DNA from: Methanolobus bombayensis | GTDB lineage: Archaea; Halobacteriota; Methanosarcinia; Methanosarcinales; Methanosarcinaceae | DNA length: 64,000 nucleotides | NCBI RefSeq assembly: GCF_017873415.1 | Contig: NZ_JAGGKD010000005.1 | Span: 1 to 64,000, forward strand | Direction: 5' to 3' | Part shown: one piece after another, positions 1 through 64,000 of the stretch | Numbering within the stretch: position 1 is the stretch's first letter | Layout of the letters: each line of letters opens with the position of its first letter | Program-made: the position numbers and the translations under genes | The notes under the pieces: generated by a model | Told to the model about the DNA's origin: nothing | The model's input: the letters and a program-made list of their open reading frames with translations, nothing else | Database searches by the model: none

Positions 1-69
1 CCTTTGTGTTTTCGGTAGCAGATAATGCTAAGGGGACTAATCCTTTTTAAATTATTATGTTAAAATAAA

Positions 70-528
70 ATGGAAAGTAGGTTTTCTACAAAGCCGGATA
101 ATTCAAACTATGGATTGTATCTTTCCAAAAGATTATCAAAGAATACTGGTGCTGAATTACATGTGATAAGGGTCATACAACCAGATATTGATAACGAAAT
201 GCATGAACTTATTGAGGATGACCTTGAGAAAGTTTCAGAAGACAAGTCTATCTATGGTATATCGACTCACCTGATTGAAAATATCTCTGTTGAAAATGCA
301 ATACAAGACTTCCTTGAAAAGGATGACATATTGGTAATAGGTGATTCTGGAAGACGTTTTAGTTTCTCTTTAATAGGTGATTTACCATGTGTTCTGGCTA
401 AAAGTCATAAAGGTCCTGTGTTGATAATCAAAAAACACAGGCCAATTTCTTCCGGAGGGCTGATGTATGTGGTCATGAAAAAAGTAAGGCGTATTATGTC
501 ATATGTCATGCATGTTTTCAAAAAGTAA
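70..528 (+). CDS. UspA-like universal stress protein, N-terminally short
   Basis: This is a 152-residue protein with the Rossmann-like UspA pattern. An early helix reads YGLYLSKRLSKNTGAELHVI, and later strands read DDILVIGDSG and KGPVLIIKK. Usp proteins of archaea bind nucleotides or respond to stress; the partner here is unknown. The usual first strand with the nucleotide-contacting Asp (of the ILVPTDGS type) is missing, because the protein begins right at the residues that normally follow it (ESRFS). An in-frame stop lies at 61-63, just before the ATG, so the N-terminus may have been lost to a frameshift or mutation. The C-terminal 30 residues are basic and hydrophobic (VVMKKVRRIMSYVMHVFKK), which could associate with membrane. 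Family assignment is fairly safe; whether the protein is functional is not. Confidence 0.6.
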   Translation: MESRFSTKPDNSNYGLYLSKRLSKNTGAELHVIRVIQPDIDNEMHELIEDDLEKVSEDKSIYGISTHLIENISVENAIQDFLEKDDILVIGDSGRRFSFSLIGDLPCVLAKSHKGPVLIIKKHRPISSGGLMYVVMKKVRRIMSYVMHVFKK

Positions 529-570
529 TATAATATTCGGATAACTGATTATGCATGATGCTTTATATTC

Positions 571-670
571 TTTATATATTACTTTCACCTAGCTTAGGGT
601 TAGGTTATATAGGCTGAATACATACTGAGTATTGCCTCTCCATAAGAAGAAACAAACAAGAGGCTTGAGG
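571..670 (+). promoter_or_regulatory. Promoter and leader of the RPA operon
   Basis: A TATA box, TTTATATATT, lies at 571-580, about 100 bases before the RPA start, so transcription should begin near 605. The leader holds a weak hairpin (GCCTCT at 634-639, AGAGGC at 659-664). Just after it is a Shine-Dalgarno GAGG at 667-670, seven bases before the ATG. Confidence 0.5.
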
Positions 671-677
671 ATTTGAA

Positions 678-1604
678 ATGAAAGAATTAGCACATGAAAT
701 TAGTGCCAGGTTCAGCGAACTTGGAGTGGAGATCCCAATCGGGGAAATTGAAGAGCGTCTTGACAAAATGATCAACAAGTTCAAGGTGCCAAAGGACGAA
801 GCACGCAGAAGCGTTGTGAACTACTTTTTGAAATCATACAACATCAAGAGGAATGAGTTCTACACAGGACAATCAGAATCACCTCTTATCAATATCTCCG
901 ACGTGGATGATGGTAAATGGGCAAATATCAGGGGAAAAATAGTCCAGCTATGGGATAACACCCATGAATCCATATCACAGGTAGGTCTTATTGGAGATGA
1001 AACCGGAACTATCAAATTCACAATATGGGAAAGTGCCGGATTGCCCCAGGTTGACGAAGGAAAGAGCTACTTTCTGAAGAATATAGTTGTGAACGAGTGG
1101 AACGGTAAGTTCCAGATCAATGTTAACAAAAGCAGTTCCATAGAATCTCTTGATGAGGACATAGAAGTTGGAAATGCAACTGTGGAATTTAAAGGTGCGA
1201 TGGTGGACATACAATCAGGGTCTGGTCTGATAAAGAGGTGTCCTGAGTGTAATCGTGCTCTTACTAAGGGTGCATGCATGGAGCATGGTAAGGTAGATGG
1301 GGTATATGATCTTCGTATAAAGGCTGTCATGGATGATGGAAGCTCCATACAGGATGCGATTCTTAAAAAAGAACAGGTTGAAGAAATAACAGGTACGACT
1401 CTGGAAAATGCAATTGCAATGGCTGCAGATGCTCTTGATCAGGGAGTTGTCCTTGAGAAGATGAAAGATTCACTGGAAGGAAGATATTATTTAGTAACCG
1501 GTTCGAGGGTTGACAGATATCTTATCGTTGAGTCAATTTCTCCTATATTTGAATATGACTCTTCCGAACTTGATGAACTTATTGCAGCAGCAGAGGTGAT
1601 CTGA
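678..1604 (+). CDS. Replication protein A, OB-fold and zinc-finger type
   Basis: This 308-residue single-stranded-DNA-binding protein belongs to the archaeal RPA family, which protects and organises ssDNA in replication and repair. The N-terminal 60 residues are helical and charged. An OB fold spans roughly residues 75-155 (WANIRGKIVQLWD to KFQINVN). A zinc finger follows with C188, C191, C200 and H203, and a second OB-like segment runs to the C-terminus. This one-or-two-OB plus zinc-finger layout matches the shorter RPA paralogs of Methanosarcina rather than the four-OB form. The ATG is preceded by GAGG with seven-base spacing. The next gene starts two bases after the stop, so the two form an operon, as expected for an RPA with its COG3390 partner. 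Confidence 0.9.
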   Translation: MKELAHEISARFSELGVEIPIGEIEERLDKMINKFKVPKDEARRSVVNYFLKSYNIKRNEFYTGQSESPLINISDVDDGKWANIRGKIVQLWDNTHESISQVGLIGDETGTIKFTIWESAGLPQVDEGKSYFLKNIVVNEWNGKFQINVNKSSSIESLDEDIEVGNATVEFKGAMVDIQSGSGLIKRCPECNRALTKGACMEHGKVDGVYDLRIKAVMDDGSSIQDAILKKEQVEEITGTTLENAIAMAADALDQGVVLEKMKDSLEGRYYLVTGSRVDRYLIVESISPIFEYDSSELDELIAAAEVI

Positions 1605-1605
1605 A

Positions 1606-2172
1606 ATGGCCGGATACACAAGGGAAGTTGCCAGAAGGATCTTTGCACAGGAGTTCAGAGAATCAAACCTGACCTTTAAGGACGGGGATGATCAGTATGC
1701 TCCCCAGTATTTGCTGACACCAACCGGTGCAAAAGTTAATAGAGTATTCATAGTGGGCACTCTAATAGAAAAAGAGGATATCGGTACGGATTCCGAGTAC
1801 TGGCGCGGTCGTGTGACTGATCCAACAGGCTCATTCCTGATATATGCAGGTCAGTATCAGCCGGAAGCTGCACAGGTGCTTGCAGAATGCGAAACTCCTG
1901 CATTTGTTGCAGTGGTTGGTAAACCAAGTACATATACAACAAATGAAGGCGATGTCCTGACCTCAGTAAGACCGGAATCTCTCCATGTAGTTGATGGGGA
2001 AACAAGGGATATGTGGGTAATTGAAACTGCAAGATGCACTCTCGATAGGCTTAGATCACTGGAGGATTTGTCCCCTAATGCTCAGAGGGCAAAGGAATAT
2101 TATGATCCTGATGTAAAACATTATTCTTCAATGGTTTCTCAGGCATTGAAGTCCCTGAAGGAAACCTACTGA
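1606..2172 (+). CDS. RPA-associated protein (COG3390)
   Basis: This 188-residue protein is encoded immediately downstream of RPA with one base between stop and start. It matches the COG3390 RPA-associated family: an N-terminal helix (REVARRIFAQEF), then an OB-fold core at about residues 40-130 (VNRVFIVGTLIEKEDI through SVRPESLHVVD), and a helical C-terminus. In haloarchaea the equivalent proteins are co-transcribed with RPA, bind it, and are needed for DNA repair; the same role is inferred here. The coupling to RPA and the strong terminator after this gene define a two-gene transcription unit. No unusual features are seen. Confidence 0.88.
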   Translation: MAGYTREVARRIFAQEFRESNLTFKDGDDQYAPQYLLTPTGAKVNRVFIVGTLIEKEDIGTDSEYWRGRVTDPTGSFLIYAGQYQPEAAQVLAECETPAFVAVVGKPSTYTTNEGDVLTSVRPESLHVVDGETRDMWVIETARCTLDRLRSLEDLSPNAQRAKEYYDPDVKHYSSMVSQALKSLKETY

Positions 2173-2187
2173 AGTATCTGAGCTGAT

Positions 2188-2215
2188 ATCAGGGTTTTTC
2201 CCTGATTTTCTTTTT
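2188..2215 (+). terminator. Hairpin plus T-tract after the RPA operon
   Basis: A perfect 7-bp stem (ATCAGGG at 2188-2194, CCCTGAT at 2200-2206) with a TTTTT loop is followed by TTTCTTTTT. It sits 16 bases after the COG3390 gene. Confidence 0.7.
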
Positions 2216-2278
2216 ATGTATTAAGTTTCAACCAAAAACTCCATAAATAACATAATCATTGATTATAAATGGGGTTTT

Positions 2279-2512
2279 ATGAAAACTTATTTAGTACTCT
2301 GGTTCAATAGTGATGGTGCCATGCCTTCAGAAATAGACAGGAGCCTTATGTCCCTGGGATTTAATGCAGTTCAGGGAAATTATGATTATGTCTATGACTG
2401 GGGAGATAATGTTAATCTGGATGAGATACTTCGTTTCACTGACAAGATTCAGATGACTCTGAAGGGCACCGGTGTAATGTTTAAAACAGAAACTGTAAAT
2501 GGCCAGAAATAG
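2279..2512 (+). CDS. Small conserved-looking protein of unknown function
   Basis: This 77-residue protein has a compact alpha/beta look: an N-terminal strand (KTYLVLWFNSDG), an amphipathic helix (PSEIDRSLMSLGF), a strand (YVYDWG) and a final helix and strand. It has no signal peptide, membrane segment or cysteine motif. No strong Shine-Dalgarno precedes the ATG; an AT-rich CATAAATAAC about 35 bases upstream could be the TATA element of a near-leaderless mRNA. It stands alone between the RPA terminator and the convergent phosphodiesterase gene, whose stop is 14 bases away. I do not recognise the family. Its codon use and composition look like those of real genes here. Confidence 0.6.
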   Translation: MKTYLVLWFNSDGAMPSEIDRSLMSLGFNAVQGNYDYVYDWGDNVNLDEILRFTDKIQMTLKGTGVMFKTETVNGQK

Positions 2513-2526
2513 ATTCTTGAATGTTA

Positions 2527-3057
2527 TTATTCGTTCTCTCCGAGACTGCGGGAAAAATCAATATATTCACAGGACTGGCCGGTTATAGGGATAACATTAG
2601 TTTTGACTGAACCATTCTCTATCTCAAGTTCTACTGCACATGGATCAGACATACGTGGTTTTGTAGGTGAACCCGGACATATCAGAAGAACATCACTTTT
2701 CTCGATAACAGGTCTGTGTATATGGCCAAAAACAAGTATATCGACTCCCATTTCAAGGGCCATGTACCTGGTTGCCGTATTGTCGACAATTGAAAGGGAT
2801 GCCTGGTGTATAACTCCTATCTTCACACCTTCAACTTCAAATATCAGTTTTTCAGGAAGGATGTCTCTTACGGCAGGTTCATCTGAATTTCCATGGACCG
2901 CTTTAAGCTTTCCTGTTGATTCAAGTGCTTTATAAAATGGGAAAGTGTCAAAATCACCTGCATGAATAATCATTTCATACTTCTCAAAAAGCTCAGACAG
3001 GTAAGATGGGATTTCTTCCGAATCCAGATGTGTATCAGATATAACAATGATTTTCAT
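2527..3057 (-). CDS. MJ0936/YfcE-type metallophosphoesterase
   Basis: This 176-residue phosphodiesterase has the full calcineurin-like metal-binding set: D8 and H10 (ISDTH), D35 (HAGDFD), N57 (HGNSDE), H84 (GVIHQAS), and H112 and H114 (FGHIHRP). Small archaeal members such as MJ0936 hydrolyse phosphodiesters in a manganese- or nickel-dependent way; the natural substrate is unknown. It is the last gene of a reverse-strand operon with two winged-helix regulators, eight bases after the regulator ending at 3066. That suggests it is controlled together with them. The length fits the family and no residue appears to be missing. Confidence 0.9.
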   Translation of the reverse strand: MKIIVISDTHLDSEEIPSYLSELFEKYEMIIHAGDFDTFPFYKALESTGKLKAVHGNSDEPAVRDILPEKLIFEVEGVKIGVIHQASLSIVDNTATRYMALEMGVDILVFGHIHRPVIEKSDVLLICPGSPTKPRMSDPCAVELEIENGSVKTNVIPITGQSCEYIDFSRSLGENE

Positions 3058-3065
3058 AGTTACTA

Positions 3066-3854
3066 TTATTGTATGCTGAGGTCGACAAGTTCATATTCAA
3101 GATTCTCAGTCTCAAGTCTGCTGAGTATAGAAGGTACTTCTTCATCGATGGCAAGAACAAGCGATGACAGGCCATGGTAAGCCGCTTCGATAACGGATTC
3201 TTTAGCTCCGAACATCACATGTGGTTCACGATCTATTTTACGAAGCGCGATCAGGGATTCAACTCCTATAATGGCAATATATTCTTTAGATTTTGCCAAT
3301 GATCTGAGTCTTTCCACATCGACATTATTAGACCCTCCTCTTTCTACCCTTGGAATTCTGCAAACAGTAATACTGGCATTCTCAAGGTCTATAAGTCCCA
3401 TGAGGTCAGTAACACCAACATCTTCACCCTGCTTTGCAGCAGATATCGTTGTTCCTGTGGCGTTTGTAACATCCGTGCTACTTACATAAAGGAGACCATT
3501 CTCCATTTTAAGATAGACTTCTTTCCCTTCTTCAAGGTCTTCTCTAGCAATTGCAGTCCAGGTGGAAACATGACTGATTATATCACTCATTACATAGCGT
3601 GCATATCTCTTCATGTCTGCAGCATTCTCAAGTACCCATTCAACGCCCTGTTTTGTGATTCTGTATCGTACTCTGCCTTCGGAATAGATCAAACCTTCAG
3701 CTACCAGTTCTTTGATGTACTCAGAAACTGCCTGAGGCGTGACACCAATCTTCTCAGCTATTTCTTTTTGTCTTACATTAGGCTGATGTGCAGCTACTTC
3801 TATCAGAATCTGAAATTTAGTAATACCGCTTTTGCTATGAAGAAGTTCTATCAT
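3066..3854 (-). CDS. Winged-helix transcriptional regulator (COG1497-like)
   Basis: This 262-residue protein has a MarR/ArsR-type winged helix in its first 85 residues: KEIAEKIGVTPQAVSEYIKE is the helix-turn-helix, and IYSEGRVRYRITKQGVEWV is the wing. A helical linker (residues 85-120) and a C-terminal alpha/beta domain follow (IGVESLIALRKI, VMFGAKESVIEAAYHGL), which may be a ligand-binding or oligomerisation domain. It resembles the archaeal COG1497 group of predicted regulators; the target is unknown. Its start codon overlaps the stop of the upstream regulator by four bases (ATGA, 3851-3854), so the two are translationally coupled. Confidence 0.75.
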   Translation of the reverse strand: MIELLHSKSGITKFQILIEVAAHQPNVRQKEIAEKIGVTPQAVSEYIKELVAEGLIYSEGRVRYRITKQGVEWVLENAADMKRYARYVMSDIISHVSTWTAIAREDLEEGKEVYLKMENGLLYVSSTDVTNATGTTISAAKQGEDVGVTDLMGLIDLENASITVCRIPRVERGGSNNVDVERLRSLAKSKEYIAIIGVESLIALRKIDREPHVMFGAKESVIEAAYHGLSSLVLAIDEEVPSILSRLETENLEYELVDLSIQ

Positions 3855-4366
3855 TCCGCCTCACCATTCTGGAGTAATTTGAGCCTTTGACCCATGACAG
3901 AAAGCTTATCGGATCTGCGGGCAACCGCACGTATATACAAAGGACTCTTGTTCAATGCTCTTGTAAGACTGCTCATAGAGTCATTGCCCTGCTCCACCAA
4001 TATTTCGAGTTCTTCAATGGCATCCTTTACTTCTTCATACGGCATGAAAGTAAGCATAATAATGTCGCTCATGTCCTCAAAGGAACACTGGAAGTTAGTC
4101 TGGACTTTAGAATATGATGTACGATACTCTTTTTCAGGTGTCTTACCAGGTTCAGGCATGTGCCACTGGCTCTCTATAAGACCACTTTTTTTGAGTATAT
4201 TAATGCTCCTGGTGACATCTGTTCCCAGAAGTTCCTCTAGTTCTTCCTTTGTCATCCAGAGGTTCAGAAGTGCATCAAATACTTTTTTGTGTCTATTGGA
4301 TCCAAAAACCTGAAGTAGAGGTACGAGTTCGGAAGGGTCATTAATAATTCTTGTTCGTTTACTCAT
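3851..4366 (-). CDS. ArsR-like winged-helix regulator
   Basis: This 171-residue protein has an N-terminal winged helix: NRHKKVFDALLNLWMTKEELEELLG, then TRSINILKKSGLIESQW as recognition helix and start of the wing. The C-terminal half is helical (YEEVKDAIEELEILVEQGN, then SSLTRALNKSPLYIRAVARR) and probably dimerises. It has no metal-binding cysteine pair, so metal sensing is unlikely. A good Shine-Dalgarno, GAGGT, lies six bases before the ATG. It overlaps the next gene by four bases, and its own start overlaps the stop of a 38-codon upstream frame. Two different winged-helix proteins made in equal amounts suggest that they act together. Confidence 0.75.
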   Translation of the reverse strand: MSKRTRIINDPSELVPLLQVFGSNRHKKVFDALLNLWMTKEELEELLGTDVTRSINILKKSGLIESQWHMPEPGKTPEKEYRTSYSKVQTNFQCSFEDMSDIIMLTFMPYEEVKDAIEELEILVEQGNDSMSSLTRALNKSPLYIRAVARRSDKLSVMGQRLKLLQNGEAE

Positions 4367-4479
4367 CTAATTACCTCGTATACGCCAACGGACCAGGTGC
4401 AAATAGTCACATTCAGGCTCTCAACTACGTTTAATGCAAAGAGCATAGCCTGCATGCCTTCTATTTTAGCACCTATCAT
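4363..4479 (-). CDS. Possible 38-residue leader peptide or small protein
   Basis: A 38-codon frame starts at ATG 4479 and ends in TGA overlapping the start of the ArsR-like regulator by four bases. The peptide is moderately hydrophobic (MQAMLFALNVVES, then NVTICTWSVGVYEVIR). Tight ATGA overlaps are typical of translationally coupled genes in this operon. Against it, no Shine-Dalgarno precedes ATG 4479, and the TTTATTAAG at about 4492-4500 would, if a TATA box, place the transcript start inside the frame. It could be a coupled small protein, a regulatory leader, or chance. Confidence 0.25.
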   Translation of the reverse strand: MIGAKIEGMQAMLFALNVVESLNVTICTWSVGVYEVIR

Positions 4480-4829
4480 ATGGAGGTTAAACTTAATAAA
4501 TGTGTTGTGATTTCATGTTGTTTTGAAATAGATGCTGGCTTTTTCAAGTCCTGATCAGAAGTTCGGCACAAGTCTTAGCTTTTTACTGATGCCATGAATG
4601 CATAGGCTAATCTCCACTATCCAATGTATGCTGATCTCAGAGCAGAACCGTTTTTATATGCCAAATCAAAACCGCATAAACTACGACTTTACAGTTATCT
4701 ATTTCTTCATTTTGAGAGGGACTCCTATAACGTCATTATTCTTATTAAATCTACCTGTTTTCTGCTAAATATTATTTGGGGGATACCGGTAAATATATCA
4801 GGTTTGTTATCAATTATGATACAGTCATT
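4480..4829. other. Intergenic region between divergent operons
   Basis: These 350 bases separate the reverse-strand regulator operon from a forward gene. On the forward strand there are two TATA-like elements: TTTTTATATG at 4651-4660 and AAATATATC near 4792-4800. The second sits about 30 bases before the downstream ATG and would give a nearly leaderless mRNA. The first would give a transcript leader of about 145 bases or a separate small RNA. An 88-residue frame starting at 4624 overlaps the next gene in another frame and looks like chance. No tRNA or clear repeat was seen. Confidence 0.4.
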
Positions 4830-5441
4830 ATGTCTGATAATATCTATTTACTCATTAATGATGTTCTTAAAGGAAGGCAGCTTTCAATAAGCGGTGTTAC
4901 CCGTGAACTTAAGGAGAAAGGTATTGATGAACACCGTCTTGTTATGACTGGTTATCTGCGTGCTTTGAAAGATCTCAGAAAACTTAGTGAGGTAGAGATT
5001 CCTCCATCGAAGGTTTACAGTCTCCTAGAAGCCGAACAAGCGGATACCAACGACATATATTCTCTTATAGGCGAACACATTAAAAGTGTAGATCCCGAAT
5101 ATATGGTTCCTGTGGCAGCATATGTCCTTTCAAAAACTCTTGAAAGGCCCGTATTTAAAGAAGAATTTGCACGCATGGGTATCAGCTCAAAGATTCTGAA
5201 TGATTATCTTACAACATCGGGTTGTATCCTGGAACCTGCAGACAAAAGTCCAAAAGAGTATGCGACAGGTATAACTAAACTGAAGATAAGTTCTGGAGAA
5301 GCTGCTTTTGAGCTGGGGGGAATAAACGAAAGTATACTTAAGCATTCAAATTGCATACTTCTCAAGATAGTTAGAAACTCGGTTGATCTAAGTGGTCTGA
5401 TACCAAAAACAAAGTCCACATCATTGCAGGATTTCAGCTGA
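4830..5441 (+). CDS. Hypothetical protein with winged-helix-like N-terminus
   Basis: This is a 203-residue protein if translation starts at the ATG at 4830; a longer frame begins at 4776 but its extra 18 residues look unrelated. Residues 1-60 (NIYLLINDVLKGRQLSISGV, then a helix with DEHRLVMTGYLRALKD) look like a small winged-helix module. A second alpha-helical segment in the middle (VAAYVLSKTLERPVFKEEFA, then SSKILNDYL) repeats that appearance, and the C-terminus is mixed. No catalytic motif, signal peptide or membrane segment is visible. A DNA- or RNA-binding role is possible but unproven. The TATA-like element about 30 bases upstream and the absence of a Shine-Dalgarno suggest a leaderless message. 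Confidence 0.6.
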   Translation: MSDNIYLLINDVLKGRQLSISGVTRELKEKGIDEHRLVMTGYLRALKDLRKLSEVEIPPSKVYSLLEAEQADTNDIYSLIGEHIKSVDPEYMVPVAAYVLSKTLERPVFKEEFARMGISSKILNDYLTTSGCILEPADKSPKEYATGITKLKISSGEAAFELGGINESILKHSNCILLKIVRNSVDLSGLIPKTKSTSLQDFS

Positions 5442-5479
5442 TTATGTGTGAAATAGAATAATATTCCGAAGTGTTTCTT

Positions 5480-5878
5480 ATGTCTGAAAATAATAATGAG
5501 ACTATTATAATGCATCCAATTGGTTTTGTTAGCAATGATATTTCCGATCCTGCTTATGCCAGAGAGAAAAAGGACACGGTTTCCCAGATTGTTCTGAAAG
5601 ATGAATATATTGAAGCTCTGGAATACATAACAGATTTTGACAGGATAGAAGTTCTTTTTCATTTCCACCTTTCTGCGGGTTATTCCATGATTCAGAAACG
5701 CAGATATGATGGCAAACTGGCCGGTGTCTTTGCTTCACGAAGTCCTAAAAGGCCAAACGGGATAGGAGTTACTCTGGTCGACCTCCTGCAAGTGGATGAT
5801 AATATTCTGTATGTAACGGGGCTTGATGCAATAAATGGTACCCCTGTTCTGGATATTAAACCTTATATTTCTGAATAG
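5480..5878 (+). CDS. trmO: TrmO, tRNA m6t6A37 N6-methyltransferase
   Basis: This 132-residue protein of the TsaA/YaeB (UPF0066) family methylates N6 of threonylcarbamoyladenosine at position 37 of tRNA, using S-adenosylmethionine. Diagnostic blocks are PIGFV near the N-terminus, DFDRIEVLFHFH, GVFASRSPKRPNGIGVTLV (the substrate and SAM loop), and LDAINGTPVLDIKPYI at the end. The ATG at 5480 is preferred over the in-frame GTG at 5471. It lies 38 bases after the preceding gene and 46 bases before the nitrilase gene, so co-transcription is likely. Two other genes for t6A37 biology, Cgi121 and the methylthiotransferase, lie within 9 kb. Confidence 0.9.
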   Translation: MSENNNETIIMHPIGFVSNDISDPAYAREKKDTVSQIVLKDEYIEALEYITDFDRIEVLFHFHLSAGYSMIQKRRYDGKLAGVFASRSPKRPNGIGVTLVDLLQVDDNILYVTGLDAINGTPVLDIKPYISE

Positions 5879-5924
5879 TTTCAGTTTAAGCGGATATGAA
5901 TTTTGTTTTTGAGGTTTGTCTTTA

Positions 5925-6731
5925 ATGAATAATGAATCTATTATCAAAGTAGCCTGCATCCAAATGGGCATATCAGATTGTGATAAAAAAGCAAATATCA
6001 CAAAAGCACTGGCTATGGCAAAAGAAGCTTTATCCAGGGGTGCAGAAATTCTTGTGTTTCCTGAAGTTTTCTCCACCGGTTTCTGTTATGATAATATGGA
6101 ACTGGCCGGTGAAGACGAAAATGGTGAAACTGTCAGAGAAATGTGTGATTTTTCAAAGGAACATAAATGTGTAATGATTTTTTCCATAATTGAAAAACAA
6201 GTTTCTTCAACAGGACCTGATTATTTCAATCTGGGTTTTTGCATGGAAAATGGTTCTGTTGAGGGGATATATCGAAAAACACATCCTTTCAAAAAAGAAA
6301 AGCAATATTTTTCAGCAGGAGATTCTCTATTTCCCATTGTACTTGAGAAAAGAGGGATTACAATTGGTCTTCAGATATGCTATGAGATACGTTTTCCAGA
6401 GGTATCCAGAAAACTTGCTTTAATGGGATCTGATATTCTTGTAACAATAGCAGAATTCCCAAGTCCCAGGGGACATATCTGGAGAACACTTGCGATTGCA
6501 AGAGCAATTGAGAACCAGATTCCTCACATTGCATGCAACCGGGTAGGGAGTAGCTCAGATTCATCGTTCTTTGGAGGTTCACTGGTCGTGGGTCCATCAG
6601 GCAATGTGATTGAAGAAGCTGGTGATAATGAATCTATTATTATTAGCACTCTTGATCTTGGAGCAACTGGTAAGATCAGAAATGAGATTCCTGTATTTGA
6701 AGATAGACGGACTGATCTGTATTTGAAATAA
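5925..6731 (+). CDS. Carbon-nitrogen hydrolase, nitrilase superfamily
   Basis: This 268-residue amidohydrolase has all three catalytic residues of the nitrilase superfamily: E47 (LVFPEVFSTGF), K118 (IYRKTHPF) and C152 (LQICYEIRFPE). The CYEIRFPE and EFPSPRGHIWRTLAIARAIE blocks resemble the Nit/omega-amidase and predicted-amidohydrolase branches. The substrate is probably a small amide such as alpha-ketoglutaramate or deaminated glutathione, though the sequence alone cannot decide. The ATG at 5925 has GAGGT nine bases upstream; the TTG at 5916 is a poorer start. It follows trmO in the same direction. The protein is cytosolic, with no signal peptide. Confidence 0.85.
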   Translation: MNNESIIKVACIQMGISDCDKKANITKALAMAKEALSRGAEILVFPEVFSTGFCYDNMELAGEDENGETVREMCDFSKEHKCVMIFSIIEKQVSSTGPDYFNLGFCMENGSVEGIYRKTHPFKKEKQYFSAGDSLFPIVLEKRGITIGLQICYEIRFPEVSRKLALMGSDILVTIAEFPSPRGHIWRTLAIARAIENQIPHIACNRVGSSSDSSFFGGSLVVGPSGNVIEEAGDNESIIISTLDLGATGKIRNEIPVFEDRRTDLYLK

Positions 6732-6754
6732 TGATATAAGTTAGTGCCGTAATT

Positions 6755-8449
6755 TTATATCTTAGTTTTTTGCAAAGTTACCCTGAATGTTGTTCCTTTC
6801 CTATCGTCCCTGTCAAGAACGTCAACTGAACCTTCATGAAGGTCAACTATACGCTTCACGATTGCAAGACCTATTCCGGTTCCTTTTATGTTGACTTTAT
6901 GTGCCCTTTTAAAACGATCAAAAATAAATGGCTTTTCTGCATCAGGGATTCCTTCACCTTCATCTGAAATCAATATCTTCCAGGCGTCATCAACGTCTTT
7001 GACACTTACGTAGATATTACTTCCTGTTGGGCTGTATTTAATGGCATTGCTGATTATGTTGGAAAACACATCTTCTATTGTTGTATTTACATCAGCCGGG
7101 TAGTTGCCTGTGGGATTAAAGGTAATTGTCATATCCTTTTCTTCAAGTTTTGGCTCTAAATGATTAATGACATCTTCTATTATGTCTTTAAGGTCGAATG
7201 TTTCAAAGGTCATTTCATCTGTGTTCTCAAGTTTGGCAAGATGTGCAGCATTCTCAATAAGCTCTATCAGTTTCTTGTTATTTCTTTCGATTGCTTCCAA
7301 TGCTTCTTTTTTTCTGGACTCTTCTTCAACTTCAATAAGGAACTCGACATAACCTTTGATGACAGTTGCAGGATTTATCAGATCATGTCTGAGTATGTCA
7401 GTGAAAAGATCTTTAAGTTCATTGGAGGTTTTAAGGTCCAGTGAATACTGCTTCAATTTTTCTTCTGCTATCTTCCTCTCCCTGATTTCAACTTCAAGTT
7501 CACGGTTCTTGGAATTTAGTTCGTATGTCTTTTCTTCAACCTTGTTTCTGAGTGTAAGACTTAATATGACAAATATAAGAAGAAGTCCTCCACCAATACC
7601 GACTGAAAACTTAAGCCACGAAGGACTTTCCCATGTAGAAAGATTATTTTCAGTATCTTCCTCTGCAGTGTTGTCCTGCATGTAGTGTATGGTTCCGTTC
7701 TCAGTGATCATCTGGGATATGTCTGCATCAATCTGCCTGGCAATCTCCGAATCGGTATAATACGATAATGCAAAAACCATGTCTGTAGGTGATATTACAA
7801 AAGGGATTTTTTGCAGTTCAAATTGATCCTCATGTACTTCTCCATATGACCTTGGTATTATTCCTGCATCAACTTCCCTGTTATCCAGAAGCTCGAATAT
7901 CTCAACATAGCTACCAGCGCTTATGAATGAATAATTGCTGTTTGAATTTCCGGGACTTGTGTTGAAATTTTCATAGAATAGATCATCCACATGGGCGATT
8001 CTTTTCTCGTTAAGGTCATTCATGGAATTGATTCCTGAACCTCTGTAGGTGTAAACGATTCCCCAGTCAGTATATACTGCTTCAGAGGTCAACAAGTAAC
8101 GTTGTTCCATTTCAGGTATGTAGGGAACTGCAGGGAGAATATCTATGCTGCCATTATCAAGCCTTTCATAGTTCTGGTTGAGTGTTCCGGGTATGTATTC
8201 AAGTTCCCATCCCTCTTTTATGGCTATACTTCCCAGTATGTCTGCATAAAGGCCAACAGGTATTCCGTTCTTATCCTGCGAGATGAGAGGCTCATTTGGG
8301 TAAATTCCCACTTTGAGCTCCATGGTGGAATTGGCACCAGCGCATGTGATAAGGAGGAAGCTGAATAATATGAAAACAACGAAAGGTCTGAATGGGATCT
8401 TTTTCTTTATTTTGATGCTTTCATCTGATCTTGGGTATCTTCCGTTCAT
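6755..8449 (-). CDS. Receptor histidine kinase with periplasmic-type SBP3 sensor
   Basis: This 564-residue membrane kinase has an N-terminal membrane segment (residues 20-38, FRPFVVFILFSFLLI). An extracellular family-3 solute-binding domain follows at about 44-260 (VGIYPNEPLISQD, VGLYADILGSIA, NGSIDILPAVPY, REVDAGIIP). A second membrane segment lies near 281-300, then a coiled coil. The histidine box LRHDLINPATVIKGYVEF uses the archaeal RHDL variant. The ATPase domain has N, G1 and G2 boxes (ISNAIKYSP, SDEGEGIP, GTGIGLAIVKRIVDLHEG). It should sense an external solute and phosphorylate a response regulator, but none is encoded nearby. It converges with the nitrilase gene. A direct repeat of 12 bases lies just upstream of its start. 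Confidence 0.9.
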   Translation of the reverse strand: MNGRYPRSDESIKIKKKIPFRPFVVFILFSFLLITCAGANSTMELKVGIYPNEPLISQDKNGIPVGLYADILGSIAIKEGWELEYIPGTLNQNYERLDNGSIDILPAVPYIPEMEQRYLLTSEAVYTDWGIVYTYRGSGINSMNDLNEKRIAHVDDLFYENFNTSPGNSNSNYSFISAGSYVEIFELLDNREVDAGIIPRSYGEVHEDQFELQKIPFVISPTDMVFALSYYTDSEIARQIDADISQMITENGTIHYMQDNTAEEDTENNLSTWESPSWLKFSVGIGGGLLLIFVILSLTLRNKVEEKTYELNSKNRELEVEIRERKIAEEKLKQYSLDLKTSNELKDLFTDILRHDLINPATVIKGYVEFLIEVEEESRKKEALEAIERNNKKLIELIENAAHLAKLENTDEMTFETFDLKDIIEDVINHLEPKLEEKDMTITFNPTGNYPADVNTTIEDVFSNIISNAIKYSPTGSNIYVSVKDVDDAWKILISDEGEGIPDAEKPFIFDRFKRAHKVNIKGTGIGLAIVKRIVDLHEGSVDVLDRDDRKGTTFRVTLQKTKI

Positions 8450-8450
8450 T

Positions 8451-8476
8451 TGATGCTCAATAAGTGATGCTCAATA
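8451..8476 (-). repeat. Tandem 12-base direct repeat before the kinase start
   Basis: TGATGCTCAATA occurs at 8451-8462 and again at 8465-8476 (plus-strand reading). The near copy ends two bases from the kinase ATG at 8449. In the kinase direction each copy reads TATTGAGCATCA. It lies in the leader and could be a binding site for a regulator or simply a small duplication. Confidence 0.6.
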
Positions 8477-8559
8477 GCTAGTCTTATTTTATTGGCTTCA
8501 AATTTATATTTATCGTTTATTTTTCTTTAAATAGGTCATCAAACTGACACAGAAGTTTA

Positions 8560-8600
8560 AATAGAAAAAAGAAAAAGAAAAGCCAGTCAGAGACCAGCTT
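8560..8600 (-). terminator. Hairpin plus T-tract after leuS
   Basis: On the reverse strand a 9-bp stem with two G-U pairs (plus-strand arms AAGCCAGTC at 8580-8588 and GACCAGCTT at 8592-8600) has a three-base loop. It starts right after the leuS stop and is followed by TTCTTTTTCTTTTTT. Confidence 0.7.
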
Positions 8601-8601
8601 T

Positions 8602-11490
8602 TTACTCAAGGTATATAGCAGGCCTGAGTGGTGCTGCAAATCTCGATTTATTCTCCGGATCGTATTCCGGTTCATCGGCATTGTATACTTGTATCGGGCA
8701 GCCGATCTCATTTGCAAGGCACTCTATATTCTCTTTGATTATTGTCATCTCATCAAGACTCATTCCCAGCAACATTTCAAACCTTTCTGTCTTCATACTG
8801 CACATATCAGGCACAAGTTTCTGGACATACTTTGGTATTTCTTTTCCATACTTGCGGTTCTCAGGATCTGACATCAATGTTTTGATAAGCTTTCCCGGGT
8901 TCAGGTCTTCATCATTCTTCATTTCAAGAGCCATCTTGAAAGCTTTGATCTTCCATTCCGGTGCAGTGTAGAGGGCAACCATCTTTGGCTCCATCTTTGT
9001 GACCTTGATAATCTCCTCTATATCTGAAAGTGTATTGCACATGAGCTCTTCTGCAAGCTCTGCATCATTATCGATGAACCTTGGACAGAATATCGGATAT
9101 GGCGCCTGAGATACAAAGTCTCCGTCACCATGACCAATTTCAGTCCACAGTTCTTCACAGATATGTGGTGTGAACGGAGCCATGAGGCGTACCCATACAT
9201 CAAGTACATCGTAAAGAAGTGCTGTGCCACCTCTTCTCTGATACCATTTTACATCGTTGTAGAGCAGGAAGAACGCATTCTGGAGTGCACTTCTTGTCCT
9301 GATCGATGTCATGTCATTGTTTGTTTCCCTGACACACTGCTGCAGTCTGCTGAGCATCCAGCGGTCAATAAGTTTCAGTTCTCCGTCAATTCCTGACTGT
9401 GCACCTGAATCAATTATCTCTTTTGCAAGTTTGTAGAATCTTTCAACCTGCTTTTTTGCACTTTCAACACCAACATTTCTCCAGTCGGCATCCTGGGTCT
9501 GTTCTGCACTTGACAGGATGTACATACGGGAAATGTCTGCACCATAGGTATCCACGGCTTCCCTGAGAGTAAGTATCGGTCCCTTGGACTTACTCATCTT
9601 CTGTCCTTCAAGAGAAACAAATCCATTGACTGCAAGGCTGCGTGGCCATTTATTCTCATCAAATATCGCAACATGGTGGAAAAGGAAGAACAACAAATGG
9701 TTTGGTACAAGGTCTTTTCCTGAAGATCTCAGATCAACCGGATACCAATAGTCAAAGTCTGATTTTATGTTTGCAATAAATTGCTCGGAAAGTCCGGTAT
9801 CGATAGCTGTCTGTTGGACCGAACCTTTTCCAAGAAGCACATAATCAAAGAGCGAAGGTTTCAGTTGTTCGACATCAACACCCTGTGCAAAGAATTTGTT
9901 TGTAATGTAATATGACATGTAGATGGTCGAATCACCAAGGGATTCGATGAGCCAGTTCGTGTCAAACGGGAGTTTTGTTCCAAGACCTTTTTTCCTGGCG
10001 CATGCCTTGTCCTTAAGCCAGTCTACCTTGTTATTGAACTCAACTCTTATTTCCTCTGGAATGATGTCCATATTCTCAATACATTTGTAGACCTTTGCTT
10101 TCCATTCAGGGTCTGAATAATTGAGGAACCATTGTCCTTTAACCATGTTCACGACACATTTTGTTCCGCAGCGGCATACAACAGGCTCACTGAATTCGTA
10201 AAACACTTCCCCTATTCCTTCGTCAAGCAGATCACGTGTAAGTATGTCCTTGATCTTTGAAACAGCCACACCTGCATATTTGCCTGTGTTCTCTTTCAGG
10301 ACACCACCATGGAACTCACGGCGGTAAACCATCTTTGTTGCTTCCTCAGCTTTCGGATCATTCTGGTCTTTTACTTCAAGCTGTTCAACTGCTTCAACAG
10401 CAGGGTATTCTCCGAATTCCCTGGCCTGAATAAGTGATATAAGTTTAATATCCCTGAGGTTTTCTTTAATTCCATATTCTGAAAGGTCTTTGTCGTAAAG
10501 GTCCTTGAGTGCCAGATAATCATATGGTGCGTGGGCAGGCACACTCATTACAATACCACTGCCGTTTCCGGGTTTGACAAATGATGCTGGGAGTGTTATA
10601 ACTTCATTACCGGAAAGTGGATTCCTGACTTTAATTCCTACAAGCTCTTTACCGGGAACATTCTCTATGAATTCAATTGTCCTGTCTGTAAAAGTGAGTT
10701 TATGATACGCTTCCTTGCTGACAATCCATATCTCTTCGCACCCATCCTTGCTGACCTTTATCTTTGCATGTTCCACATCCGGATTTATCCAGAGATTCGT
10801 AACACCAAAAATGGTCTCGGGTCTGAGAGTTGCACATGGAAGTACCATGCCGTCATAAGTGAATTTGACAAGTGTGAAATCAACAATAGTGGCTTCTTCC
10901 CCGTGAAGGATGTCATGATCTTCTACCGGGTTGTTGTCGTTAGGGCACCATTTAACAGGGTGTGCACCTTTGACGATATGTCCTTTTTCGTGAAGAAGGT
11001 TGAATTGCCATTCAATGAACTTTTTGTAAGTAGGGTCGGTAGTGGTGAACTTGCGTCTCCAGTCAATGGAATAGCCAATTGAACGCATTGCTTTTTCGGC
11101 TTCCACACTGAAGTATTCAACAATTCTTTCAGGTGTGGTAAGAGTTACAAGAATATCCTCAGGAATTCTGTGCAAACGCGAGTAAACGTCCATTGTCTGT
11201 GGGTCCTGGTTTGCAATAAGTTCTGCAAGCCCTACAATAGGTGTCCCTGTAACGTGGAATCCCATTGGATATAGTACATTGTAACCAAGCATTCTCTTGT
11301 GCCTGGCAATCACATCACCGATGGTGAATGTCCTTGTGTGCCCGGCGTGTAAATTGCCGTTTAAATATGGGTATGGGATGGTGATAAAGAATTTTTCCCT
11401 TTCGTCAGGCTCTGGCTCGAATATCCTGCTTTCATTCCAACGGCTTTGCCATTTGTCTTCTATTCTCTGTGGATCATAATCCTGTTCCAT
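8602..11490 (-). CDS. leuS: Leucyl-tRNA synthetase, archaeal type
   Basis: This 962-residue class Ia synthetase charges tRNA-Leu. The HIGH-type motif is in YPYLNGNLHAGHTRTFTIGD. The CP1 editing domain occupies about residues 200-400 (TLRPETIFGVTNLWINP, GIVMSVPAHAPYDYLAL). KMSKSKG is present in EGQKMSKSKGPILTL, with the anticodon-binding helices after it. Total length and C-terminal extension fit archaeal/eukaryotic LeuRS, not the bacterial form. The ATG at 11490 is preferred because GAGGTG lies six bases before it; an upstream in-frame GTG at 11499 overlaps that ribosome site. The gene is transcribed alone, with a terminator hairpin right after its stop. Confidence 0.97.
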   Translation of the reverse strand: MEQDYDPQRIEDKWQSRWNESRIFEPEPDEREKFFITIPYPYLNGNLHAGHTRTFTIGDVIARHKRMLGYNVLYPMGFHVTGTPIVGLAELIANQDPQTMDVYSRLHRIPEDILVTLTTPERIVEYFSVEAEKAMRSIGYSIDWRRKFTTTDPTYKKFIEWQFNLLHEKGHIVKGAHPVKWCPNDNNPVEDHDILHGEEATIVDFTLVKFTYDGMVLPCATLRPETIFGVTNLWINPDVEHAKIKVSKDGCEEIWIVSKEAYHKLTFTDRTIEFIENVPGKELVGIKVRNPLSGNEVITLPASFVKPGNGSGIVMSVPAHAPYDYLALKDLYDKDLSEYGIKENLRDIKLISLIQAREFGEYPAVEAVEQLEVKDQNDPKAEEATKMVYRREFHGGVLKENTGKYAGVAVSKIKDILTRDLLDEGIGEVFYEFSEPVVCRCGTKCVVNMVKGQWFLNYSDPEWKAKVYKCIENMDIIPEEIRVEFNNKVDWLKDKACARKKGLGTKLPFDTNWLIESLGDSTIYMSYYITNKFFAQGVDVEQLKPSLFDYVLLGKGSVQQTAIDTGLSEQFIANIKSDFDYWYPVDLRSSGKDLVPNHLLFFLFHHVAIFDENKWPRSLAVNGFVSLEGQKMSKSKGPILTLREAVDTYGADISRMYILSSAEQTQDADWRNVGVESAKKQVERFYKLAKEIIDSGAQSGIDGELKLIDRWMLSRLQQCVRETNNDMTSIRTRSALQNAFFLLYNDVKWYQRRGGTALLYDVLDVWVRLMAPFTPHICEELWTEIGHGDGDFVSQAPYPIFCPRFIDNDAELAEELMCNTLSDIEEIIKVTKMEPKMVALYTAPEWKIKAFKMALEMKNDEDLNPGKLIKTLMSDPENRKYGKEIPKYVQKLVPDMCSMKTERFEMLLGMSLDEMTIIKENIECLANEIGCPIQVYNADEPEYDPENKSRFAAPLRPAIYLE

Positions 11491-11812
11491 TATAAGCACC
11501 TCTCACACCGGGTGTAATCAACCTTAAGAGTTTGTATATTAACTCAATCAGGTTAAATATTAACTTTCTGTATTCATTCTGAAGAAGCTTTCATTTATAG
11601 CTATCATTCATAGGGTCTGATGAGTATGAAGTGCTTAAATGCCATGGGAAAACTTCAGGATGAACTTCAATTGTTTATTTTCAGTAGTATTTGATGTGGT
11701 AATAAATAACAACCTACATAAACCACACGGAAACGCAAGGTATGCTTACTTAAAAGTACTTTCAAATTTTTGCCTGAAATTCTTCAGGCATTGATGCCAG
11801 AACAGCTTTTAA
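11491..11812. other. Intergenic region upstream of leuS
   Basis: These 322 bases contain the leuS promoter on the reverse strand, with TATA-like TTAATATAC near 11533-11541 and the Shine-Dalgarno GAGGTG just before the start. A perfect 8-bp hairpin (TGCCTGAA at 11771-11778, TTCAGGCA at 11783-11790, loop ATTC) lies 23 bases beyond the stop of the zinc-ribbon gene. It may end that transcript, although no long T-tract follows. A 24-codon forward frame near 11620 looks like chance. Confidence 0.45.
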
Positions 11813-11968
11813 TTACCATTTCTTTATCATCTGCTCTCCACAGAAATAACACATGAATTCTCCTTCTCCGCAGCTGTGACAGGGGTTTAATATTTCCATG
11901 TTATAACCACAATTAAGGCAATGATAGCGTTGTCTGACAGGTGTTGAATTTTCACAATATTCATTCAT
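11813..11968 (-). CDS. Small double zinc-ribbon protein (51 residues)
   Basis: A 51-codon frame on the reverse strand encodes MNEYCENS, then HCLNCGYNMEILNPCHSC and EFMCYFCGEQMIKKW. Four paired cysteine motifs (C5 alone, then C17-x2-C20, C30-x2-C33, C40-x2-C43) are arranged as zinc knuckles, so one or two zinc ions should be bound. Short ribbon proteins of this kind are common in methanogens and are usually of unknown role, sometimes transcription- or translation-associated. A TATA-like stretch lies about 30-50 bases upstream. The Shine-Dalgarno is weak (GATGGGAC). The knuckle spacing makes a chance frame unlikely. Confidence 0.75.
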   Translation of the reverse strand: MNEYCENSTPVRQRYHCLNCGYNMEILNPCHSCGEGEFMCYFCGEQMIKKW

Positions 11969-12105
11969 AGTCCCATCTTCTAACTATGCATCTGATTTAA
12001 TATGTGATAAAGTTTACTTGTTGCACAAAATCATTATTATGATGAGCATTATATTTTTAGATTTGACCGTTATGCTTATTCTCGGTTACCTTTGTATTCA
12101 GTATT

Positions 12106-12615
12106 ATGGTATTCAAGACTATAGGTGGCTCTGTATTTATTCAAAATGTCCCTGCTTTTCTAAAAGAACTTGCAGCTATATCTTCTTCATGTAACACCAC
12201 TGTTCAGGCGATGGATTCTGATAAAATTGCAGGTGAGAATCATATTGGCTTTGCTGTTGAAAAAGCTTTAAGGGCAATGGAAAACGAATTAAATATTGCA
12301 CGGGACACTGGTGTGGAGATAATGAGATATGCTTCAGGAAAAAGACAGATAGAAGAAGCATTTTCAATGGGTGTTAGAGAAGGTGAGATGAATGTTGTTT
12401 TTGTGGTCCTCGGTGAAGCAGAGAAAGTTGATATTGCAATAAAGGATCTTGCAAATCTCATAGAGGAAAAACCTGTTGTTGCTTACTCTGAAATCAAAAA
12501 TAAGGCTCTTTTCACACAGTTCTCCATAACAGAACAGGAAATTGCAGCAGCCGGAAAAGACCGTATTCCTCAACTGGTACTGGAACGGATTGCTCTTGTT
12601 GACATATTAAAATAA
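12106..12615 (+). CDS. cgi121: KEOPS complex subunit Cgi121
   Basis: This 169-residue protein of the Cgi121/TPRKB family is a subunit of KEOPS, which transfers threonylcarbamoyl to A37 of ANN-decoding tRNAs. Cgi121 binds the Bud32 kinase subunit and the tRNA 3' end. Recognisable blocks are VQAMDSDKIAGENHIGFAVE, KALRAMENELNIARDTGVEI, MRYASGKRQIEEAFSMGVRE and TEQEIAAAGKDRIPQLVLER. A TTATATTTT box lies about 50 bases upstream of the ATG. Kae1 and Bud32 are not in this window. Another t6A37 modification gene, the methylthiotransferase, lies 1.2 kb downstream in the same direction. Confidence 0.88.
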   Translation: MVFKTIGGSVFIQNVPAFLKELAAISSSCNTTVQAMDSDKIAGENHIGFAVEKALRAMENELNIARDTGVEIMRYASGKRQIEEAFSMGVREGEMNVVFVVLGEAEKVDIAIKDLANLIEEKPVVAYSEIKNKALFTQFSITEQEIAAAGKDRIPQLVLERIALVDILK

Positions 12616-12713
12616 GCTACAATAAACCTGATTTGGTGCTGTTTATGTTTAAAGCATAAAAGCCTCGCAACCCTAATATAGTAAACATTAATACATGTGT
12701 CACATAATCATTT

Positions 12714-13835
12714 ATGAAAGAAACCGATAAGGAAAAGATAATTATGCCTCATCCTAAAACCGCAGAAGCTCTTATTAAATGTGCAGGACCAATTGAATGT
12801 TCCCTTTTGCCCAGACTTTTACATGTCACGGAAGCAGCAGCAATTGCAGCTTCTTACCAGATGGGTCGTGGCGACAAGAACTACGCAGACCAGGTTTCAG
12901 TGGAAGCCATGCGCAGGATGCTGAACTGTCTTGATATGAAAGGTGTTATTAAGATCGGTGAAGGAGAGCGCGATGAAGCACCTATGCTTTTCATCGGTGA
13001 ACAGGTAGGTACTGGCGAAGGAGAGCTTGAAGTAGACATAGCAGTTGATCCTCTGGAGGGAACAAATCTTGCTGCAGATGGAATTCCCGGCGCAATATCT
13101 GTAATGGCTATGGCAGAGAAGGATGGACTTTTCCACGGACCTGACATCTATATGGATAAGATCGTAGTTGGCCCGGAAGTTGTCAAATATGAAAGTGCCA
13201 ATCCAGGTGAGGAAATCGATCTTGATGCACCTGTTATTCATAATCTTGAGATACTTGCAAAGGCACTTAACAGGAATATCGATGAGCTTGTTGTGGTTAT
13301 CCTTGACAGGACAAGACACAAAGACAAGATTAAAGAGATCAGGGAGACCGGTGCCAGGGTAAATCTCATAAGTGATGGTGACCTGATGCCTGGAATTGCA
13401 ACTGCTATTCGTGGTTCAGGTATTCACATGGTTCTTGGTGCAGGTGGTTCCGGTGAGGCAGTTCTGACAGCAGCAGCAATGAAAATACTTGGTGGCAAGA
13501 TGCTTGCAAGACTTGTGCTACCAACCGTTGCAAATGGTGGTACGCCTGAAGAGATAGAAGAGGAAAAGGCTGAAAAGATGCCAAGGCTCAAAACCATGGG
13601 AATTACCGAGGAAAATATAAACGATGTAATGGGTATTGACAAACTTGCTCCTGGAAAGGATATTATATTCTCAGCAACCGGAGTAACTCCTGGAATCCTG
13701 CTGAAAGGTGTAAGTCTTTTCGGTGAAGGTGATGCCAGAGTTCACAGTATTACCATGGGAAGTTCCGGTGTTGTAAAATTCAGCGACACGATCTACATCC
13801 ATGACAAGGAAAAGACTCCTCTCAGGATGGGCTAA
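12714..13835 (+). CDS. glpX: Fructose-1,6-bisphosphatase class II (GlpX type)
   Basis: This 373-residue phosphatase converts fructose 1,6-bisphosphate to fructose 6-phosphate in gluconeogenesis. The class II signatures are all present: GRGDKN at 51-56, IGEGERDEAPM at 81-91 and DPLEGT at 112-117, which carries metal- and phosphate-binding residues. Later come DRTRHKDKI, MPGIATAIRGSGIHMVLGAG and ATGVTPG. Compared with bacterial GlpX (about 336 residues) it has about 30 extra N-terminal residues; a second ATG at 12744 may be the true start. Most archaea use the bifunctional aldolase/phosphatase, so a GlpX gene suggests either redundancy or old transfer from bacteria. It is followed closely by the methylthiotransferase gene (20 bases). 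Confidence 0.9.
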   Translation: MKETDKEKIIMPHPKTAEALIKCAGPIECSLLPRLLHVTEAAAIAASYQMGRGDKNYADQVSVEAMRRMLNCLDMKGVIKIGEGERDEAPMLFIGEQVGTGEGELEVDIAVDPLEGTNLAADGIPGAISVMAMAEKDGLFHGPDIYMDKIVVGPEVVKYESANPGEEIDLDAPVIHNLEILAKALNRNIDELVVVILDRTRHKDKIKEIRETGARVNLISDGDLMPGIATAIRGSGIHMVLGAGGSGEAVLTAAAMKILGGKMLARLVLPTVANGGTPEEIEEEKAEKMPRLKTMGITEENINDVMGIDKLAPGKDIIFSATGVTPGILLKGVSLFGEGDARVHSITMGSSGVVKFSDTIYIHDKEKTPLRMG

Positions 13836-13855
13836 TAAAGTTTCAGTAACTTAGA

Positions 13856-15148
13856 ATGAAAGTACATATTTCTACATACGGCTGCTCTGCCAGTCAGGCA
13901 TCAGCCGAAATTATGAAGGCAAGTGTCAGGGACAAGGGGCACGAACTTGTTCCTGAGAACGATGCCGAGGTTGTTGTTATCAACACCTGTACTGTAAAGT
14001 ATAGTACGGAGCAGAAGATACTCCATAAGATACGGGAGTTCGGAGAAAAAGGAATATCCGTTATAGTCACAGGTTGTATGCCTGAAGTACAACTGGAAGA
14101 CATTATGCACCAGAATCCTGATGCTCACATTTTAGGTGTAAATTCGATATCCCGTTTAGGTCAGGTTCTTGATTCTCTTTCTCGAAATGAACTCACAGGC
14201 GGTAGTGTAAAACTCTTCCTTGAAGAACCAGAGGGTTTCCAGAGCGTCCCGAGAATCCGCTATAATTCAAACATTCATATCTGTCAGTTATCACAGGGAT
14301 GTAACTATGCATGCGCATATTGTATTGTGACAATTGCACGAGGAAAATTGTCTTCTTTTGAACCGGAGGATATTATTGATGATATTCAGAAAGCAGTGGA
14401 TGAAGGTTGCAGAGAGATATGGTTGACTTCACAGGACAACGGACAGTACGGGACTGACAAAGAAGTCTTGCTGCCGCAGTTGTTGAAAATGATATGCAGT
14501 ATTCCCGGTAATTACAGGATACGTGTGGGAATGATGAATCCTTTTTCAGTAGTTCCTATTCTTGATGATCTGTTAGATGCATTTGAAGATGAAAGGATAT
14601 ACAAGTTCCTCCATCTGCCTGTACAATCTGCTTCTGATGATGTTTTGGAGAACATGAACAGGTATCATTCAATTTCAGGGGCTAATACTATCATTGAAGC
14701 TTTCAGGAATCGTTTTCCAGACATGACCATTTTCACAGATATTATTGCAGGTTATCCTGGCGAAACAGACAGAGATTTTGAAAGAACGGTGGAATGGATA
14801 AAGGAGTGGAAACCGGAAAAGGTGAACATATCCCGCTTTACTCCTAGACCGTATACAAAAGCATGGGACATGCGTAAAATAGATTCACGCATCATTGTAA
14901 ACAGGTCCAATGAGCTTCATGAGGTGTGTGAAGCTGTCAAGCTTGCTTCCAGGGATGGAATGATCGGAAAAGAAGTAGAAGTTTTCCTGTCAAAACCTGC
15001 AAAACAAAAAGGTATGATGGCACGAACTGCATCATACAAACCAGTTGTTATTCCTGAATGTGATCTACAGCCTGGAACCACCTGCATGGTGCATATTTAT
15101 GATGCAACTCCCGGTTATTTCCTTGGCAGAATTGTCAGCAAAAACTAA
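13856..15148 (+). CDS. tRNA t6A37 methylthiotransferase (MtaB-like)
   Basis: This 430-residue radical-SAM enzyme inserts a methylthio group at C2 of t6A37 in tRNA, giving ms2t6A. It has the UPF0004 N-terminal domain with cluster cysteines C10, C45 and C74, and the radical-SAM motif C149-x3-C153-x2-C156 (GCNYACAYCIV). A C-terminal TRAM domain (about 365-428, EVEVFLSKPAKQKGMMAR to PGYFLGRIV) binds tRNA. The archaeal e-MtaB branch is related to human CDKAL1; assignment to t6A rather than i6A rests on family knowledge. The HLPVQSASDDVLENMNR block is diagnostic of methylthiotransferases. It probably shares a transcript with glpX and ends at a bidirectional hairpin. Confidence 0.92.
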   Translation: MKVHISTYGCSASQASAEIMKASVRDKGHELVPENDAEVVVINTCTVKYSTEQKILHKIREFGEKGISVIVTGCMPEVQLEDIMHQNPDAHILGVNSISRLGQVLDSLSRNELTGGSVKLFLEEPEGFQSVPRIRYNSNIHICQLSQGCNYACAYCIVTIARGKLSSFEPEDIIDDIQKAVDEGCREIWLTSQDNGQYGTDKEVLLPQLLKMICSIPGNYRIRVGMMNPFSVVPILDDLLDAFEDERIYKFLHLPVQSASDDVLENMNRYHSISGANTIIEAFRNRFPDMTIFTDIIAGYPGETDRDFERTVEWIKEWKPEKVNISRFTPRPYTKAWDMRKIDSRIIVNRSNELHEVCEAVKLASRDGMIGKEVEVFLSKPAKQKGMMARTASYKPVVIPECDLQPGTTCMVHIYDATPGYFLGRIVSKN

Positions 15149-15173
15149 CATGTGTTTTCCAGAATAAAATATT

Positions 15174-15204
15174 GATGTCAGTTTGAAAAGATGACATCTA
15201 TTTT
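15174..15204. terminator. Hairpin between convergent genes
   Basis: GATGTCA (15174-15180) and TGACATC (15192-15198) form a perfect 7-bp stem with an 11-base loop, followed by TATTTTTACT. It lies between the methylthiotransferase and ClC stops and can serve both directions. Confidence 0.6.
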
Positions 15205-16964
15205 TACTGATCAGGATTTATTCTTTGTAATCTCTGGACTTTATCCAGTATCTTCTTATCATAGAGTTTTACAATATCACTGCGGGTGATTATACCAAGT
15301 AATTTTGTGCTGTCTGACCTTGATACTACGGGAAGCCTGCCAATATCTTTTGCAGCAAGTCTTTTCAGCACAGTATCCAGTGTTTCGTCCTGGTATGCTA
15401 CTTCCACATCTTTGCTGCATATTTCAGTTATATTTTTTTCAAGTTCATCGTGACCCACTTTATCTCTTACATCTTTAAGAGTTACTATTCCGGAAAGCTG
15501 TCCATTGGAGTCAAGCACGGGAAACCCTGCATGCCTGCTGGATTGCATGAGTGCAACGAGTGCTCCTACGTTCTTGTTCTCGGAGACTGTCTGAACATTG
15601 TGTTTCATTGCATCTTTAACAAGCAGTGATTCCATTATGTCAACCTCTTTGCCTTTTCTGATGGTAAATCCTCTGCGGTGTAACCCTTCTGTGAATATGG
15701 ATTCGGAGTCTATGGAGCTGGATATGACATTGCTTACAACACATGCCAGCATTATAGGAAGTATCATATTATAGTCCCTTGTCAGTTCGAACAATATCAG
15801 GATGGATGCAAGTGGTGCCCTGCTTGTTCCTGCAAAAACAGCTCCCATTCCTACCAGGGCATAGGCCCCGGATTCTGCAGTAACTGACGGAAACATTCCA
15901 TGGACTATTGATCCGTAGCTTCCTCCCATCATTGCACCGACAAATAGTGCGGGTACGATCGATCCACCTGATCCTCCAGAGCCCATTGTGAATGAGAAAG
16001 CAATGATCTTTAAGAATATGAGCAGGAACATGAGTTTTAATGTGAGGCTTCCAGTAAGTGAATCAGTTATTACATCATACCCTACACCAAATACCTGGGG
16101 ATAAAAAAATCCGATACATCCTACAAAAAGTCCCCCTACAGCAGGTTTTAAGACGGGATGTATCTGTAATGAATCAAAAGCTTTATGGGTGCTGAAAAGT
16201 GCACGCATTAATAATATTGATGTTAATCCTGCCAGGATTCCCAATATTAGATAGAGCGTAAATTCGTACAGTGGATTAACAAATTCATAAGAAGCAACTT
16301 CAATGTTATCAACATCAAAAATGAGAGTTGAAACAATTGTTGCAAAGACTGCTGAAACGACAATTGGTATGAAACTACTGGCTTCCAGTTCTCCCAGAAT
16401 CACTTCCACTACAAAAACAACACCTGCAAGGGGAGCATTATATGCAGCAGCAATTCCACTTGAAGCACCACAACCTATCAGTATTTTTACTCTGTTTCCT
16501 TTTATCTTCAGTATTCTGGAAATAGTTGATCCAATTCCTGAGCCAGCCAGTACCACAGGTGCTTCTTTTCCTGCTGATCCTCCTGAACCTACTGATATTA
16601 TGGATGCAAGCACTTCAAGAAAAGCATTTCGAGGTGACATTTTGCCTCCCCTCAGGGCAGTTGCTTCTATTATTTCTTCAATATCATATCTTCTCGTGCT
16701 GATAAGGTAGTGAGCAATAAGTCCGACAATGAGTCCTCCTATTGCAGGTAGAAGTATTATGGAATATTTTGAAGTATAAGATAAAGTTCCAAAAAAGGAG
16801 CTATGACTGAAGTCCAGTACAGTATCATATAATACTATGGCAAGTCCTGTCAGAACTCCAATGATAACTGCAAGTGAGTTTGATATCAGTGACTCTGTAT
16901 TAAGCCACTGGATCATATTCTGCTTGAATTTTTGGAAGCTTGTTTTTTCATCCAAATTTTTCAT
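15204..16964 (-). CDS. ClC-family chloride channel/transporter with CBS pair
   Basis: This 586-residue membrane protein has the ClC fold (about 10-12 membrane helices, residues 25-440) and a C-terminal pair of CBS domains (about 450-575). The chloride-filter loop is SVGSGGSAGKEAP, with the external gating glutamate at E134. The N-terminal filter loop lacks the usual GSGIP form (RRYDIEE stands there). At the position of the internal proton glutamate (E203 of the E. coli antiporter) the sequence is FVVEVIL, with V188, as in channel-type ClCs. GAVFAGTSRAPLASILILFEL is the conserved late helix. The CBS domains should bind adenine nucleotides. It is transcribed alone and converges with the methylthiotransferase gene. 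Confidence 0.92.
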   Translation of the reverse strand: MKNLDEKTSFQKFKQNMIQWLNTESLISNSLAVIIGVLTGLAIVLYDTVLDFSHSSFFGTLSYTSKYSIILLPAIGGLIVGLIAHYLISTRRYDIEEIIEATALRGGKMSPRNAFLEVLASIISVGSGGSAGKEAPVVLAGSGIGSTISRILKIKGNRVKILIGCGASSGIAAAYNAPLAGVVFVVEVILGELEASSFIPIVVSAVFATIVSTLIFDVDNIEVASYEFVNPLYEFTLYLILGILAGLTSILLMRALFSTHKAFDSLQIHPVLKPAVGGLFVGCIGFFYPQVFGVGYDVITDSLTGSLTLKLMFLLIFLKIIAFSFTMGSGGSGGSIVPALFVGAMMGGSYGSIVHGMFPSVTAESGAYALVGMGAVFAGTSRAPLASILILFELTRDYNMILPIMLACVVSNVISSSIDSESIFTEGLHRRGFTIRKGKEVDIMESLLVKDAMKHNVQTVSENKNVGALVALMQSSRHAGFPVLDSNGQLSGIVTLKDVRDKVGHDELEKNITEICSKDVEVAYQDETLDTVLKRLAAKDIGRLPVVSRSDSTKLLGIITRSDIVKLYDKKILDKVQRLQRINPDQ

Positions 16965-17338
16965 CTCTATTAATAATAGGTGGCAGGAGTAACATGTGCA
17001 TAATAGTTATATCTTGTGAATAACAGTGGTTAATTATTATTTCTGCAATTTCCCTATGTTTGCGGATAGTTCAAGATAAATTTCTTGAGCATTCTATATG
17101 CTATTAGTATAGTATTAATTAATATGTAAATTGATTATAATTTATAAAAAATGAAAAATTGAATACTTTTATAATATATCAGGATATATTGATAAACGTG
17201 GAGTAATGTGGGGGCGTCAGTGACACTACTGTATGCCCACAAAAATGAATATATGTAGTTGTATTTATGGTTGTGTACAGCTCAAAAATCATTAAATGAT
17301 ATATCGGACTCAGATCACGGATATATTAGGGTGAGAGT
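16965..17338. other. Intergenic region with promoter and leader of the first surface protein
   Basis: This AT-rich region has several TATA-like stretches; the best for the downstream gene is ATAATATATC at 17171-17180, predicting a start near 17203. The resulting leader of about 135 bases begins with a two-tier hairpin at 17207-17241: outer arms TGTGGGGGC and GCCCACA, inner arms CAGT and ACTG. A Shine-Dalgarno GGGTGAG lies about five bases before the ATG at 17339. The ClC promoter must also lie here, on the other strand. Confidence 0.5.
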
Positions 17339-20300
17339 ATGCATCCCTTTATGAAAAACAGTAAGGAAAACGGGGTATTAAATTATATCAGGGTTTTATT
17401 GTCGATCTCTATAGTGCTATCGATATTTAACCCGGTTCTAATAGTGAGTGCAGAATCGGTAGTTGACGTTTCAATCAGTTCAGACAAGATTATTCTGGAT
17501 GATGTTGCCAATGTAGTTGTTTCACTTTCAAATTGTGAGAATATTACTGGTATGAACATGACACTGGTATATGACCAGAGTATAGTTTCTCTGGAATCTA
17601 CAGATAACATTACATTAAACAATTCAGTTTTGACAGGTCATTCAGTGACTGCAAGTGTTCTGGAATCTGGAAAAGTTTCTATCAATGTAACCGGGCTCGA
17701 TTCCATTACAACAGCTAAAACACCGATAATTGATTTGGAAATGCTTGGAGTGGCTAGTGGTACAACTGACATGGAATTAACGTACATTGAGTACTTCACT
17801 ACTGACAGTAGTATTCCAACTGATACCATTAGTAATGGCCAGATTATTGTGAACTCTGCTCCTGAGCTTGCAGAGATTGGCGATCGGGTTATAAATGAAA
17901 CTGAAACTCTTAATTTCTCCCTTAGTGCAGCCGATGCAGACAATGATCCACTTACATACTCAAAGAATGTAAGCTTCGGTAACATTACAGGTAATGAGTT
18001 TACCTGGACTCCTGATTCAGGGGATAATGGTACCTATGCAGTAAGCTTCACGGTTTATGACGGTTACGAAGAGGATACAGAGAATATCACAATTACAGTA
18101 AACGTAAAACCAGTCACAAATAATCCACCTGTGTTTGATACTATTGATGATATCAACACAACTGTAGGAAGCCTCGTGAACTTCACAGTTTCTGCAAACG
18201 ATGCCGACAATGATGATCTTGCATATTACAATAATTCTGTATTGCCAGAAGATTCTGTGTTTTACCCTGACAACCAGAGCTTCGCCTGGACTCCGACATC
18301 TAACGGCACATATACTGTCAATTTTGGTGTAGATGACGGAAACGGTGGAAGTGATTCTCTTGATGTAAAGATTACAGTAGATGATGTTGTTGAAACCAAT
18401 AACCCCCCTGTTCTTGCCCCAATAGGAGACTATACTGTAAATGAGTCCGAACTTCTTGAGATCACACTTAATGCTACTGACATAGAAGGTGATTCACTTA
18501 CATACTCAAAGAATGTCAGTTTTGGTAATATTACAGGTTATGTTTTCAGCTGGACTCCTGATTACAATTCTTCAGGAACCTATGCTGTTGAATTCAATGT
18601 AAGTGATGGCAATACAAGTGACTCTGAAATTGTCAATATCACAGTCAACGATGTCGTTGTTGTTACCAACAGTGCTCCAGTTTTCATTCCAATAGAAGAT
18701 AGCAATGTAAATGAGTCTGAGCTCCTGGTAATTACGCTCAATGCAACTGATGTTGATGGTGATTCACTTACATACTCAAAGAATGTCAGTTTTGGTAATA
18801 TTACAGGTTATGTTTTCAGCTGGACTCCGAATTCATCTGAGATTGGAACCCATTATGTGAATTTCAGTGTCACTGACGGTGAACTATGGGACCACTACGT
18901 TGCAAATATCACTGTAAATGAAGTAGCTTCTTCGGTTTATACACCGGAAGATCCGTTTAACTTTGTCAGTAATACAGGAAATTTTTGGGTACTTCATGAC
19001 TGGGAAGCAGGAAATGGCAATGTAACTGATGGATACAATGTCAGTTACAACGGCACCTGGTACAATACTACTGTATCAGAGTTCAATGATTCAGTTCGTC
19101 TTAATGCCCATGATTGGTCAAACATCACCGCATATGCTTACAATGCCACCAGTTCCGTTCTTTCATCTGGAATTGAAAGTAAAGTTCAGATTCCAAACAA
19201 TCCAATACAAATCACTGATGTAGCTTCCTCTTATTCAATTAGTGAGGGAGATACGCTGGCTATAGATGCAAATTATACTGATCTTGATGGAGATAGTGCC
19301 ACATTTGATTCCAACGATACTTACATTTTCAACATCGATGAAACAAGTGGTATAGCCAGCTGGTCTACAAAACATAAGGACGTTGGAACTCATTATGTTA
19401 ATTTGACAGTAACAGATGGATATGGTTCTGAAGATTATCAGCTTGTAGAGATTACTGTAAGTACAGTGAACTCTGCTCCTGAACTTGCAGCAATTGATTC
19501 TCAGTCTGTAAATGAGTCTGAAACATTGTCTTTCACTCTTTACGCAACGGATGATGACAATGAAACTCTGACATATTCAGCAAATGGTCTCCCTTCCGGA
19601 GCAACTCTGGATGTATCTACTGGTGAGTTCTCATGGACTCCCGGATATGATGACAATGGGAGTCATTATGTTGAATTTATAGTTACAGATAGCAATAATG
19701 CTAATGATACCGAAGGAGTGACGATTACAGTCAACAATGTCAATCGCATCCCTTCAATTGAATCAATAGACGAACAGTCTGTCTATGAAGACCATGAACT
19801 TACCTTTACTCTTGTTGGTAGTGATGATGACAGTGATGATACTCTCACTTATTCCATGAATGGTCTTCCGCCAGAAGCAACTTTGAATGAAACAACAGGT
19901 GAGTTTTCATGGACACCTGAGTATACCACAACTACCGAATATCGTACATTCAATGCAAATTTCATGGTTTCTGATGGTGAAGATTCTGTATCTCAGTATG
20001 TGATAATAACAGTTTACAACACTAACAGGGCACCTGAGTTCCCAGAATTCACAAATATTAGTGCATCTGAGGGTACAGAACTTGTTCTGAACATCAGTGC
20101 AGTCGACCCAGACGGTGATTCTCTTGAATACACTAAAGATGTAAACTTTGGTATTATAAACGATACAAACTTCGAATGGACTCCTGATTATAATGATTCA
20201 GGCATCCACTATGTCGAGTTCAATGTTTCAGATGGGTCACTGAGTAATACAACGGTTGTTACTATAGATGTAGCTGATGTTAACCGTGCACCTATTCTTA

Positions 20301-22186
20301 ATTATATACCTACTGTGTCTGTGAATGAAACTGAATTAGTTACTATTATTCTTAATGCGACTGATCCAGATGGTGATTATCCACTATATTATTCTATGGA
20401 TTCAAGTCTAGGTAATCTCTCAGATAATGTATTCACATGGATTCCTGATTACAGTTATCAGGGTACCACTAATTATATTAATTTCACTGTGAATGACAGT
20501 TCTCTTTCAGATACAAGAATGGCTGTAATTGGTGTAAATGATACCAATAATGCACCAGTATTTAACTACGTAGGACAGCAAAACATCAATGAAAGCGAAT
20601 ATCTATCTTTCACTGTAAATGCAACTGATCCAGATATTAACGATGAACTGACATATTATGTGTCAGGTAACCCGTCAACTGCAGTTATATCTTCGAACTC
20701 TGAAGGAATGACATTTACTTGGACTCCTGATTACACTGAGTCAGGTACATACGATGTTAGATTCATAGTTGAAGACGAAAAACATTATTCAGATACTATG
20801 GATATACGTATAGTTGTTTCAAATGTCAATCGTGCTCCTACATTTGATTCACTTCTACCAAATTACACTATAAATGAAAGTGATATATTAGAGATTACTC
20901 TTGGTTCAAATGACCTTGATAAAGACGACTCCATTTCGGTATGGGTCAATGATACGGGTAATGCATCAGGAACACTTAGTGATGATGTATACACCTGGAA
21001 TACTGATTATCATGACAACGGTACTTACAATATAGAATTCATAGTGTCGGATGGTATCATCATTACATCAGGAACAACTACGGTGTTCATTAATGATGTA
21101 AATGCGCCTCCTGAACTCTCATCCATAGGTTCAAAGAGCGTTGAAGAGAAAGAGGAGCTCACCTTTAACATCACAGCAACAGATGTTGATGAGGATATTT
21201 TGACATATTCTGCTCAGAACCTGCCAGCCAATGCAACTCTTGATAGCTCTACGGGGGAGTTCAGCTGGACACCAATAGATGGCGAAGCAGGAACATATTC
21301 TGTGATCTTCTACGTCAATGATAGTATTGACAGTGATTATGAGACAGTCTCTATTACTGTAACTGAGACATCATCCAGTTCCAGCTCAACCACCTCCAGC
21401 TCCGGTGGTGGAGGAGGAGGCGGAGGTGGAGCTCTGACCTCAGGAGAGGAATTCGATAACATCGATTTCAAGGATTATACTCTGAAGTCTGTTATAAAGG
21501 ATGTTGAAACGATATTCGCCTTCTACGAGGAGAACAACAGCATCGTTTCCCTGAGCTTTACATCCGAGCTCAATGGTGGACAGGTTAAGGCAGTTATCGA
21601 AGTACTGAAGGATACTTCTTCTCAAGTGGAGTCTGTAGCACCTGGTGTTGTTTACCAGAACATGAATATCTATGTCGATTCCAATCTTGGAGACGATGTA
21701 ATAGGTGACCGTGTGATTAACTTCAAAGTGGACAAGGCCTGGGTAGAAGAGAATAATATCGATGTGTCGTTCATCACACTCTGCAGATACAACAGTGGTG
21801 AATGGGATACGCTTTCAACTGAAGCAACGGAGGAGGATGAAGAATACTACTACTTCACTTCCAAAACACCTGGATTCTCTCCGTTCGCCATATCAAGTGT
21901 GGATCCATCTGCAATTACTGAGGAAGCTTCAGCTGAGAAGATTGCAGAAACTTCAGTGGATATAGAACAATTGAAGTCTACAGAGGATGACGATGGAGTA
22001 CCACTGGAATCAGTTGCAGATCTTCAACAGAAGGAGAGTTCATCATTCCCATACCTGCTAATTATAGGACTTATCGGGCTGGTGGCTATCGGATTAGTTG
22101 GTTACAGGAACAGAGATTATTATGACAAGTTGCGCACGCAACTAGGAAATCCTGATGGAAAACGTTACAGGCGTATTAAGAAATAA
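17339..22186 (+). CDS. Giant cell-surface protein: cohesin, 12 Ig/cadherin-like repeats, PGF-pre-PGF
   Basis: This is a 1615-residue exported protein. A signal peptide ends near residue 38 (VLIVSA). A cohesin-like domain spans about 41-170 (NITGMNMTLVYDQSIVSLES is typical). About 12 repeats of 80-95 residues follow to about 1345. Each has APxLxxIxxxxVNExExLxxxLxAxDxD, a Tyr-Ser strand, FxWTPDY, then GTYxVEFxVSDG (He_PIG/cadherin-like). An FN3-like module interrupts them at about 535-620 (GNFWVLHDWEAGNGNVTDGY). A Ser/Gly linker (1345-1370), a PGF-pre-PGF domain (about 1372-1520, ending in TPGFSPFAIS), a membrane helix (about 1567-1590) and a basic tail NPDGKRYRRIKK complete it. Asp-rich repeats suggest calcium binding. 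Many N-x-S/T sites suggest N-glycosylation. The likely role is adhesion or S-layer-associated scaffold; partners are unknown. Confidence 0.88.
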   Translation: MHPFMKNSKENGVLNYIRVLLSISIVLSIFNPVLIVSAESVVDVSISSDKIILDDVANVVVSLSNCENITGMNMTLVYDQSIVSLESTDNITLNNSVLTGHSVTASVLESGKVSINVTGLDSITTAKTPIIDLEMLGVASGTTDMELTYIEYFTTDSSIPTDTISNGQIIVNSAPELAEIGDRVINETETLNFSLSAADADNDPLTYSKNVSFGNITGNEFTWTPDSGDNGTYAVSFTVYDGYEEDTENITITVNVKPVTNNPPVFDTIDDINTTVGSLVNFTVSANDADNDDLAYYNNSVLPEDSVFYPDNQSFAWTPTSNGTYTVNFGVDDGNGGSDSLDVKITVDDVVETNNPPVLAPIGDYTVNESELLEITLNATDIEGDSLTYSKNVSFGNITGYVFSWTPDYNSSGTYAVEFNVSDGNTSDSEIVNITVNDVVVVTNSAPVFIPIEDSNVNESELLVITLNATDVDGDSLTYSKNVSFGNITGYVFSWTPNSSEIGTHYVNFSVTDGELWDHYVANITVNEVASSVYTPEDPFNFVSNTGNFWVLHDWEAGNGNVTDGYNVSYNGTWYNTTVSEFNDSVRLNAHDWSNITAYAYNATSSVLSSGIESKVQIPNNPIQITDVASSYSISEGDTLAIDANYTDLDGDSATFDSNDTYIFNIDETSGIASWSTKHKDVGTHYVNLTVTDGYGSEDYQLVEITVSTVNSAPELAAIDSQSVNESETLSFTLYATDDDNETLTYSANGLPSGATLDVSTGEFSWTPGYDDNGSHYVEFIVTDSNNANDTEGVTITVNNVNRIPSIESIDEQSVYEDHELTFTLVGSDDDSDDTLTYSMNGLPPEATLNETTGEFSWTPEYTTTTEYRTFNANFMVSDGEDSVSQYVIITVYNTNRAPEFPEFTNISASEGTELVLNISAVDPDGDSLEYTKDVNFGIINDTNFEWTPDYNDSGIHYVEFNVSDGSLSNTTVVTIDVADVNRAPILNYIPTVSVNETELVTIILNATDPDGDYPLYYSMDSSLGNLSDNVFTWIPDYSYQGTTNYINFTVNDSSLSDTRMAVIGVNDTNNAPVFNYVGQQNINESEYLSFTVNATDPDINDELTYYVSGNPSTAVISSNSEGMTFTWTPDYTESGTYDVRFIVEDEKHYSDTMDIRIVVSNVNRAPTFDSLLPNYTINESDILEITLGSNDLDKDDSISVWVNDTGNASGTLSDDVYTWNTDYHDNGTYNIEFIVSDGIIITSGTTTVFINDVNAPPELSSIGSKSVEEKEELTFNITATDVDEDILTYSAQNLPANATLDSSTGEFSWTPIDGEAGTYSVIFYVNDSIDSDYETVSITVTETSSSSSSTTSSSGGGGGGGGGALTSGEEFDNIDFKDYTLKSVIKDVETIFAFYEENNSIVSLSFTSELNGGQVKAVIEVLKDTSSQVESVAPGVVYQNMNIYVDSNLGDDVIGDRVINFKVDKAWVEENNIDVSFITLCRYNSGEWDTLSTEATEEDEEYYYFTSKTPGFSPFAISSVDPSAITEEASAEKIAETSVDIEQLKSTEDDDGVPLESVADLQQKESSSFPYLLIIGLIGLVAIGLVGYRNRDYYDKLRTQLGNPDGKRYRRIKK
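18488..18828 (+). repeat. Perfect 71-base direct repeat within the first surface gene
   Basis: Bases 18488-18558 and 18758-18828 are identical over 71 positions and lie exactly 270 bases (90 codons) apart. They encode the strand-turn core of neighbouring repeats 3 and 4 (from GDSLTYSKNV to the FSWTP motif). Other repeats in this gene are far more diverged at the DNA level, so this points to a recent duplication or gene conversion. Confidence 0.85.
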
Positions 22187-22208
22187 GAATTCAGTAGGCA
22201 TATCGATT

Positions 22209-22250
22209 TGGCAGCGCATTTTTACAGGTGATCTGCCATTTCCTTTTTTT
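22209..22250 (+). terminator. Probable terminator after the first surface gene
   Basis: TGGCAG (22209-22214) can pair with CTGCCA (22233-22238) across an 18-base loop, followed by TTTCCTTTTTTT. The stem is short and the loop long, so efficiency is uncertain. Confidence 0.45.
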
Positions 22251-22402
22251 ATTCAGCATTCATGACCTCCATGGCTTTGCAAATATATTTAGCAATGCAT
22301 ATTCAATTAAGTTTATTATTTTAAAAGCTCAAGATAAAGTACCATGGAGGGGATTTTATCTTTAAATACGTCAGGTGCGGATTTGCACATATAGCTGGAA
22401 GT

Positions 22403-24907
22403 TTGATTAATTCTAAGAATCCAAATAATTGCATATATTTGTTAAAGATGCTATTAATTCTTGTTTTTGTGACAGGGCTGCTAATTTCGGAATCAACTGC
22501 AGCAAGCACTTCTCCTGTACTGGAAGTAATTGGGGACCGTTCTGTTAATGAGGACAACCAGATCTCATTTACTCTTTCTGCCACAGATCCAGATGATGAT
22601 TCTCTTCTATTCTCTGCTTCAGATATGCCATTTGGTGCCATGTTGAATAATTCTACAGGAGAGTTCAGATGGACACCAACCTATGAACAGGCAGGGACTT
22701 ACCTGACAAAGTTTGTTGTATCTGACGGATCAAATGTGGATTCGGAATACATCACAATAACTGTGAATGATGTTAACCGTGAACCTGTGCTCTCCCCTCT
22801 GAGCACTATTCAGGTAAACGAGAATGAAGAGATTAATATTACACTTTCTGCCACAGACCCTGATGGTGATCTTCTTGTTTTTGGTAAGGATGTTTCTTAT
22901 GGAAACATCGAAGACAATATTTTCACCTGGACACCAGGATATACTGATCAGGGTATACATACAATTGAATTCAGTGTAAGTGATGGTCAGTCAAAAGTTA
23001 CGCGAAATGCGGAGATCAATGTTACAAATGTAAACAGAGATCCTGTGTTATATCCAATTAGTGATACGATTGTCCAGACCAATGAAGATATTATCATTGA
23101 ATTGAATGCTTTTGATCCGGATGGAGATTCTCTTAATTACACAAACATTACTGAATTGCCCGGAGGAGCAACACTCGATCCCTCAACAGGTGTTTTCATC
23201 TGGACAAATCCAGCAGAACTTGGCACTAAAGCATTGACTTTCAAAGTAGATGATGGTTTTGAATCAGATACAGAAACTGCCACAATAGTAATAGTTGCAA
23301 GTAACCCAAATCTCCCTCCTGTGATAGATACACTGGATACACTCTATGTAAATGAGAATTCCACTCTGAATTTTGAATTGTCAGCGACAGATCCAGAAGG
23401 GGATTCACTGGCTTTTTCATGGCCTACAGGATTGCCGAATACCGCATCTATATCTATGCAAAGCTCTTCGGTTAATGTCAGCTGGACTCCTACATATGAG
23501 GAAGCAGGTAATTACCATGCTGTATTCAGGGTAGCAGACAGTCATTCCAGCTATCGGGTGGTGGATATAGTTGTTTCAGATATCAACCGTGCTCCAGTGA
23601 TTGATTTAGTGGCAGATAGTACAGTTGCCGAAAATGATGTACTATACATCAATCTATCCGCTTCTGATGAGGATAACGATGATCTTACATTTACTACTAA
23701 CAGTAGCCTTGGAATTATAAGAGGTAACACTTTCATCTGCAAACCGGATTATAGTGATGAAGGCTCTCATGATGTGTTATTCACAGTTTCCGATGGAAGT
23801 CTGAGTAACAGTACAGTTTCAAAGATTACTGTCACAGATGTTAATATGCCTCCAAAACTCAATCCAGTGAGTTCAAAGGAAATAGATTATAATGATACTC
23901 TGGAGTTTAATTTATCAACAGAAGATGTAGATACTGACGATAGTTTAACATATACTTGTCTTGAAACACCTGCAAATGCCACTCTGGATAGTTCATCAGG
24001 ATTATTTACCTGGACCCCTGTTGAAAGTCAGGTGGGCACTTATTCTGTAAGCTTCTATGTTACTGATGGTAATGCAGAAGATTATGAAACAGTTTCTATA
24101 ACAGTTACAGAACCTTCTGAATCTGAAAGTAAAAGCACTTCATCTTCCGGAAGCAGTGGTGGAGGTGGTGGAGGTTCGCAGAACACAGGAGAAAAGTATG
24201 AGAATATTGATTTTAAGGACTATGCGCTTAAATATGTCATGAAGGACAAAGAAACAATATTCGAGTTCGATGAGCCTGCTAATAATATAGTATCCATTAG
24301 TTTTGTATCCCAACTGAATGGTGGCCAGACAAAAGCATTGATTGAGATTTTAAAAGGAACTTCAAGTCTTGTAAGTTCAGCTCCTTCCGGCAATGTATAC
24401 AGGAATCTCAATATCTGGGTTGGGGATTCAAAGTTTCCTTCTGATGTTATTGACGATGTGGTTATAAGGTTCAAAGTTGAAAAGTCATGGGTCTATTCAA
24501 ATGATATTGAACCGGAATCAATAGTTCTTTCCCGCTATTATAGTGAAAAGTGGAGTCCTCTTGAGACGTCTTTTGAAAGTGAAGGCGATGATTATCTGTA
24601 TTATGCAGCCAAATCTCCTGGTTTTTCACCTTTTGTCATTCTTGTTCCTGAGATCTCTGAAACGGTTCTAAGTGAAGACATATCTGATGAAAACACAACA
24701 GTCATGTCTATGGGTGATGAAATTGTTCCTGTTGAAACAGGAGTAAATCAGGATAAAAAGAGCATTAAAACTTTACTATTCTTTTTGCTTGCAGCTATAA
24801 TAGCTGCAGTGGGTGCAGTGGGTTACAGATACAGGGGTCATTATGAGAAATTGTATCTTCAGATAAGTAATCCTGATGGGAAAAGATACAGACGCTTTAA
24901 GAAATGA
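22403..24907 (+). CDS. Cell-surface protein with six Ig/cadherin-like repeats and PGF-pre-PGF
   Basis: This is an 834-residue paralog of the preceding surface protein, without a cohesin domain. A signal peptide (LLILVFVTGLLISESTAA) is followed directly by six repeats ending near residue 570, each with the WTP-type core (one has FICKPDY, one FIWTNP). A Ser/Gly linker (about 572-593), a PGF-pre-PGF domain (about 594-745, ending in SPGFSPFVIL), a membrane helix (about 791-809) and a basic tail NPDGKRYRRFKK follow. The start is uncertain: TTG at 22403 gives a charged N-region before the signal helix, while ATG at 22448 gives a very short one, and neither has a good Shine-Dalgarno. It lies 216 bases after the first paralog and probably has its own promoter (AAATATATTTAGC near 22280). 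Confidence 0.85.
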   Translation: MINSKNPNNCIYLLKMLLILVFVTGLLISESTAASTSPVLEVIGDRSVNEDNQISFTLSATDPDDDSLLFSASDMPFGAMLNNSTGEFRWTPTYEQAGTYLTKFVVSDGSNVDSEYITITVNDVNREPVLSPLSTIQVNENEEINITLSATDPDGDLLVFGKDVSYGNIEDNIFTWTPGYTDQGIHTIEFSVSDGQSKVTRNAEINVTNVNRDPVLYPISDTIVQTNEDIIIELNAFDPDGDSLNYTNITELPGGATLDPSTGVFIWTNPAELGTKALTFKVDDGFESDTETATIVIVASNPNLPPVIDTLDTLYVNENSTLNFELSATDPEGDSLAFSWPTGLPNTASISMQSSSVNVSWTPTYEEAGNYHAVFRVADSHSSYRVVDIVVSDINRAPVIDLVADSTVAENDVLYINLSASDEDNDDLTFTTNSSLGIIRGNTFICKPDYSDEGSHDVLFTVSDGSLSNSTVSKITVTDVNMPPKLNPVSSKEIDYNDTLEFNLSTEDVDTDDSLTYTCLETPANATLDSSSGLFTWTPVESQVGTYSVSFYVTDGNAEDYETVSITVTEPSESESKSTSSSGSSGGGGGGSQNTGEKYENIDFKDYALKYVMKDKETIFEFDEPANNIVSISFVSQLNGGQTKALIEILKGTSSLVSSAPSGNVYRNLNIWVGDSKFPSDVIDDVVIRFKVEKSWVYSNDIEPESIVLSRYYSEKWSPLETSFESEGDDYLYYAAKSPGFSPFVILVPEISETVLSEDISDENTTVMSMGDEIVPVETGVNQDKKSIKTLLFFLLAAIIAAVGAVGYRYRGHYEKLYLQISNPDGKRYRRFKK

Positions 24908-25124
24908 TGATGTGTTTGAAATCGATACTTTCTATCATTTTTTAGATACAACGTAGTAAATATTCAGATTATGTTGCTGCGTAATTATTATATCGATGTA
25001 ATTAAAAAAATATATAATCTATTAGCGATTAGAATATAAATGGTGGGTGGTAGTGCTTTCTTCTTTAAAGGTACACCAATGATAAAAACGTTCAGTTAGA
25101 AGGCAGTTTCATCCTCCTTTAAGA

Positions 25125-28100
25125 ATGCTTTGGGGGAAAAGCATGCTTCCTAAAGGAACAGAAAAATGTAAAAAAATACCTTTTATTTTCTTAAGTATAG
25201 CTTTATCAATATTACTGCTGTCGGTACTTGCCAGTGCATATTCGAACGAAACAGTAGGTGTGGGGTCAACTGTTGTAAATCCGGGAGTTCCATTTTCTCT
25301 GCCAGTTTTTATAGATAATATCACAAATATCAGTTCATTGTCCCTAGATCTTATTTTTAATAGTTCGTCTCTTCAAATAGATGATATTGATGGTAATAGT
25401 TCATCGTCAGTATCAGATACTCAATTCCATCTTGATAATTCCACAGGTTTTGCCAACATGACACTTGAGTTTGATGATCTTTCAAGTGAAGAAGAAATTA
25501 ATGTTGCAAATCTTATGTTCATATCACTGTCCAGTGGGCATTATGACATAATGCTACACGACGTTTCTTTCTCAAACAATACAACTTCATTTCCTGCAAA
25601 TTTTGTTGTCAATGGTTCTGTGAGGGTAAACTATCCTCCTGAAATAGTTAATATTGAAAATATGACAGTAGATGCAGGGTTCAATTTGAATTTTACTCTC
25701 TCTGCCACTGACCTGGATGATGACAATCTGATTTTTGGTGTGGAAGGAATTCCGGATGGCTATTCTCTCAATTCCAGTAACGGATCATTTTCATGGACTC
25801 CAACAGCTACAGATGCTGATAATAACTATAGTGCTAATTTCTCGGTTTCTGACGGCTATGCATCAGACTTTACTTATGCAACTATTTTTGTAAATGAGAT
25901 AGTTGATGACATCGATAATCCACCTGTGATTAAATTCATAGGCAACAAGTCATTAAATGAAACAGAAACTCTTTCATTTGTGGTCGAAGCGACAGATGCA
26001 GATAATAATCCCATATCATATTCTGCAAATGCACTTCCAGGCAATTCCACATTGAATGAAACGTCAGGTGAATTTAATTGGGTTACTGGATATTCCGATG
26101 CTGGAGAGTATTCTGTAGAATTCCTAGCATCATCTACTAATCTTACAGACTCGGAACTAATCACAATATTTGTTGAAAATCTAAATCGCCCCCCTATTCT
26201 TTCTGTAATCAATGATGTTGAGATAAATGAAAATGACTCTCTCTCAATTACATTGTCAGCTAATGACCCCGATAATAATGATTTAACATATTCATCCAAT
26301 GTTTCGTTTGGAAATATGTCGGGAAATATTTTTACCTGGGTTCCTGCTTTCAATGAAGCTGATACTTATGTTGTTGAGTTTACTGTAAGTGATGGTATCG
26401 ATTCTGACTCTAAAAATACTGTCATAACTGTAAACAACGTAAATCGCCCCCCTGTCCTTGGTGAAATAGGCACTCAATCAGTTTCTGAGAATTCTCTTCT
26501 TGAGATCACTCTTTCAGCAACTGATGATGATTCGGCAGGGATTCTTACATATTCCACAAACGCCAGTTTTGGAAATCTAACAGACAATGTTTTCACCTGG
26601 ACTCCGGGCTCAGAGGAATCTGGTGTTTATGCTGTTGAATTCAATGTAAGTGATGGTTCTCTGGCTGACTCGGAAATTGTAACAATCAATGTTACTAATG
26701 TCAACAATGCTCCTGTTCTGGAGGAAATTGGCGAACAATATGTTCACGAAAATGAAACTCTGACCATTAACCTTTCAGCTACAGATGATGATTCCGGGGC
26801 TACTCTAAGCTACTACACCAATGCTACATTTGGGAATCTGTCAGACAACGTTTTCACCTGGATTCCTAATTACGATGCTGCAGGATCTCATATTACAGAA
26901 TTTACTGTCAGTGATGGCACTGATTCGGATTCTGAAGTAGTGACAATTAATGTACAAAATACTAATCGTGCTCCTGTTCTTTCCCCTATTGATGATGTTG
27001 AGGTTAATGAGAATAATTCTTTTTCAATCACTTTATCAGCCTCAGATCTTGATGGCAATAATCTGAATTATTCTACAAATGCCACATTTGGTAACATATC
27101 TGGAAATGACTTTAACTGGACACCGGATTTTGATGATGCTGGTACATACAATGTTGAATTCACTGTCAGTGATGGCACTGATTCGGATTCCGAAGTTGTA
27201 GTTATTATCGTAAATAACGCAAATCGTCCCCCTATTCTTAATTACATAGGTCCACAATCTGTATTGGAAAACAATCTTCTTGAAATTTCACTTTCTGCTA
27301 CTGATGAGGATTCTGAAGACATTCTGATATATGGCTACAACACCAGTTTCGGAGAACTTAATGATAATGTTTTCACTTGGACACCAGATTCAGAAAACTC
27401 TGGTATTTATGCTGTTGAATTCAATGTAAGCGATGGCTCCCTAGTTGACTCAGAAATAGTGATCATAAACGTCACTAATGTCAACAATGCCCCAGTTCTG
27501 GATGAGATTGGTGATAAAGATATTAATGAAAATGACACTTTGACAATTTCCCTTTCAGCTAATGATGATGATTCGGGAGATACCCTAAGTTACTACACCA
27601 ATGCTACATTTGGTGATCTGTCTGACAATATTTTCATCTGGACACCTGATTATGATGATTCAGGTGTTTACAACGTTGAATTTAATGTAAGTGATGGATA
27701 TCTGGTAGATTATGAGCTGGTAACAATTACAGTAAATAATGTTAATAATGAACCGATTTTGTCATATATTGGTGAGCAGTTTGTAAATGAAAATGAAACT
27801 TTAACAATTACTCTTTCCGCGACAGATGCCGATGCCGATGCAAATTTAAATTATTCAACCAATGCTACATTTGGCAATATGTCAGGCAATACTTTCACCT
27901 GGAGCCCGGATTATGATTCAGCTGGAATTTATTCTGTGGAGTTTACTGTGGATGATGGCATGGATTCAGATTCTGAAACAGTAATCATTAATATAGAAAA
28001 CATTAATCTTGCTCCTGTTCTTTCCCCTATTGATGATATTGTGGTCAATGAAAATGAACTTCTGTCAATTACTTTATCGGCTAATGATCCTGATGGCAAT

Positions 28101-31100
28101 AATCTGAATTATTCTACAAATTCCACATTTGGTAATGTGGCCGGTAATATCTTCACCTGGACTCCAGATTACGATGCTGAAGGAATATATGTTCTTGAGT
28201 TCACTGTAAGTGATGGTCTTGATTCTGATAGTGAGTTGGTTACAGTCGAAGTGAACAATGTTAACCGAGCTCCAGTCCTTTCTTCACCGGGATCATATTC
28301 TGCTGCAGAGAATTCTTCCCTTGTGATTACACTTTCAGCAACTGATCCTGATACAGGTGATTCTCTTTTTTATAGCCACAATGCTACATTTGGCATTCTG
28401 GAAGACAATGTCTTCACCTGGGTACCTGATTTTGATCACTCAGGTGTCCATACTATCGAATTTACTGTTAGCGATGGCAACCTTTCAGATTCGAAGGTTG
28501 CTGTTATCACTGTAAGTAATACAAATCGTCCACCATACATCGAAATAATTGATGATAAGTTGTTAAATGAAAATGAAGAACTGATTATCGACATAAATGG
28601 AACTGATCCTGATGGTGATTCTCTTACTTATGAGACAAATGTAGATTTTGGTACACTTGAAAATAACATTTTTACCTGGACTCCCGGTTTTGATGATAGT
28701 GGAATCTATGATGTGAGCTTCACAGTAAGTGATGGCAACCTGTCATACACAGAAGATATCAAAATAGCAGTTGGTAACACCAATGTTCCTCCTGTTTTGA
28801 ATCCAATTGGTGGAAAAACTGTAGACGAAAATAATTCTCTGTCATTCACCATAAGTGCTACCGATGAAGATTCAGGAGACACTCTGACCTATGCTGCTTC
28901 CGGGCTTCCTTCAGGTGCATCATTCAATGATCAGACACGTCAATTCTTCTGGAAACCAACATATAACCAGTCAGGAACTCACAATGTAGTTTTTGAAGTT
29001 AGTGATGGAACTTTCAGTGACACTGAACTTGTGCAGATTGTTGTTAATAATATTAACATTGCTCCTGTCATTGGTTCTATAGGTAACATGACAGTTAATG
29101 AAAATTCTGAAATCAACTTTATTGTAACAGCTACAGACCATGATAAGGATAGCCTGGTATATTCGGTTTCAAATCCATCCCAGGTGGGCAGCTTCAATTC
29201 AATAACCCATGAATTCAGCTGGACACCTGATTATGGTGAATCAGGTGTCTATTCTCTTACATTCACGGTAGATGACGGCGACCTTTTTGATTCAGCGACA
29301 ATCTACATTGAAGTATTAAATGTTAATCGTGTTCCTGAGCTGGATAACATTGGTAACAAAGCAGTCAATGAAGCAGAAGAACTATCATTCACAATAAGTG
29401 GTAGCGATCCAGATTCTGATCCCCTTGTTTATTCAGCCAGTGGAATTCCCGATGGTGCAGATTTCGATGAATCCACACACATTTTTACCTGGACGCCTGA
29501 TTACGATGACTCAGGAACTTATGATGTAACTTTCACATTGAGCGATGGAAGTCTTACAGATTCTGAAACAATTACCATTAGTGTTGGTTCAGTAAATCTT
29601 CCCCCTGAGCTTGAATCCATTGGTGACAAAACTGCCATTGAAGGTTCAGAAGTTAGTTTCAGTATAAGTGCCATTGACCCTGATATGAATGACCTGACTT
29701 ACTCCACATCTGCTCTTCCACAGGGCGCGTATTTTGATGAGTCCACTCTTGATTTTTCATGGACTCCTGACTATAACCAGTCAGGTATTCATTCCATAAC
29801 TTTCACAGTAAGCGATGGTGAACTTACTGATTCCGAAACTATATTCATAGATGTTGAGAACACAAACCGCGCTCCTGTAATGGGAGACATCGGCAATAAA
29901 AATGTAGATGAAAATACAACATTGGTTTTCAAGGTCAGTGCTGATGATCCAGATTTGGACTCTCTTACATATTCAGCTACAGGTGTACCGGATACGGCAG
30001 ATTTTGATTATTTGACCCGGGAATTTACCTGGACTCCAAATTATGGTGAATCAGGTACTTATTCTGTGACTTTTAATGTTACAGATGGTGCCCTTTCCGA
30101 TTCTGAGACTATTGTTATAAGTGTTGGTTTTGTGAACCGTGCTCCTGATTTTGAATCAATAGGGGACAAAACTATCAGTGAAGGCTCAGAACTCAATTTC
30201 AGTATAAGTGCTACGGATCCTGATGAGGACGCTCTTGCATACTCTACATCTGAACTTCCTGAAGGTGCTGATTTTGATGAAATTACTCATTTATTCTCCT
30301 GGACTCCAGATTACGAACAGGAAGGCAGCTACTCCATAACATTCACTGTAAGTGATGGTGATCTTTCCGATTCTGAAATAATATCCATAGATGTTCAGGA
30401 CACAAACCGTGCTCCTGTCCTGTCAGAAATAGGTAACAAGGAAACCGCAGAAAATACAGAACTATCATTTACCATAAATGCTGAAGATCCTGATTCTGAT
30501 TCTCTTACGTATTCAGCTGACAATCTTCCAAATGGTGCCAACTTCGATACGTCAAGCCACAGTTTTGTATGGACTCCCGGATATGATGATTCCGGCACTT
30601 ATGAAGTAACTTTCAAAACAAGCGATGGTGAGCTCTCTGATACAGAGACAATTACCATCACAGTAGGCTCGGTGAATCGTCCACCAGTGCTCGCATATAT
30701 AGGAAATAAGCAAATAAATGAAAACTCTGAGCTTGTGTTCCAGATTGCTGCAGCAGATCCTGATTCTGATTACCTTATATTCTATATTGAAAATAAACCA
30801 ACAGGTGCAGCATTTAACGGAAATACAGGTCAGTTCCGCTGGACTCCGGACTATAATGCATCAGGAACTTACTCCGTAACTTTCGGAGTAAATGATGGCT
30901 CTTTGAACGATTCGGAAACTATCTACATAACCGTAAATAATGTAAACCTTGCTCCGGTTCTTGATAATATCGGAAATAAACAGGTAGATGAAGGTTCTGA
31001 ACTTTCATTTAATATATCTGCAATGGATCATGATGGTGACAATTTGATATATTATGCTACCGGTATTCCACAGGGCGCCAGTTTTGATCCGGATACCCAT

Positions 31101-34070
31101 GAATTTAGCTGGATTACAGATTATGATGATTCAGGTACATATTCTGTAACATTCTATGTAAGTGATGCTTATCGTGTTACTTCCAAAACTATATTCATCA
31201 GTGTTGGTTCAGTCAATCGTGCTCCTGAGCTTGTTCCTATTGGCAATAGAACAATTGATGAAGGTTCTGAACTCAGGTTCACGGTGACAGGCTCAGATCC
31301 TGAAGCAAGTGATTTGACTTATTCCGTTACAGGAATACCCGATGGTGCCGATTTCGATGGAGATACGCATGAGTTTATCTGGATGCCTGATTATGACCAG
31401 TCCGGAACATATAATGTCACTTTCAGCGTAAGTGATGGTGAGCTTTCGGACTCTGAAACAGTCACCATTACAGTCGAACATGTAAATATTGCGCCTGTTC
31501 TGTCGGTCATAGGTGACGTATATATAGATGAGAATCAACTTTTGACAATAAGTCTTCAGGCAAGTGATGATGATGATGATTCAGGTGACACATTACATTT
31601 CTCAGTAAAGGATGCTCCGGTGGGTTCCGCAATAAATGAGTCTACAGGTATCTTCACCTGGATTCCATCATACGAAGATGCTGGAATCTATGATATTGTA
31701 TTCTCTGTATCAGATGGTACAACTGAAGATACTCAAAATGTGGAAATTACAGTTATTAATATAAACAGACTTCCACAAATGAATGTATCTTCTCAGGTAT
31801 ATGTGGCTGAGAACAGTACACTTAACCTTGATTTGAACGCTTCAGATCCTGACAATACTCCATTGTCAATTACTACTGATTTCTCAATTGGTAGTTTAAA
31901 TAATGGTATCTTCACCTGGACACCTGGTTATGAAGATGAAGGAAGCTACGATGCTACCTTTACTGTCAGCGATGGAGAGCTAGAAGTAAGCCAGACAGTT
32001 GAGATTATAGTTACAGGTTCAAACTCAGCCCCGGTGCTCTCTCCCATAGATAGTATTGTTGTTAATGAACTCGAAACGCTATCGATTAATCTTACAGCTA
32101 AGGACATAGATGATGACGAACTTAACTTTTCAAAGAATGTGGAATATGGTGAGCTCGCAGACAATTTATTTACATGGACTCCCGGAATAAATGATAAAGG
32201 AATTTACTATATTGTTTTTACAGTATCAGATGGCCAGCTTTCTGACTCTAAGACTGCCATGATTGCTGTAGGTAATACGAATATTCCCCCAACTATAGTA
32301 AAAACAGGAATTCAATATGGTAAAGAAAGCGAAACTCTGGAGTTTACTATTAATGCTACTGACCCGGATAATGAGACACTGATTTATGCAGTCACAGATC
32401 TTCCATCCGGTGCTACCTTTAATACTTCCACAGGTTCTTTTGAGTGGACTCCCACTTACGAGCAATCAGGTGAATATAGCATTGAATTCCGTGTATCTGA
32501 TTTGCTATACACAGCTTTTGACACTGTACTTGTCAATGTTGAAAACGTCAATCGTGCGCCATTATTTGACCCAATACCCATGTGTAAGGTAAATGAGACC
32601 GAACAGGTAAAGATAAATCTCAGTGCGACAGACCCTGACAGAGATACCATTTCATTTTCAACAGACTTTGATAATGGACAGATAATCGGCGATACATTCG
32701 TGTGGGATACGGGTTATTACGACAGTGGGGAGTATTATATACTTTTCAATGTTACAGATAATGATCTTAGCAGTAGCACGACGGTTCATTTAAAAGTGAA
32801 TCCAACTAACATGCCTCCGGAATTTGATAATATAGGTTCGCATTCAGTTTATGAGAACGAAACCATTGAGTTTTCTGTAAATGCAACAGATGCTGACAAT
32901 GACACTCTTACATATTCCATTAGTGGCAAACCGTCAGGTTCTTCCTTTGATCCGAAAACAAGATTATTCCGTTGGACTCCGGATTATCGTCAATCAGGGA
33001 CATATTCGGTAGAATTCCATGTGACTGATGGTGAGCTGAATGATTCAGAGGCTATAACAATAAGGGTCTATGATAAAGATAACACAAAACCAACCGATTA
33101 CAGTGGTTTTTCATCTTCTGAAAGTAGCGGTAGTGGCGGAGGTGGTTCTTCCAGTGGTGCTGAAGACTATGATAATGTTGCATACAAAGATTACTCTATT
33201 AAATATGTGACCCAGGGCAGACAGATAGAATTTGCTTTCCCTAATTCAGAGAATGATCTTGAAACAGTAGGTTTCACTGCATTGAAGGCAGCTGGTCAGG
33301 TTAAAACAGTTATTGAAATACTGCATGATCGTTCTACTCTTGTAAACACAAACCCGCCGGGTAATGTGTATCGCCATGTTAACATATGGGTGGGAGATAC
33401 CAAGTTTAATTCCGGAGCTTATTTCTCATCAGCAGAGATTACTTTTAAGGTACAAAAGCAATGGCTTGAAGAGAACAATGCTGAACCCTCCTCTGTAAAG
33501 CTTTACAGATACTCCGGAGGTTCATGGAATCAACTCACAACGTCCAGAATAGGTGCTGATGCTAAAAATTACTATTTTAAAGCTTATTCCCCTGGCTTCT
33601 CTCCATTCGCAATCGTGAGTACTGGCAGCACTCAGGTTCTACAAAATTCTGTTCCAGAACCATCGGCACAGAATACACAGGTGATATATAAGAGCAATAC
33701 AGATCTAAATTCCGTGACGGCAGTTACTGATTCAGAAATTATGAGTAAAGCACTGGAAAATGAACCAGCAAGTCCCTTCAACACAAGGATCTTCTTCATA
33801 GGAATTGTAGGTATTTTGTTAATAGGCTCTGCAATTGGATACCATTCAAGGAATGAATCACCAGTCCTGAGAAGGTATTATGAAGCAATTCACACCTTTG
33901 TGCTTGGAATAAAGAACGCTGTAGAATGGACAAGTCATAAATTAAGTTCAGAATCCATTCATGAGGATTATACAGCTCTCAGTGTGAAACTTAATGAGAT
34001 CAGGAATGTGGACTATAAGGCAATTTATGAGAAAAAAATAGCCCTAATAAAAGAAAGACAAAAACAGTAG
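25125..34070 (+). CDS. Giant cell-surface protein: cohesin, about 28 Ig/cadherin-like repeats, PGF-pre-PGF
   Basis: At about 2980 residues this is the largest gene in the window. A signal peptide (FIFLSIALSILLLSVLASA) is followed by a cohesin-like domain (about 40-170, ISSLSLDLIFNSSSLQ). About 28 repeats of roughly 86 residues run to about 2650, nearly all with the FxWTP core and the SDGxxxDSExxxIxVxNxN linker. Then come a Gly/Ser linker, a PGF-pre-PGF domain (about 2681-2832, YSPGFSPFAIV), a membrane helix (about 2888-2908) and a cytosolic tail of about 73 residues, which differs from the short basic tails of the other two. ATG at 25125 and ATG at 25143 are both possible; the second has GGGGG nine bases upstream. 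Repeats are Asp-rich and N-glycosylation sites are frequent. If extended, the repeat stalk would reach on the order of 100 nm (inference). Confidence 0.88.
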   Translation: MLWGKSMLPKGTEKCKKIPFIFLSIALSILLLSVLASAYSNETVGVGSTVVNPGVPFSLPVFIDNITNISSLSLDLIFNSSSLQIDDIDGNSSSSVSDTQFHLDNSTGFANMTLEFDDLSSEEEINVANLMFISLSSGHYDIMLHDVSFSNNTTSFPANFVVNGSVRVNYPPEIVNIENMTVDAGFNLNFTLSATDLDDDNLIFGVEGIPDGYSLNSSNGSFSWTPTATDADNNYSANFSVSDGYASDFTYATIFVNEIVDDIDNPPVIKFIGNKSLNETETLSFVVEATDADNNPISYSANALPGNSTLNETSGEFNWVTGYSDAGEYSVEFLASSTNLTDSELITIFVENLNRPPILSVINDVEINENDSLSITLSANDPDNNDLTYSSNVSFGNMSGNIFTWVPAFNEADTYVVEFTVSDGIDSDSKNTVITVNNVNRPPVLGEIGTQSVSENSLLEITLSATDDDSAGILTYSTNASFGNLTDNVFTWTPGSEESGVYAVEFNVSDGSLADSEIVTINVTNVNNAPVLEEIGEQYVHENETLTINLSATDDDSGATLSYYTNATFGNLSDNVFTWIPNYDAAGSHITEFTVSDGTDSDSEVVTINVQNTNRAPVLSPIDDVEVNENNSFSITLSASDLDGNNLNYSTNATFGNISGNDFNWTPDFDDAGTYNVEFTVSDGTDSDSEVVVIIVNNANRPPILNYIGPQSVLENNLLEISLSATDEDSEDILIYGYNTSFGELNDNVFTWTPDSENSGIYAVEFNVSDGSLVDSEIVIINVTNVNNAPVLDEIGDKDINENDTLTISLSANDDDSGDTLSYYTNATFGDLSDNIFIWTPDYDDSGVYNVEFNVSDGYLVDYELVTITVNNVNNEPILSYIGEQFVNENETLTITLSATDADADANLNYSTNATFGNMSGNTFTWSPDYDSAGIYSVEFTVDDGMDSDSETVIINIENINLAPVLSPIDDIVVNENELLSITLSANDPDGNNLNYSTNSTFGNVAGNIFTWTPDYDAEGIYVLEFTVSDGLDSDSELVTVEVNNVNRAPVLSSPGSYSAAENSSLVITLSATDPDTGDSLFYSHNATFGILEDNVFTWVPDFDHSGVHTIEFTVSDGNLSDSKVAVITVSNTNRPPYIEIIDDKLLNENEELIIDINGTDPDGDSLTYETNVDFGTLENNIFTWTPGFDDSGIYDVSFTVSDGNLSYTEDIKIAVGNTNVPPVLNPIGGKTVDENNSLSFTISATDEDSGDTLTYAASGLPSGASFNDQTRQFFWKPTYNQSGTHNVVFEVSDGTFSDTELVQIVVNNINIAPVIGSIGNMTVNENSEINFIVTATDHDKDSLVYSVSNPSQVGSFNSITHEFSWTPDYGESGVYSLTFTVDDGDLFDSATIYIEVLNVNRVPELDNIGNKAVNEAEELSFTISGSDPDSDPLVYSASGIPDGADFDESTHIFTWTPDYDDSGTYDVTFTLSDGSLTDSETITISVGSVNLPPELESIGDKTAIEGSEVSFSISAIDPDMNDLTYSTSALPQGAYFDESTLDFSWTPDYNQSGIHSITFTVSDGELTDSETIFIDVENTNRAPVMGDIGNKNVDENTTLVFKVSADDPDLDSLTYSATGVPDTADFDYLTREFTWTPNYGESGTYSVTFNVTDGALSDSETIVISVGFVNRAPDFESIGDKTISEGSELNFSISATDPDEDALAYSTSELPEGADFDEITHLFSWTPDYEQEGSYSITFTVSDGDLSDSEIISIDVQDTNRAPVLSEIGNKETAENTELSFTINAEDPDSDSLTYSADNLPNGANFDTSSHSFVWTPGYDDSGTYEVTFKTSDGELSDTETITITVGSVNRPPVLAYIGNKQINENSELVFQIAAADPDSDYLIFYIENKPTGAAFNGNTGQFRWTPDYNASGTYSVTFGVNDGSLNDSETIYITVNNVNLAPVLDNIGNKQVDEGSELSFNISAMDHDGDNLIYYATGIPQGASFDPDTHEFSWITDYDDSGTYSVTFYVSDAYRVTSKTIFISVGSVNRAPELVPIGNRTIDEGSELRFTVTGSDPEASDLTYSVTGIPDGADFDGDTHEFIWMPDYDQSGTYNVTFSVSDGELSDSETVTITVEHVNIAPVLSVIGDVYIDENQLLTISLQASDDDDDSGDTLHFSVKDAPVGSAINESTGIFTWIPSYEDAGIYDIVFSVSDGTTEDTQNVEITVININRLPQMNVSSQVYVAENSTLNLDLNASDPDNTPLSITTDFSIGSLNNGIFTWTPGYEDEGSYDATFTVSDGELEVSQTVEIIVTGSNSAPVLSPIDSIVVNELETLSINLTAKDIDDDELNFSKNVEYGELADNLFTWTPGINDKGIYYIVFTVSDGQLSDSKTAMIAVGNTNIPPTIVKTGIQYGKESETLEFTINATDPDNETLIYAVTDLPSGATFNTSTGSFEWTPTYEQSGEYSIEFRVSDLLYTAFDTVLVNVENVNRAPLFDPIPMCKVNETEQVKINLSATDPDRDTISFSTDFDNGQIIGDTFVWDTGYYDSGEYYILFNVTDNDLSSSTTVHLKVNPTNMPPEFDNIGSHSVYENETIEFSVNATDADNDTLTYSISGKPSGSSFDPKTRLFRWTPDYRQSGTYSVEFHVTDGELNDSEAITIRVYDKDNTKPTDYSGFSSSESSGSGGGGSSSGAEDYDNVAYKDYSIKYVTQGRQIEFAFPNSENDLETVGFTALKAAGQVKTVIEILHDRSTLVNTNPPGNVYRHVNIWVGDTKFNSGAYFSSAEITFKVQKQWLEENNAEPSSVKLYRYSGGSWNQLTTSRIGADAKNYYFKAYSPGFSPFAIVSTGSTQVLQNSVPEPSAQNTQVIYKSNTDLNSVTAVTDSEIMSKALENEPASPFNTRIFFIGIVGILLIGSAIGYHSRNESPVLRRYYEAIHTFVLGIKNAVEWTSHKLSSESIHEDYTALSVKLNEIRNVDYKAIYEKKIALIKERQKQ

Positions 34071-34181
34071 CTTCAGAGTTTTCTTCTAACGAGGAAATCT
34101 CTTTTCTTTTTTACTTTCTCCCTTAATTTTATCTATTATTGAACAGTATTAATAAAAAGGGAATAATCACAGGGAGAAATC

Positions 34182-36281
34182 ATGCTGGAGAAAATGTTCA
34201 ATCCTGATTCTGTAGCCGTTATCGGTGCGTCCAGGAAAGAAGGTAAAGTAGGGAGAGCTGTACTTGAAAATCTGATGCAGAACAGTGAGCTCACCATCAT
34301 ACCTATTAATCCTAATGTTGACGAGATACTGGGGCTTCCATGTTATCATAATATACTGGAGGTTCCGACTGAAACACAGGTCGACCTTGCAATAGTCGTG
34401 GTTCCGGCAAAGTTTGTGCCTGGTTCCATTGATGAGTGTGGCAGGGCCGGCGTTACAAATGTAATTGTTATATCTGCCGGTTTCAAGGAAGCTGGTATTG
34501 AAGGTTCACGCCTTGAACGCGAATGCATAGCTTTATCTAAAAAATATGGAATAAACCTAATAGGTCCCAATTGTCTGGGTATAATTGATACCGCTTCAGG
34601 ACTTAACGCTTCTTTTGCGGCTAATATGGCATATGAAGGAAATATTGCAATGATGTCTCAGTCAGGTGCTATATGTACTGTGACTTTGGACTGGGCTGAA
34701 AGGATTGGCGTTGGTTTTTCCAAATTCATAAGTCTTGGTAATAAAGCCGTACTTGCAGAAAATGATTTTTTACAGTTGTTTGAAAATGATCCTTCAACAG
34801 CAGTTATTGCAGCGTACCTTGAAGGTGTAAAAGACGGCCCTGAATTCATCAGGATTGCAGAAAGAGTATCACGTTCCAAACCAATAATTATAGTAAAATC
34901 AGGACGAACCTCAGTTGGTTCCAAAGCCGTATCATCACATACCGGTACACTTGCAGGTTCGGATGCTGCCTACAATGCCGCTTTTAAACAGGGTGGAGTA
35001 CTGCGTGCGGATTCACTTGAGGAAATGCTCGATTACAGTCGTGCTTTCTCAGTTTGTCCTCTGCCGGAAGGCAGGAATATTGCAATAGTCACCAACGCAG
35101 GTGGTCTTGGTATTCTGACAGCGGATGCATGTTATAACTCAGGTCTTTCAATAGCTTCATTTGAAGAGAAGACTGTGGAAAGATTAAGAGAAAAACTGCC
35201 ACCGGCAGCAAACTTCTATGACCCTGTTGACGTGTTGGGAGATGCAGGTGCAGACCTTTATGAGCATGCTCTTGATGTTGTTCTGGATGATATAAACGTA
35301 AACGGAATTATAGTTCTCGTGTCACCTCAGTCAATGACAGATGTTCCGGGAATTGCTGAAAAGGTTGCAGAAAAGATCAAGGAATCTAAAAAGCCAATCC
35401 TATGTAACTTTGCAGGTGGAAGCAGGATCGCAGAAGGAGAGGAAATCCTCAACAAATATGGAATTCCAAATTATTCCTCTGCAGAAAGAGCAGTTGCAAG
35501 TATGAATGCTCTCTGCAACTATTACACGATAAAGAATCACAAACGTGGTAAGCCTGCAGAGACAAAAGCAGACTGGGAATATGCCCGCTCATTCATGGAT
35601 GAAGCATCTGAAAATAAAAGAAGGATGCATGGCCTTGAATCACTGGATATCCTGAAAGCATACGATATCCCTGTTGTGGATTCCAGGATTGCAAAGACTC
35701 TTCCGGATGCAATCAAGGCAGCAGAAGATATGGGATATCCTATTGTCATGAAGATCCTGTCACCTGACATCTCGCATAAGAGTGATGTAGGTGGTATTCG
35801 CCTGAATCTCAGGCATGCAGATGATGTGGAACGTGCTTACAATTCAATGATGTCAGATGTAAGACACTATATGCCCGATGCAACTATAACAGGCGTCCAG
35901 CTACAGAAGATGATAAGCGGAGGAAAAGAAGTAATCATCGGAATGGACAGGGATCCGCAATTTGGTCCATTGCTCATGTTCGGACTTGGAGGAACTTATG
36001 TGGAGTTCCTGAAAGATGTTTCTTTTGCAGTTGCTCCTATAACAGAGGCTGAGGCGAGACATATGGTATCATCAATTAAGACTTATCCCTTAATTGCAGG
36101 TGTAAGAGGGGAGGCGTCATCGGATATCGACTCAATAGTTCAGACACTTTTGAAGGTGTCACAGCTAGTTACGGATTTTCCGGAAATATTAGAATTTGAA
36201 ATTAATCCTTTAATGGTAATGCCCGAAGGTCAGGGATGTGTTGCAATGGATATCAGGTTCACACTGAATCTGAATGAGTAA
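34182..36281 (+). CDS. ADP-forming acetyl-CoA synthetase, fused alpha-beta
   Basis: This 699-residue enzyme makes acetate and ATP from acetyl-CoA, ADP and phosphate, or runs in reverse. It combines the alpha part (CoA-binding domain, DSVAVIGASRKEGKVGR; CoA-ligase domain with the phosphorylated histidine H253 in SSHTGTLAGSD) and the beta part, an ATP-grasp domain from about residue 480 (LKAYDIPVVDSRI, YPIVMKILSPDISHKSDVGG). Fused forms occur in many archaea. The substrate may be acetate or another acyl group. The gene starts after a stretch rich in T following the giant surface gene, and is followed 13 bases later by a phosphotransacetylase-like gene, an arrangement that suggests joint control of acetyl-CoA/acetate metabolism. 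Confidence 0.9.
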   Translation: MLEKMFNPDSVAVIGASRKEGKVGRAVLENLMQNSELTIIPINPNVDEILGLPCYHNILEVPTETQVDLAIVVVPAKFVPGSIDECGRAGVTNVIVISAGFKEAGIEGSRLERECIALSKKYGINLIGPNCLGIIDTASGLNASFAANMAYEGNIAMMSQSGAICTVTLDWAERIGVGFSKFISLGNKAVLAENDFLQLFENDPSTAVIAAYLEGVKDGPEFIRIAERVSRSKPIIIVKSGRTSVGSKAVSSHTGTLAGSDAAYNAAFKQGGVLRADSLEEMLDYSRAFSVCPLPEGRNIAIVTNAGGLGILTADACYNSGLSIASFEEKTVERLREKLPPAANFYDPVDVLGDAGADLYEHALDVVLDDINVNGIIVLVSPQSMTDVPGIAEKVAEKIKESKKPILCNFAGGSRIAEGEEILNKYGIPNYSSAERAVASMNALCNYYTIKNHKRGKPAETKADWEYARSFMDEASENKRRMHGLESLDILKAYDIPVVDSRIAKTLPDAIKAAEDMGYPIVMKILSPDISHKSDVGGIRLNLRHADDVERAYNSMMSDVRHYMPDATITGVQLQKMISGGKEVIIGMDRDPQFGPLLMFGLGGTYVEFLKDVSFAVAPITEAEARHMVSSIKTYPLIAGVRGEASSDIDSIVQTLLKVSQLVTDFPEILEFEINPLMVMPEGQGCVAMDIRFTLNLNE

Positions 36282-36294
36282 GGAGATGGTAAAT

Positions 36295-37374
36295 ATGGTT
36301 TCAATATTGGTTAGTTCATCAGAAGAGTTCTCTGGTAAGAGCTCTATATGTATGGGTTTGGGGAAAATATTCCAGAAAAGCGGTTTAAAGATCGGCTATA
36401 TGAAACCGGTGGGTAATCTCCTGATCGATGTGGACGGTTCACTTACGGATGAAGATTCCGAAGGCATTAAGAACTTGTTGGGGATTGCAGATTCTGCTAA
36501 ATATGTAACTCCAATCCATCTTACAGACAGTCTGATAGACGATGCACTCAAAGGTGTTGAGAAAGATCTTGATAAAAGACTTTCAGATGCATTTTCTGTA
36601 ATTTCAAAGGATAAAGATGTAATATTCGTTGAAGGTACCGGTTGTATCGGTGGGGGTTCAATGTATGGCCTTTCAGACCCTGAAGTGGCATCTAAACTTG
36701 GAATACCAATGATGCTTGTCACACGTTTCGATTCCATATCTGCAATTGACAGGATACTTTGTGACGTGCGTATTGTTGGCGATAAAGCAAATCTCACAGG
36801 TGTGATACTCAACGAAGTTCCACGCAATATGGAAGACAGGGTCACCGAGATAGTTGTTCCTTTCCTTGAGCGCAAAGGAATAAAGGTTTTCGGAGTTATT
36901 TACGAAGATCATACTCTTCGTTCAGTGTTTATTTCTGAGATCGTTGAAGACCTGCATGCAGAAGTCCTTGTAGCTCCTGATAAACTGGACCAGCTTGTCG
37001 AGAACTATCTTGTAGGTGCAATGGAAGTCGGTTCTGCGATAAAATACTTCAGACGCCAGCCAAACAGTGTTGTAATCACCGGTGGTGACAGGGCAGATAT
37101 ACAGATGGCTGCAATTGATTCAAGAGTGAAATGTCTCATTCTCACAGGAAATATGCGTCCAAGTGGTGCTGTTCTTGCAAGTGCAGAGGAAGCCGGAATT
37201 CCTGTAATTCTTGTGCGTGGAGATACCATGAACACCATTGAAAGAATGGAACACCTAATCGGTCATGCACATATAAAACAGCAAGTAAAGCTTGACAGAG
37301 TTACCGAACTTCTGAGAAATCATCTGGACATTACTGCTATTGCAGAAAGTATTGGCGTTGAATTAAATGAGTAA
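36295..37374 (+). CDS. Phosphotransacetylase-family regulatory protein (BioD-like plus DRTGG)
   Basis: This 359-residue protein resembles the N-terminal half of long phosphotransacetylases (COG0857) without the catalytic PTA domain. Residues 1-210 form a dethiobiotin-synthetase-like P-loop NTPase (SSSEEFSGKSSICMGL, YMKPVGN, VIFVEGTG, GVILNEVPR). Residues about 220-330 form a DRTGG domain (VENYLVGAME, NSVVITGGDRADIQMAA, CLILTGNMRPSG). In fused enzymes these domains regulate acetyl transfer, so here it probably senses metabolites or tunes the acetyl-CoA synthetase encoded just before it. The ATG at 36295 has AAGGAG nine bases upstream and is preferred over the ATG at 36274, which overlaps the preceding gene. 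A terminator follows its stop. Confidence 0.8.
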   Translation: MVSILVSSSEEFSGKSSICMGLGKIFQKSGLKIGYMKPVGNLLIDVDGSLTDEDSEGIKNLLGIADSAKYVTPIHLTDSLIDDALKGVEKDLDKRLSDAFSVISKDKDVIFVEGTGCIGGGSMYGLSDPEVASKLGIPMMLVTRFDSISAIDRILCDVRIVGDKANLTGVILNEVPRNMEDRVTEIVVPFLERKGIKVFGVIYEDHTLRSVFISEIVEDLHAEVLVAPDKLDQLVENYLVGAMEVGSAIKYFRRQPNSVVITGGDRADIQMAAIDSRVKCLILTGNMRPSGAVLASAEEAGIPVILVRGDTMNTIERMEHLIGHAHIKQQVKLDRVTELLRNHLDITAIAESIGVELNE

Positions 37375-37376
37375 AG

Positions 37377-37397
37377 GAGATTCTAAAATCTCTTTTT
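37377..37397 (+). terminator. Hairpin plus T-tract after the phosphotransacetylase-like gene
   Basis: GAGATT (37377-37382) and AATCTC (37387-37392) form a perfect 6-bp stem with a CTAA loop and run straight into TTTTT. It lies between two convergent genes. Confidence 0.7.
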
Positions 37398-37428
37398 CAT
37401 CTCCTTTTTATTTCCATAGCAACTTTGC

Positions 37429-39372
37429 TTATTTTTCCAGTTTCATTGTTTTTTCTTTTAGTGCTTTTACAACATCCGGATCCTGCAAAGTTGTAAGGTC
37501 TCCCGGATCTTTTTCGTTTGCAATTGCTTTGAGAACTCTTCTCATAATCTTACCACTTCTTGTTTTTGGGAGGTCATCTGCAAAGATTATCTGTTTAGGT
37601 CTGGCAAAGGGTCCAATATTCTTTTCAACGTAAGTTCTGAGCTCTTTCTTGATATCTTCACTTTCCTCAACGCCAGTTCTGAGTGTCACATAACAGTAGA
37701 TGACCTCACCTCTGAGCTCGTCTTCTTTCCCTACAACTCCTGCTTCGGCTACTGAAGGATGTGAAACCATTATGCTTTCAAACTCTGCACTTCCAATACG
37801 GTGTCCTGAAACTTTGATAACATCGTCCACACGACCAATAATCCAGAAATAACCATCTTTATCTCTTTTTGCTCCGTCACCTGCAAAATAGGTCTTGTTA
37901 TCCCATTTGCTCCAGTAGGTCTCGATGAAACGTTCTTCATTTCCAAATACAGTGCGGACCATGCTTGGCCATGGATTGAGAATTGCAAGATAACCATTCT
38001 CTCCGGGTGCAACTTCTTTTCCTTTATCATTCAGAACCGTTGCTTTAATTCCAGGGAATGCCATTGTGGCACTTCCTGGTTTTGTCGTGGTGATACCTGG
38101 AAGTGCTGATATCATTATCATTCCAGTTTCGGTCTGCCACCAGGTATCAACAACAGGACATTTTCCAAGTCCGATGTTTTCATGATACCAAAGCCATGCA
38201 CCGGGATTTATTGGTTCACCCACAGAACCGATAAGCCTGAGTGTTGATATGTCATGCATCTGAGGCCATGATGGTCCCCACTTCATGAACGTCCTGATGG
38301 CTGTTGGTGCGGTGTAAAGTATCGTTACCCTGTGCCTTTCGATTATATCCCAGTACCTGTCCTTATCAGGATAATCCGGTGCACCTTCATAGGTTACAAG
38401 GGTGGTACCGTTGGCAAGTGGACCATAGACAATGTATGAGTGTCCTGTTATCCATCCGCAATCTGCAGTACACCAGTAGATATCATCTTCTTTAAGGTCA
38501 AAGATGAATTTGCTGGTTGTCTGGGTTGCCACCATGTATCCACCGGTGGTGTGAACTATTCCTTTTGGTTTTCCTGTTGTACCGCTGGTGTACATCAAAA
38601 AGAGCATATCTTCGGAATCCATGACTTCAGGTTCACATGAAGTGCCTGCTCCTTCCATGACATCATGCCACCAGATGTCTCTTCCTTCCTTCATCTGTAC
38701 ATCGTTTTTCTGGTGGTTGACAACTATTACTCTGTCAACGATTCCACAGGAGCGGATTCCGTCATCGACCTTGTTCTTTTGTTCGACAACTTTTCCTCGG
38801 CGTGAGTATCCGTCACAGGTCACAAGAATCCTACTATTGGCATTTCCAATCCTGGTTGCAAGTGATTCCCCGGAGAATGCTGCAAAAACAACACTGTGCG
38901 GTGCTCCTATACGTGCACATGCCAGCATTGAGATGATAACCTCAGGTATCATTGGGAGATATATTGTAACAATATCTCCTTTTTTCACTCCAAGGTCTTT
39001 GAGGACATTTGCAAATTTACAAACCTCATCAAGCAGTTCTCTGTATGTGTATCTCCGAATCTCACCGCCTTCGGATTCCCAGATAAGTGCATTCTTATCT
39101 GCACGTTCTTTCAGATTAGTATCAAGACAATTGTAGCATGCATTGAGCTTTCCTCCAACGAACCACTTTGAATGTGGAGGCTCCCATTCCAGCACTTTTT
39201 CCCATTTACTATACCAGTCAATATTCTCTGCATTCTTTTCCCAGAACGCTTCCGGGTCTTCATCGGCTATTCTGTAAATATCAGGATCATTGATATTTGC
39301 ATTTACAGCGAAATCTTCCGGTGCTTCAAACACAGCTTCGCTTTCTTGAGATTTTTCTGATTTTTCTCCCAT
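37429..39372 (-). CDS. acs: AMP-forming acetyl-CoA synthetase
   Basis: This 647-residue ligase makes acetyl-CoA from acetate, ATP and CoA via acetyl-AMP. The adenylate-forming motifs are clear: YTSGTTGKPKGIVHTTGGY (P-loop), the VDTWWQTETGM block (A5), YFAGDGAKRDKDGYFWIIGR (A7) and the lysine loop PKTRSGKIMRR, whose lysine is the site acetylated in bacterial Acs. ATG 39372 is preferred, with GGGTG five bases before it, over an in-frame GTG at 39384. The gene faces the ADP-forming synthetase operon. Methylotrophic methanogens that cannot grow on acetate still assimilate it, so an anabolic role is likely; co-existence of both systems allows opposite directions of flux. Confidence 0.95.
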   Translation of the reverse strand: MGEKSEKSQESEAVFEAPEDFAVNANINDPDIYRIADEDPEAFWEKNAENIDWYSKWEKVLEWEPPHSKWFVGGKLNACYNCLDTNLKERADKNALIWESEGGEIRRYTYRELLDEVCKFANVLKDLGVKKGDIVTIYLPMIPEVIISMLACARIGAPHSVVFAAFSGESLATRIGNANSRILVTCDGYSRRGKVVEQKNKVDDGIRSCGIVDRVIVVNHQKNDVQMKEGRDIWWHDVMEGAGTSCEPEVMDSEDMLFLMYTSGTTGKPKGIVHTTGGYMVATQTTSKFIFDLKEDDIYWCTADCGWITGHSYIVYGPLANGTTLVTYEGAPDYPDKDRYWDIIERHRVTILYTAPTAIRTFMKWGPSWPQMHDISTLRLIGSVGEPINPGAWLWYHENIGLGKCPVVDTWWQTETGMIMISALPGITTTKPGSATMAFPGIKATVLNDKGKEVAPGENGYLAILNPWPSMVRTVFGNEERFIETYWSKWDNKTYFAGDGAKRDKDGYFWIIGRVDDVIKVSGHRIGSAEFESIMVSHPSVAEAGVVGKEDELRGEVIYCYVTLRTGVEESEDIKKELRTYVEKNIGPFARPKQIIFADDLPKTRSGKIMRRVLKAIANEKDPGDLTTLQDPDVVKALKEKTMKLEK

Positions 39373-39528
39373 GATAACACCCACATGGACAATTTGTCCC
39401 TAAGTAAAATAGTATCAATTTATTTATATGGTTTTTTGTGGGCTGATGAGAGGTAGTTTAAAATAACTTTTACAGAGAAAGCCGGAAAAATAATGTAAAA
39501 TAAAGAATGATGATGTGAAGAAAATATT

Positions 39529-40092
39529 TCATTTCTTCATCATTTCAAGTACGTCACAGACTTTGTTGATTGTGTCAACTGCTGTTTTCATACCTTCTTC
39601 ATCTTCTGCAGCAGGTTTCCTGAGAATTCCACCAAAGTGTCCGCCGTCACCGACAACTATCATTCCGTGTATGTGCATCCATTCATGTATAGACTGGATG
39701 GTCTTCTCCTGGCCACCGTTCCTTGAACCGCCTATTGCCATGGCTGCACCAACTTTGTTGCTGAGCCTGAATCCCTGTCTCCTGTGTACAACGCTTCTGT
39801 CACAGAGTGCTTTAAGCTGTGCTGTCATTGTTCCGAAATAGACCGGAGATGAAACTACTATTGCGTCTGCTTCTAACAGTTTATCATAGACTGGCTTCAT
39901 ATCATCATCAATTACACACTTTTCTCCTTTAGCGCAAACACCACATGCAGTACATGGAGCAACTTTTGATTCAGAGAGGAATACAGCATCTGTTTCAAAA
40001 CCTCTTTCACCTGCTATCTCCAGCATGTTCTTGATCAATGTATCATTATTCTGGCCTGCTTTAGGGCTTCCTGATATTCCGAGTATCTTCAT
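39529..40092 (-). CDS. Iron-sulfur flavoprotein (Isf-like NAD(P)H/FMN reductase)
   Basis: This 187-residue flavodoxin-fold protein has an N-terminal phosphate-binding loop (ILGISGSPKAGQNNDTL) for FMN and a compact cysteine motif C47-x2-C50-x2-C53-x5-C59 that binds a 4Fe-4S cluster, the hallmark of Methanosarcina Isf. The flavin contacts SSPVYFGTMTAQLKALCDR and GGSRNGGQEKTIQSIH follow. Isf proteins take electrons from ferredoxin and reduce oxygen or peroxide species; the same role is likely here. ATG 40092 is chosen because GGTGATC precedes it closely; the longer frame from 40110 uses TTG. It is transcribed divergently from phosphoglycerate kinase. Confidence 0.88.
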   Translation of the reverse strand: MKILGISGSPKAGQNNDTLIKNMLEIAGERGFETDAVFLSESKVAPCTACGVCAKGEKCVIDDDMKPVYDKLLEADAIVVSSPVYFGTMTAQLKALCDRSVVHRRQGFRLSNKVGAAMAIGGSRNGGQEKTIQSIHEWMHIHGMIVVGDGGHFGGILRKPAAEDEEGMKTAVDTINKVCDVLEMMKK

Positions 40093-40230
40093 AAGATCAC
40101 CACTTTGCAATAGAAGGCAATCAATATTAGTTTTTGGCTGTTTTGATTTACAGAAAAGGTATAATACGATTAGTTCATTATGACAAAAAATCAGACAATA
40201 TATGTCATTTATATACTTAAGTGGACTTAT

Positions 40231-40290
40231 TTACTCTATATATACTATAATGATCAGCTCATTCAGGTTAAAAGAAGCGGTGATGGAATT
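40231..40290 (+). promoter_or_regulatory. Promoter and ribosome site of phosphoglycerate kinase
   Basis: A TATA box of the type CTATATATACT lies at about 40236-40246, so transcription should start near 40265. The Shine-Dalgarno GGTGATGG (40279-40286) sits four bases before TTG 40291. That fixes TTG as the start and excludes the longer frame from 40180, which would begin upstream of the promoter. Confidence 0.6.
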
Positions 40291-41523
40291 TTGACTAGCA
40301 GGGACTATCTTACTATTGATGATTTTGATATAGACGGTAAAACCATACTTGTACGGGTGGATCTGAACACTCCTATGGATACTGACGATAATATTCTCGA
40401 TGATATGAGAATTAAAAGCCACATACCTACCATAAAAGATCTTGAGGATGCTAAGGTTGTTCTTATGGCTCATCAGAGTCGTGCAGGTAAAAACGATTTT
40501 ACAACCATGAAACCGCATTCTCAGCTAATGTCCCAGTATCTTGGTAAGGAAGTAAAGTATGTGGACGATATTTTCGGAACATATGCACGTACCTCCATTG
40601 CTTCCATGAAAAAAGGCGATGTGATTTTGCTTGAGAATGTCAGATTCTATTCTGAAGAAAGCATAACAAGGCCAGCAAGTGAACACTCAACCACTCATAT
40701 GGTAAGAAAACTTTCTCCTCTGATTGATATTTACCTTAATGATGCTTTTGCTGTTTCCCACAGAAGTCATCTTTCCATCATGGGCTTTACTGAAACCCTG
40801 CCAACAGGCGCCGGACGTGTAATGGAGAAAGAGATAACATCACTTGACAGGGGTGTAAAAGGTGGTGAGAGGCCATGTATCTTTGTACTGGGTGGTGCAA
40901 AGGTTGATGATTCCCTGACGGTTGCCGAGAATGTGCTCAGTAATGGAGGTGCTGACAGAGTGCTTGTAACAGGTGTTGTTGCAAATGTTATGCTTGCAGC
41001 ATCAGGTGTTGATATTGGTTCCACAAATCTGGATTTCATAGAATCACAGGGTTATACTGACCAGATAGAAAGAGGAAAAGAAGTTCTTGCAAAATTCAAT
41101 GGTAAGATCGGACTTCCTTCAGATGTTGCTTTTAATGATGGTGGAAACAGGGTGGAAGCTCATGTGAGCGAGTTACCTGACGGCAACCTCCCCATAAATG
41201 ATATTGGTCTTGAGACGATCGTTTCTTTTTCTGATGAAATTAAAGCTGCAAAGACTGTGGTTCTTAACGGTCCTGCAGGTCTTTCAGAAGTTGAACCATT
41301 TGCACTTGGCACTCACGAGATTATCAAAGCGGCTGTGGAATCGGAATATTCTATAGCAGGCGGTGGTCATATTTCTGCCGAAGTGAGAAACCTTGGTTAT
41401 GAAGAAAAGTTCTCCCACCTCAGTACTGGTGGTGGTGCATGTATTGACTATCTTGCAGGGGCAGAGTTGCCGGGAATTGAAGCTCTTAAGTCTGCAGCCA
41501 CTCGATACAGACTTAACAGATAA
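40291..41523 (+). CDS. pgk: Phosphoglycerate kinase
   Basis: This 410-residue kinase interconverts 1,3-bisphosphoglycerate and 3-phosphoglycerate. It has the N-domain substrate site (VRVDLNTPMD), the arginine block ENVRFYSEES, the nucleotide-domain loop FVLGGAKVDDSLTV, the NGPAGLSEVE stretch and the C-terminal STGGGACIDYL. The sequence is of archaeal type. Translation very probably starts at TTG 40291 (MTSRDYLTIDDFDIDG); the extra 37 residues of the longer frame lie in promoter sequence. It is followed by a hairpin and then AMMECR1. It fits with the ADP-dependent phosphofructokinase and the class II FBPase elsewhere in the window. Confidence 0.95.
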   Translation: MTSRDYLTIDDFDIDGKTILVRVDLNTPMDTDDNILDDMRIKSHIPTIKDLEDAKVVLMAHQSRAGKNDFTTMKPHSQLMSQYLGKEVKYVDDIFGTYARTSIASMKKGDVILLENVRFYSEESITRPASEHSTTHMVRKLSPLIDIYLNDAFAVSHRSHLSIMGFTETLPTGAGRVMEKEITSLDRGVKGGERPCIFVLGGAKVDDSLTVAENVLSNGGADRVLVTGVVANVMLAASGVDIGSTNLDFIESQGYTDQIERGKEVLAKFNGKIGLPSDVAFNDGGNRVEAHVSELPDGNLPINDIGLETIVSFSDEIKAAKTVVLNGPAGLSEVEPFALGTHEIIKAAVESEYSIAGGGHISAEVRNLGYEEKFSHLSTGGGACIDYLAGAELPGIEALKSAATRYRLNR

Positions 41524-41535
41524 GAACTAAATTTA

Positions 41536-41559
41536 TTTGCTGATCATAAAGTCAGCAAA
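41536..41559 (+). terminator. Intercistronic hairpin after pgk
   Basis: TTTGCTGA (41536-41543) and TCAGCAAA (41552-41559) make a perfect 8-bp stem with an 8-base loop, 12 bases after the pgk stop. No T-tract follows, and the Shine-Dalgarno of the next gene (AAGGAG) begins within a few bases, so it may act as a processing or attenuation structure. Confidence 0.5.
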
Positions 41560-41574
41560 AAAGGAGTTTAGTTT

Positions 41575-42210
41575 ATGAGTGATGGGATAAAATTACTTTC
41601 AGATACCGAAGGTCAGGCAGCTGTGCAACTTGCCAGAGATGCCATTGAATTATATTTAAGAACAGGTGAGATGATGGATGGCTCGGAGATCCAGCTCCCT
41701 GCTATATTTGAAGAAATACGGGGTGTTTTTGTAACCCTCACTAAAAGCCATGATCTCCGAGGCTGCATAGGCCATCCTTATGCAGATTCTTCACTAAGAA
41801 ATGCAATCACAGATTCAGCTCTCTCAGCAGCACTTCGTGACCCAAGATTTCCTCCGGTTAAAAAGGAAGAGATGGATGAGATCACTGTTGAAGTTACCAT
41901 ACTCACAAAACCTGAGCTTGTTGATGTTCCTCCAAAGGAACTACCATCTTCAATTGAGATAGGAAAACACGGATTGATAGTGAAAAGTGGTTACAGGCAG
42001 GGTCTGCTATTACCTCAGGTGGCTCCTGAAAATGATTTTGATGAGATAGAGTTCCTGAACCACACATGCATAAAAGCTGGTCTTCCACATGATGCATGGG
42101 TAACAGGTGCTGAAGTTTACGCTTTTGAAGGCCAGATATTTACAGAGACCAAACCCCGTGGCGAAGTCAAAGAAAAAGACTTCAAGGACGGCTCATGTTC
42201 AGGTAATTGA
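41575..42210 (+). CDS. AMMECR1-domain protein
   Basis: This 211-residue protein belongs to the AMMECR1/TIGR00296 family, found across archaea and eukaryotes. The invariant LRGCIG motif is in KSHDLRGCIGHPYADSSL. Other family blocks are DSALSAALRDPRFPPVKKEE, VEVTILTKPE, IEIGKHGLIVKSGYRQGLLL and APENDFDEIEFLNHTC. The biochemical function is not known. Bacterial and archaeal genomes often encode it next to radical-SAM or extradiol-dioxygenase-like Memo proteins, but neither is nearby here. The gene is preceded by AAGGAG and ends in a strong hairpin that overlaps its stop codon. Confidence 0.92.
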   Translation: MSDGIKLLSDTEGQAAVQLARDAIELYLRTGEMMDGSEIQLPAIFEEIRGVFVTLTKSHDLRGCIGHPYADSSLRNAITDSALSAALRDPRFPPVKKEEMDEITVEVTILTKPELVDVPPKELPSSIEIGKHGLIVKSGYRQGLLLPQVAPENDFDEIEFLNHTCIKAGLPHDAWVTGAEVYAFEGQIFTETKPRGEVKEKDFKDGSCSGN

Positions 42211-42227
42211 TCGATTACCTGACATGA
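42193..42227. terminator. Long hairpin over the AMMECR1 stop codon
   Basis: TCATGTTCAGGTAAT (42193-42207) pairs with ATTACCTGACATGA (42214-42227) through 14 bp with one bulged base, around a 6-base loop that contains most of the stop codon. ATATTTTGTT follows. It lies between convergent genes and can serve both. Confidence 0.65.
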
Positions 42228-42258
42228 ATATTTTGTTATATGATTTTTCATTTTTGTT

Positions 42259-42687
42259 TTAAAGGTAGCTTTCAAGCACTTTAAGAATAGAATCCACATC
42301 TCTTTCAAGTGCCTTTACTGCCATTTCCATCATCAGGTTGACGATGCCTTCGTCACCGAATGTCCTGAAATCAGTCTTAAGTCCAAGTACCGGAATTCCT
42401 TTTGCATAGGCATAGCCCATTTCCCATGCTGTCCCTGAATCCACATCACTGCCACCATCAAGCACCGCCAGCACAATATCCGATTCGTCAATTCCCTGTA
42501 CATCATTATCAAAAATAGTTTTCTGCCTGTCCTCCATACGGCTTGATTCGGTATCATTACCGTCCTCCTGTGGCAGAAATACAGAGAATCCCATCTCAAC
42601 CAGCCTGTCCCTGAGCAGTACGTTAAAATCCCTCTCCGCCTGTGAAAAAAGTGGCCCTGCTAAGTATATCTGTTTTTTTCCATCCAT
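42259..42687 (-). CDS. Nucleoside 2-deoxyribosyltransferase family protein
   Basis: This 142-residue protein of the nucleoside 2-deoxyribosyltransferase fold has IYLAGPLFSQAERDFN at the N-terminus, a DIVLAVLDGGSDVDSGTAWE block with the conserved Asp and catalytic Glu, and GYAYAKGIPVLGLKTDFR. Family members cleave or exchange bases on (deoxy)nucleosides or nucleoside monophosphates, for example in salvage or in clearing damaged nucleotides. The exact substrate cannot be read from the sequence. It stands between two convergent or same-strand single genes, about 95 bases downstream of the regulator ending at 42783. Confidence 0.85.
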   Translation of the reverse strand: MDGKKQIYLAGPLFSQAERDFNVLLRDRLVEMGFSVFLPQEDGNDTESSRMEDRQKTIFDNDVQGIDESDIVLAVLDGGSDVDSGTAWEMGYAYAKGIPVLGLKTDFRTFGDEGIVNLMMEMAVKALERDVDSILKVLESYL

Positions 42688-42782
42688 TAATTATTCCATC
42701 CATTTAATTTAAGAGAAATGTATAATTGACCAACTGCTTAATAATTGTGTTGTAAGCAGGGTGAAAATAATAATTCGTTTGT

Positions 42783-43412
42783 CTATTCTTCGTCTGTATC
42801 GATGTTTTCCATTTCATCAAGGAATTTTTTGACAATTGACTCGAGCTTCAGTATCTGCCTGTAGTAACGGGCAACTATTTCCATTTCACTTGTAGTTTTA
42901 TCTGATCCGTCACGCTCGTATTTTTTGATGATATCCGGTAATATCTTTTTTGATGGAAGGATTACATTATCATATTTCATTCGCAGTGCCTGTGCACCGA
43001 TAGCTGCAAGATTCTTGTCAAGGAAAAAGAAAGCTTTTTTTGAACCTGGCTTTTTGAATCTTTTTATGATATGGAATTGTGAGAGGTTTTTCATAGCAGT
43101 ACTGACGGCTGATAAACTGTATCCGGTTTCTATAGATATCTCTTCAAGTGACATTTCTTCAGGCTCTATGAAAAGCACTCCGACAATTCTTGAAGAGATT
43201 TCGTCAAAACCCTCAGATTTTAAGTTCTGTGTTATGAGTTCTGTAAATTCTTGCTTTGGGCTTTCCAGATCAGAAGGTATCCAGAATACATTCCCGGGTT
43301 CCCTTTTTCTTGTAGGATAGAGCAAAGATGATCGTTCTCTTGTATTACTACCTCTTTCATCACCTGGACGAAGGGGTGTAAGCTTTGCTGTCTTTTTTTC
43401 TTTGTCACCCAT
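42783..43412 (-). CDS. GbsR/MarR-type winged-helix regulator
   Basis: This 209-residue protein has a basic, probably disordered N-terminus (residues 1-45), then a GbsR-like winged helix at about 65-140: EEMSLEEISIETGYSLSAVS is the helix-turn-helix and FHIIKRFKKPGSKKAFFFLD the wing. A C-terminal coiled coil (EMEIVARYYRQILKLESIV) should dimerise it. COG1510 proteins regulate osmoprotectant uptake in several prokaryotes, but no such genes are nearby. The ATG has GAGG eight bases upstream. Two short palindromes lie just upstream of the start and may be its own operator. Confidence 0.8.
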   Translation of the reverse strand: MGDKEKKTAKLTPLRPGDERGSNTRERSSLLYPTRKREPGNVFWIPSDLESPKQEFTELITQNLKSEGFDEISSRIVGVLFIEPEEMSLEEISIETGYSLSAVSTAMKNLSQFHIIKRFKKPGSKKAFFFLDKNLAAIGAQALRMKYDNVILPSKKILPDIIKKYERDGSDKTTSEMEIVARYYRQILKLESIVKKFLDEMENIDTDEE

Positions 43413-43440
43413 GGAACTGCCTCAATATCGAAATTGTCGG

Positions 43441-43478
43441 ACATTTAAAAATGTGCAAAAATACGATATTTTAGTCAT
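43441..43478 (-). promoter_or_regulatory. Promoter with palindromes upstream of the GbsR-type gene
   Basis: Two inverted repeats lie about 30-60 bases before the start codon. ACATTT-AA-AAATGT is at 43441-43454; AAAATA-CGA-TATTTT is at 43458-43472. The second overlaps the AT-rich stretch that should serve as TATA box on the reverse strand. Autoregulation is an inference. Confidence 0.4.
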
Positions 43479-43582
43479 GAATTCCATGCCTATAATGTTT
43501 TCTATGAAAAAAGTGCTGGAACTTGCCAATTTCAGTTGTTTTATAAAAGTTTGTTCCGAATCTGCAAAGTTTGTTCGATCTG

Positions 43583-43870
43583 TTATTCATCGATTATTTT
43601 CCACGTATAGTTAAGCCCTGACCCCATTCTTATCAATGAGGCTACTAGTATTGCTTCATCGATTTCCTCTTCTGAAATTCCTGCTTCTTTTGCAAGTTTT
43701 CTATTTACTGAAAAACATTTGTCACAACCAACTGCAACAGCACTTGCAATTACAAGGAGTTTCTTGGTTCTGCTGTCGATCGCACCATCTTTCATAATGT
43801 TTTTTTTCATTGCAGAAAAGCCGATCTTCCTATCAATTTCGTCAAATTTTTCCAGGTTATTCATTATCAT
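43583..43870 (-). CDS. AhpD/carboxymuconolactone-decarboxylase-like protein
   Basis: This 95-residue protein has the AhpD-like helical fold with a CxxC redox motif, AVGCDKCFSVNRKLAKEAG, followed by ISEEEIDEAILVASLIRMGSG. In AhpD the CxxC cysteines and the downstream His act as a peroxidase/reductase. Here the position usually held by that His is a Val/Asn (SVNRKLAKEA), so activity may differ. Its start overlaps the stop of the ArsR-type gene by four bases (ATGA, 43867-43870), so the two are coupled and the regulator probably controls this gene. A second ATG six bases inside is equally possible as start. The likely role is thiol redox or peroxide defence. Confidence 0.8.
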   Translation of the reverse strand: MIMNNLEKFDEIDRKIGFSAMKKNIMKDGAIDSRTKKLLVIASAVAVGCDKCFSVNRKLAKEAGISEEEIDEAILVASLIRMGSGLNYTWKIIDE

Positions 43871-44202
43871 GTCTCCTCTACATTTTCAAGAAAAGCTTCT
43901 CCTCTTGGTGATATCTGATACATTAGCGGCTCACTGTTCTCAACTCTGTCCACGTAAAGAGCATTTTCCAGCATTTCAACGTGAAACTTCGCCATAGAGC
44001 TATTGAGGCTCAGATTATCCCCTATCTCCACAACACTAAGAGAGTTATTATTCAACATTTTGAGGATCTTGCGACGTGTAGGATTTTGCATTGTCTGGAG
44101 TCCTATCTTATGATCTTCAGTAGGATTTGTCTTCAGTCTTCCTTCTTTCTCTAACCTGTTGAGCCATTCCTGTTTTTTCGTTAAAGTGTCCTTTCCACTC
44201 AT
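43867..44202 (-). CDS. ArsR-family winged-helix repressor
   Basis: This 111-residue protein has a winged helix in residues 35-105: MQNPTRRKILKMLNNNSLSV, then EIGDNLSLNSSMAKFHVEML as helix-turn-helix, and a short wing (VDRVENSEPLMYQISPRG). It has no cysteines, so it is not a classic ArsR metal sensor. The first 30 residues are charged and helical. AGGTGG lies five bases before the ATG. It is the first gene of a two-gene operon with the AhpD-like protein. A compound palindrome right next to its TATA box makes autoregulation likely. Confidence 0.82.
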   Translation of the reverse strand: MSGKDTLTKKQEWLNRLEKEGRLKTNPTEDHKIGLQTMQNPTRRKILKMLNNNSLSVVEIGDNLSLNSSMAKFHVEMLENALYVDRVENSEPLMYQISPRGEAFLENVEET

Positions 44203-44226
44203 TTGACCACCTGTTTATATTTTAAA

Positions 44227-44262
44227 TTACTGAACTTTCAGTAATCACTGAAATTTATAAAA
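44227..44262 (-). promoter_or_regulatory. TATA box with overlapping palindromic operators for the ArsR/AhpD operon
   Basis: On the reverse strand a TATA box (plus-strand reading TTTATAAAA, 44254-44262) is followed at once by two overlapping inverted repeats. One is TTACTGAA-CT-TTCAGTAA at 44227-44244; the other is TTTCAGT-AATC-ACTGAAA at 44236-44253. They share the central TTCAGT half and cover the region between TATA and the likely transcript start, the classic place for repression. Confidence 0.7.
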
Positions 44263-44382
44263 CTTTAATTTATTTAATGTTATGGGTCAAGCTCGATCAC
44301 CTGAAATAGGAGTACAAAAACTATTATTTCCCGGCTCTGACAATTAACAAGGATTGCATGCGTCACAATCATCATTAGGTTT

Positions 44383-47300
44383 GAGTGTTTGATGGGAGCT
44401 GTTATTTTTTATATCAATACTATGTATTATGTTCGCTAAAAAATATATGAAAGTAAGTGGATATTGTAAAGCTGGTTTACAGCAAGGTACGATGCAATCA
44501 GTTTGAGAGATGCAGATTGAGAGGTATCTCAAAAGTAAAGTTACTACCTTTTCCAGGTTCACTTATTACATCGATAGTTCCACCATGGAGCTCTATGAAC
44601 TTTTTAGTGAGTGCAAGTCCAATTCCTGCTCCACTATATTTTCGGGCAATGGAACCATCTATCTGAAGCAATGGCTTGAATATAGTTTCAAGATCGTCTT
44701 TATTTATTCCTATTCCAGTATCAGTTACTGATATTTGCAGCATATGGCCGGATGTTGAGGTCTCGATGGTAACTGCTCCTCCCTGGCCTGTGAACTTGAC
44801 AGCATTTTCAAGAAGGTTGTGTATTATCTGGGTCAGTTTATATTCATCTGCATAAAAGGTCCCAATTGCTTCTTTTCTTTTAAATGAAAGGTTGATACTC
44901 TTATCTGCTGCCCTTTTTGAGATCAGCATGATTATTTCATTGATAAGAGAATCCAGTGTTATCTTTTTAAGATTAAGATTTTCCAGGTCATTGATCTCAT
45001 ATCTGGAGAAATCGATAATTTTATTAATCAGGTCAAGAAGGTCTTTCCCACTGGTATTGATGTACTCAATATACTTTTTTTGTTCATCGCTAAGTCCTTT
45101 ATACTCCTGCTGCAACAGCACATCTGAAAAACCAATTACTGCGGTAAGTGGTGTTCTCAGTTCATGTGATACATTCTTCATAAATTCACTTTTGATACGG
45201 TTTGTATCTTCAGATATGATCTTTGAATATATCAAAGCCTCTTCTGCCATTTTTCTTTCTGTGATATCCCAGTTTGTTCCTATTATTTTTAATGGTGTTC
45301 CGTTTGTATCACGTTTGACAATGGAATGTGCTTCCAGAAAACGAATATCTCCTTTAGGGGTGATTATACGAAATTCTGTTTTAAAGTCTTTTATTCCGGA
45401 AATTGCATCATTAAGCTCTTTCAGAGCTTTTTCTACATCATCCGGATGAACTCTTTTTTCCCAGTAATTGAACTCTCCTGTAAACTTACCTGGATCGGAT
45501 CCGTATAATTCATGCATTTTTTTATCCCATATAAGGGAATTAGTTTTGAAATCCCATTCCCATATGCCGATTTCAGCACTTTTTGTTGCAAGAGAAAGTC
45601 TTTGAGTTGCAGAACCAAGCATTTCTTCTGCATTTATCCTATCACTAATATCAGTGTGTACTCCAAGGAAAAGGTTATCTGAAAGACTTACTATGTCCAG
45701 TGACCAGTAGCCTCTTGTACCATCCTTTTTTATGAATGGCAATTCAGTAGAAAGGTATCCTTTTTCGTGTAATTCATGGAACAGTTTTTCATAGCTGTAT
45801 TTTTCTTCAGGTGGAAAAGTATCTTTCTGGTTCATTGATAGCAATTCTTCCCTGGTGTAACCTGTTATCTTACATGCTGCCGGATTCACGTCTATATACT
45901 GCCCGGTGTCATCCGCCACAATAATTGCGCTGGGTGAATTATCCACATAACTACGGAATTTTCTTTCATTTTCCTTGAAAGCTTCCTCTGCTTTTCTTCT
46001 TTCTATTTCTGCAGCAGCGCGTGAAGCAAAACTACTGAGTATGGAATACAAGTGTTCAGAACGTTCCATTGGTTTTTCGTCAATTATTGCAAGTAATCCA
46101 ATTATCTCATTGGAATTGTTCTTTAGTGGAAGTCCCCAGTAACTTTCTGCTTTCAATCGTTGAAGTGTCCGGCTTTTCGGGAAGAATTGTTGTACGTTTG
46201 AAGGACAGAACCATTCTCCGTTCAGGATTACATTTTCACATAGAGTTCCTGTAATTTTGAAATCAAAGTCTTCTGTGTAATTTCCATGGCTCCATACTGC
46301 AATCGTAGATGCTTTTTCTCCTCCTTCTGTGCAGTATTCAGCCAGAAACGCAGTGTCAATATTCTGAGAAACAGAAAGTTGACGGACAAGGATCCTGAAT
46401 ATATTATCTCCACGTTCAAATCCTGTTTCAGCAATGGTGGTCAAGGTGTCTCTGAAATTTTTTCTTTCGGTTATATCACGAACAATTGCAAGTACATTAT
46501 CTTCATAAAGAGGACTCAGCCTTGCTTCGAAAAAGGACTTTTTCCCATTGCTGCTGAGCTGATATTCAACTGTCTGCATACTCCCTGAATCTATACATTT
46601 GTTGCACATTTCTATATACTTACTTGCTTCTTCATCAGAGAATACATCTTTTATGTTCGAACCAATTATATTCTCAAAAGGAACCGCAGGCTTTGAGTCA
46701 TCTCCCGGATAGTATTCTCTGCAATATCCTTCCCTGTCAATAACAAATAGCATATCGGGTAATGTATCGATTATCGCTTTATCCCTTTCAGCCTGCAGCT
46801 TATGTATTGTTTCTGCTTTTTTGCGTTCAGTTACATCTGTTATTATGGTTGCAAACTGACCTTTTCGCGGCCTGTATGCTACAACTTCGTAGAACCTGTC
46901 AAGTTCCTGTGAATAATTTTCATAAAATAAGGGTTCACCGGATAATGCTACATTTCCGTATTTATCTATCCAGTAATCTTCGGTATTAGGTAATACTTCA
47001 AGAACAGTTCTGCCAATGATAGCTTCTTTTTTAAGGCCCGTTATTCTTTCAAAACTATCATTTACGTCAAGGAAGCGATAATCTATAACTTTTCCATCAT
47101 AATTCGTAATTATTTCATGAACTGCAAGCCCCTGCTGCATTCCGGAAACCAGTGTTCTGAACTTTTCCTCGCTTTCCCTTAGTGTTGTTTCAGCTTTTTT
47201 CCTTTCAGAGATATCAGTACATACACAAAGTACAAGGGTCTTATTTTCATAATAAATATTACTTGAACTTATTGACACATCAAAAGTACTTCCATCCTTA

Positions 47301-48094
47301 CGGCGATATATGGTTTCCAGATCCTCACCAGACATTCCAACGGAAGTTATTATTTTTTCCAGCTCACTTCTGGTCCATTTTGCATCCCAGTCCCATACAT
47401 GTAATTGTTTCACTTCATCAAGAGAATAACCAAGCATATTAGCATAACTCTGGTTAGCATCATAAACACCACCTTTTTGGTCAAGAATGACAATCCCATC
47501 TCTTGATTGATTTATCAGAATATTCCATCTATTTGCTGCTTCTGACAGTTTTTCTTCATTCCTTTTCCTTTCAGTTATGTCAAGAGCTGTGAATGTTACT
47601 CCTTTTTTCAGATCGTTTAAATCAATGGGCGTTGAGGAAAGTAACACATCAATGATGGTCCCATCTTTTTTTATCCATCTTGTTTCAACTGTTCCTGTTC
47701 CTTGTTCAGCTATCTGACGATATTTTTCAGAACCTACATATTCAAAATCAGAATCAGTTGGATATAATTTTCTGGCACTGTACCCTATAAGTTCTGTCTC
47801 AGTGTAGCCGGTCATCTCGCATATTCGGGAGTTAACCTCAGTAAGAATCCTCTCAGATACAACTCCTATTCCGATGGGTGCGGCTTTGAATATACTTCTG
47901 AGTCTTTTCTCACTTTCAGATAAGCCGTTGGGTTCACTTTTTATGTTTTTATGTAACCTGGCTGTTTCACCCATATTTATCACTCTATGGAATTTCCGGC
48001 ACAGATCTTTTATCAATCCACAGTTTCTTTATTTGATCATCAAAATAAGACTTCTCTTCAAAATTGATGTATGAGTGTTTGATGTGAGCAGTTA
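44383..48094. repeat. Near-identical 22-base repeats on both sides of a kinase gene
   Basis: A 22-base sequence beginning GAGTGTTTGATG occurs at 44383-44404 and at 48073-48094 in the same orientation, with two mismatches. The copies lie just outside the kinase gene's 3' and 5' ends, 3.7 kb apart. They may mark a past duplication or insertion, or be shared regulatory sites. Confidence 0.55.
44498..47974 (-). CDS. Multi-PAS/GAF sensor histidine kinase
   Basis: This 1158-residue soluble kinase, counting from ATG 47974, has no membrane segment. Four PAS domains come first (KRLRSIFKAAPIGIGVV, RWNILINQSRDGIVILDQKG, KFRTLVSGMQQGLAVHE, AIIDTLPDMLFVIDREG). A GAF domain (EYCTEGGEKASTIAVWSHGN) follows, then two more PAS domains (KFRSYVDNSPSAIIVADDTG, RLSLATKSAEIGIWEWDF). 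The histidine box is KNVSHELRTPLTAVIGFS and the ATPase domain carries NLLENAVKFTG, DTGIGI and GAGIGLALTKKFIELHGG. Start 47974 has GAGTGAT five bases upstream and is better than the ATG at 48016. It probably senses cytoplasmic redox or small-molecule signals. No response regulator lies nearby, so the partner is elsewhere. Confidence 0.9.
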   Translation of the reverse strand: MGETARLHKNIKSEPNGLSESEKRLRSIFKAAPIGIGVVSERILTEVNSRICEMTGYTETELIGYSARKLYPTDSDFEYVGSEKYRQIAEQGTGTVETRWIKKDGTIIDVLLSSTPIDLNDLKKGVTFTALDITERKRNEEKLSEAANRWNILINQSRDGIVILDQKGGVYDANQSYANMLGYSLDEVKQLHVWDWDAKWTRSELEKIITSVGMSGEDLETIYRRKDGSTFDVSISSSNIYYENKTLVLCVCTDISERKKAETTLRESEEKFRTLVSGMQQGLAVHEIITNYDGKVIDYRFLDVNDSFERITGLKKEAIIGRTVLEVLPNTEDYWIDKYGNVALSGEPLFYENYSQELDRFYEVVAYRPRKGQFATIITDVTERKKAETIHKLQAERDKAIIDTLPDMLFVIDREGYCREYYPGDDSKPAVPFENIIGSNIKDVFSDEEASKYIEMCNKCIDSGSMQTVEYQLSSNGKKSFFEARLSPLYEDNVLAIVRDITERKNFRDTLTTIAETGFERGDNIFRILVRQLSVSQNIDTAFLAEYCTEGGEKASTIAVWSHGNYTEDFDFKITGTLCENVILNGEWFCPSNVQQFFPKSRTLQRLKAESYWGLPLKNNSNEIIGLLAIIDEKPMERSEHLYSILSSFASRAAAEIERRKAEEAFKENERKFRSYVDNSPSAIIVADDTGQYIDVNPAACKITGYTREELLSMNQKDTFPPEEKYSYEKLFHELHEKGYLSTELPFIKKDGTRGYWSLDIVSLSDNLFLGVHTDISDRINAEEMLGSATQRLSLATKSAEIGIWEWDFKTNSLIWDKKMHELYGSDPGKFTGEFNYWEKRVHPDDVEKALKELNDAISGIKDFKTEFRIITPKGDIRFLEAHSIVKRDTNGTPLKIIGTNWDITERKMAEEALIYSKIISEDTNRIKSEFMKNVSHELRTPLTAVIGFSDVLLQQEYKGLSDEQKKYIEYINTSGKDLLDLINKIIDFSRYEINDLENLNLKKITLDSLINEIIMLISKRAADKSINLSFKRKEAIGTFYADEYKLTQIIHNLLENAVKFTGQGGAVTIETSTSGHMLQISVTDTGIGINKDDLETIFKPLLQIDGSIARKYSGAGIGLALTKKFIELHGGTIDVISEPGKGSNFTFEIPLNLHLSN

Positions 48095-48320
48095 ACATAG
48101 GAGAATATTATTTTGTCCGATCTTCAAATGTAATTATGCGAGGGAATCTCCTGTATTTACATTTGACATTAAGAAGTATATATTTATTTTGCTATCTTTT
48201 AGTTAGTATATATTGCACATTTGTATTGAACAATCTGTATAATAACATCAGATGTCTGGTTTTTGAAAGATTGGAAAACCTTTTATTTCCTGATTTCCAA
48301 ATTTGAAAGGGGGTTAACAA
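47975..48320. other. Divergent intergenic region between kinase and dehydrogenase genes
   Basis: These 346 bases must carry two promoters. On the forward strand TATA-like AAGTATATATTTATTTTG lies at about 48174-48191 and AGTATATATTGC near 48205-48216. An inverted repeat of 10 bases (TCAAATGTAA at 48124-48133, TTACATTTGA at 48157-48166) with a 23-base spacer sits between the genes and could be a shared operator or a hairpin. A copy of the 22-base kinase-flanking repeat lies at 48073-48094. No small gene was found. Confidence 0.45.
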
Positions 48321-49502
48321 GTGGAAATCAGTTCAGGGAAGAAAATCTGGTGGATAGTTTTTGTATTTATAGCAATTATCGCAATCATTATCCTGTCTGC
48401 CAATTATCTGGGTGTTCGCCCGACAGTTACAGGCTCAGGAGTTGATGGAATTACTTTACCTGAGGGCTTTGTTATCGATGTATATGCTGATGATCTTGGC
48501 AAGTCTCTGCTTTCTTTCGGTGGTCCGTCCCCCGGTCCCCGCATGATGATGATAAAAGATGGCCTTCTCTTTGTCTCTATTCCTAACAAAGGAATCATAG
48601 CAATCCTCCCGGACAGGAATAATGATAACAATGCCGATGAACTTCTGATTTTCATTCAGGACCTTAATAATCCACATGGAATTGACTACTATGATGGCTG
48701 GTATTACATTGCAGAGGAAAGCAGAGTTATTCGTGTAAGGGATGATGATGGAGACCTTGTAGCTGATAATAACAGCCTTGAAGTGTTGATAGATAATCTT
48801 CCAACAGGAGGACATTACACAAGGACCATCAAAGTTCATGATGGTGAACTGTACCTGAGCATGGGTTCTTCATGTAATGTCTGTGATGAGTCCAATGAAA
48901 TGAGAGCTGCCATATCAAAAAGTGATCTTGATGGCAGTAATCTGACAATATTTGCAAGCGGACTTCGTAATTCTGTAGGTCTGGAATTCCATCCTGAGAC
49001 AGGTGAATTATACGCAACTGAAAACGGAAGGGACTGGCTTGGTGACAACACTCCGCCTGATGAGATCAACCTGATAGTTGAAGGCGGTGATTATGGATGG
49101 CCGGACTGTTATGGTAAGAATATCTTTGACACTGATTTCAATAATAGTAGGTACACCGGAAATCCCTGTAATGAGAGAGGTAAAATCCCGAGTTTAATTG
49201 ACCTTCAGGCTCATTCCGCACCACTTGGACTGACATTTTATGATGGTGACATGTTCCCTGAAGAATATCAGGATGATCTGTTTGTGTGCTACCACGGTTC
49301 CTGGAACCGTAAAGAACCTACCGGATACAAGATCGTCAATATTGACATGGATACTCATCAGGTCAATGATTTTGCAACAGGATGGCTCAAGGCAGCAACA
49401 ATAAGCGGCAGGCCGGTTGATGTGATCGTTGCGGATGATGGTTCGCTTTTTGTGAGTGATGACAATGCGGGGAAGATATACAGGATACGTTATGAAGGCT
49501 GA
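48321..49502 (+). CDS. Membrane-anchored sorbosone/glucose-dehydrogenase-like beta-propeller
   Basis: This 393-residue protein has an N-terminal membrane anchor (KIWWIVFVFIAIIAIIILSA) and an outside beta-propeller of the PQQ-dependent sorbosone/glucose dehydrogenase family. Diagnostic blocks are LPEGFVIDVYADDL, NNPHGIDYYDGWYYIAEE, ASGLRNSVGLEFHPETGELY, PDEINLIVEGGDYGWPDC and HSAPLGLTFYDG then CYHGSWNRKEPTGYKIV. An Asp-rich stretch (RDDDGDLVADNN) should bind calcium. Methanogens are not known to make PQQ, and nothing here suggests a PQQ pathway, so the enzyme may use another function or an imported cofactor. GTG is the start: GGGGGT lies six bases before it. Confidence 0.85.
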   Translation: MEISSGKKIWWIVFVFIAIIAIIILSANYLGVRPTVTGSGVDGITLPEGFVIDVYADDLGKSLLSFGGPSPGPRMMMIKDGLLFVSIPNKGIIAILPDRNNDNNADELLIFIQDLNNPHGIDYYDGWYYIAEESRVIRVRDDDGDLVADNNSLEVLIDNLPTGGHYTRTIKVHDGELYLSMGSSCNVCDESNEMRAAISKSDLDGSNLTIFASGLRNSVGLEFHPETGELYATENGRDWLGDNTPPDEINLIVEGGDYGWPDCYGKNIFDTDFNNSRYTGNPCNERGKIPSLIDLQAHSAPLGLTFYDGDMFPEEYQDDLFVCYHGSWNRKEPTGYKIVNIDMDTHQVNDFATGWLKAATISGRPVDVIVADDGSLFVSDDNAGKIYRIRYEG

Positions 49503-49653
49503 AAAAGGAACTACTTTAATATAAGAGTTTGATACAGTTATAGTGGAGTCGTTTATTTCATTCCGATTGCGATATTGGATTCCACATTCATATTAGCGGG
49601 GTTATATAATTACTATACAGAATATCCGGTCAGATATTGATTTTACAGAGGAT

Positions 49654-52600
49654 TTGACACAGGGCAATTCATTCTCCCTGCTTTATGACACAACAGACCA
49701 ACTTGTAGATGTTGTTGCTTCCTTTTTTGATGCTGGACTCAGTAACAATGAGTGTTGCCTCTGGGGTGTAGCGGGACAGCTTGATATCGATGATGTGAAA
49801 GACCTGCTCAGGGATGCAGGACTTGATGTTGACAGATATGTTGAGAATGGACAACTGATATTCTCAGAATGCAATGAATGTTACATTGCCGGAGAAGGCT
49901 CTGTTTCTGACATGGACCTTCTGAAATGGCAGGAGATATACAACATTGCAATGGCTGAAGGTTACAATGGCCTGCGTATAGTTGACAAATTCACGATTGT
50001 AGATGGCGATTCCTGGGACAGCTTTGTGGAATATGAAAAACAGGCCATGGGACTTATCAGGACTAAGAAGATCACAGGTCTTTTTGCTTTTCTCCTCGAA
50101 GCACGTTCAAGGACGGAAATGATTGAAATTATCAGCATGCATGACGGGACCATTATTGAGAAAAATAGCAGGTGGACACTGCTTCAGAGTTCTTCCTCAT
50201 GCAAGACAATTAGCAGGAGTCAGTATTTCAGGGATGAGATCCTTGAAAATGTGTGGACAGGTTTCTGGGCTGTCGATGAAAATGACAAGATCGTCTTCTT
50301 CAATAAGGGTATGGAATCTATATCCGGCCTGTCTAAAAGTGATGTATGCGGAAAGAAACTGACAAATTTCATACCTCAAAGTATTGAGGGTGAAGATCCC
50401 GGATTTGCAGATGTTTTCCAGGCAGTAAAGGAAGACCTGCAATCAAGAAGTTATGACGTTTTCCCATTTGTCAAACCCGACGGTCAGTTCATTTATCATA
50501 GTGGCTTTTTACTTCCTCTCACAGATGATGAGGGTAATTACAGTGGTATGATAGGTACTATAGGCAAGCTTGTGGAGCAGACAATCAACCATGAAACATT
50601 GCGTGATAAATTCAAATCAATAGAAAAACTGGAAGATATATACAGAAAAAGTCCTGTTGTGGCATTTCTATGGAGTGCGGAAATGGGCTGGCCTGTTGCT
50701 TTTGTTTCTGAGAATATCTCACAGTTCGGTTATACTCCCGAGGATCTGACTTCAGGTAAAATGAATTACGGAGACATAATCCATCCTGATGATCAGTATT
50801 ATGTACGCAGCGGTGTAGAAGAGCTTGAAATTCAGGGAAAGATGTTCTTCTCAAAGGAATATCGTCTTATGACAAAGTCCGGCAAGGTACGCTGGGTTAC
50901 GGAAAGATCACACCTTATAAGAGATAAAAAAGGGAATCCTGCTTATTACCAGGGCATAATAATAGATATCACTAAAAGGAAAAAGGCAGAAGAAACCGCT
51001 CTTAATTCTGAGAAAAAATACCGTCTCATTTTTGAGAATTCCCCTCTTGGTATTTTCCATTTCAATGAAAAAGGAATTATCACTCATTGTAATGAAAAAT
51101 TCCTGAAAATAATGGAGCTGAAAAGTAAAGAAGATATCATTGGTTTTGACCTTGGAGCATCAATTGTAGATAAAAATATGAAAAAAGCAGTTGATGATGC
51201 GCTTTCAAGAAAACAGGGTTTCTTTGAAGGTGAATATCACACGGTTTCTACTGATATTACAATCTACATAAAAGCATATTACAGTCCTAATATTGCAGAA
51301 GATGGTTCCTTCCTTGGTGGGATAGGTGTTTTTGAGGACATATCCGAAAAGAAGAGAGCCGAAGATGCCGTACTTGAGGCTGAAAAGAAATACCGCCTTA
51401 TCTTTGAGAACTCTCCTGTAGGGATTTTCCATTTCAATGCAGAGGGTATTGTCACCCATTGTAATGAGAAGTTCCTTCAGATCATAGGAGTGAAAAATAA
51501 GGACTATGTTATTGGTTTTAATATGGTCACTCAGATACAGGATAAGGATATGAAAAAGGCTATTTCGGATGTCCTTTCAAGAAAAACAGGTCATTTTGAA
51601 GGTAAATACCATACTGTCATAAGCGGCAAGGAGCTTTATCTCAAAGCAGATTATAGTCCTAATGTTGCAGATGATGGCACTCTTTTGGGAGGTATTGGTA
51701 TCTATGGCGATGTTTCTATTCGTAAAAAGGCAGAAGAGGCTTTGCGGCTTGATGAATCCCGCCTGGAAGCATTACTGAAGATAAGTCATGTCACAGATCT
51801 ATCTCTGCGAAGTGTAGCAGATTTTGTGCAGGAAGAAGCTGTACGCTTGACCCAGAGTAAGATAGGTTATCTTGCATTTCTCAATGATTCCGGTGCCAAG
51901 CTTACAATTTATTCATGGTCTCAGAGTATCATGGACAAATGTAAGGTTAAGGGAAGGAAGCTTGAATACCCGATCGAGGAAATAGGTCTCTGGGGGGAAC
52001 CTATCAGGCAGAGAAAAGCTGTGATTGTAAATGATTTCGATGCTCCCAATCCATTGAAACATGGTTACCCTGAAGGTCACATCAGACTTAAGCGTTACAT
52101 GAGCATCCCTATATTTGACGGGAAGAAGATCGTAGGTGTTGCCGGTGTTGGTAATAAGGAAGCTGATTACGATAAAACGGATGTAAGGCAGCTTACATTG
52201 TTCATGGAAGGCATGTGGAAACTTATCCAGCGCCAGAAATCAGAAGATACTTTGCGTGAGTATGCAGACGAGCTTTCCAAGGTCAATAAGGAGCTTTCAA
52301 AGACCAATGAAGAACTTTCACAGGCTAACGAGGAATTGAAATCCCTGGACAGGATGAAGGATGATTTCCTCTCGAATGTAAGTCATGAATTCAAGACCCC
52401 TCTGACATCCATTCAGGGATACAGCCAGCTTATTTCTGACGGAACACTTGGTGATGTGAATGAACAGCAGCAAAAGGCTGTGGAGACTGTGCTCAGGAAT
52501 TCAGAACGGCTTAGAAGACTTGTGGATTCTTTGTTATATCTGAGCCGTGCACAGTCCGGTAAACTGAACTATTCTTTTGAAATGCTTGATATCGGGGACA

Positions 52601-53037
52601 TACTGGATCATTCGGTTCAGGATCTTGCACTTCAGGCTGCAAGTAAGAACATAGAACTTGTGACAGATATTCCTTCTGATCTCCCACAACTTGCTGTTGA
52701 CCGTGATAAGATGATGGATGTTTTTGTGAACCTGATCGACAATGCAGTTAAGTTCACTCCCGAAGGTGGCAAAGTTACGGTTTCAGCACATGTCTCTGAA
52801 GGCTCAATGTATCTGGATGTAGAGGATACAGGAATTGGAATTCCTGAAGATAAAATACCAATGCTTTTCCAGCGTTTCTATCAGGTTGATTCATCTGTTA
52901 AGAGAAGATATGGTGGCACCGGACTTGGTCTTTACATCTGTAAGAAGATAGTTGAGGATCATAAAGGTGATATTTACGTCAGCAGTGAAGAAGGGAAAGG
53001 AACCTCAATTCATATTCGTCTTCCTCTGGAACGATGA
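49654..53037 (+). CDS. MEDS-PAS-GAF sensor histidine kinase
   Basis: This 1127-residue soluble kinase has a MEDS domain first (about residues 1-165; FSLLYDTTDQLVDVVASFFD and ATP-like RecA-fold features), a module typical of methanogen and methylotroph sensors. Two PAS domains (about 185-445) and two very similar PAS domains in tandem (about 452-570 and 576-692, both with KYRLIFENSP, then GIFHFN) follow. Then come a GAF domain (about 700-865), a coiled coil, the histidine box LSNVSHEFKTPLTSIQGYS (His about 911) and an ATPase domain with FVNLIDNAVKFTPEGG, DTGIGIPEDK and GGTGLGLYICKKIVEDH. TTG 49654 is the only reasonable start after the in-frame TAG at 49594; a TATA box GTTATATAAT lies about 50 bases upstream. 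No response regulator is adjacent. Confidence 0.88.
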   Translation: MTQGNSFSLLYDTTDQLVDVVASFFDAGLSNNECCLWGVAGQLDIDDVKDLLRDAGLDVDRYVENGQLIFSECNECYIAGEGSVSDMDLLKWQEIYNIAMAEGYNGLRIVDKFTIVDGDSWDSFVEYEKQAMGLIRTKKITGLFAFLLEARSRTEMIEIISMHDGTIIEKNSRWTLLQSSSSCKTISRSQYFRDEILENVWTGFWAVDENDKIVFFNKGMESISGLSKSDVCGKKLTNFIPQSIEGEDPGFADVFQAVKEDLQSRSYDVFPFVKPDGQFIYHSGFLLPLTDDEGNYSGMIGTIGKLVEQTINHETLRDKFKSIEKLEDIYRKSPVVAFLWSAEMGWPVAFVSENISQFGYTPEDLTSGKMNYGDIIHPDDQYYVRSGVEELEIQGKMFFSKEYRLMTKSGKVRWVTERSHLIRDKKGNPAYYQGIIIDITKRKKAEETALNSEKKYRLIFENSPLGIFHFNEKGIITHCNEKFLKIMELKSKEDIIGFDLGASIVDKNMKKAVDDALSRKQGFFEGEYHTVSTDITIYIKAYYSPNIAEDGSFLGGIGVFEDISEKKRAEDAVLEAEKKYRLIFENSPVGIFHFNAEGIVTHCNEKFLQIIGVKNKDYVIGFNMVTQIQDKDMKKAISDVLSRKTGHFEGKYHTVISGKELYLKADYSPNVADDGTLLGGIGIYGDVSIRKKAEEALRLDESRLEALLKISHVTDLSLRSVADFVQEEAVRLTQSKIGYLAFLNDSGAKLTIYSWSQSIMDKCKVKGRKLEYPIEEIGLWGEPIRQRKAVIVNDFDAPNPLKHGYPEGHIRLKRYMSIPIFDGKKIVGVAGVGNKEADYDKTDVRQLTLFMEGMWKLIQRQKSEDTLREYADELSKVNKELSKTNEELSQANEELKSLDRMKDDFLSNVSHEFKTPLTSIQGYSQLISDGTLGDVNEQQQKAVETVLRNSERLRRLVDSLLYLSRAQSGKLNYSFEMLDIGDILDHSVQDLALQAASKNIELVTDIPSDLPQLAVDRDKMMDVFVNLIDNAVKFTPEGGKVTVSAHVSEGSMYLDVEDTGIGIPEDKIPMLFQRFYQVDSSVKRRYGGTGLGLYICKKIVEDHKGDIYVSSEEGKGTSIHIRLPLER

Positions 53038-53191
53038 AATCGTCTGAAACACTTTTAAATCCTGCATCAGGAATGATTTTTCAAAAAGCTTTTTAGTTTA
53101 GTAACCTGATTTATGGATATATTTTCTTTCGGATCCATGATTAGTTGCAGACAGGAATAAGGGTATAAGGTATTTAATCCAAGGTGAAAAA

Positions 53192-54244
53192 ATGAAAGTC
53201 ATAATCATAGGCGGTTTTCTGGGAAGCGGTAAAACAACTACTTTAAGGAATCTTGGTAAACATCTCATTGATAAAGGCCATAAAATAGCTATTATTGTCA
53301 ATGAGGTAGGTGAGGTTGGAGTGGACGGTGCAACCATTTCGAGCAGCGGACTTGTAACAAAGGAACTTACAAGCGGTTGTATATGTTGTTCACTTAAGGT
53401 TAGCATGGAGTTAACTCTGGATACTATTATCGAGGACTATGGACCGGATGTTATTATTATAGAACCAACCGGAATTGCATTTCCTCTTCAGATCAAGGAG
53501 CATATTGAGCTTATGGACCTTGGTGACATTTCATTTGCTCCGGTTGTTACTATTGTGGATTCAAGCAGGTTTGTTGCTGAGTTCGATCAGATCCCTAAAT
53601 TTATCGAGAACCAGATCAAAGAGTCTGAAATTGTTTGTATCAATAAGATCGACCTTGTAGACAGGGAGACCATTGCCTCCTCAACTCAGAAAGCACTTGA
53701 AATAAATCCTGATGCTATTGTTGTGGAGTTCTCTGCAAAGAACGCCGATGAAAAGTTTGAGAGATTTATGGACCTGCTTACAGGTGAAAGTGAGATACAC
53801 CAGGAACGTGAGGATATGAATTCCATGGAAGTCTCAGGTGTTGGAACTTATGCGGGTGAGTATTCCATTACTTCCAATGGCAAGGATGTGGATAAGATAA
53901 CTAATATGCTGGTCCATACACTTGTGAGTATCAAGGACAAGGTAAAGGAGCTAAATCCTGATTTTGTTGGTCATGTCAAGATAAGTTTCAAATCTTCATC
54001 CGGTCTTGTGAAAGGTAGCCTGACATCTTCAGATGGCGAACCTGTTGTTGAGATACTTGATGAGAAGGGCGATGGAGAGGAACATCTCAAGTTCCTCAGC
54101 GCTGTTACAAAGGTTGATAAAGAGGATCTTGTTAGTATTGTGGATGAATGTATCCAGGATAATCTCAAAAAAGAAGCCGTAGAATTTGAAAAAGCTCATT
54201 CTCATGTCCGCGATGAGCCTAATTTCCTGAGTCTTGACCTGTAA
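53192..54244 (+). CDS. CobW/P47K-type G3E GTPase
   Basis: This 350-residue metal-chaperone GTPase has Walker A GGFLGSGKTT (7-16), the metal-binding SGCICCSL motif (C63, C65, C66), EPTG (91-94) and the guanine-specificity NKID (151-154). The C-terminal half (about 215-340) is an unassigned alpha/beta domain. G3E GTPases load metals or corrinoid-type cofactors into target enzymes; in methylotrophic methanogens such proteins may serve methyltransferases or hydrogenases, but the target here is unknown. The next gene, a DUF2148 iron-sulfur protein, is in the same direction after a terminator-like hairpin. The start has AAGGTG seven bases upstream. Confidence 0.88.
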   Translation: MKVIIIGGFLGSGKTTTLRNLGKHLIDKGHKIAIIVNEVGEVGVDGATISSSGLVTKELTSGCICCSLKVSMELTLDTIIEDYGPDVIIIEPTGIAFPLQIKEHIELMDLGDISFAPVVTIVDSSRFVAEFDQIPKFIENQIKESEIVCINKIDLVDRETIASSTQKALEINPDAIVVEFSAKNADEKFERFMDLLTGESEIHQEREDMNSMEVSGVGTYAGEYSITSNGKDVDKITNMLVHTLVSIKDKVKELNPDFVGHVKISFKSSSGLVKGSLTSSDGEPVVEILDEKGDGEEHLKFLSAVTKVDKEDLVSIVDECIQDNLKKEAVEFEKAHSHVRDEPNFLSLDL

Positions 54245-54277
54245 TTGTTGCACATTTTACATTTTGTATCTTTTCCA

Positions 54278-54313
54278 GGCAGGAATAGTTCTCCTGTCTT
54301 ACTTCTTTTTCTT
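54278..54313 (+). terminator. Hairpin after the CobW-type GTPase gene
   Basis: GGCAGGA (54278-54284) pairs with TCCTGTC (54292-54298), seven base pairs including one G-U, with a 7-base loop. A TTACTTCTTTTTC tract follows. Confidence 0.55.
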
Positions 54314-54358
54314 CATTTTATGTCAATATCTAAATATCATTGAAGCATTTTTTATTTT

Positions 54359-54907
54359 ATGAAACAGAATCCTGAAACCGAAGTACTTGAATCGCTTGCA
54401 AATACCATTCTTGTGGCTGCAAGAACAGCTCCTAAAGGCAAAGGTGTCGATGATATTGTGACATATTTGTTTAATGAAAAGGACAGAATGGAGCTTGCGG
54501 ATAAAATGGAGGAACTTAGTGATATTAAGGGTATGAAATTCCTGATACGTGATGCTAAGAATGTCAGGGATGCGGATTCTCTGGTTATAATTGGCCTGAA
54601 GTCTTCAGGTGTGAGTTCACTTAACTGTGGTGCATGTGGGTTTGAAACATGTGATGATATGGTAAAGCAGAAAAAAACTAAGGTTGAATTCACCGGTCCG
54701 CACTGCATGATCAAGTATATGGACCTCGGAATTGCTATTGGAGCAGCAGCAGCAAAGGCTAAGGATCTGTGTATTGACAACAGGGTTCTCTACTCTGCAG
54801 GTGCAGCAGCATGTTATTTTGATATGATAGATGCCGATGTTGCAATGGCAATGCCGCTGAGTGTCAAAGGCAAGAATATATTCTTTGACAGGCCATCCAC
54901 AAGGTGA
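54359..54907 (+). CDS. DUF2148 ferredoxin-like domain protein
   Basis: This 182-residue protein of the DUF2148 (COG4739) family has the typical layout: ESLANTILVAARTAPKGKGV at the N-terminus, then LVIIGLKSSGVSSLNCGACG, continuing into FETCDDM, and GPHCMIKYMDLGIAIGAAAA. The cysteines in NCGACG, FETC and GPHC should hold an iron-sulfur cluster. The function of the family is unknown; it occurs in many anaerobes. No membrane segment or signal is seen. The last codons run into a 27-base tandem repeat that contains the stop codon. Confidence 0.88.
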   Translation: MKQNPETEVLESLANTILVAARTAPKGKGVDDIVTYLFNEKDRMELADKMEELSDIKGMKFLIRDAKNVRDADSLVIIGLKSSGVSSLNCGACGFETCDDMVKQKKTKVEFTGPHCMIKYMDLGIAIGAAAAKAKDLCIDNRVLYSAGAAACYFDMIDADVAMAMPLSVKGKNIFFDRPSTR

Positions 54908-54963
54908 ATGGCCGTTTGGACAGGCACAAGGTGAATGGCCGTTTGGACAGGCACAAGATGAAT
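54901..54963 (+). repeat. 27-base tandem repeat across the DUF2148 stop codon
   Basis: Two identical 27-base units lie at 54901-54927 and 54928-54954, with a 9-base partial third copy (one mismatch) to 54963. Each begins AAGGTGAATGGCC. The stop codon of the DUF2148 gene (54905-54907) is inside the first unit. The unit is a multiple of three, but the stop makes extension of the protein impossible. It looks like a recent slippage or duplication. Confidence 0.8.
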
Positions 54964-54977
54964 AGTATTAATTGCTT

Positions 54978-55010
54978 GTTGGTGTTGAACACCAGCTTCT
55001 ACTTCTTTTC
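54978..55010 (+). terminator. Hairpin after the 27-base repeats
   Basis: GTTGGTG (54978-54984) pairs with CACCAGC (54990-54996) around a 5-base loop, seven base pairs with one G-U. TTCTACTTCTTTTC follows. It likely ends the DUF2148 transcript. Confidence 0.55.
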
Positions 55011-55100
55011 ATTATGGGGAATGTATGTGTTTTCAAACATTTATTCTCTATAATCTATATAGAGTAGGTTTATATCACTGTCTGGTGACAAAGCTACTAC

Positions 55101-55547
55101 ATGATGTCAGATGATAACAAAATCAAAGTCCTTTTTATTTGTGTCCGTAACAGTGGTCGAAGTCAGATCGCTGAAGCTTATCTGAAAAAGATTGGCAGCG
55201 AAAGATTTGAGGTTGAAAGTGCCGGTTACAAACCAGAGGCCATAAACCCGCTGGTGTTGAAAGTTATGGAAGAGGATGGTTTTGACCTGAGTGGGAACAA
55301 ACCTCAGTCAGCATGGGACCTTTTCAAAGAGGGCAAGCTATTCCAGTATATAATTACAGTATGTGACAGGGCACATGAAGAGGAATGTCCACTTTTCCCA
55401 AAGCCATTTGTTCAACTTCACTGGCCTTATCCTGATCCTGAAACATTTACCGGAACTGATTCAGAGAAACTGGAACAGACACGTGAACTCAGGGATGCGA
55501 TCAAAGAAAGGATCGAGAAATTTGTTGCAGACATTGATAATTCATAA
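55101..55547 (+). CDS. ArsC-like arsenate reductase / low-molecular-weight phosphatase
   Basis: This 148-residue protein has the low-molecular-weight tyrosine phosphatase P-loop, C14-x5-R20 (ICVRNSGRSQ), and the general-acid Asp region WPYPDPETF. A downstream cysteine pair, C-x7-C in TVCDRAHEEEC, resembles the redox pair of thioredoxin-coupled ArsC (C82/C89 in the staphylococcal enzyme). Arsenate reduction is therefore likely, though phosphatase action cannot be excluded. It is the first of two such genes; the second starts 61 bases later. No arsB/acr3 pump is adjacent. The first two codons are both ATG, and either could start it. A TATA-like region is at about 55059-55070. Confidence 0.85.
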   Translation: MMSDDNKIKVLFICVRNSGRSQIAEAYLKKIGSERFEVESAGYKPEAINPLVLKVMEEDGFDLSGNKPQSAWDLFKEGKLFQYIITVCDRAHEEECPLFPKPFVQLHWPYPDPETFTGTDSEKLEQTRELRDAIKERIEKFVADIDNS

Positions 55548-55608
55548 ATCCCGATCGTTTTCATATTAACCATTTTTTGATGTGTTTGAGGGTATGAAGG
55601 GTGAATTT

Positions 55609-56070
55609 ATGGAAAAGCAGGATAAAAAGAAGATTCTTTTTGTGTGCTACCACAATTCTGCAAGGTCACAGATGGCTGACGGACTAATGAGGTCTATTTA
55701 TGGAGATAGTTATGACGTTTACAGTGCAGGTGTGGAAGCCACTGATGTAGATCCACGTGCGATTCAGGTGATGCAGGAAATTGGTATTGACATTTCTGCT
55801 CAGCGTTCCAAGACATTAAGTGAGTACCAGGATATTGTTTTTGATGTTCTTGTAACAGTTTGTGATAAAGCAAAACAGGCATGCCCTGTTTGTAACACAC
55901 CGGAACTTACAGGTGTAAATGTAAGAAGCGACCAACCACTTGCCAGAAAACTAATGCATAGAAGTTTTAAGGACCCTTCAGGGGCCTCAGGTTCTGATAC
56001 AGAACAGCTTGAAGTTTTCAGGAAGCTCCGTGATGAGATAAAGGAATGGATCATTCAGACATTTAACTGA
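55609..56070 (+). CDS. Second ArsC-like arsenate reductase / phosphatase
   Basis: This 153-residue paralog of the preceding protein has P-loop C13-x5-R19 (VCYHNSARSQM) and a redox pair C-x6-C in TVCDKAKQAC followed by CPVC, giving an extra CxxC-like cysteine. The C-terminal general-acid region reads FKDPSGASG. The C-x6-C spacing matches thioredoxin-coupled ArsC more closely than the first copy does. ATG 55609 is chosen because GGGTGA lies four bases before it; ATG 55594 and GTG 55582 are less well placed. The paralogs differ enough that they may handle different substrates. Its stop is followed by a long AT-rich gap. Confidence 0.85.
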   Translation: MEKQDKKKILFVCYHNSARSQMADGLMRSIYGDSYDVYSAGVEATDVDPRAIQVMQEIGIDISAQRSKTLSEYQDIVFDVLVTVCDKAKQACPVCNTPELTGVNVRSDQPLARKLMHRSFKDPSGASGSDTEQLEVFRKLRDEIKEWIIQTFN

Positions 56071-56232
56071 ATCTTAGTTTCCTGTTGTTTTATCCATAGC
56101 TTTTTTAATTTAATTTTTAACTTGTCTTGTATCTGGTAGTATACTATTTGCTGCATGATTGTTCGCTATTAGTGTGTGAATCCCTACACTTGCATAATAT
56201 TTTCCAATCATAGAAAAAAGTATAATTAGAAT

Positions 56233-56275
56233 TATTACATATGTGTGTTATGTAATATTTCACTGTATATTACAT
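56233..56275 (+). promoter_or_regulatory. Overlapping inverted repeats upstream of a secreted-protein gene
   Basis: ATTACATA (56233-56240) pairs with TATGTAAT (56249-56256). The second half also belongs to ATGTAATAT (56250-56258), paired with ATATTACAT (56267-56275) across 8 bases. The two overlapping palindromes lie 60-100 bases before the start at 56334, in the region where the promoter should be. Confidence 0.5.
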
Positions 56276-56333
56276 GATTTGAATTGATTCAGATCGTGGG
56301 TTCAAAATACAAAATGAGGAATGGAGTGAGCGG

Positions 56334-56792
56334 ATGAAAAAAATAATAGTAATTTTGGTTCTGCTAATGGCAATGATGATGCCTGTTGCCAGCGCAGATA
56401 TTGTTGATGATCTTGAAAATGATGTTGATGAATACAATGCAAATGTGGCTGCGGTCCCATCTTATCTTGTAACTCTTCTTGGTGATGAGGATATTAAGCT
56501 TGTAATAGTCGATGATGACGGAGATGAGGTCTACATCAAAGCCATTACAGAAGATGCAGTTATCACAACATTTGAAGAAATAGATGCGGACGATGATTTT
56601 GACGCAAGCATGATTGTCGGTGCAAACGAATTTACCGTAAGGTCAGTTCTCAGAGCATCAGACCCATTGTCAGAGTTCATCGCAGCAAAGAACAACGGCG
56701 AGATAGTTGTGGAACCTGTGGGTGTCACAAGCACCGTGAAATATACCGTTGCCAGTGTGGTAATGGACGTAACATCACTGTTTGGATTTTGA
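56334..56792 (+). CDS. Small acidic secreted protein of unknown function
   Basis: This 152-residue protein has a clear signal peptide (MKKIIVILVLLMAMMMPVASA, cleavage after residue 21) and a mature part rich in Asp and Glu. The mature part alternates strands and helices (DIKLVIVDDDGDEVYIKAIT, then ITTFEEIDADDDFDASMIVG, then STVKYTVASVVMDVTSLFGF). Residues 60-125 could have an SCP2-like fold, but this is weak. There is no membrane anchor after the signal. GGAGTGA lies five bases before the ATG. A strong terminator hairpin follows, so the gene is transcribed alone. The role may be extracellular or cell-wall-associated; I do not recognise a family. Confidence 0.7.
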   Translation: MKKIIVILVLLMAMMMPVASADIVDDLENDVDEYNANVAAVPSYLVTLLGDEDIKLVIVDDDGDEVYIKAITEDAVITTFEEIDADDDFDASMIVGANEFTVRSVLRASDPLSEFIAAKNNGEIVVEPVGVTSTVKYTVASVVMDVTSLFGF

Positions 56793-56804
56793 GATTGAGT
56801 TGTG

Positions 56805-56845
56805 AGAATGGTTTGTTTAACCATTCTTTGTTTTCTGTTTTTTGG
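56805..56845 (+). terminator. Strong hairpin plus T-tract after the secreted-protein gene
   Basis: AGAATGGTT (56805-56813) and AACCATTCT (56819-56827) form a perfect 9-bp stem with a TGTTT loop. TTGTTTTCTGTTTTTT follows. Confidence 0.8.
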
Positions 56846-57027
56846 AGTATTTTCTAGAATCTGAATTTCTGATTTGTCAACATAATAGGAAAATAATTTC
56901 CACACCTTCTACCGATTCAATAAAATCCGAGATTGCATATAAACAAAAAAGAGATTTAATAGCGGTTGTTGGAAGTTTTTCCTTTATTGGGTGATTTCGG
57001 AATTATTTGTTTATATTTGAACTTTGA

Positions 57028-57660
57028 TTAAAAGGGTGAGAGTATTTTATCGATAATTTTTATAAACAATGGTTCAGATTGTTGAATAACAGATGCATTA
57101 TTGATTATTTCTTCATTCATTCCATGTAATAAATCGCTACATGAGGCATAGTAAACAGTGAGCAATAAATAAATCAAAACGAGAGATGTTGTCACCTTCA
57201 AAAAAGATGCCCAATTAATTTTGTCGCTTTCTGTTTTTATATATTTTTTTATATCCATATATATACTAGAGTTTTTAATTGGTTCAATAAGAGGTAAACC
57301 TTCTATCAAAAAAAAGAATAGGCTAAAAGAAAGAAATGTTGCAAAAATTGCTGCAATATTAGAATTCAAACTCATTAAACCTTTTATTGCAAAAAACGGT
57401 GTAAATGATAAACCAAAAAAAATTGAGAATAAAAATGAAAATATTAAATAAATTAATGGTATTTTCTGCACAAAAGACAAATGCAAAAAAATAGCAAATA
57501 CAAAAAATCCCATGACAAAGTATGTATAAACTGTAGATTTGTTGAGTGTTTCGTTTGTGGATGCTGCAAAGATTATTCCTACAGTGAGTATTAGAACATT
57601 TATTACTTGATTTTTGTATGTAAAAGTACTACAATCATCAGTATTTTCTTCATGAGTCAT
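57028..57660 (-). CDS. AT-rich hypothetical membrane protein
   Basis: This 210-residue protein has about five membrane segments (QVINVLILTVGIIFAA; TYFVMGFFVFAIFLHLSF; IPLIYLIFSFLFSIFFGLSF; IAAIFATFLSFSLFFFLIE; FLKVTTSLVLIYLLLTVYYA). Between the fourth and fifth is a charged cytosolic loop (EPIKNSSIYMDIKKYIKTES), and the tail is charged. The DNA is clearly more AT-rich than its neighbours and poor in the codons they prefer, which suggests recent acquisition. No transporter or enzyme motif is visible. It is isolated, with both neighbours on the forward strand. I cannot assign a function. Confidence 0.65.
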   Translation of the reverse strand: MTHEENTDDCSTFTYKNQVINVLILTVGIIFAASTNETLNKSTVYTYFVMGFFVFAIFLHLSFVQKIPLIYLIFSFLFSIFFGLSFTPFFAIKGLMSLNSNIAAIFATFLSFSLFFFLIEGLPLIEPIKNSSIYMDIKKYIKTESDKINWASFLKVTTSLVLIYLLLTVYYASCSDLLHGMNEEIINNASVIQQSEPLFIKIIDKILSPF

Positions 57661-57883
57661 ATACTATTAATACATATGTAAAAACCTTAAATCTTCCTAT
57701 AAATGACTTCCTTTATAATGGGAAATCTGAAAACACATATCCATTTTAATCTCAATAAAGCGCAACCATTATACCCCAACAACCACTTTTTCACCTTATA
57801 TTCAAAAAAGCATGGACTATGTGGAACTCTGCACTCACTTGAGGTGCAAATCCTGAAATATCATAGTAAAGTAAGGTATAATC

Positions 57884-58351
57884 ATGGACGTAAAAGATGT
57901 AATGAACACTGAAGTTGTTACCTGCTCCCCGGACACTCCTATCAGGCAGGTAGCACAACTCCTGAAGCAGGAAAAGGTCAGTGGTCTTCCGGTAGTGGAT
58001 GACGGTAAGGTAGTTGGCATAGTTTCAGAGGGAGATATCCTCGCACTGCTTGAGGTTCCTGAACATGGCGGTCTATGGCTTCCAAGTCCTTTTGAGGTCA
58101 TCGAAGTACCAATCCGCGAGTTACTCAACTGGGAAGAGACCAAGGATATGCTTGAGGACTTTGGTTCAAAACCCATCAGAGAAATAATGACCAAAGGTGT
58201 TTACGCAATAGGTCCGGATTCCTCGATCGAGGATGCTTCCACGATCCTTAGCAAACACAAAATAAACCGCCTTCCTGTGGTAAACGAGGACGGCACACTT
58301 GTGGGTATTGTAACACGTGGTGACATCATCGCCGGACTTGGACAATTATAA
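57884..58351 (+). CDS. CBS-domain pair protein
   Basis: This 155-residue cytosolic protein consists of two CBS domains. The first is at residues 1-65 (MNTEVVTCSPDTPIRQVAQL, VSGLPVVDDGKVVGIVSEGD) and the second at about 95-155 (PIREIMTKGVYAIGPDSSIE, INRLPVVNEDGTLVGIVTRGD). A helical linker separates them (PFEVIEVPIRELLNWEET). CBS pairs bind AMP, ATP or S-adenosyl ligands and report energy or metabolite state; the partner is unknown. AAGGT lies six bases before the ATG, and a TATA-like CTTATATTC is near 57796. It precedes argJ by 100 bases in the same direction. Confidence 0.9.
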   Translation: MDVKDVMNTEVVTCSPDTPIRQVAQLLKQEKVSGLPVVDDGKVVGIVSEGDILALLEVPEHGGLWLPSPFEVIEVPIRELLNWEETKDMLEDFGSKPIREIMTKGVYAIGPDSSIEDASTILSKHKINRLPVVNEDGTLVGIVTRGDIIAGLGQL

Positions 58352-58451
58352 GTTCGCCCAAATCCAAAAATGAAATCTGAAACCAATCTTAAAATTAAAC
58401 TCTGACAATTACAAAGTCAAAATCATATTCAAATCAAGTAGAAGGCATATC

Positions 58452-59636
58452 ATGAAATTCATTGAAGGCGGTATCTGTGCTGTAAAAGGTGTGCGTGCCG
58501 GTGGAATCAAACATGGAAAGATGGGACTTGCAATCATCCGGGCAGAAGGCAACGCTGCCGGAGTCTACACCAGGAATAAGGTCATAGCAGCTCCTCTGGT
58601 AGTAACAAGAGAGCATATCTCAAAGACCGGAAGACTCTCAGGTGTAATCGTGAACAGCGGCAATGCCAATGCTTTCACAGGTGTGCAGGGTCTTGCTGAT
58701 GCAAGGATCATGGCATCTGCCCTCGGATCAAAACTCGATGTCAGCGAAGAGCTTATCGGTGTGGCTTCCACAGGTGTTGTAGGCCACAAACTTGACACCG
58801 GCTGGATTACTGCCCATCTCGCTGAAGTTCTGGAATCACTTGGTGAAGACGCCGATGCAAGTATGAGTGCAGCACGCTCCATCATGACAACCGACACAGT
58901 CTCGAAGGAAATTGCAATCGAAATGGACTGTGGCATCCGCATAGCCGGCATTGCCAAGGGTTCAGGTATGATCGAGCCGAACATGGGTACAATGCTCGCT
59001 TTCGTTTACACCGATGCGGAAGTTCACCCTGATGTCTTACAGTCATGCCTGAAAGTTGCCGTTGACAAGAGTTTCAACATGATAGTAGTGGATGGTGACA
59101 CAAGCACCAACGACATGGTTCTTGTAACAGCCACAGGTCAATCCGGTATCACTCCTGAGATAGACGACCTTCAGGCAGGTCTTGATCTAGTTCTCACTGA
59201 ACTTGCAAAGATGATCGCTGTTGACGGAGAAGGTGCAACAAAAATCATTGAATCCAAGGTAACAGGTGCAGCAACAGAAGAGGATGCCCGTCTTGTAACC
59301 AAAGCAATTGTGCGCTCCCCACTTGTAAAATCCGCAATATTTGGTCAGGATCCTAACTGGGGACGTATCGTAGTAGCAGCAGGATATTCCGGTGCAGATA
59401 TCATCCCTGAAAAGATCTCTCTTTCATTCTCAGCAGGAACTGATGTTGTGGAGCTTGTAAAGGATGGCGAGGTCGTCAAAAATGATGAGGAATCCCTTTC
59501 CAGATTAAAAAATATCATGGCAGAGGATGAGATCTACATCATCACCGATCTTGGTATGGGTGATAAGAGTGCAACAGCATGGGGCTGTGACCTGACGTAT
59601 GATTATGTCAGGATCAATGCTGAGTACACAACCTGA
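58452..59636 (+). CDS. argJ: ArgJ, glutamate N-acetyltransferase / ornithine acetyltransferase
   Basis: This 394-residue enzyme cycles the acetyl group between N-acetylornithine and glutamate in arginine synthesis. It is an Ntn-type protein that cleaves itself before a threonine: the site is the Thr in IEPNMGTMLAFVYTDAEV, about residue 180, giving alpha and beta chains. Other blocks are AVKGVRAGGIKHGKMGLAII, VIVNSGNANAFTG and GQDPNWGRIVVAAGYSG. The first half of the gene is richer in G and C than its neighbours. It precedes argC by 74 bases, with no other arg genes seen. Start ATG 58452 is preceded by AAGGCATATC (weak site). Confidence 0.95.
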   Translation: MKFIEGGICAVKGVRAGGIKHGKMGLAIIRAEGNAAGVYTRNKVIAAPLVVTREHISKTGRLSGVIVNSGNANAFTGVQGLADARIMASALGSKLDVSEELIGVASTGVVGHKLDTGWITAHLAEVLESLGEDADASMSAARSIMTTDTVSKEIAIEMDCGIRIAGIAKGSGMIEPNMGTMLAFVYTDAEVHPDVLQSCLKVAVDKSFNMIVVDGDTSTNDMVLVTATGQSGITPEIDDLQAGLDLVLTELAKMIAVDGEGATKIIESKVTGAATEEDARLVTKAIVRSPLVKSAIFGQDPNWGRIVVAAGYSGADIIPEKISLSFSAGTDVVELVKDGEVVKNDEESLSRLKNIMAEDEIYIITDLGMGDKSATAWGCDLTYDYVRINAEYTT

Positions 59637-59710
59637 TAATTCGACCTGATTACCAATCCAAATATTAATTCCATTAATTCAACTGATAATTATTGATTTC
59701 GAGGAAAATA

Positions 59711-60652
59711 ATGTACAAGATATATGTGGACGGTCAACACGGAACGACCGGCTTACTGGTAAACGAGCGTCTGGCAAAGCATCCTGAAGTAGAGATTCTT
59801 GAGATTCCATATGAAGAACGTCATAACAGGGAACTGAGAACAAAGCTGCTCAACGAGGCAGACCTGGTATTCCTGTGCCTGCCGGATGAAGCTGTAGCGG
59901 ATACCGTAAGTCTGGTGACAAATCCTGAAACAAGGATCATTGATGCATCCACAGCCAACCGTACCAATGATTCATGGGCTTATGGATTACCCGAGCTCTC
60001 TACCAGACACAGGGAGAACGTAGCCGGAGCAAGCAGGGTTTCAAATCCCGGTTGTCATGCTTCAGCAGCTGTAGTTGCACTTTATCCTCTTGTGGAAGAA
60101 GGAATAGTTTCCAGAGAAACTGCTGTTCCGTTGTTCTCCATCACCGGATATACCGGTGGTGGAAAAAAAATGATCGAAACATACGAGACCACAGAAGAAC
60201 GAGCTTACAAAGCCCCAAGACAGTATGCTCTTGGTCTGACTCACAAGCATGTTCCTGAGGTAAGGGTACGTTCCGGTCTGAATGTAAATCCTATTCTCAT
60301 GCCTGTTGTTTCCAATTTCCCAAGGGGACTTGCAGTTACATTACCTCTGTCAGTTAAGGAACTGGAGAAAACAGTGACAAAACAGGATCTGTATGAGATC
60401 TACCAGAAGTATTTCGGTGATTCAATATTCATCCGTGTTCACGAAGTTGACGAGGCTGATGACCTTGTGGACAATGCTTTCGATGTTCAGGGAAGCAACG
60501 ACACCAATTATTCTGACATCTATATCTACGGCAACGATGAACAGATACAGGTGATCTCACGTCTGGACAACCTTGGAAAAGGTGCATCTGGTGCAGCTAT
60601 ACAGAACATGAACATCATGCTTGGCATGGATGAAACGACCGGTCTCATTTGA
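59711..60652 (+). CDS. argC: ArgC, N-acetyl-gamma-glutamyl-phosphate reductase (short type)
   Basis: This 313-residue dehydrogenase reduces N-acetylglutamyl phosphate to the semialdehyde, the step before acetylornithine formation. It has an N-terminal NADP fold (YKIYVDGQHGTTGLLVNERL, where most ArgC have GASGYTG), the active cysteine in SNPGCHASAAV and a HKHVPEVRV block. Its length of about 310 residues fits the short ArgC2-like class rather than the 345-residue class usual in methanogens. ATG 59711 has GAGG six bases upstream and is preferred over TTG 59693. With argJ it forms an arginine pair; the kinase argB is not in the window. A terminator follows the gene. Confidence 0.93.
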   Translation: MYKIYVDGQHGTTGLLVNERLAKHPEVEILEIPYEERHNRELRTKLLNEADLVFLCLPDEAVADTVSLVTNPETRIIDASTANRTNDSWAYGLPELSTRHRENVAGASRVSNPGCHASAAVVALYPLVEEGIVSRETAVPLFSITGYTGGGKKMIETYETTEERAYKAPRQYALGLTHKHVPEVRVRSGLNVNPILMPVVSNFPRGLAVTLPLSVKELEKTVTKQDLYEIYQKYFGDSIFIRVHEVDEADDLVDNAFDVQGSNDTNYSDIYIYGNDEQIQVISRLDNLGKGASGAAIQNMNIMLGMDETTGLI

Positions 60653-60684
60653 GATTTTGTTGTTGAAATACTTATTCTAACTAG

Positions 60685-60717
60685 TTGGCAGTTCATCTGC
60701 TAACATTCTTTCTTTTT
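60685..60717 (+). terminator. Hairpin plus T-rich tract after argC
   Basis: TTGGCAG (60685-60691) pairs with CTGCTAA (60697-60703), seven base pairs including one G-U, with loop TTCAT. CATTCTTTCTTTTTG follows. Confidence 0.6.
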
Positions 60718-60808
60718 GAAGTCAATTCGAATTTTATCATAACAAAAGCAAAATTATATCTTTACCATCCTCTATTTTTGATATGTCAATGGGGTTGGTT
60801 TGGCTTAC

Positions 60809-61365
60809 ATGTCTAAAATAGAGAATATCATTTTGGTAATCGCACTCTTGTGGCTGTCATTTGGGATTATAGATCACTTTTATGCTGACACAGAAATAGA
60901 CTACACATCCTATGATGGATTCATCAGTTCTACAGAAGATCTTGCAAGTTCCATTATTGAAAAAATGATCTTGAATATAGTTCATCTGACAAGATTCCTT
61001 ATTGGATAAGTGGAGTTTCATCAAATGATAATGTGTGGATAAAAGTACCACCATTACCTGCATCCACAACATGCGAATTGTGGATTTTAAAGAATGATGG
61101 ATATCATCCTGATCTTGATAAAGTAATGGGATATGATGATTCGTCTGCATATTCAAATGCTTATCTTGCTGAAGCTGAACTACGCAAGATGTTTCTATCA
61201 GACAGAATAACAGTTTCTGTTGAAGTTATTTGTATGGAGCTGGGTTCATACAGAGTTCATATTACAAACAATGGTGACAAGAAATTTACAGGTCATCAGG
61301 TGCCTATACCTGTAAGAGAATTGGATATCACTTACGTAGATGAAAGTCTGGTAGTTCTCGAATAA
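60809..61365 (+). pseudogene. Membrane-anchored hypothetical protein interrupted by a frameshift
   Basis: Two frames read as one gene. The first (from ATG 60809) encodes a membrane anchor (NIILVIALLWLSFGIIDHFY) and a short acidic stretch, then runs to a stop at 61007. The second frame is open from before 60960 to 61365. It continues sensibly as KNDLEYSSSDKIPYWISGVS, then VWIKVPPLPASTTCELWIL and a beta-rich C-terminus. The switch falls in a run of six A at 60960-60965; one more A would join the frames into about 186 residues. So this is a mutation in a homopolymer, a sequencing error, or less likely programmed slippage. The intact protein would be an extracytoplasmic domain on an N-terminal anchor. 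Family unknown. Confidence 0.75.
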
Positions 61366-61443
61366 GGATATAATTTGGATTTATCTCACATCCATCGTTT
61401 ATAAATACTCTCTAAACATAATTAATATCAATTGGGTGAAATA

Positions 61444-62931
61444 ATGGAGATTGAGGAATGGGAGAAACGCTACGTTGAAGCCGTTTCCAACGTAAAGGGT
61501 GAGCTTGCGAACGTGCAAGGTGTCTTTGTGGCTTATAACAGCAATGTTGATGCCATGAAACATATTCGGGAAGAGAATATTAAAAGTCTGATCAGGATTG
61601 TAGGAATTGAAAAAATAAGGGAAAAAATACTTTCATATCCTCGTGAGATCAATGAACCGGCTGATTTTCTGGCAAGACTTATAATTGCAATGCGAGACGG
61701 TAAAGCCGCCGAGGTTCCTACTTATACATCTGACCTGCACGAATGGCTCATGGACAACATGGTCTTTGATTCAGCACGCATGGGAGGTCAGGCAGGAATT
61801 ATTTCAAACTTACTTGCAAACCTTGGGGTGAAGAATGTAATCACATATGTTCCCTGGCTTTCAAAAGATCAGGCTGATTATTTTGTAGATTCTCCCAACC
61901 TGAAACATCCTTTAATAGAGAACGGTAAGCTGTATCTAAAACACCCAAAGGAAGCATACAATCCAGATCAAAAGTCCAAAATAAACTGGATACTTGAATT
62001 CTCCAAAGGTGTACGTTTCAGATGCTCAGGCGAAGAATTCATAGTTCCAAGGGACAATCGCCTTATCGTTTCATCAAGACCTAATTGGTTGCGCATCGAC
62101 ATGAGTCCTGAAATGTATGAGCAGCTTTCTGACATAAGGGAGGATATCGATGGAGCTATACTTTCAGGTTACCAGATGATCAAGGAAGAATATGATGACG
62201 GCACCACATACAAGGATTATGTGCAGCGTGCTGTCAATGTAATAGAACGCCTGAAGGGCTGTAATCCTCAGATGCGCCTTCACGTAGAATTCACATCCAT
62301 ACAGAACAAGGTAATTCGCAAAGCATTGCTCTCAGAGATCGTGAAAAAGCATGTTACATCCCTTGGTCTTGATACCGTGGAAGTTGCAAACGCTCTCAAT
62401 GTTCTTGGTTATGAGGAACTTGCATATTCCGTTATCAACAAAGGTGAGAACAGCATTGTTTCTCTTTATGAAGGTGCTGTGATGTTACTCAAAGAACTGG
62501 AGCTTCAGAGAGTGCATATTCACTCACTTGGATTCTACATATGCGTGGTCTCAAAGAACCACCCTCTTGACGCGGATGCACATCGTCAGGCACTACTTTT
62601 CGCATCAGCCGTGGCGGCTACACAGGCAGCAACAGGAAATATTACAGGTATCGACGACATAGATATCGGTCTTGGGGTCCCGGTGTATGATCAGGGTTAC
62701 ATGGATCTGATTGAACTTGAAAAACACCTTGTCAGGAACAACATATGCTCTGCTGAAGATTTCGAGGATGGTTGCATAAGTGCGCTGGACCATAATTTAA
62801 TTATCGTTCCTTCTAAGGTTGTAAAAGACCCGGTTGCAACAGTAGGAATTGGTGATGCTATCTCGGCAGGTGCTTTCGTTGCTTTACTGGCAAAAATGCC
62901 GAAAATAAATATATGCAAAATAACGGAGTAA
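61444..62931 (+). CDS. pfkC: ADP-dependent phosphofructokinase/glucokinase
   Basis: This 495-residue ADP-dependent sugar kinase belongs to the ribokinase-like ADP-PFK/GK family, which phosphorylates fructose 6-phosphate or glucose with ADP. Family blocks are FVAYNSNVDAMKHI (sugar-binding NxD), RMGGQAGIISNLLANLG, VPRDNRLIVSSRPNW, GAILSGYQMIKEEY, HVEFTSIQNKVIRK and the catalytic GIGDAISAGAF near the C-terminus. Methanogens use such enzymes in glycogen breakdown. ATG 61444 has GGGTGA four bases upstream; TTG 61432 is an unlikely start. The next gene, 3 bases after the stop, encodes a divergent paralog, so the two are co-transcribed. No regulator is adjacent. Confidence 0.93.
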   Translation: MEIEEWEKRYVEAVSNVKGELANVQGVFVAYNSNVDAMKHIREENIKSLIRIVGIEKIREKILSYPREINEPADFLARLIIAMRDGKAAEVPTYTSDLHEWLMDNMVFDSARMGGQAGIISNLLANLGVKNVITYVPWLSKDQADYFVDSPNLKHPLIENGKLYLKHPKEAYNPDQKSKINWILEFSKGVRFRCSGEEFIVPRDNRLIVSSRPNWLRIDMSPEMYEQLSDIREDIDGAILSGYQMIKEEYDDGTTYKDYVQRAVNVIERLKGCNPQMRLHVEFTSIQNKVIRKALLSEIVKKHVTSLGLDTVEVANALNVLGYEELAYSVINKGENSIVSLYEGAVMLLKELELQRVHIHSLGFYICVVSKNHPLDADAHRQALLFASAVAATQAATGNITGIDDIDIGLGVPVYDQGYMDLIELEKHLVRNNICSAEDFEDGCISALDHNLIIVPSKVVKDPVATVGIGDAISAGAFVALLAKMPKINICKITE

Positions 62932-62934
62932 TAA

Positions 62935-64000
62935 ATGAATATTCTCTGTGCCTACAATGCCAATATTGATTCTATTTACCATATTGGTGGCAGTGAATTA
63001 TCTCAAATGCTCGAAGAACTAGAAGCTGAAGATCCTGCATTTGCAGACGAGTTCAATAAGAAAATAATCTCACCACCTGGTTCAATTTCTTCAAAATCTG
63101 ATTTCCTGGCAGGACTTATCGCCTGTATGCGTGAAGGCACAGGTGCAGAGTGGCTGATCAGTGATTCAAGTGTATTGGACTGGATAAAGGAGACATTCAT
63201 TGATGGTTCTTTTATGCGAATGGGCGGCAACATGGGAATAATGTCCAACGTCCTTTCAGAACTTGGAGCTTCAAAGGTTGTGCCCAATGTAGCAAGTTTA
63301 TCAAAGTTGCAGCTTTCTTTTTTTTCTAATAAATCAATTTATCATCCATTTGAAGGAAGGCTCTATAAAAGCTCTGAACTGGAAAAAATACTTCCGGAAC
63401 ATGATAGCAATAATAAACCAGAACTCATACATTTTGTTTTTGATTTTAGAAAAGGCGATGTAGTATCTATTTCAGGACAGGAATTCACAGTTCCAAGAGA
63501 GAACAGGTTCATAGCAACCTATGATCCGCTAAATTTTGAACTTCATATGGATGCAGAATTCAGAAAATATTCAATGAATCATGTCTCGGAGATGGATGGA
63601 GCTATAATTTCCGGTTATCATATGCTTCAGGAGAATAAAAATGACTTGTCTCAGAATAATTCAGCCAATGCTTCTCCAGGGTATAAGGAAAAACTGGATA
63701 CATCCTTGAAGCAACTTCAAAGCTGGAAAGATATCCGTAGGGACTTGCACATCCATGTTGAATTCGGTCACTTTTCATCTAATGATATTGCTTTGTACGC
63801 ATTCTCTAAGCTTTCACCAATTGTGGATAGAATAGGGATGAACGAGGACGAACTTTCCATGCTTGCAAGTTTAAACGGCATTGACCCAAAGCCAATCCTT
63901 GAAATGGATTCATTCGCAATTGCAGATGCCGCAATTTCACTATGTAACGATTCAGGCCTTTGCAGGATGATCGTACATACCAGGGAATTTGTTGTTTCGG
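62935..64000 (+). CDS. Second ADP-dependent sugar kinase (partial, runs off the window)
   Basis: An open frame of 355 codons runs from ATG 62935 to the end of the window, with no stop. GGAG lies six bases before the ATG. It is a divergent paralog of the upstream kinase: LCAYNANIDSIYHIGG (NxD motif), SKSDFLAGLIACMREGTGAE, RMGGNMGIMSNVLSELGASK, FTVPRENRFIATYDP, GAIISGYHMLQEN and LHIHVEFGHFSS match the same blocks in order. The middle is more diverged and holds an insertion rich in Asn/Ser (KNDLSQNNSANASPG). The GxGD catalytic motif lies beyond the window. It may be an ADP-glucokinase or a regulatory paralog; the sequence seen cannot decide. Confidence 0.85.
   Translation, partial: MNILCAYNANIDSIYHIGGSELSQMLEELEAEDPAFADEFNKKIISPPGSISSKSDFLAGLIACMREGTGAEWLISDSSVLDWIKETFIDGSFMRMGGNMGIMSNVLSELGASKVVPNVASLSKLQLSFFSNKSIYHPFEGRLYKSSELEKILPEHDSNNKPELIHFVFDFRKGDVVSISGQEFTVPRENRFIATYDPLNFELHMDAEFRKYSMNHVSEMDGAIISGYHMLQENKNDLSQNNSANASPGYKEKLDTSLKQLQSWKDIRRDLHIHVEFGHFSSNDIALYAFSKLSPIVDRIGMNEDELSMLASLNGIDPKPILEMDSFAIADAAISLCNDSGLCRMIVHTREFVVS

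Follow-up and report, generated by a model that had tools for sequence, protein, structure and literature searches.

A putative surface-display locus of Methanolobus with membrane-anchored repeat stalks and exchangeable tips

Three adjacent genes of Methanolobus bombayensis probably encode membrane-anchored display stalks with exchangeable tips, and the site that they occupy appears to be a surface-display locus that is fixed in the genus Methanolobus. We assign a probability of about 0.7 to this reading as a whole, including the predicted topology of the products, i.e., export by a signal peptide and retention by a single C-terminal membrane helix. The window, which is the complete stretch of 64,000 nucleotides that was analysed (contig NZ_JAGGKD010000005.1, positions 1 to 64,000), harbors ORF1, ORF2 and ORF3 as neighbors on the same strand with 1615, 834 and 2981 amino acids as first called, in agreement with the initial annotation, which had listed adjacent frames of 1615, 834 and about 2980 residues. 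The three proteins follow a common plan of repeats, Ser/Gly linker, PGF-pre-PGF domain and one hydrophobic C-terminal helix. The presence of linker, domain and membrane anchor in all of them had also been proposed initially and is borne out by PGF_pre_PGF (TIGR04213) matches far above the cut-off of 28 bits and by a single helix in each protein. The features of the locus are as follows.

15204-16964, minus strand: left flank, ClC chloride channel with CBS domains (Pfam PF00654, E = 1e-94); fixed boundary.
17339-22186, plus strand: ORF1 (gene 1), 1615 aa, 12 repeats, exchangeable ectodomain.
17339-17452, plus strand: ORF1 predicted signal peptide (38 aa), conserved left end of the cassette; DNA similarity to genomes G005, G022 and G024 stops at 17451-17453.
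17453-17851, plus strand: ORF1 cohesin-like head (PF00963, 16.2 bits, sub-threshold).
17852-21370, plus strand: ORF1 stalk with repeats 1-4, FWVLHDW-type module (~18926-19195) and repeats 5-12 (repeat HMM).
21371-21445, plus strand: ORF1 Ser/Gly linker, right end of the cassette; DNA similarity to G005 resumes at 21397.
21446-21895, plus strand: ORF1 PGF-pre-PGF domain (TIGR04213, 152 bits).
22046-22183, plus strand: ORF1 predicted membrane helix and cytoplasmic tail, ending in NPDGKRYRRIKK; matches to helix plus tail are confined to the genus.
22403-24907, plus strand: ORF2 (gene 2), 834 aa, TTG start, exactly six repeats, without cohesin head.
22508-24112, plus strand: ORF2 stalk with repeats 1-6 (repeat HMM).
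24191-24640, plus strand: ORF2 PGF-pre-PGF domain (TIGR04213, 170 bits); AlphaFold model with Foldseek matches to GAIN, NLRP1 and ZU5-UPA.
24767-24904, plus strand: ORF2 predicted membrane helix and tail, ending in NPDGKRYRRFKK.
25143-34070, plus strand: ORF3 (gene 3), 2975 aa from the likely start (25125 and 2981 aa in the initial annotation), 28 repeats.
25236-25640, plus strand: ORF3 cohesin head (PF00963, 25.3 bits with a cut-off of 24.1; structure model).
25629-33074, plus strand: ORF3 stalk with repeats 1-28; repeats 1 and 23-28 conserved between species, middle variable.
33162-33617, plus strand: ORF3 PGF-pre-PGF domain (TIGR04213, 168 bits).
33753-34067, plus strand: ORF3 predicted membrane helix and long conserved tail (~75 aa), 74% mean identity in six orthologs.
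34182-37374, plus strand: right flank, acyl-CoA ligase (ADP-forming type) and Pta-like/DRTGG protein (Pfam, NCBIfam); fixed boundary.

The translation start of ORF3 is probably the ATG at 25143 (Met-7), because five orthologs carry a stop codon immediately upstream of the matching methionine. Pyrrolysine read-through in the ORF3 heads of relatives was considered and rejected, as the in-frame stops are located upstream of this start. Interrupted gene-1 frames were left aside in G015 and G014, where N runs occur in the respective stretches, and in G008, which has an in-frame TAA. A promoter scan was also set aside; its sigma-70 model is uninformative for an archaeon.

The conservation of the locus was investigated in the corresponding region of 24 other Methanolobus genomes, among which a few loci are cut by contig ends and some of those from MAGs are incomplete or interrupted by N runs. 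Wherever a contig reaches both flanks, the genes are bordered by the ClC channel on one side and the acyl-CoA ligase on the other; contigs that reach one side carry the corresponding flanking genes there, and surface-protein genes of this kind are present at the site in nearly every Methanolobus genome examined. All three genes are found again in the four closest relatives, where they encode 11-12, 6 and 25-30 repeats, and the remaining loci comprise two to four genes, with gene 1 duplicated or with gene 2 or gene 3 missing; gene 2 is absent, for example, from the locus of G004. Scattering or absence of the genes in close relatives had been named at the outset as a result that would speak against a cluster, and the comparison documents that they lie together at one site. 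Every match of the ORF3 head that carries a species name is from Methanolobus. One clade carries a fourth island gene (G021, L080 5830-7575, minus strand; G006, L077 13967-15850, plus strand), which encodes a PGF-pre-PGF-like base with a different tail and, above it, an Asp/Ser-rich ectodomain that is very acidic and lacks repeats. A transposase-like ORF, IS66-like by eye, is located between two gene-1 copies of G002 (L063 ~4980-6296, minus strand). Elsewhere in the window, two large multi-PAS histidine kinases, one of them with a MEDS sensor domain, are encoded close together (44498-48016, minus strand; 49654-53037, plus strand), and a short tandem repeat (27 bp x 2.4, 97%) is found at the end of a small ORF (54898-54963).

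Judging from the comparison of sequences, gene 1 behaves as a cassette in which unrelated ectodomains are exchanged between a conserved signal peptide and a conserved anchor. A comparison of M. bombayensis with G005 gives identities of 87-95% for the flanking proteins, 88% for the signal peptides and 90/76/85% for the anchor parts, but the value for the gene-1 ectodomains drops to 32%, which equals background. The similarity at the DNA level is lost at 17453, the predicted signal-peptidase site, and is back at 21397 within the Ser/Gly linker. Comparable boundaries are found throughout the genus: the left end of the cassette falls at amino acids 36-41 in 33 gene-1 pairs and the right end at most 8 aa from the Gly run in 14 pairs, the pairs sharing history and therefore not being independent of one another. 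The ectodomains presented in this frame include cohesin with cadherin-like repeats, the FWVLHDW-type module, Big_3, Big_2, PKD and unassigned sequence, a turnover that may reflect selection for diversity. The module of G005 is present in three copies with identical DNA; it occurs at no other place in 27 genomes, and a search of plasmids retrieved no source for it. The anchors can be copied as well. In G022, the anchor of gene 2 closely duplicates that of gene 1 (89/90/85% vs ~55/30/50% elsewhere; 896 bp at 85% DNA identity), thereby indicating recombination between paralogs.

The stalks were analysed with a custom HMM, which was built from the repeats of ORF1-3 themselves and recovered 12, 6 and 28 units of ~86-94 residues each. 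These counts are exactly those of the cadherin/Ig-like repeats in the initial annotation, and Pfam assigns the units to Big_9/He_PIG/cadherin-like families far over the cut-off (Big_9 E = 2e-77 for ORF1, 2e-46 for ORF2 and 4e-197 for ORF3), so that the repeats are Ig/cadherin-like by family assignment. They are rich in acidic DxD-type motifs. The stalk of ORF1 contains in addition a non-repeat module of the FWVLHDW type (residues ~530-619), which represents the head of gene 1 in G022, G024 and G008. The stalk of ORF2 has six repeats in all 12 genomes in which they could be assigned, i.e., in M. bombayensis and 11 orthologs. The repeats of these orthologs correspond colinearly and one to one with a single weak exception in G024, the baseline for this matching being the mean identity of 37% between repeats of the same protein. 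A candidate counterpart of gene 2 in the distant clade of G006, G010, G015, G021 and G026 has seven repeats in all five genomes. The repeat number of gene 3 varies from 13 to 30 across genomes, with gains and losses chiefly in the middle of the stalk; repeat 1 is kept, and repeats 23-28 are kept in most orthologs. Repeat arrays with 94-100% identity at the DNA level are present in some relatives, with 8.9 copies of a 276-bp unit at 99% identity in gene 3 of G004 and 6.3 copies of 270 bp at 94% identity in that of G002. TRF found no DNA-level tandem array in the island of M. bombayensis; the repeats of this strain are old, and there are no recent copies in its own array. The stalks had initially been understood as a length series, but the length of ORF2 is constant while the others drift, mainly in the middle of ORF3, and the three therefore do not form one loose series.

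The heads of the stalks differ among the three proteins. ORF3 exceeds the PF00963 cut-off only narrowly, and the structure prediction that had been recommended for the N-terminal domain substantiated the assignment: an AlphaFold (AF2) model built with nine orthologs reached a pLDDT of 91, and its 50 best PDB matches in Foldseek are all cohesin modules or cohesin-containing entries (best E 1.4e-12), among them the archaeal cohesin 2xdh. The modelled cohesin fold at the tip of ORF3 is accordingly firm. The head of ORF1 is probably a divergent cohesin despite its sub-threshold score, because the ORF3 head as a query retrieves ORF1-type heads of relatives with E-values down to 3e-14. The N-terminal cohesin of the initial annotation thus stands for ORF3 and is weak in ORF1, while the headless ORF2 has no PF00963 match at all. 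Over cut-off, the genome encodes nine cohesin matches and one clear dockerin, whose protein represents the candidate partner of the cohesin heads; the pairing is predicted and, with many cohesins facing one clear dockerin, unproven. The dockerin closes a large protein (L029; G000 C14, ~36.5-38.2 kb; 1-1668, plus strand), and the C-terminal part preceding it is composed of cohesin-like, Ig-like and PKD-like sequence. Cohesin-like sequence and dockerin on the same protein could allow it to chain cohesin partners, and no enzyme domain was found within the stretch read. Another open frame of 749 aa with three cohesin matches over the cut-off (G000 C4:100997-102262, L019-L021) resembles a small scaffoldin-like protein in a methanogen.

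At the opposite end, the predicted cytoplasmic tail of genes 1 and 2 comprises ~22 residues and ends in N-x-DGKRYRR-x-[KR]. Since the 46 listed tails were collected with the DGKRYRR motif, its invariance among them is partly circular. A search with the segment of membrane helix and tail, however, gave matches in 23 of 27 Methanolobus genomes, at the loci described here, and in none of 33 genomes outside the genus. The tail of ORF3, ~75 residues in length, is unlike that of genes 1 and 2. Processing by archaeosortase was considered and rejected. Archaeosortase A is present in the genome together with six PGF-CTERM (TIGR04126) matches over the cut-off, but none of these is located in the island, and there is no PGF directly before the helices of ORF1-3, which are therefore read as membrane proteins rather than archaeosortase substrates. 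This distinguishes the three proteins, which are clear members of the PGF-pre-PGF family (TIGR04213), from many other members that end in PGF-CTERM or another short C-terminal helix instead of a membrane helix with a conserved tail.

The combination of cohesin, repeat stalk and PGF-pre-PGF had been regarded as unusual for a methanogen, but 159 of the 247 genomes sampled from the phylum (Halobacteriota) encode PGF-pre-PGF, and the domain occurs 18 times in the M. bombayensis genome, where two further proteins pair it with cohesin (one on C2 near 254-257 kb, the other on C9 near 7-8 kb). ANME and methanogens are known from earlier genome comparisons to encode PGF-pre-PGF as well as cohesins and dockerins (PMC5244752, PMC9012536). 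Structure prediction, likewise recommended for this domain, was performed for ORF2 (44 sequences; 237-aa query including a disordered tail) and provided a beta-sandwich with pLDDT >90 for most of the first 150 residues. Its best PDB matches in Foldseek, nine of the first eleven rows (ranks 1-6, 8, 10 and 11), are GAIN domains of adhesion GPCRs, NLRP1 or ankyrin ZU5-UPA, the best of them being weak (E 1.7e-3, TM 0.37 over the 237-aa query). In the model, an F-S turn (residues 142-145) lies between the last two strands (134-141 and 146-151), as does the cleavage turn of GAIN, in which the last strand is the tethered agonist (PMC11697300). All 44 island domains contain the F-S pair, and 37 wider family members have F-S (33), L-S (3) or F-G (1). 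The motif [F/L]-S-x-F-A-[I/V] is reminiscent of the GPS consensus HL|S/T-x-F-A-[V/I], and a conserved Trp is located 25 residues upstream (23 in GPS). The residue before the turn is usually Gly, and the GAIN-type His is absent, so that the sites have neither the HL|S/T nor the HFS-type catalytic sequence. Homology to GPS at the sequence level was rejected: the profile PF01825 has no match in the genome, and hhalign of PGF-pre-PGF with GPS scored no better than the reversed control. Pfam detected no ZU5, GPS or UPA in any of the 44 anchor domains, and a PDB sequence search with the PGF profile returned only chance matches.

The model makes a link of the PGF-pre-PGF fold to GAIN/ZU5-type sandwiches plausible, although suggestive only. 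It may have been anticipated in part by a paper on the GAIN/ZU5/Nup98 superfamily, which reportedly describes bacterial and archaeal ZU5-like domains and HFS as the ancestral site. The order of adhesive repeats, GAIN-like domain and membrane also resembles the ectodomains of adhesion GPCRs and polycystins. Adhesion GPCRs differ, however, in having seven membrane helices rather than one, and their helical subdomain A is missing here, as is the His before the site, in addition to the weak Foldseek E-value and the lack of profile-level similarity. The more far-reaching idea is doubtful, namely that PGF-pre-PGF is an archaeal GAIN/ZU5-type domain with the [F/L]-S turn as GPS site and undergoes self-cleavage or force-dependent opening immediately outside the membrane; a pulled stalk would then be shed or would signal via the cytoplasmic tail. 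By analogy cleavage may occur at this turn, but it is unproven.

Several other explanations were weighed against a display locus. The initial annotation envisaged cell-cell adhesins or fibres of graded reach, whose cadherin/Ig-like repeats would bind like to like with tips of little importance. The nature of the repeats with their many acidic DxD-type motifs and the three stalk lengths agree with this proposal, which is conceivable but on balance unlikely, because ORF2 keeps exactly six repeats in 12 genomes next to a varying gene 3 and because much of the gene-1 change between species is an exchange of ectodomain type that includes non-cadherin modules. The constant, headless ORF2 suggests a distance constraint and would also suit a structural role in the wall, with struts tying the S-layer to the membrane and ORF2 as a fixed-length spacer. 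The membrane helix and the conserved cytoplasmic tails would fit such struts, but Pfam finds no S-layer domain in the three proteins, a rapid turnover of gene-1 ectodomains is unlike a structural part, and G004 does without gene 2, which makes this role somewhat less probable still. A cellulosome-like scaffold, in which cohesin heads would gather dockerin-bearing enzymes for polymer degradation, could draw on the modelled fold of the ORF3 head and the dockerin protein of the genome; it is the least probable explanation, given only one cohesin per stalk and a sole dockerin protein whose stretch read ends in cohesin-, Ig- and PKD-like sequence without an enzyme domain. Archaeal cohesins and dockerins are moreover known outside cellulose degradation (PMC9012536). 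The modelled ORF3 head shares its fold with such non-cellulosomal cohesins (Archaeoglobus fulgidus, 2xdh), from which ORF3 differs as a single predicted head on a 28-repeat stalk.

Large Ig proteins that have a variable region and are encoded at a lineage-specific locus, with one module unique to one species, are also reminiscent of a VARTIG-like or polymorphic-toxin-like module for conflict or self-recognition. This is very improbable: VARTIG varies at its C-terminal Ig domain, whereas the variable part is located upstream of a conserved C-terminus in our locus, which belongs to Methanolobus rather than Thermococcales, and no toxin or immunity domain was found. The VARTIG paper itself already reports that Methanosarcinales harbor Ig loci of mosaic composition (Makarova et al. 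2021, PMC8416519). These Ig/PKD loci likewise encode several large adjacent surface proteins with Ig folds, mosaic domains and C-termini that are conserved or homogenised by recombination, and the mosaic of gene 1 agrees with this remark, so the kind of locus is already known and the variant is new. It is distinguished by the fixed site between two housekeeping genes across one genus, by cassette boundaries that could be placed at the signal-peptidase site on one side and in the linker on the other, and by the genus-specific tail motif.

In the display locus that we favor, each product would be exported by its signal peptide and fixed in the membrane by the single C-terminal helix. Outward from the membrane, the PGF-pre-PGF beta-sandwich would form the base, the Ser/Gly linker a flexible hinge and the acidic Ig/cadherin-like repeats the stalk, which, probably stiffened by Ca2+, would carry the tip through and beyond the S-layer. 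The cohesin tip of ORF3, and probably that of ORF1, would dock a dockerin-bearing secreted protein, ORF2 would provide a short headless stalk of constant length, and other Methanolobus genomes would present modules other than cohesin at the tip. Recombination at the conserved ends would swap gene-1 ectodomains between lineages, and tandem amplification would alter the number of middle repeats in gene 3 and hence its reach. Species would therefore differ in what is presented and how far out.

The locus may serve as a natural experiment on archaeal surface diversification, with one fixed site, conserved ends and exchanged or expanded middles across a whole genus with cultured species. The separation of a constant-length stalk from varying ones would lend itself to simple length tests. 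If the link to GAIN/ZU5 were true, a testable mechanism, i.e., cleavage or force-dependent opening near the membrane, would become available for a surface domain that is very common in archaea, and the domain would be tied to the mechanosensitive receptors of animals.
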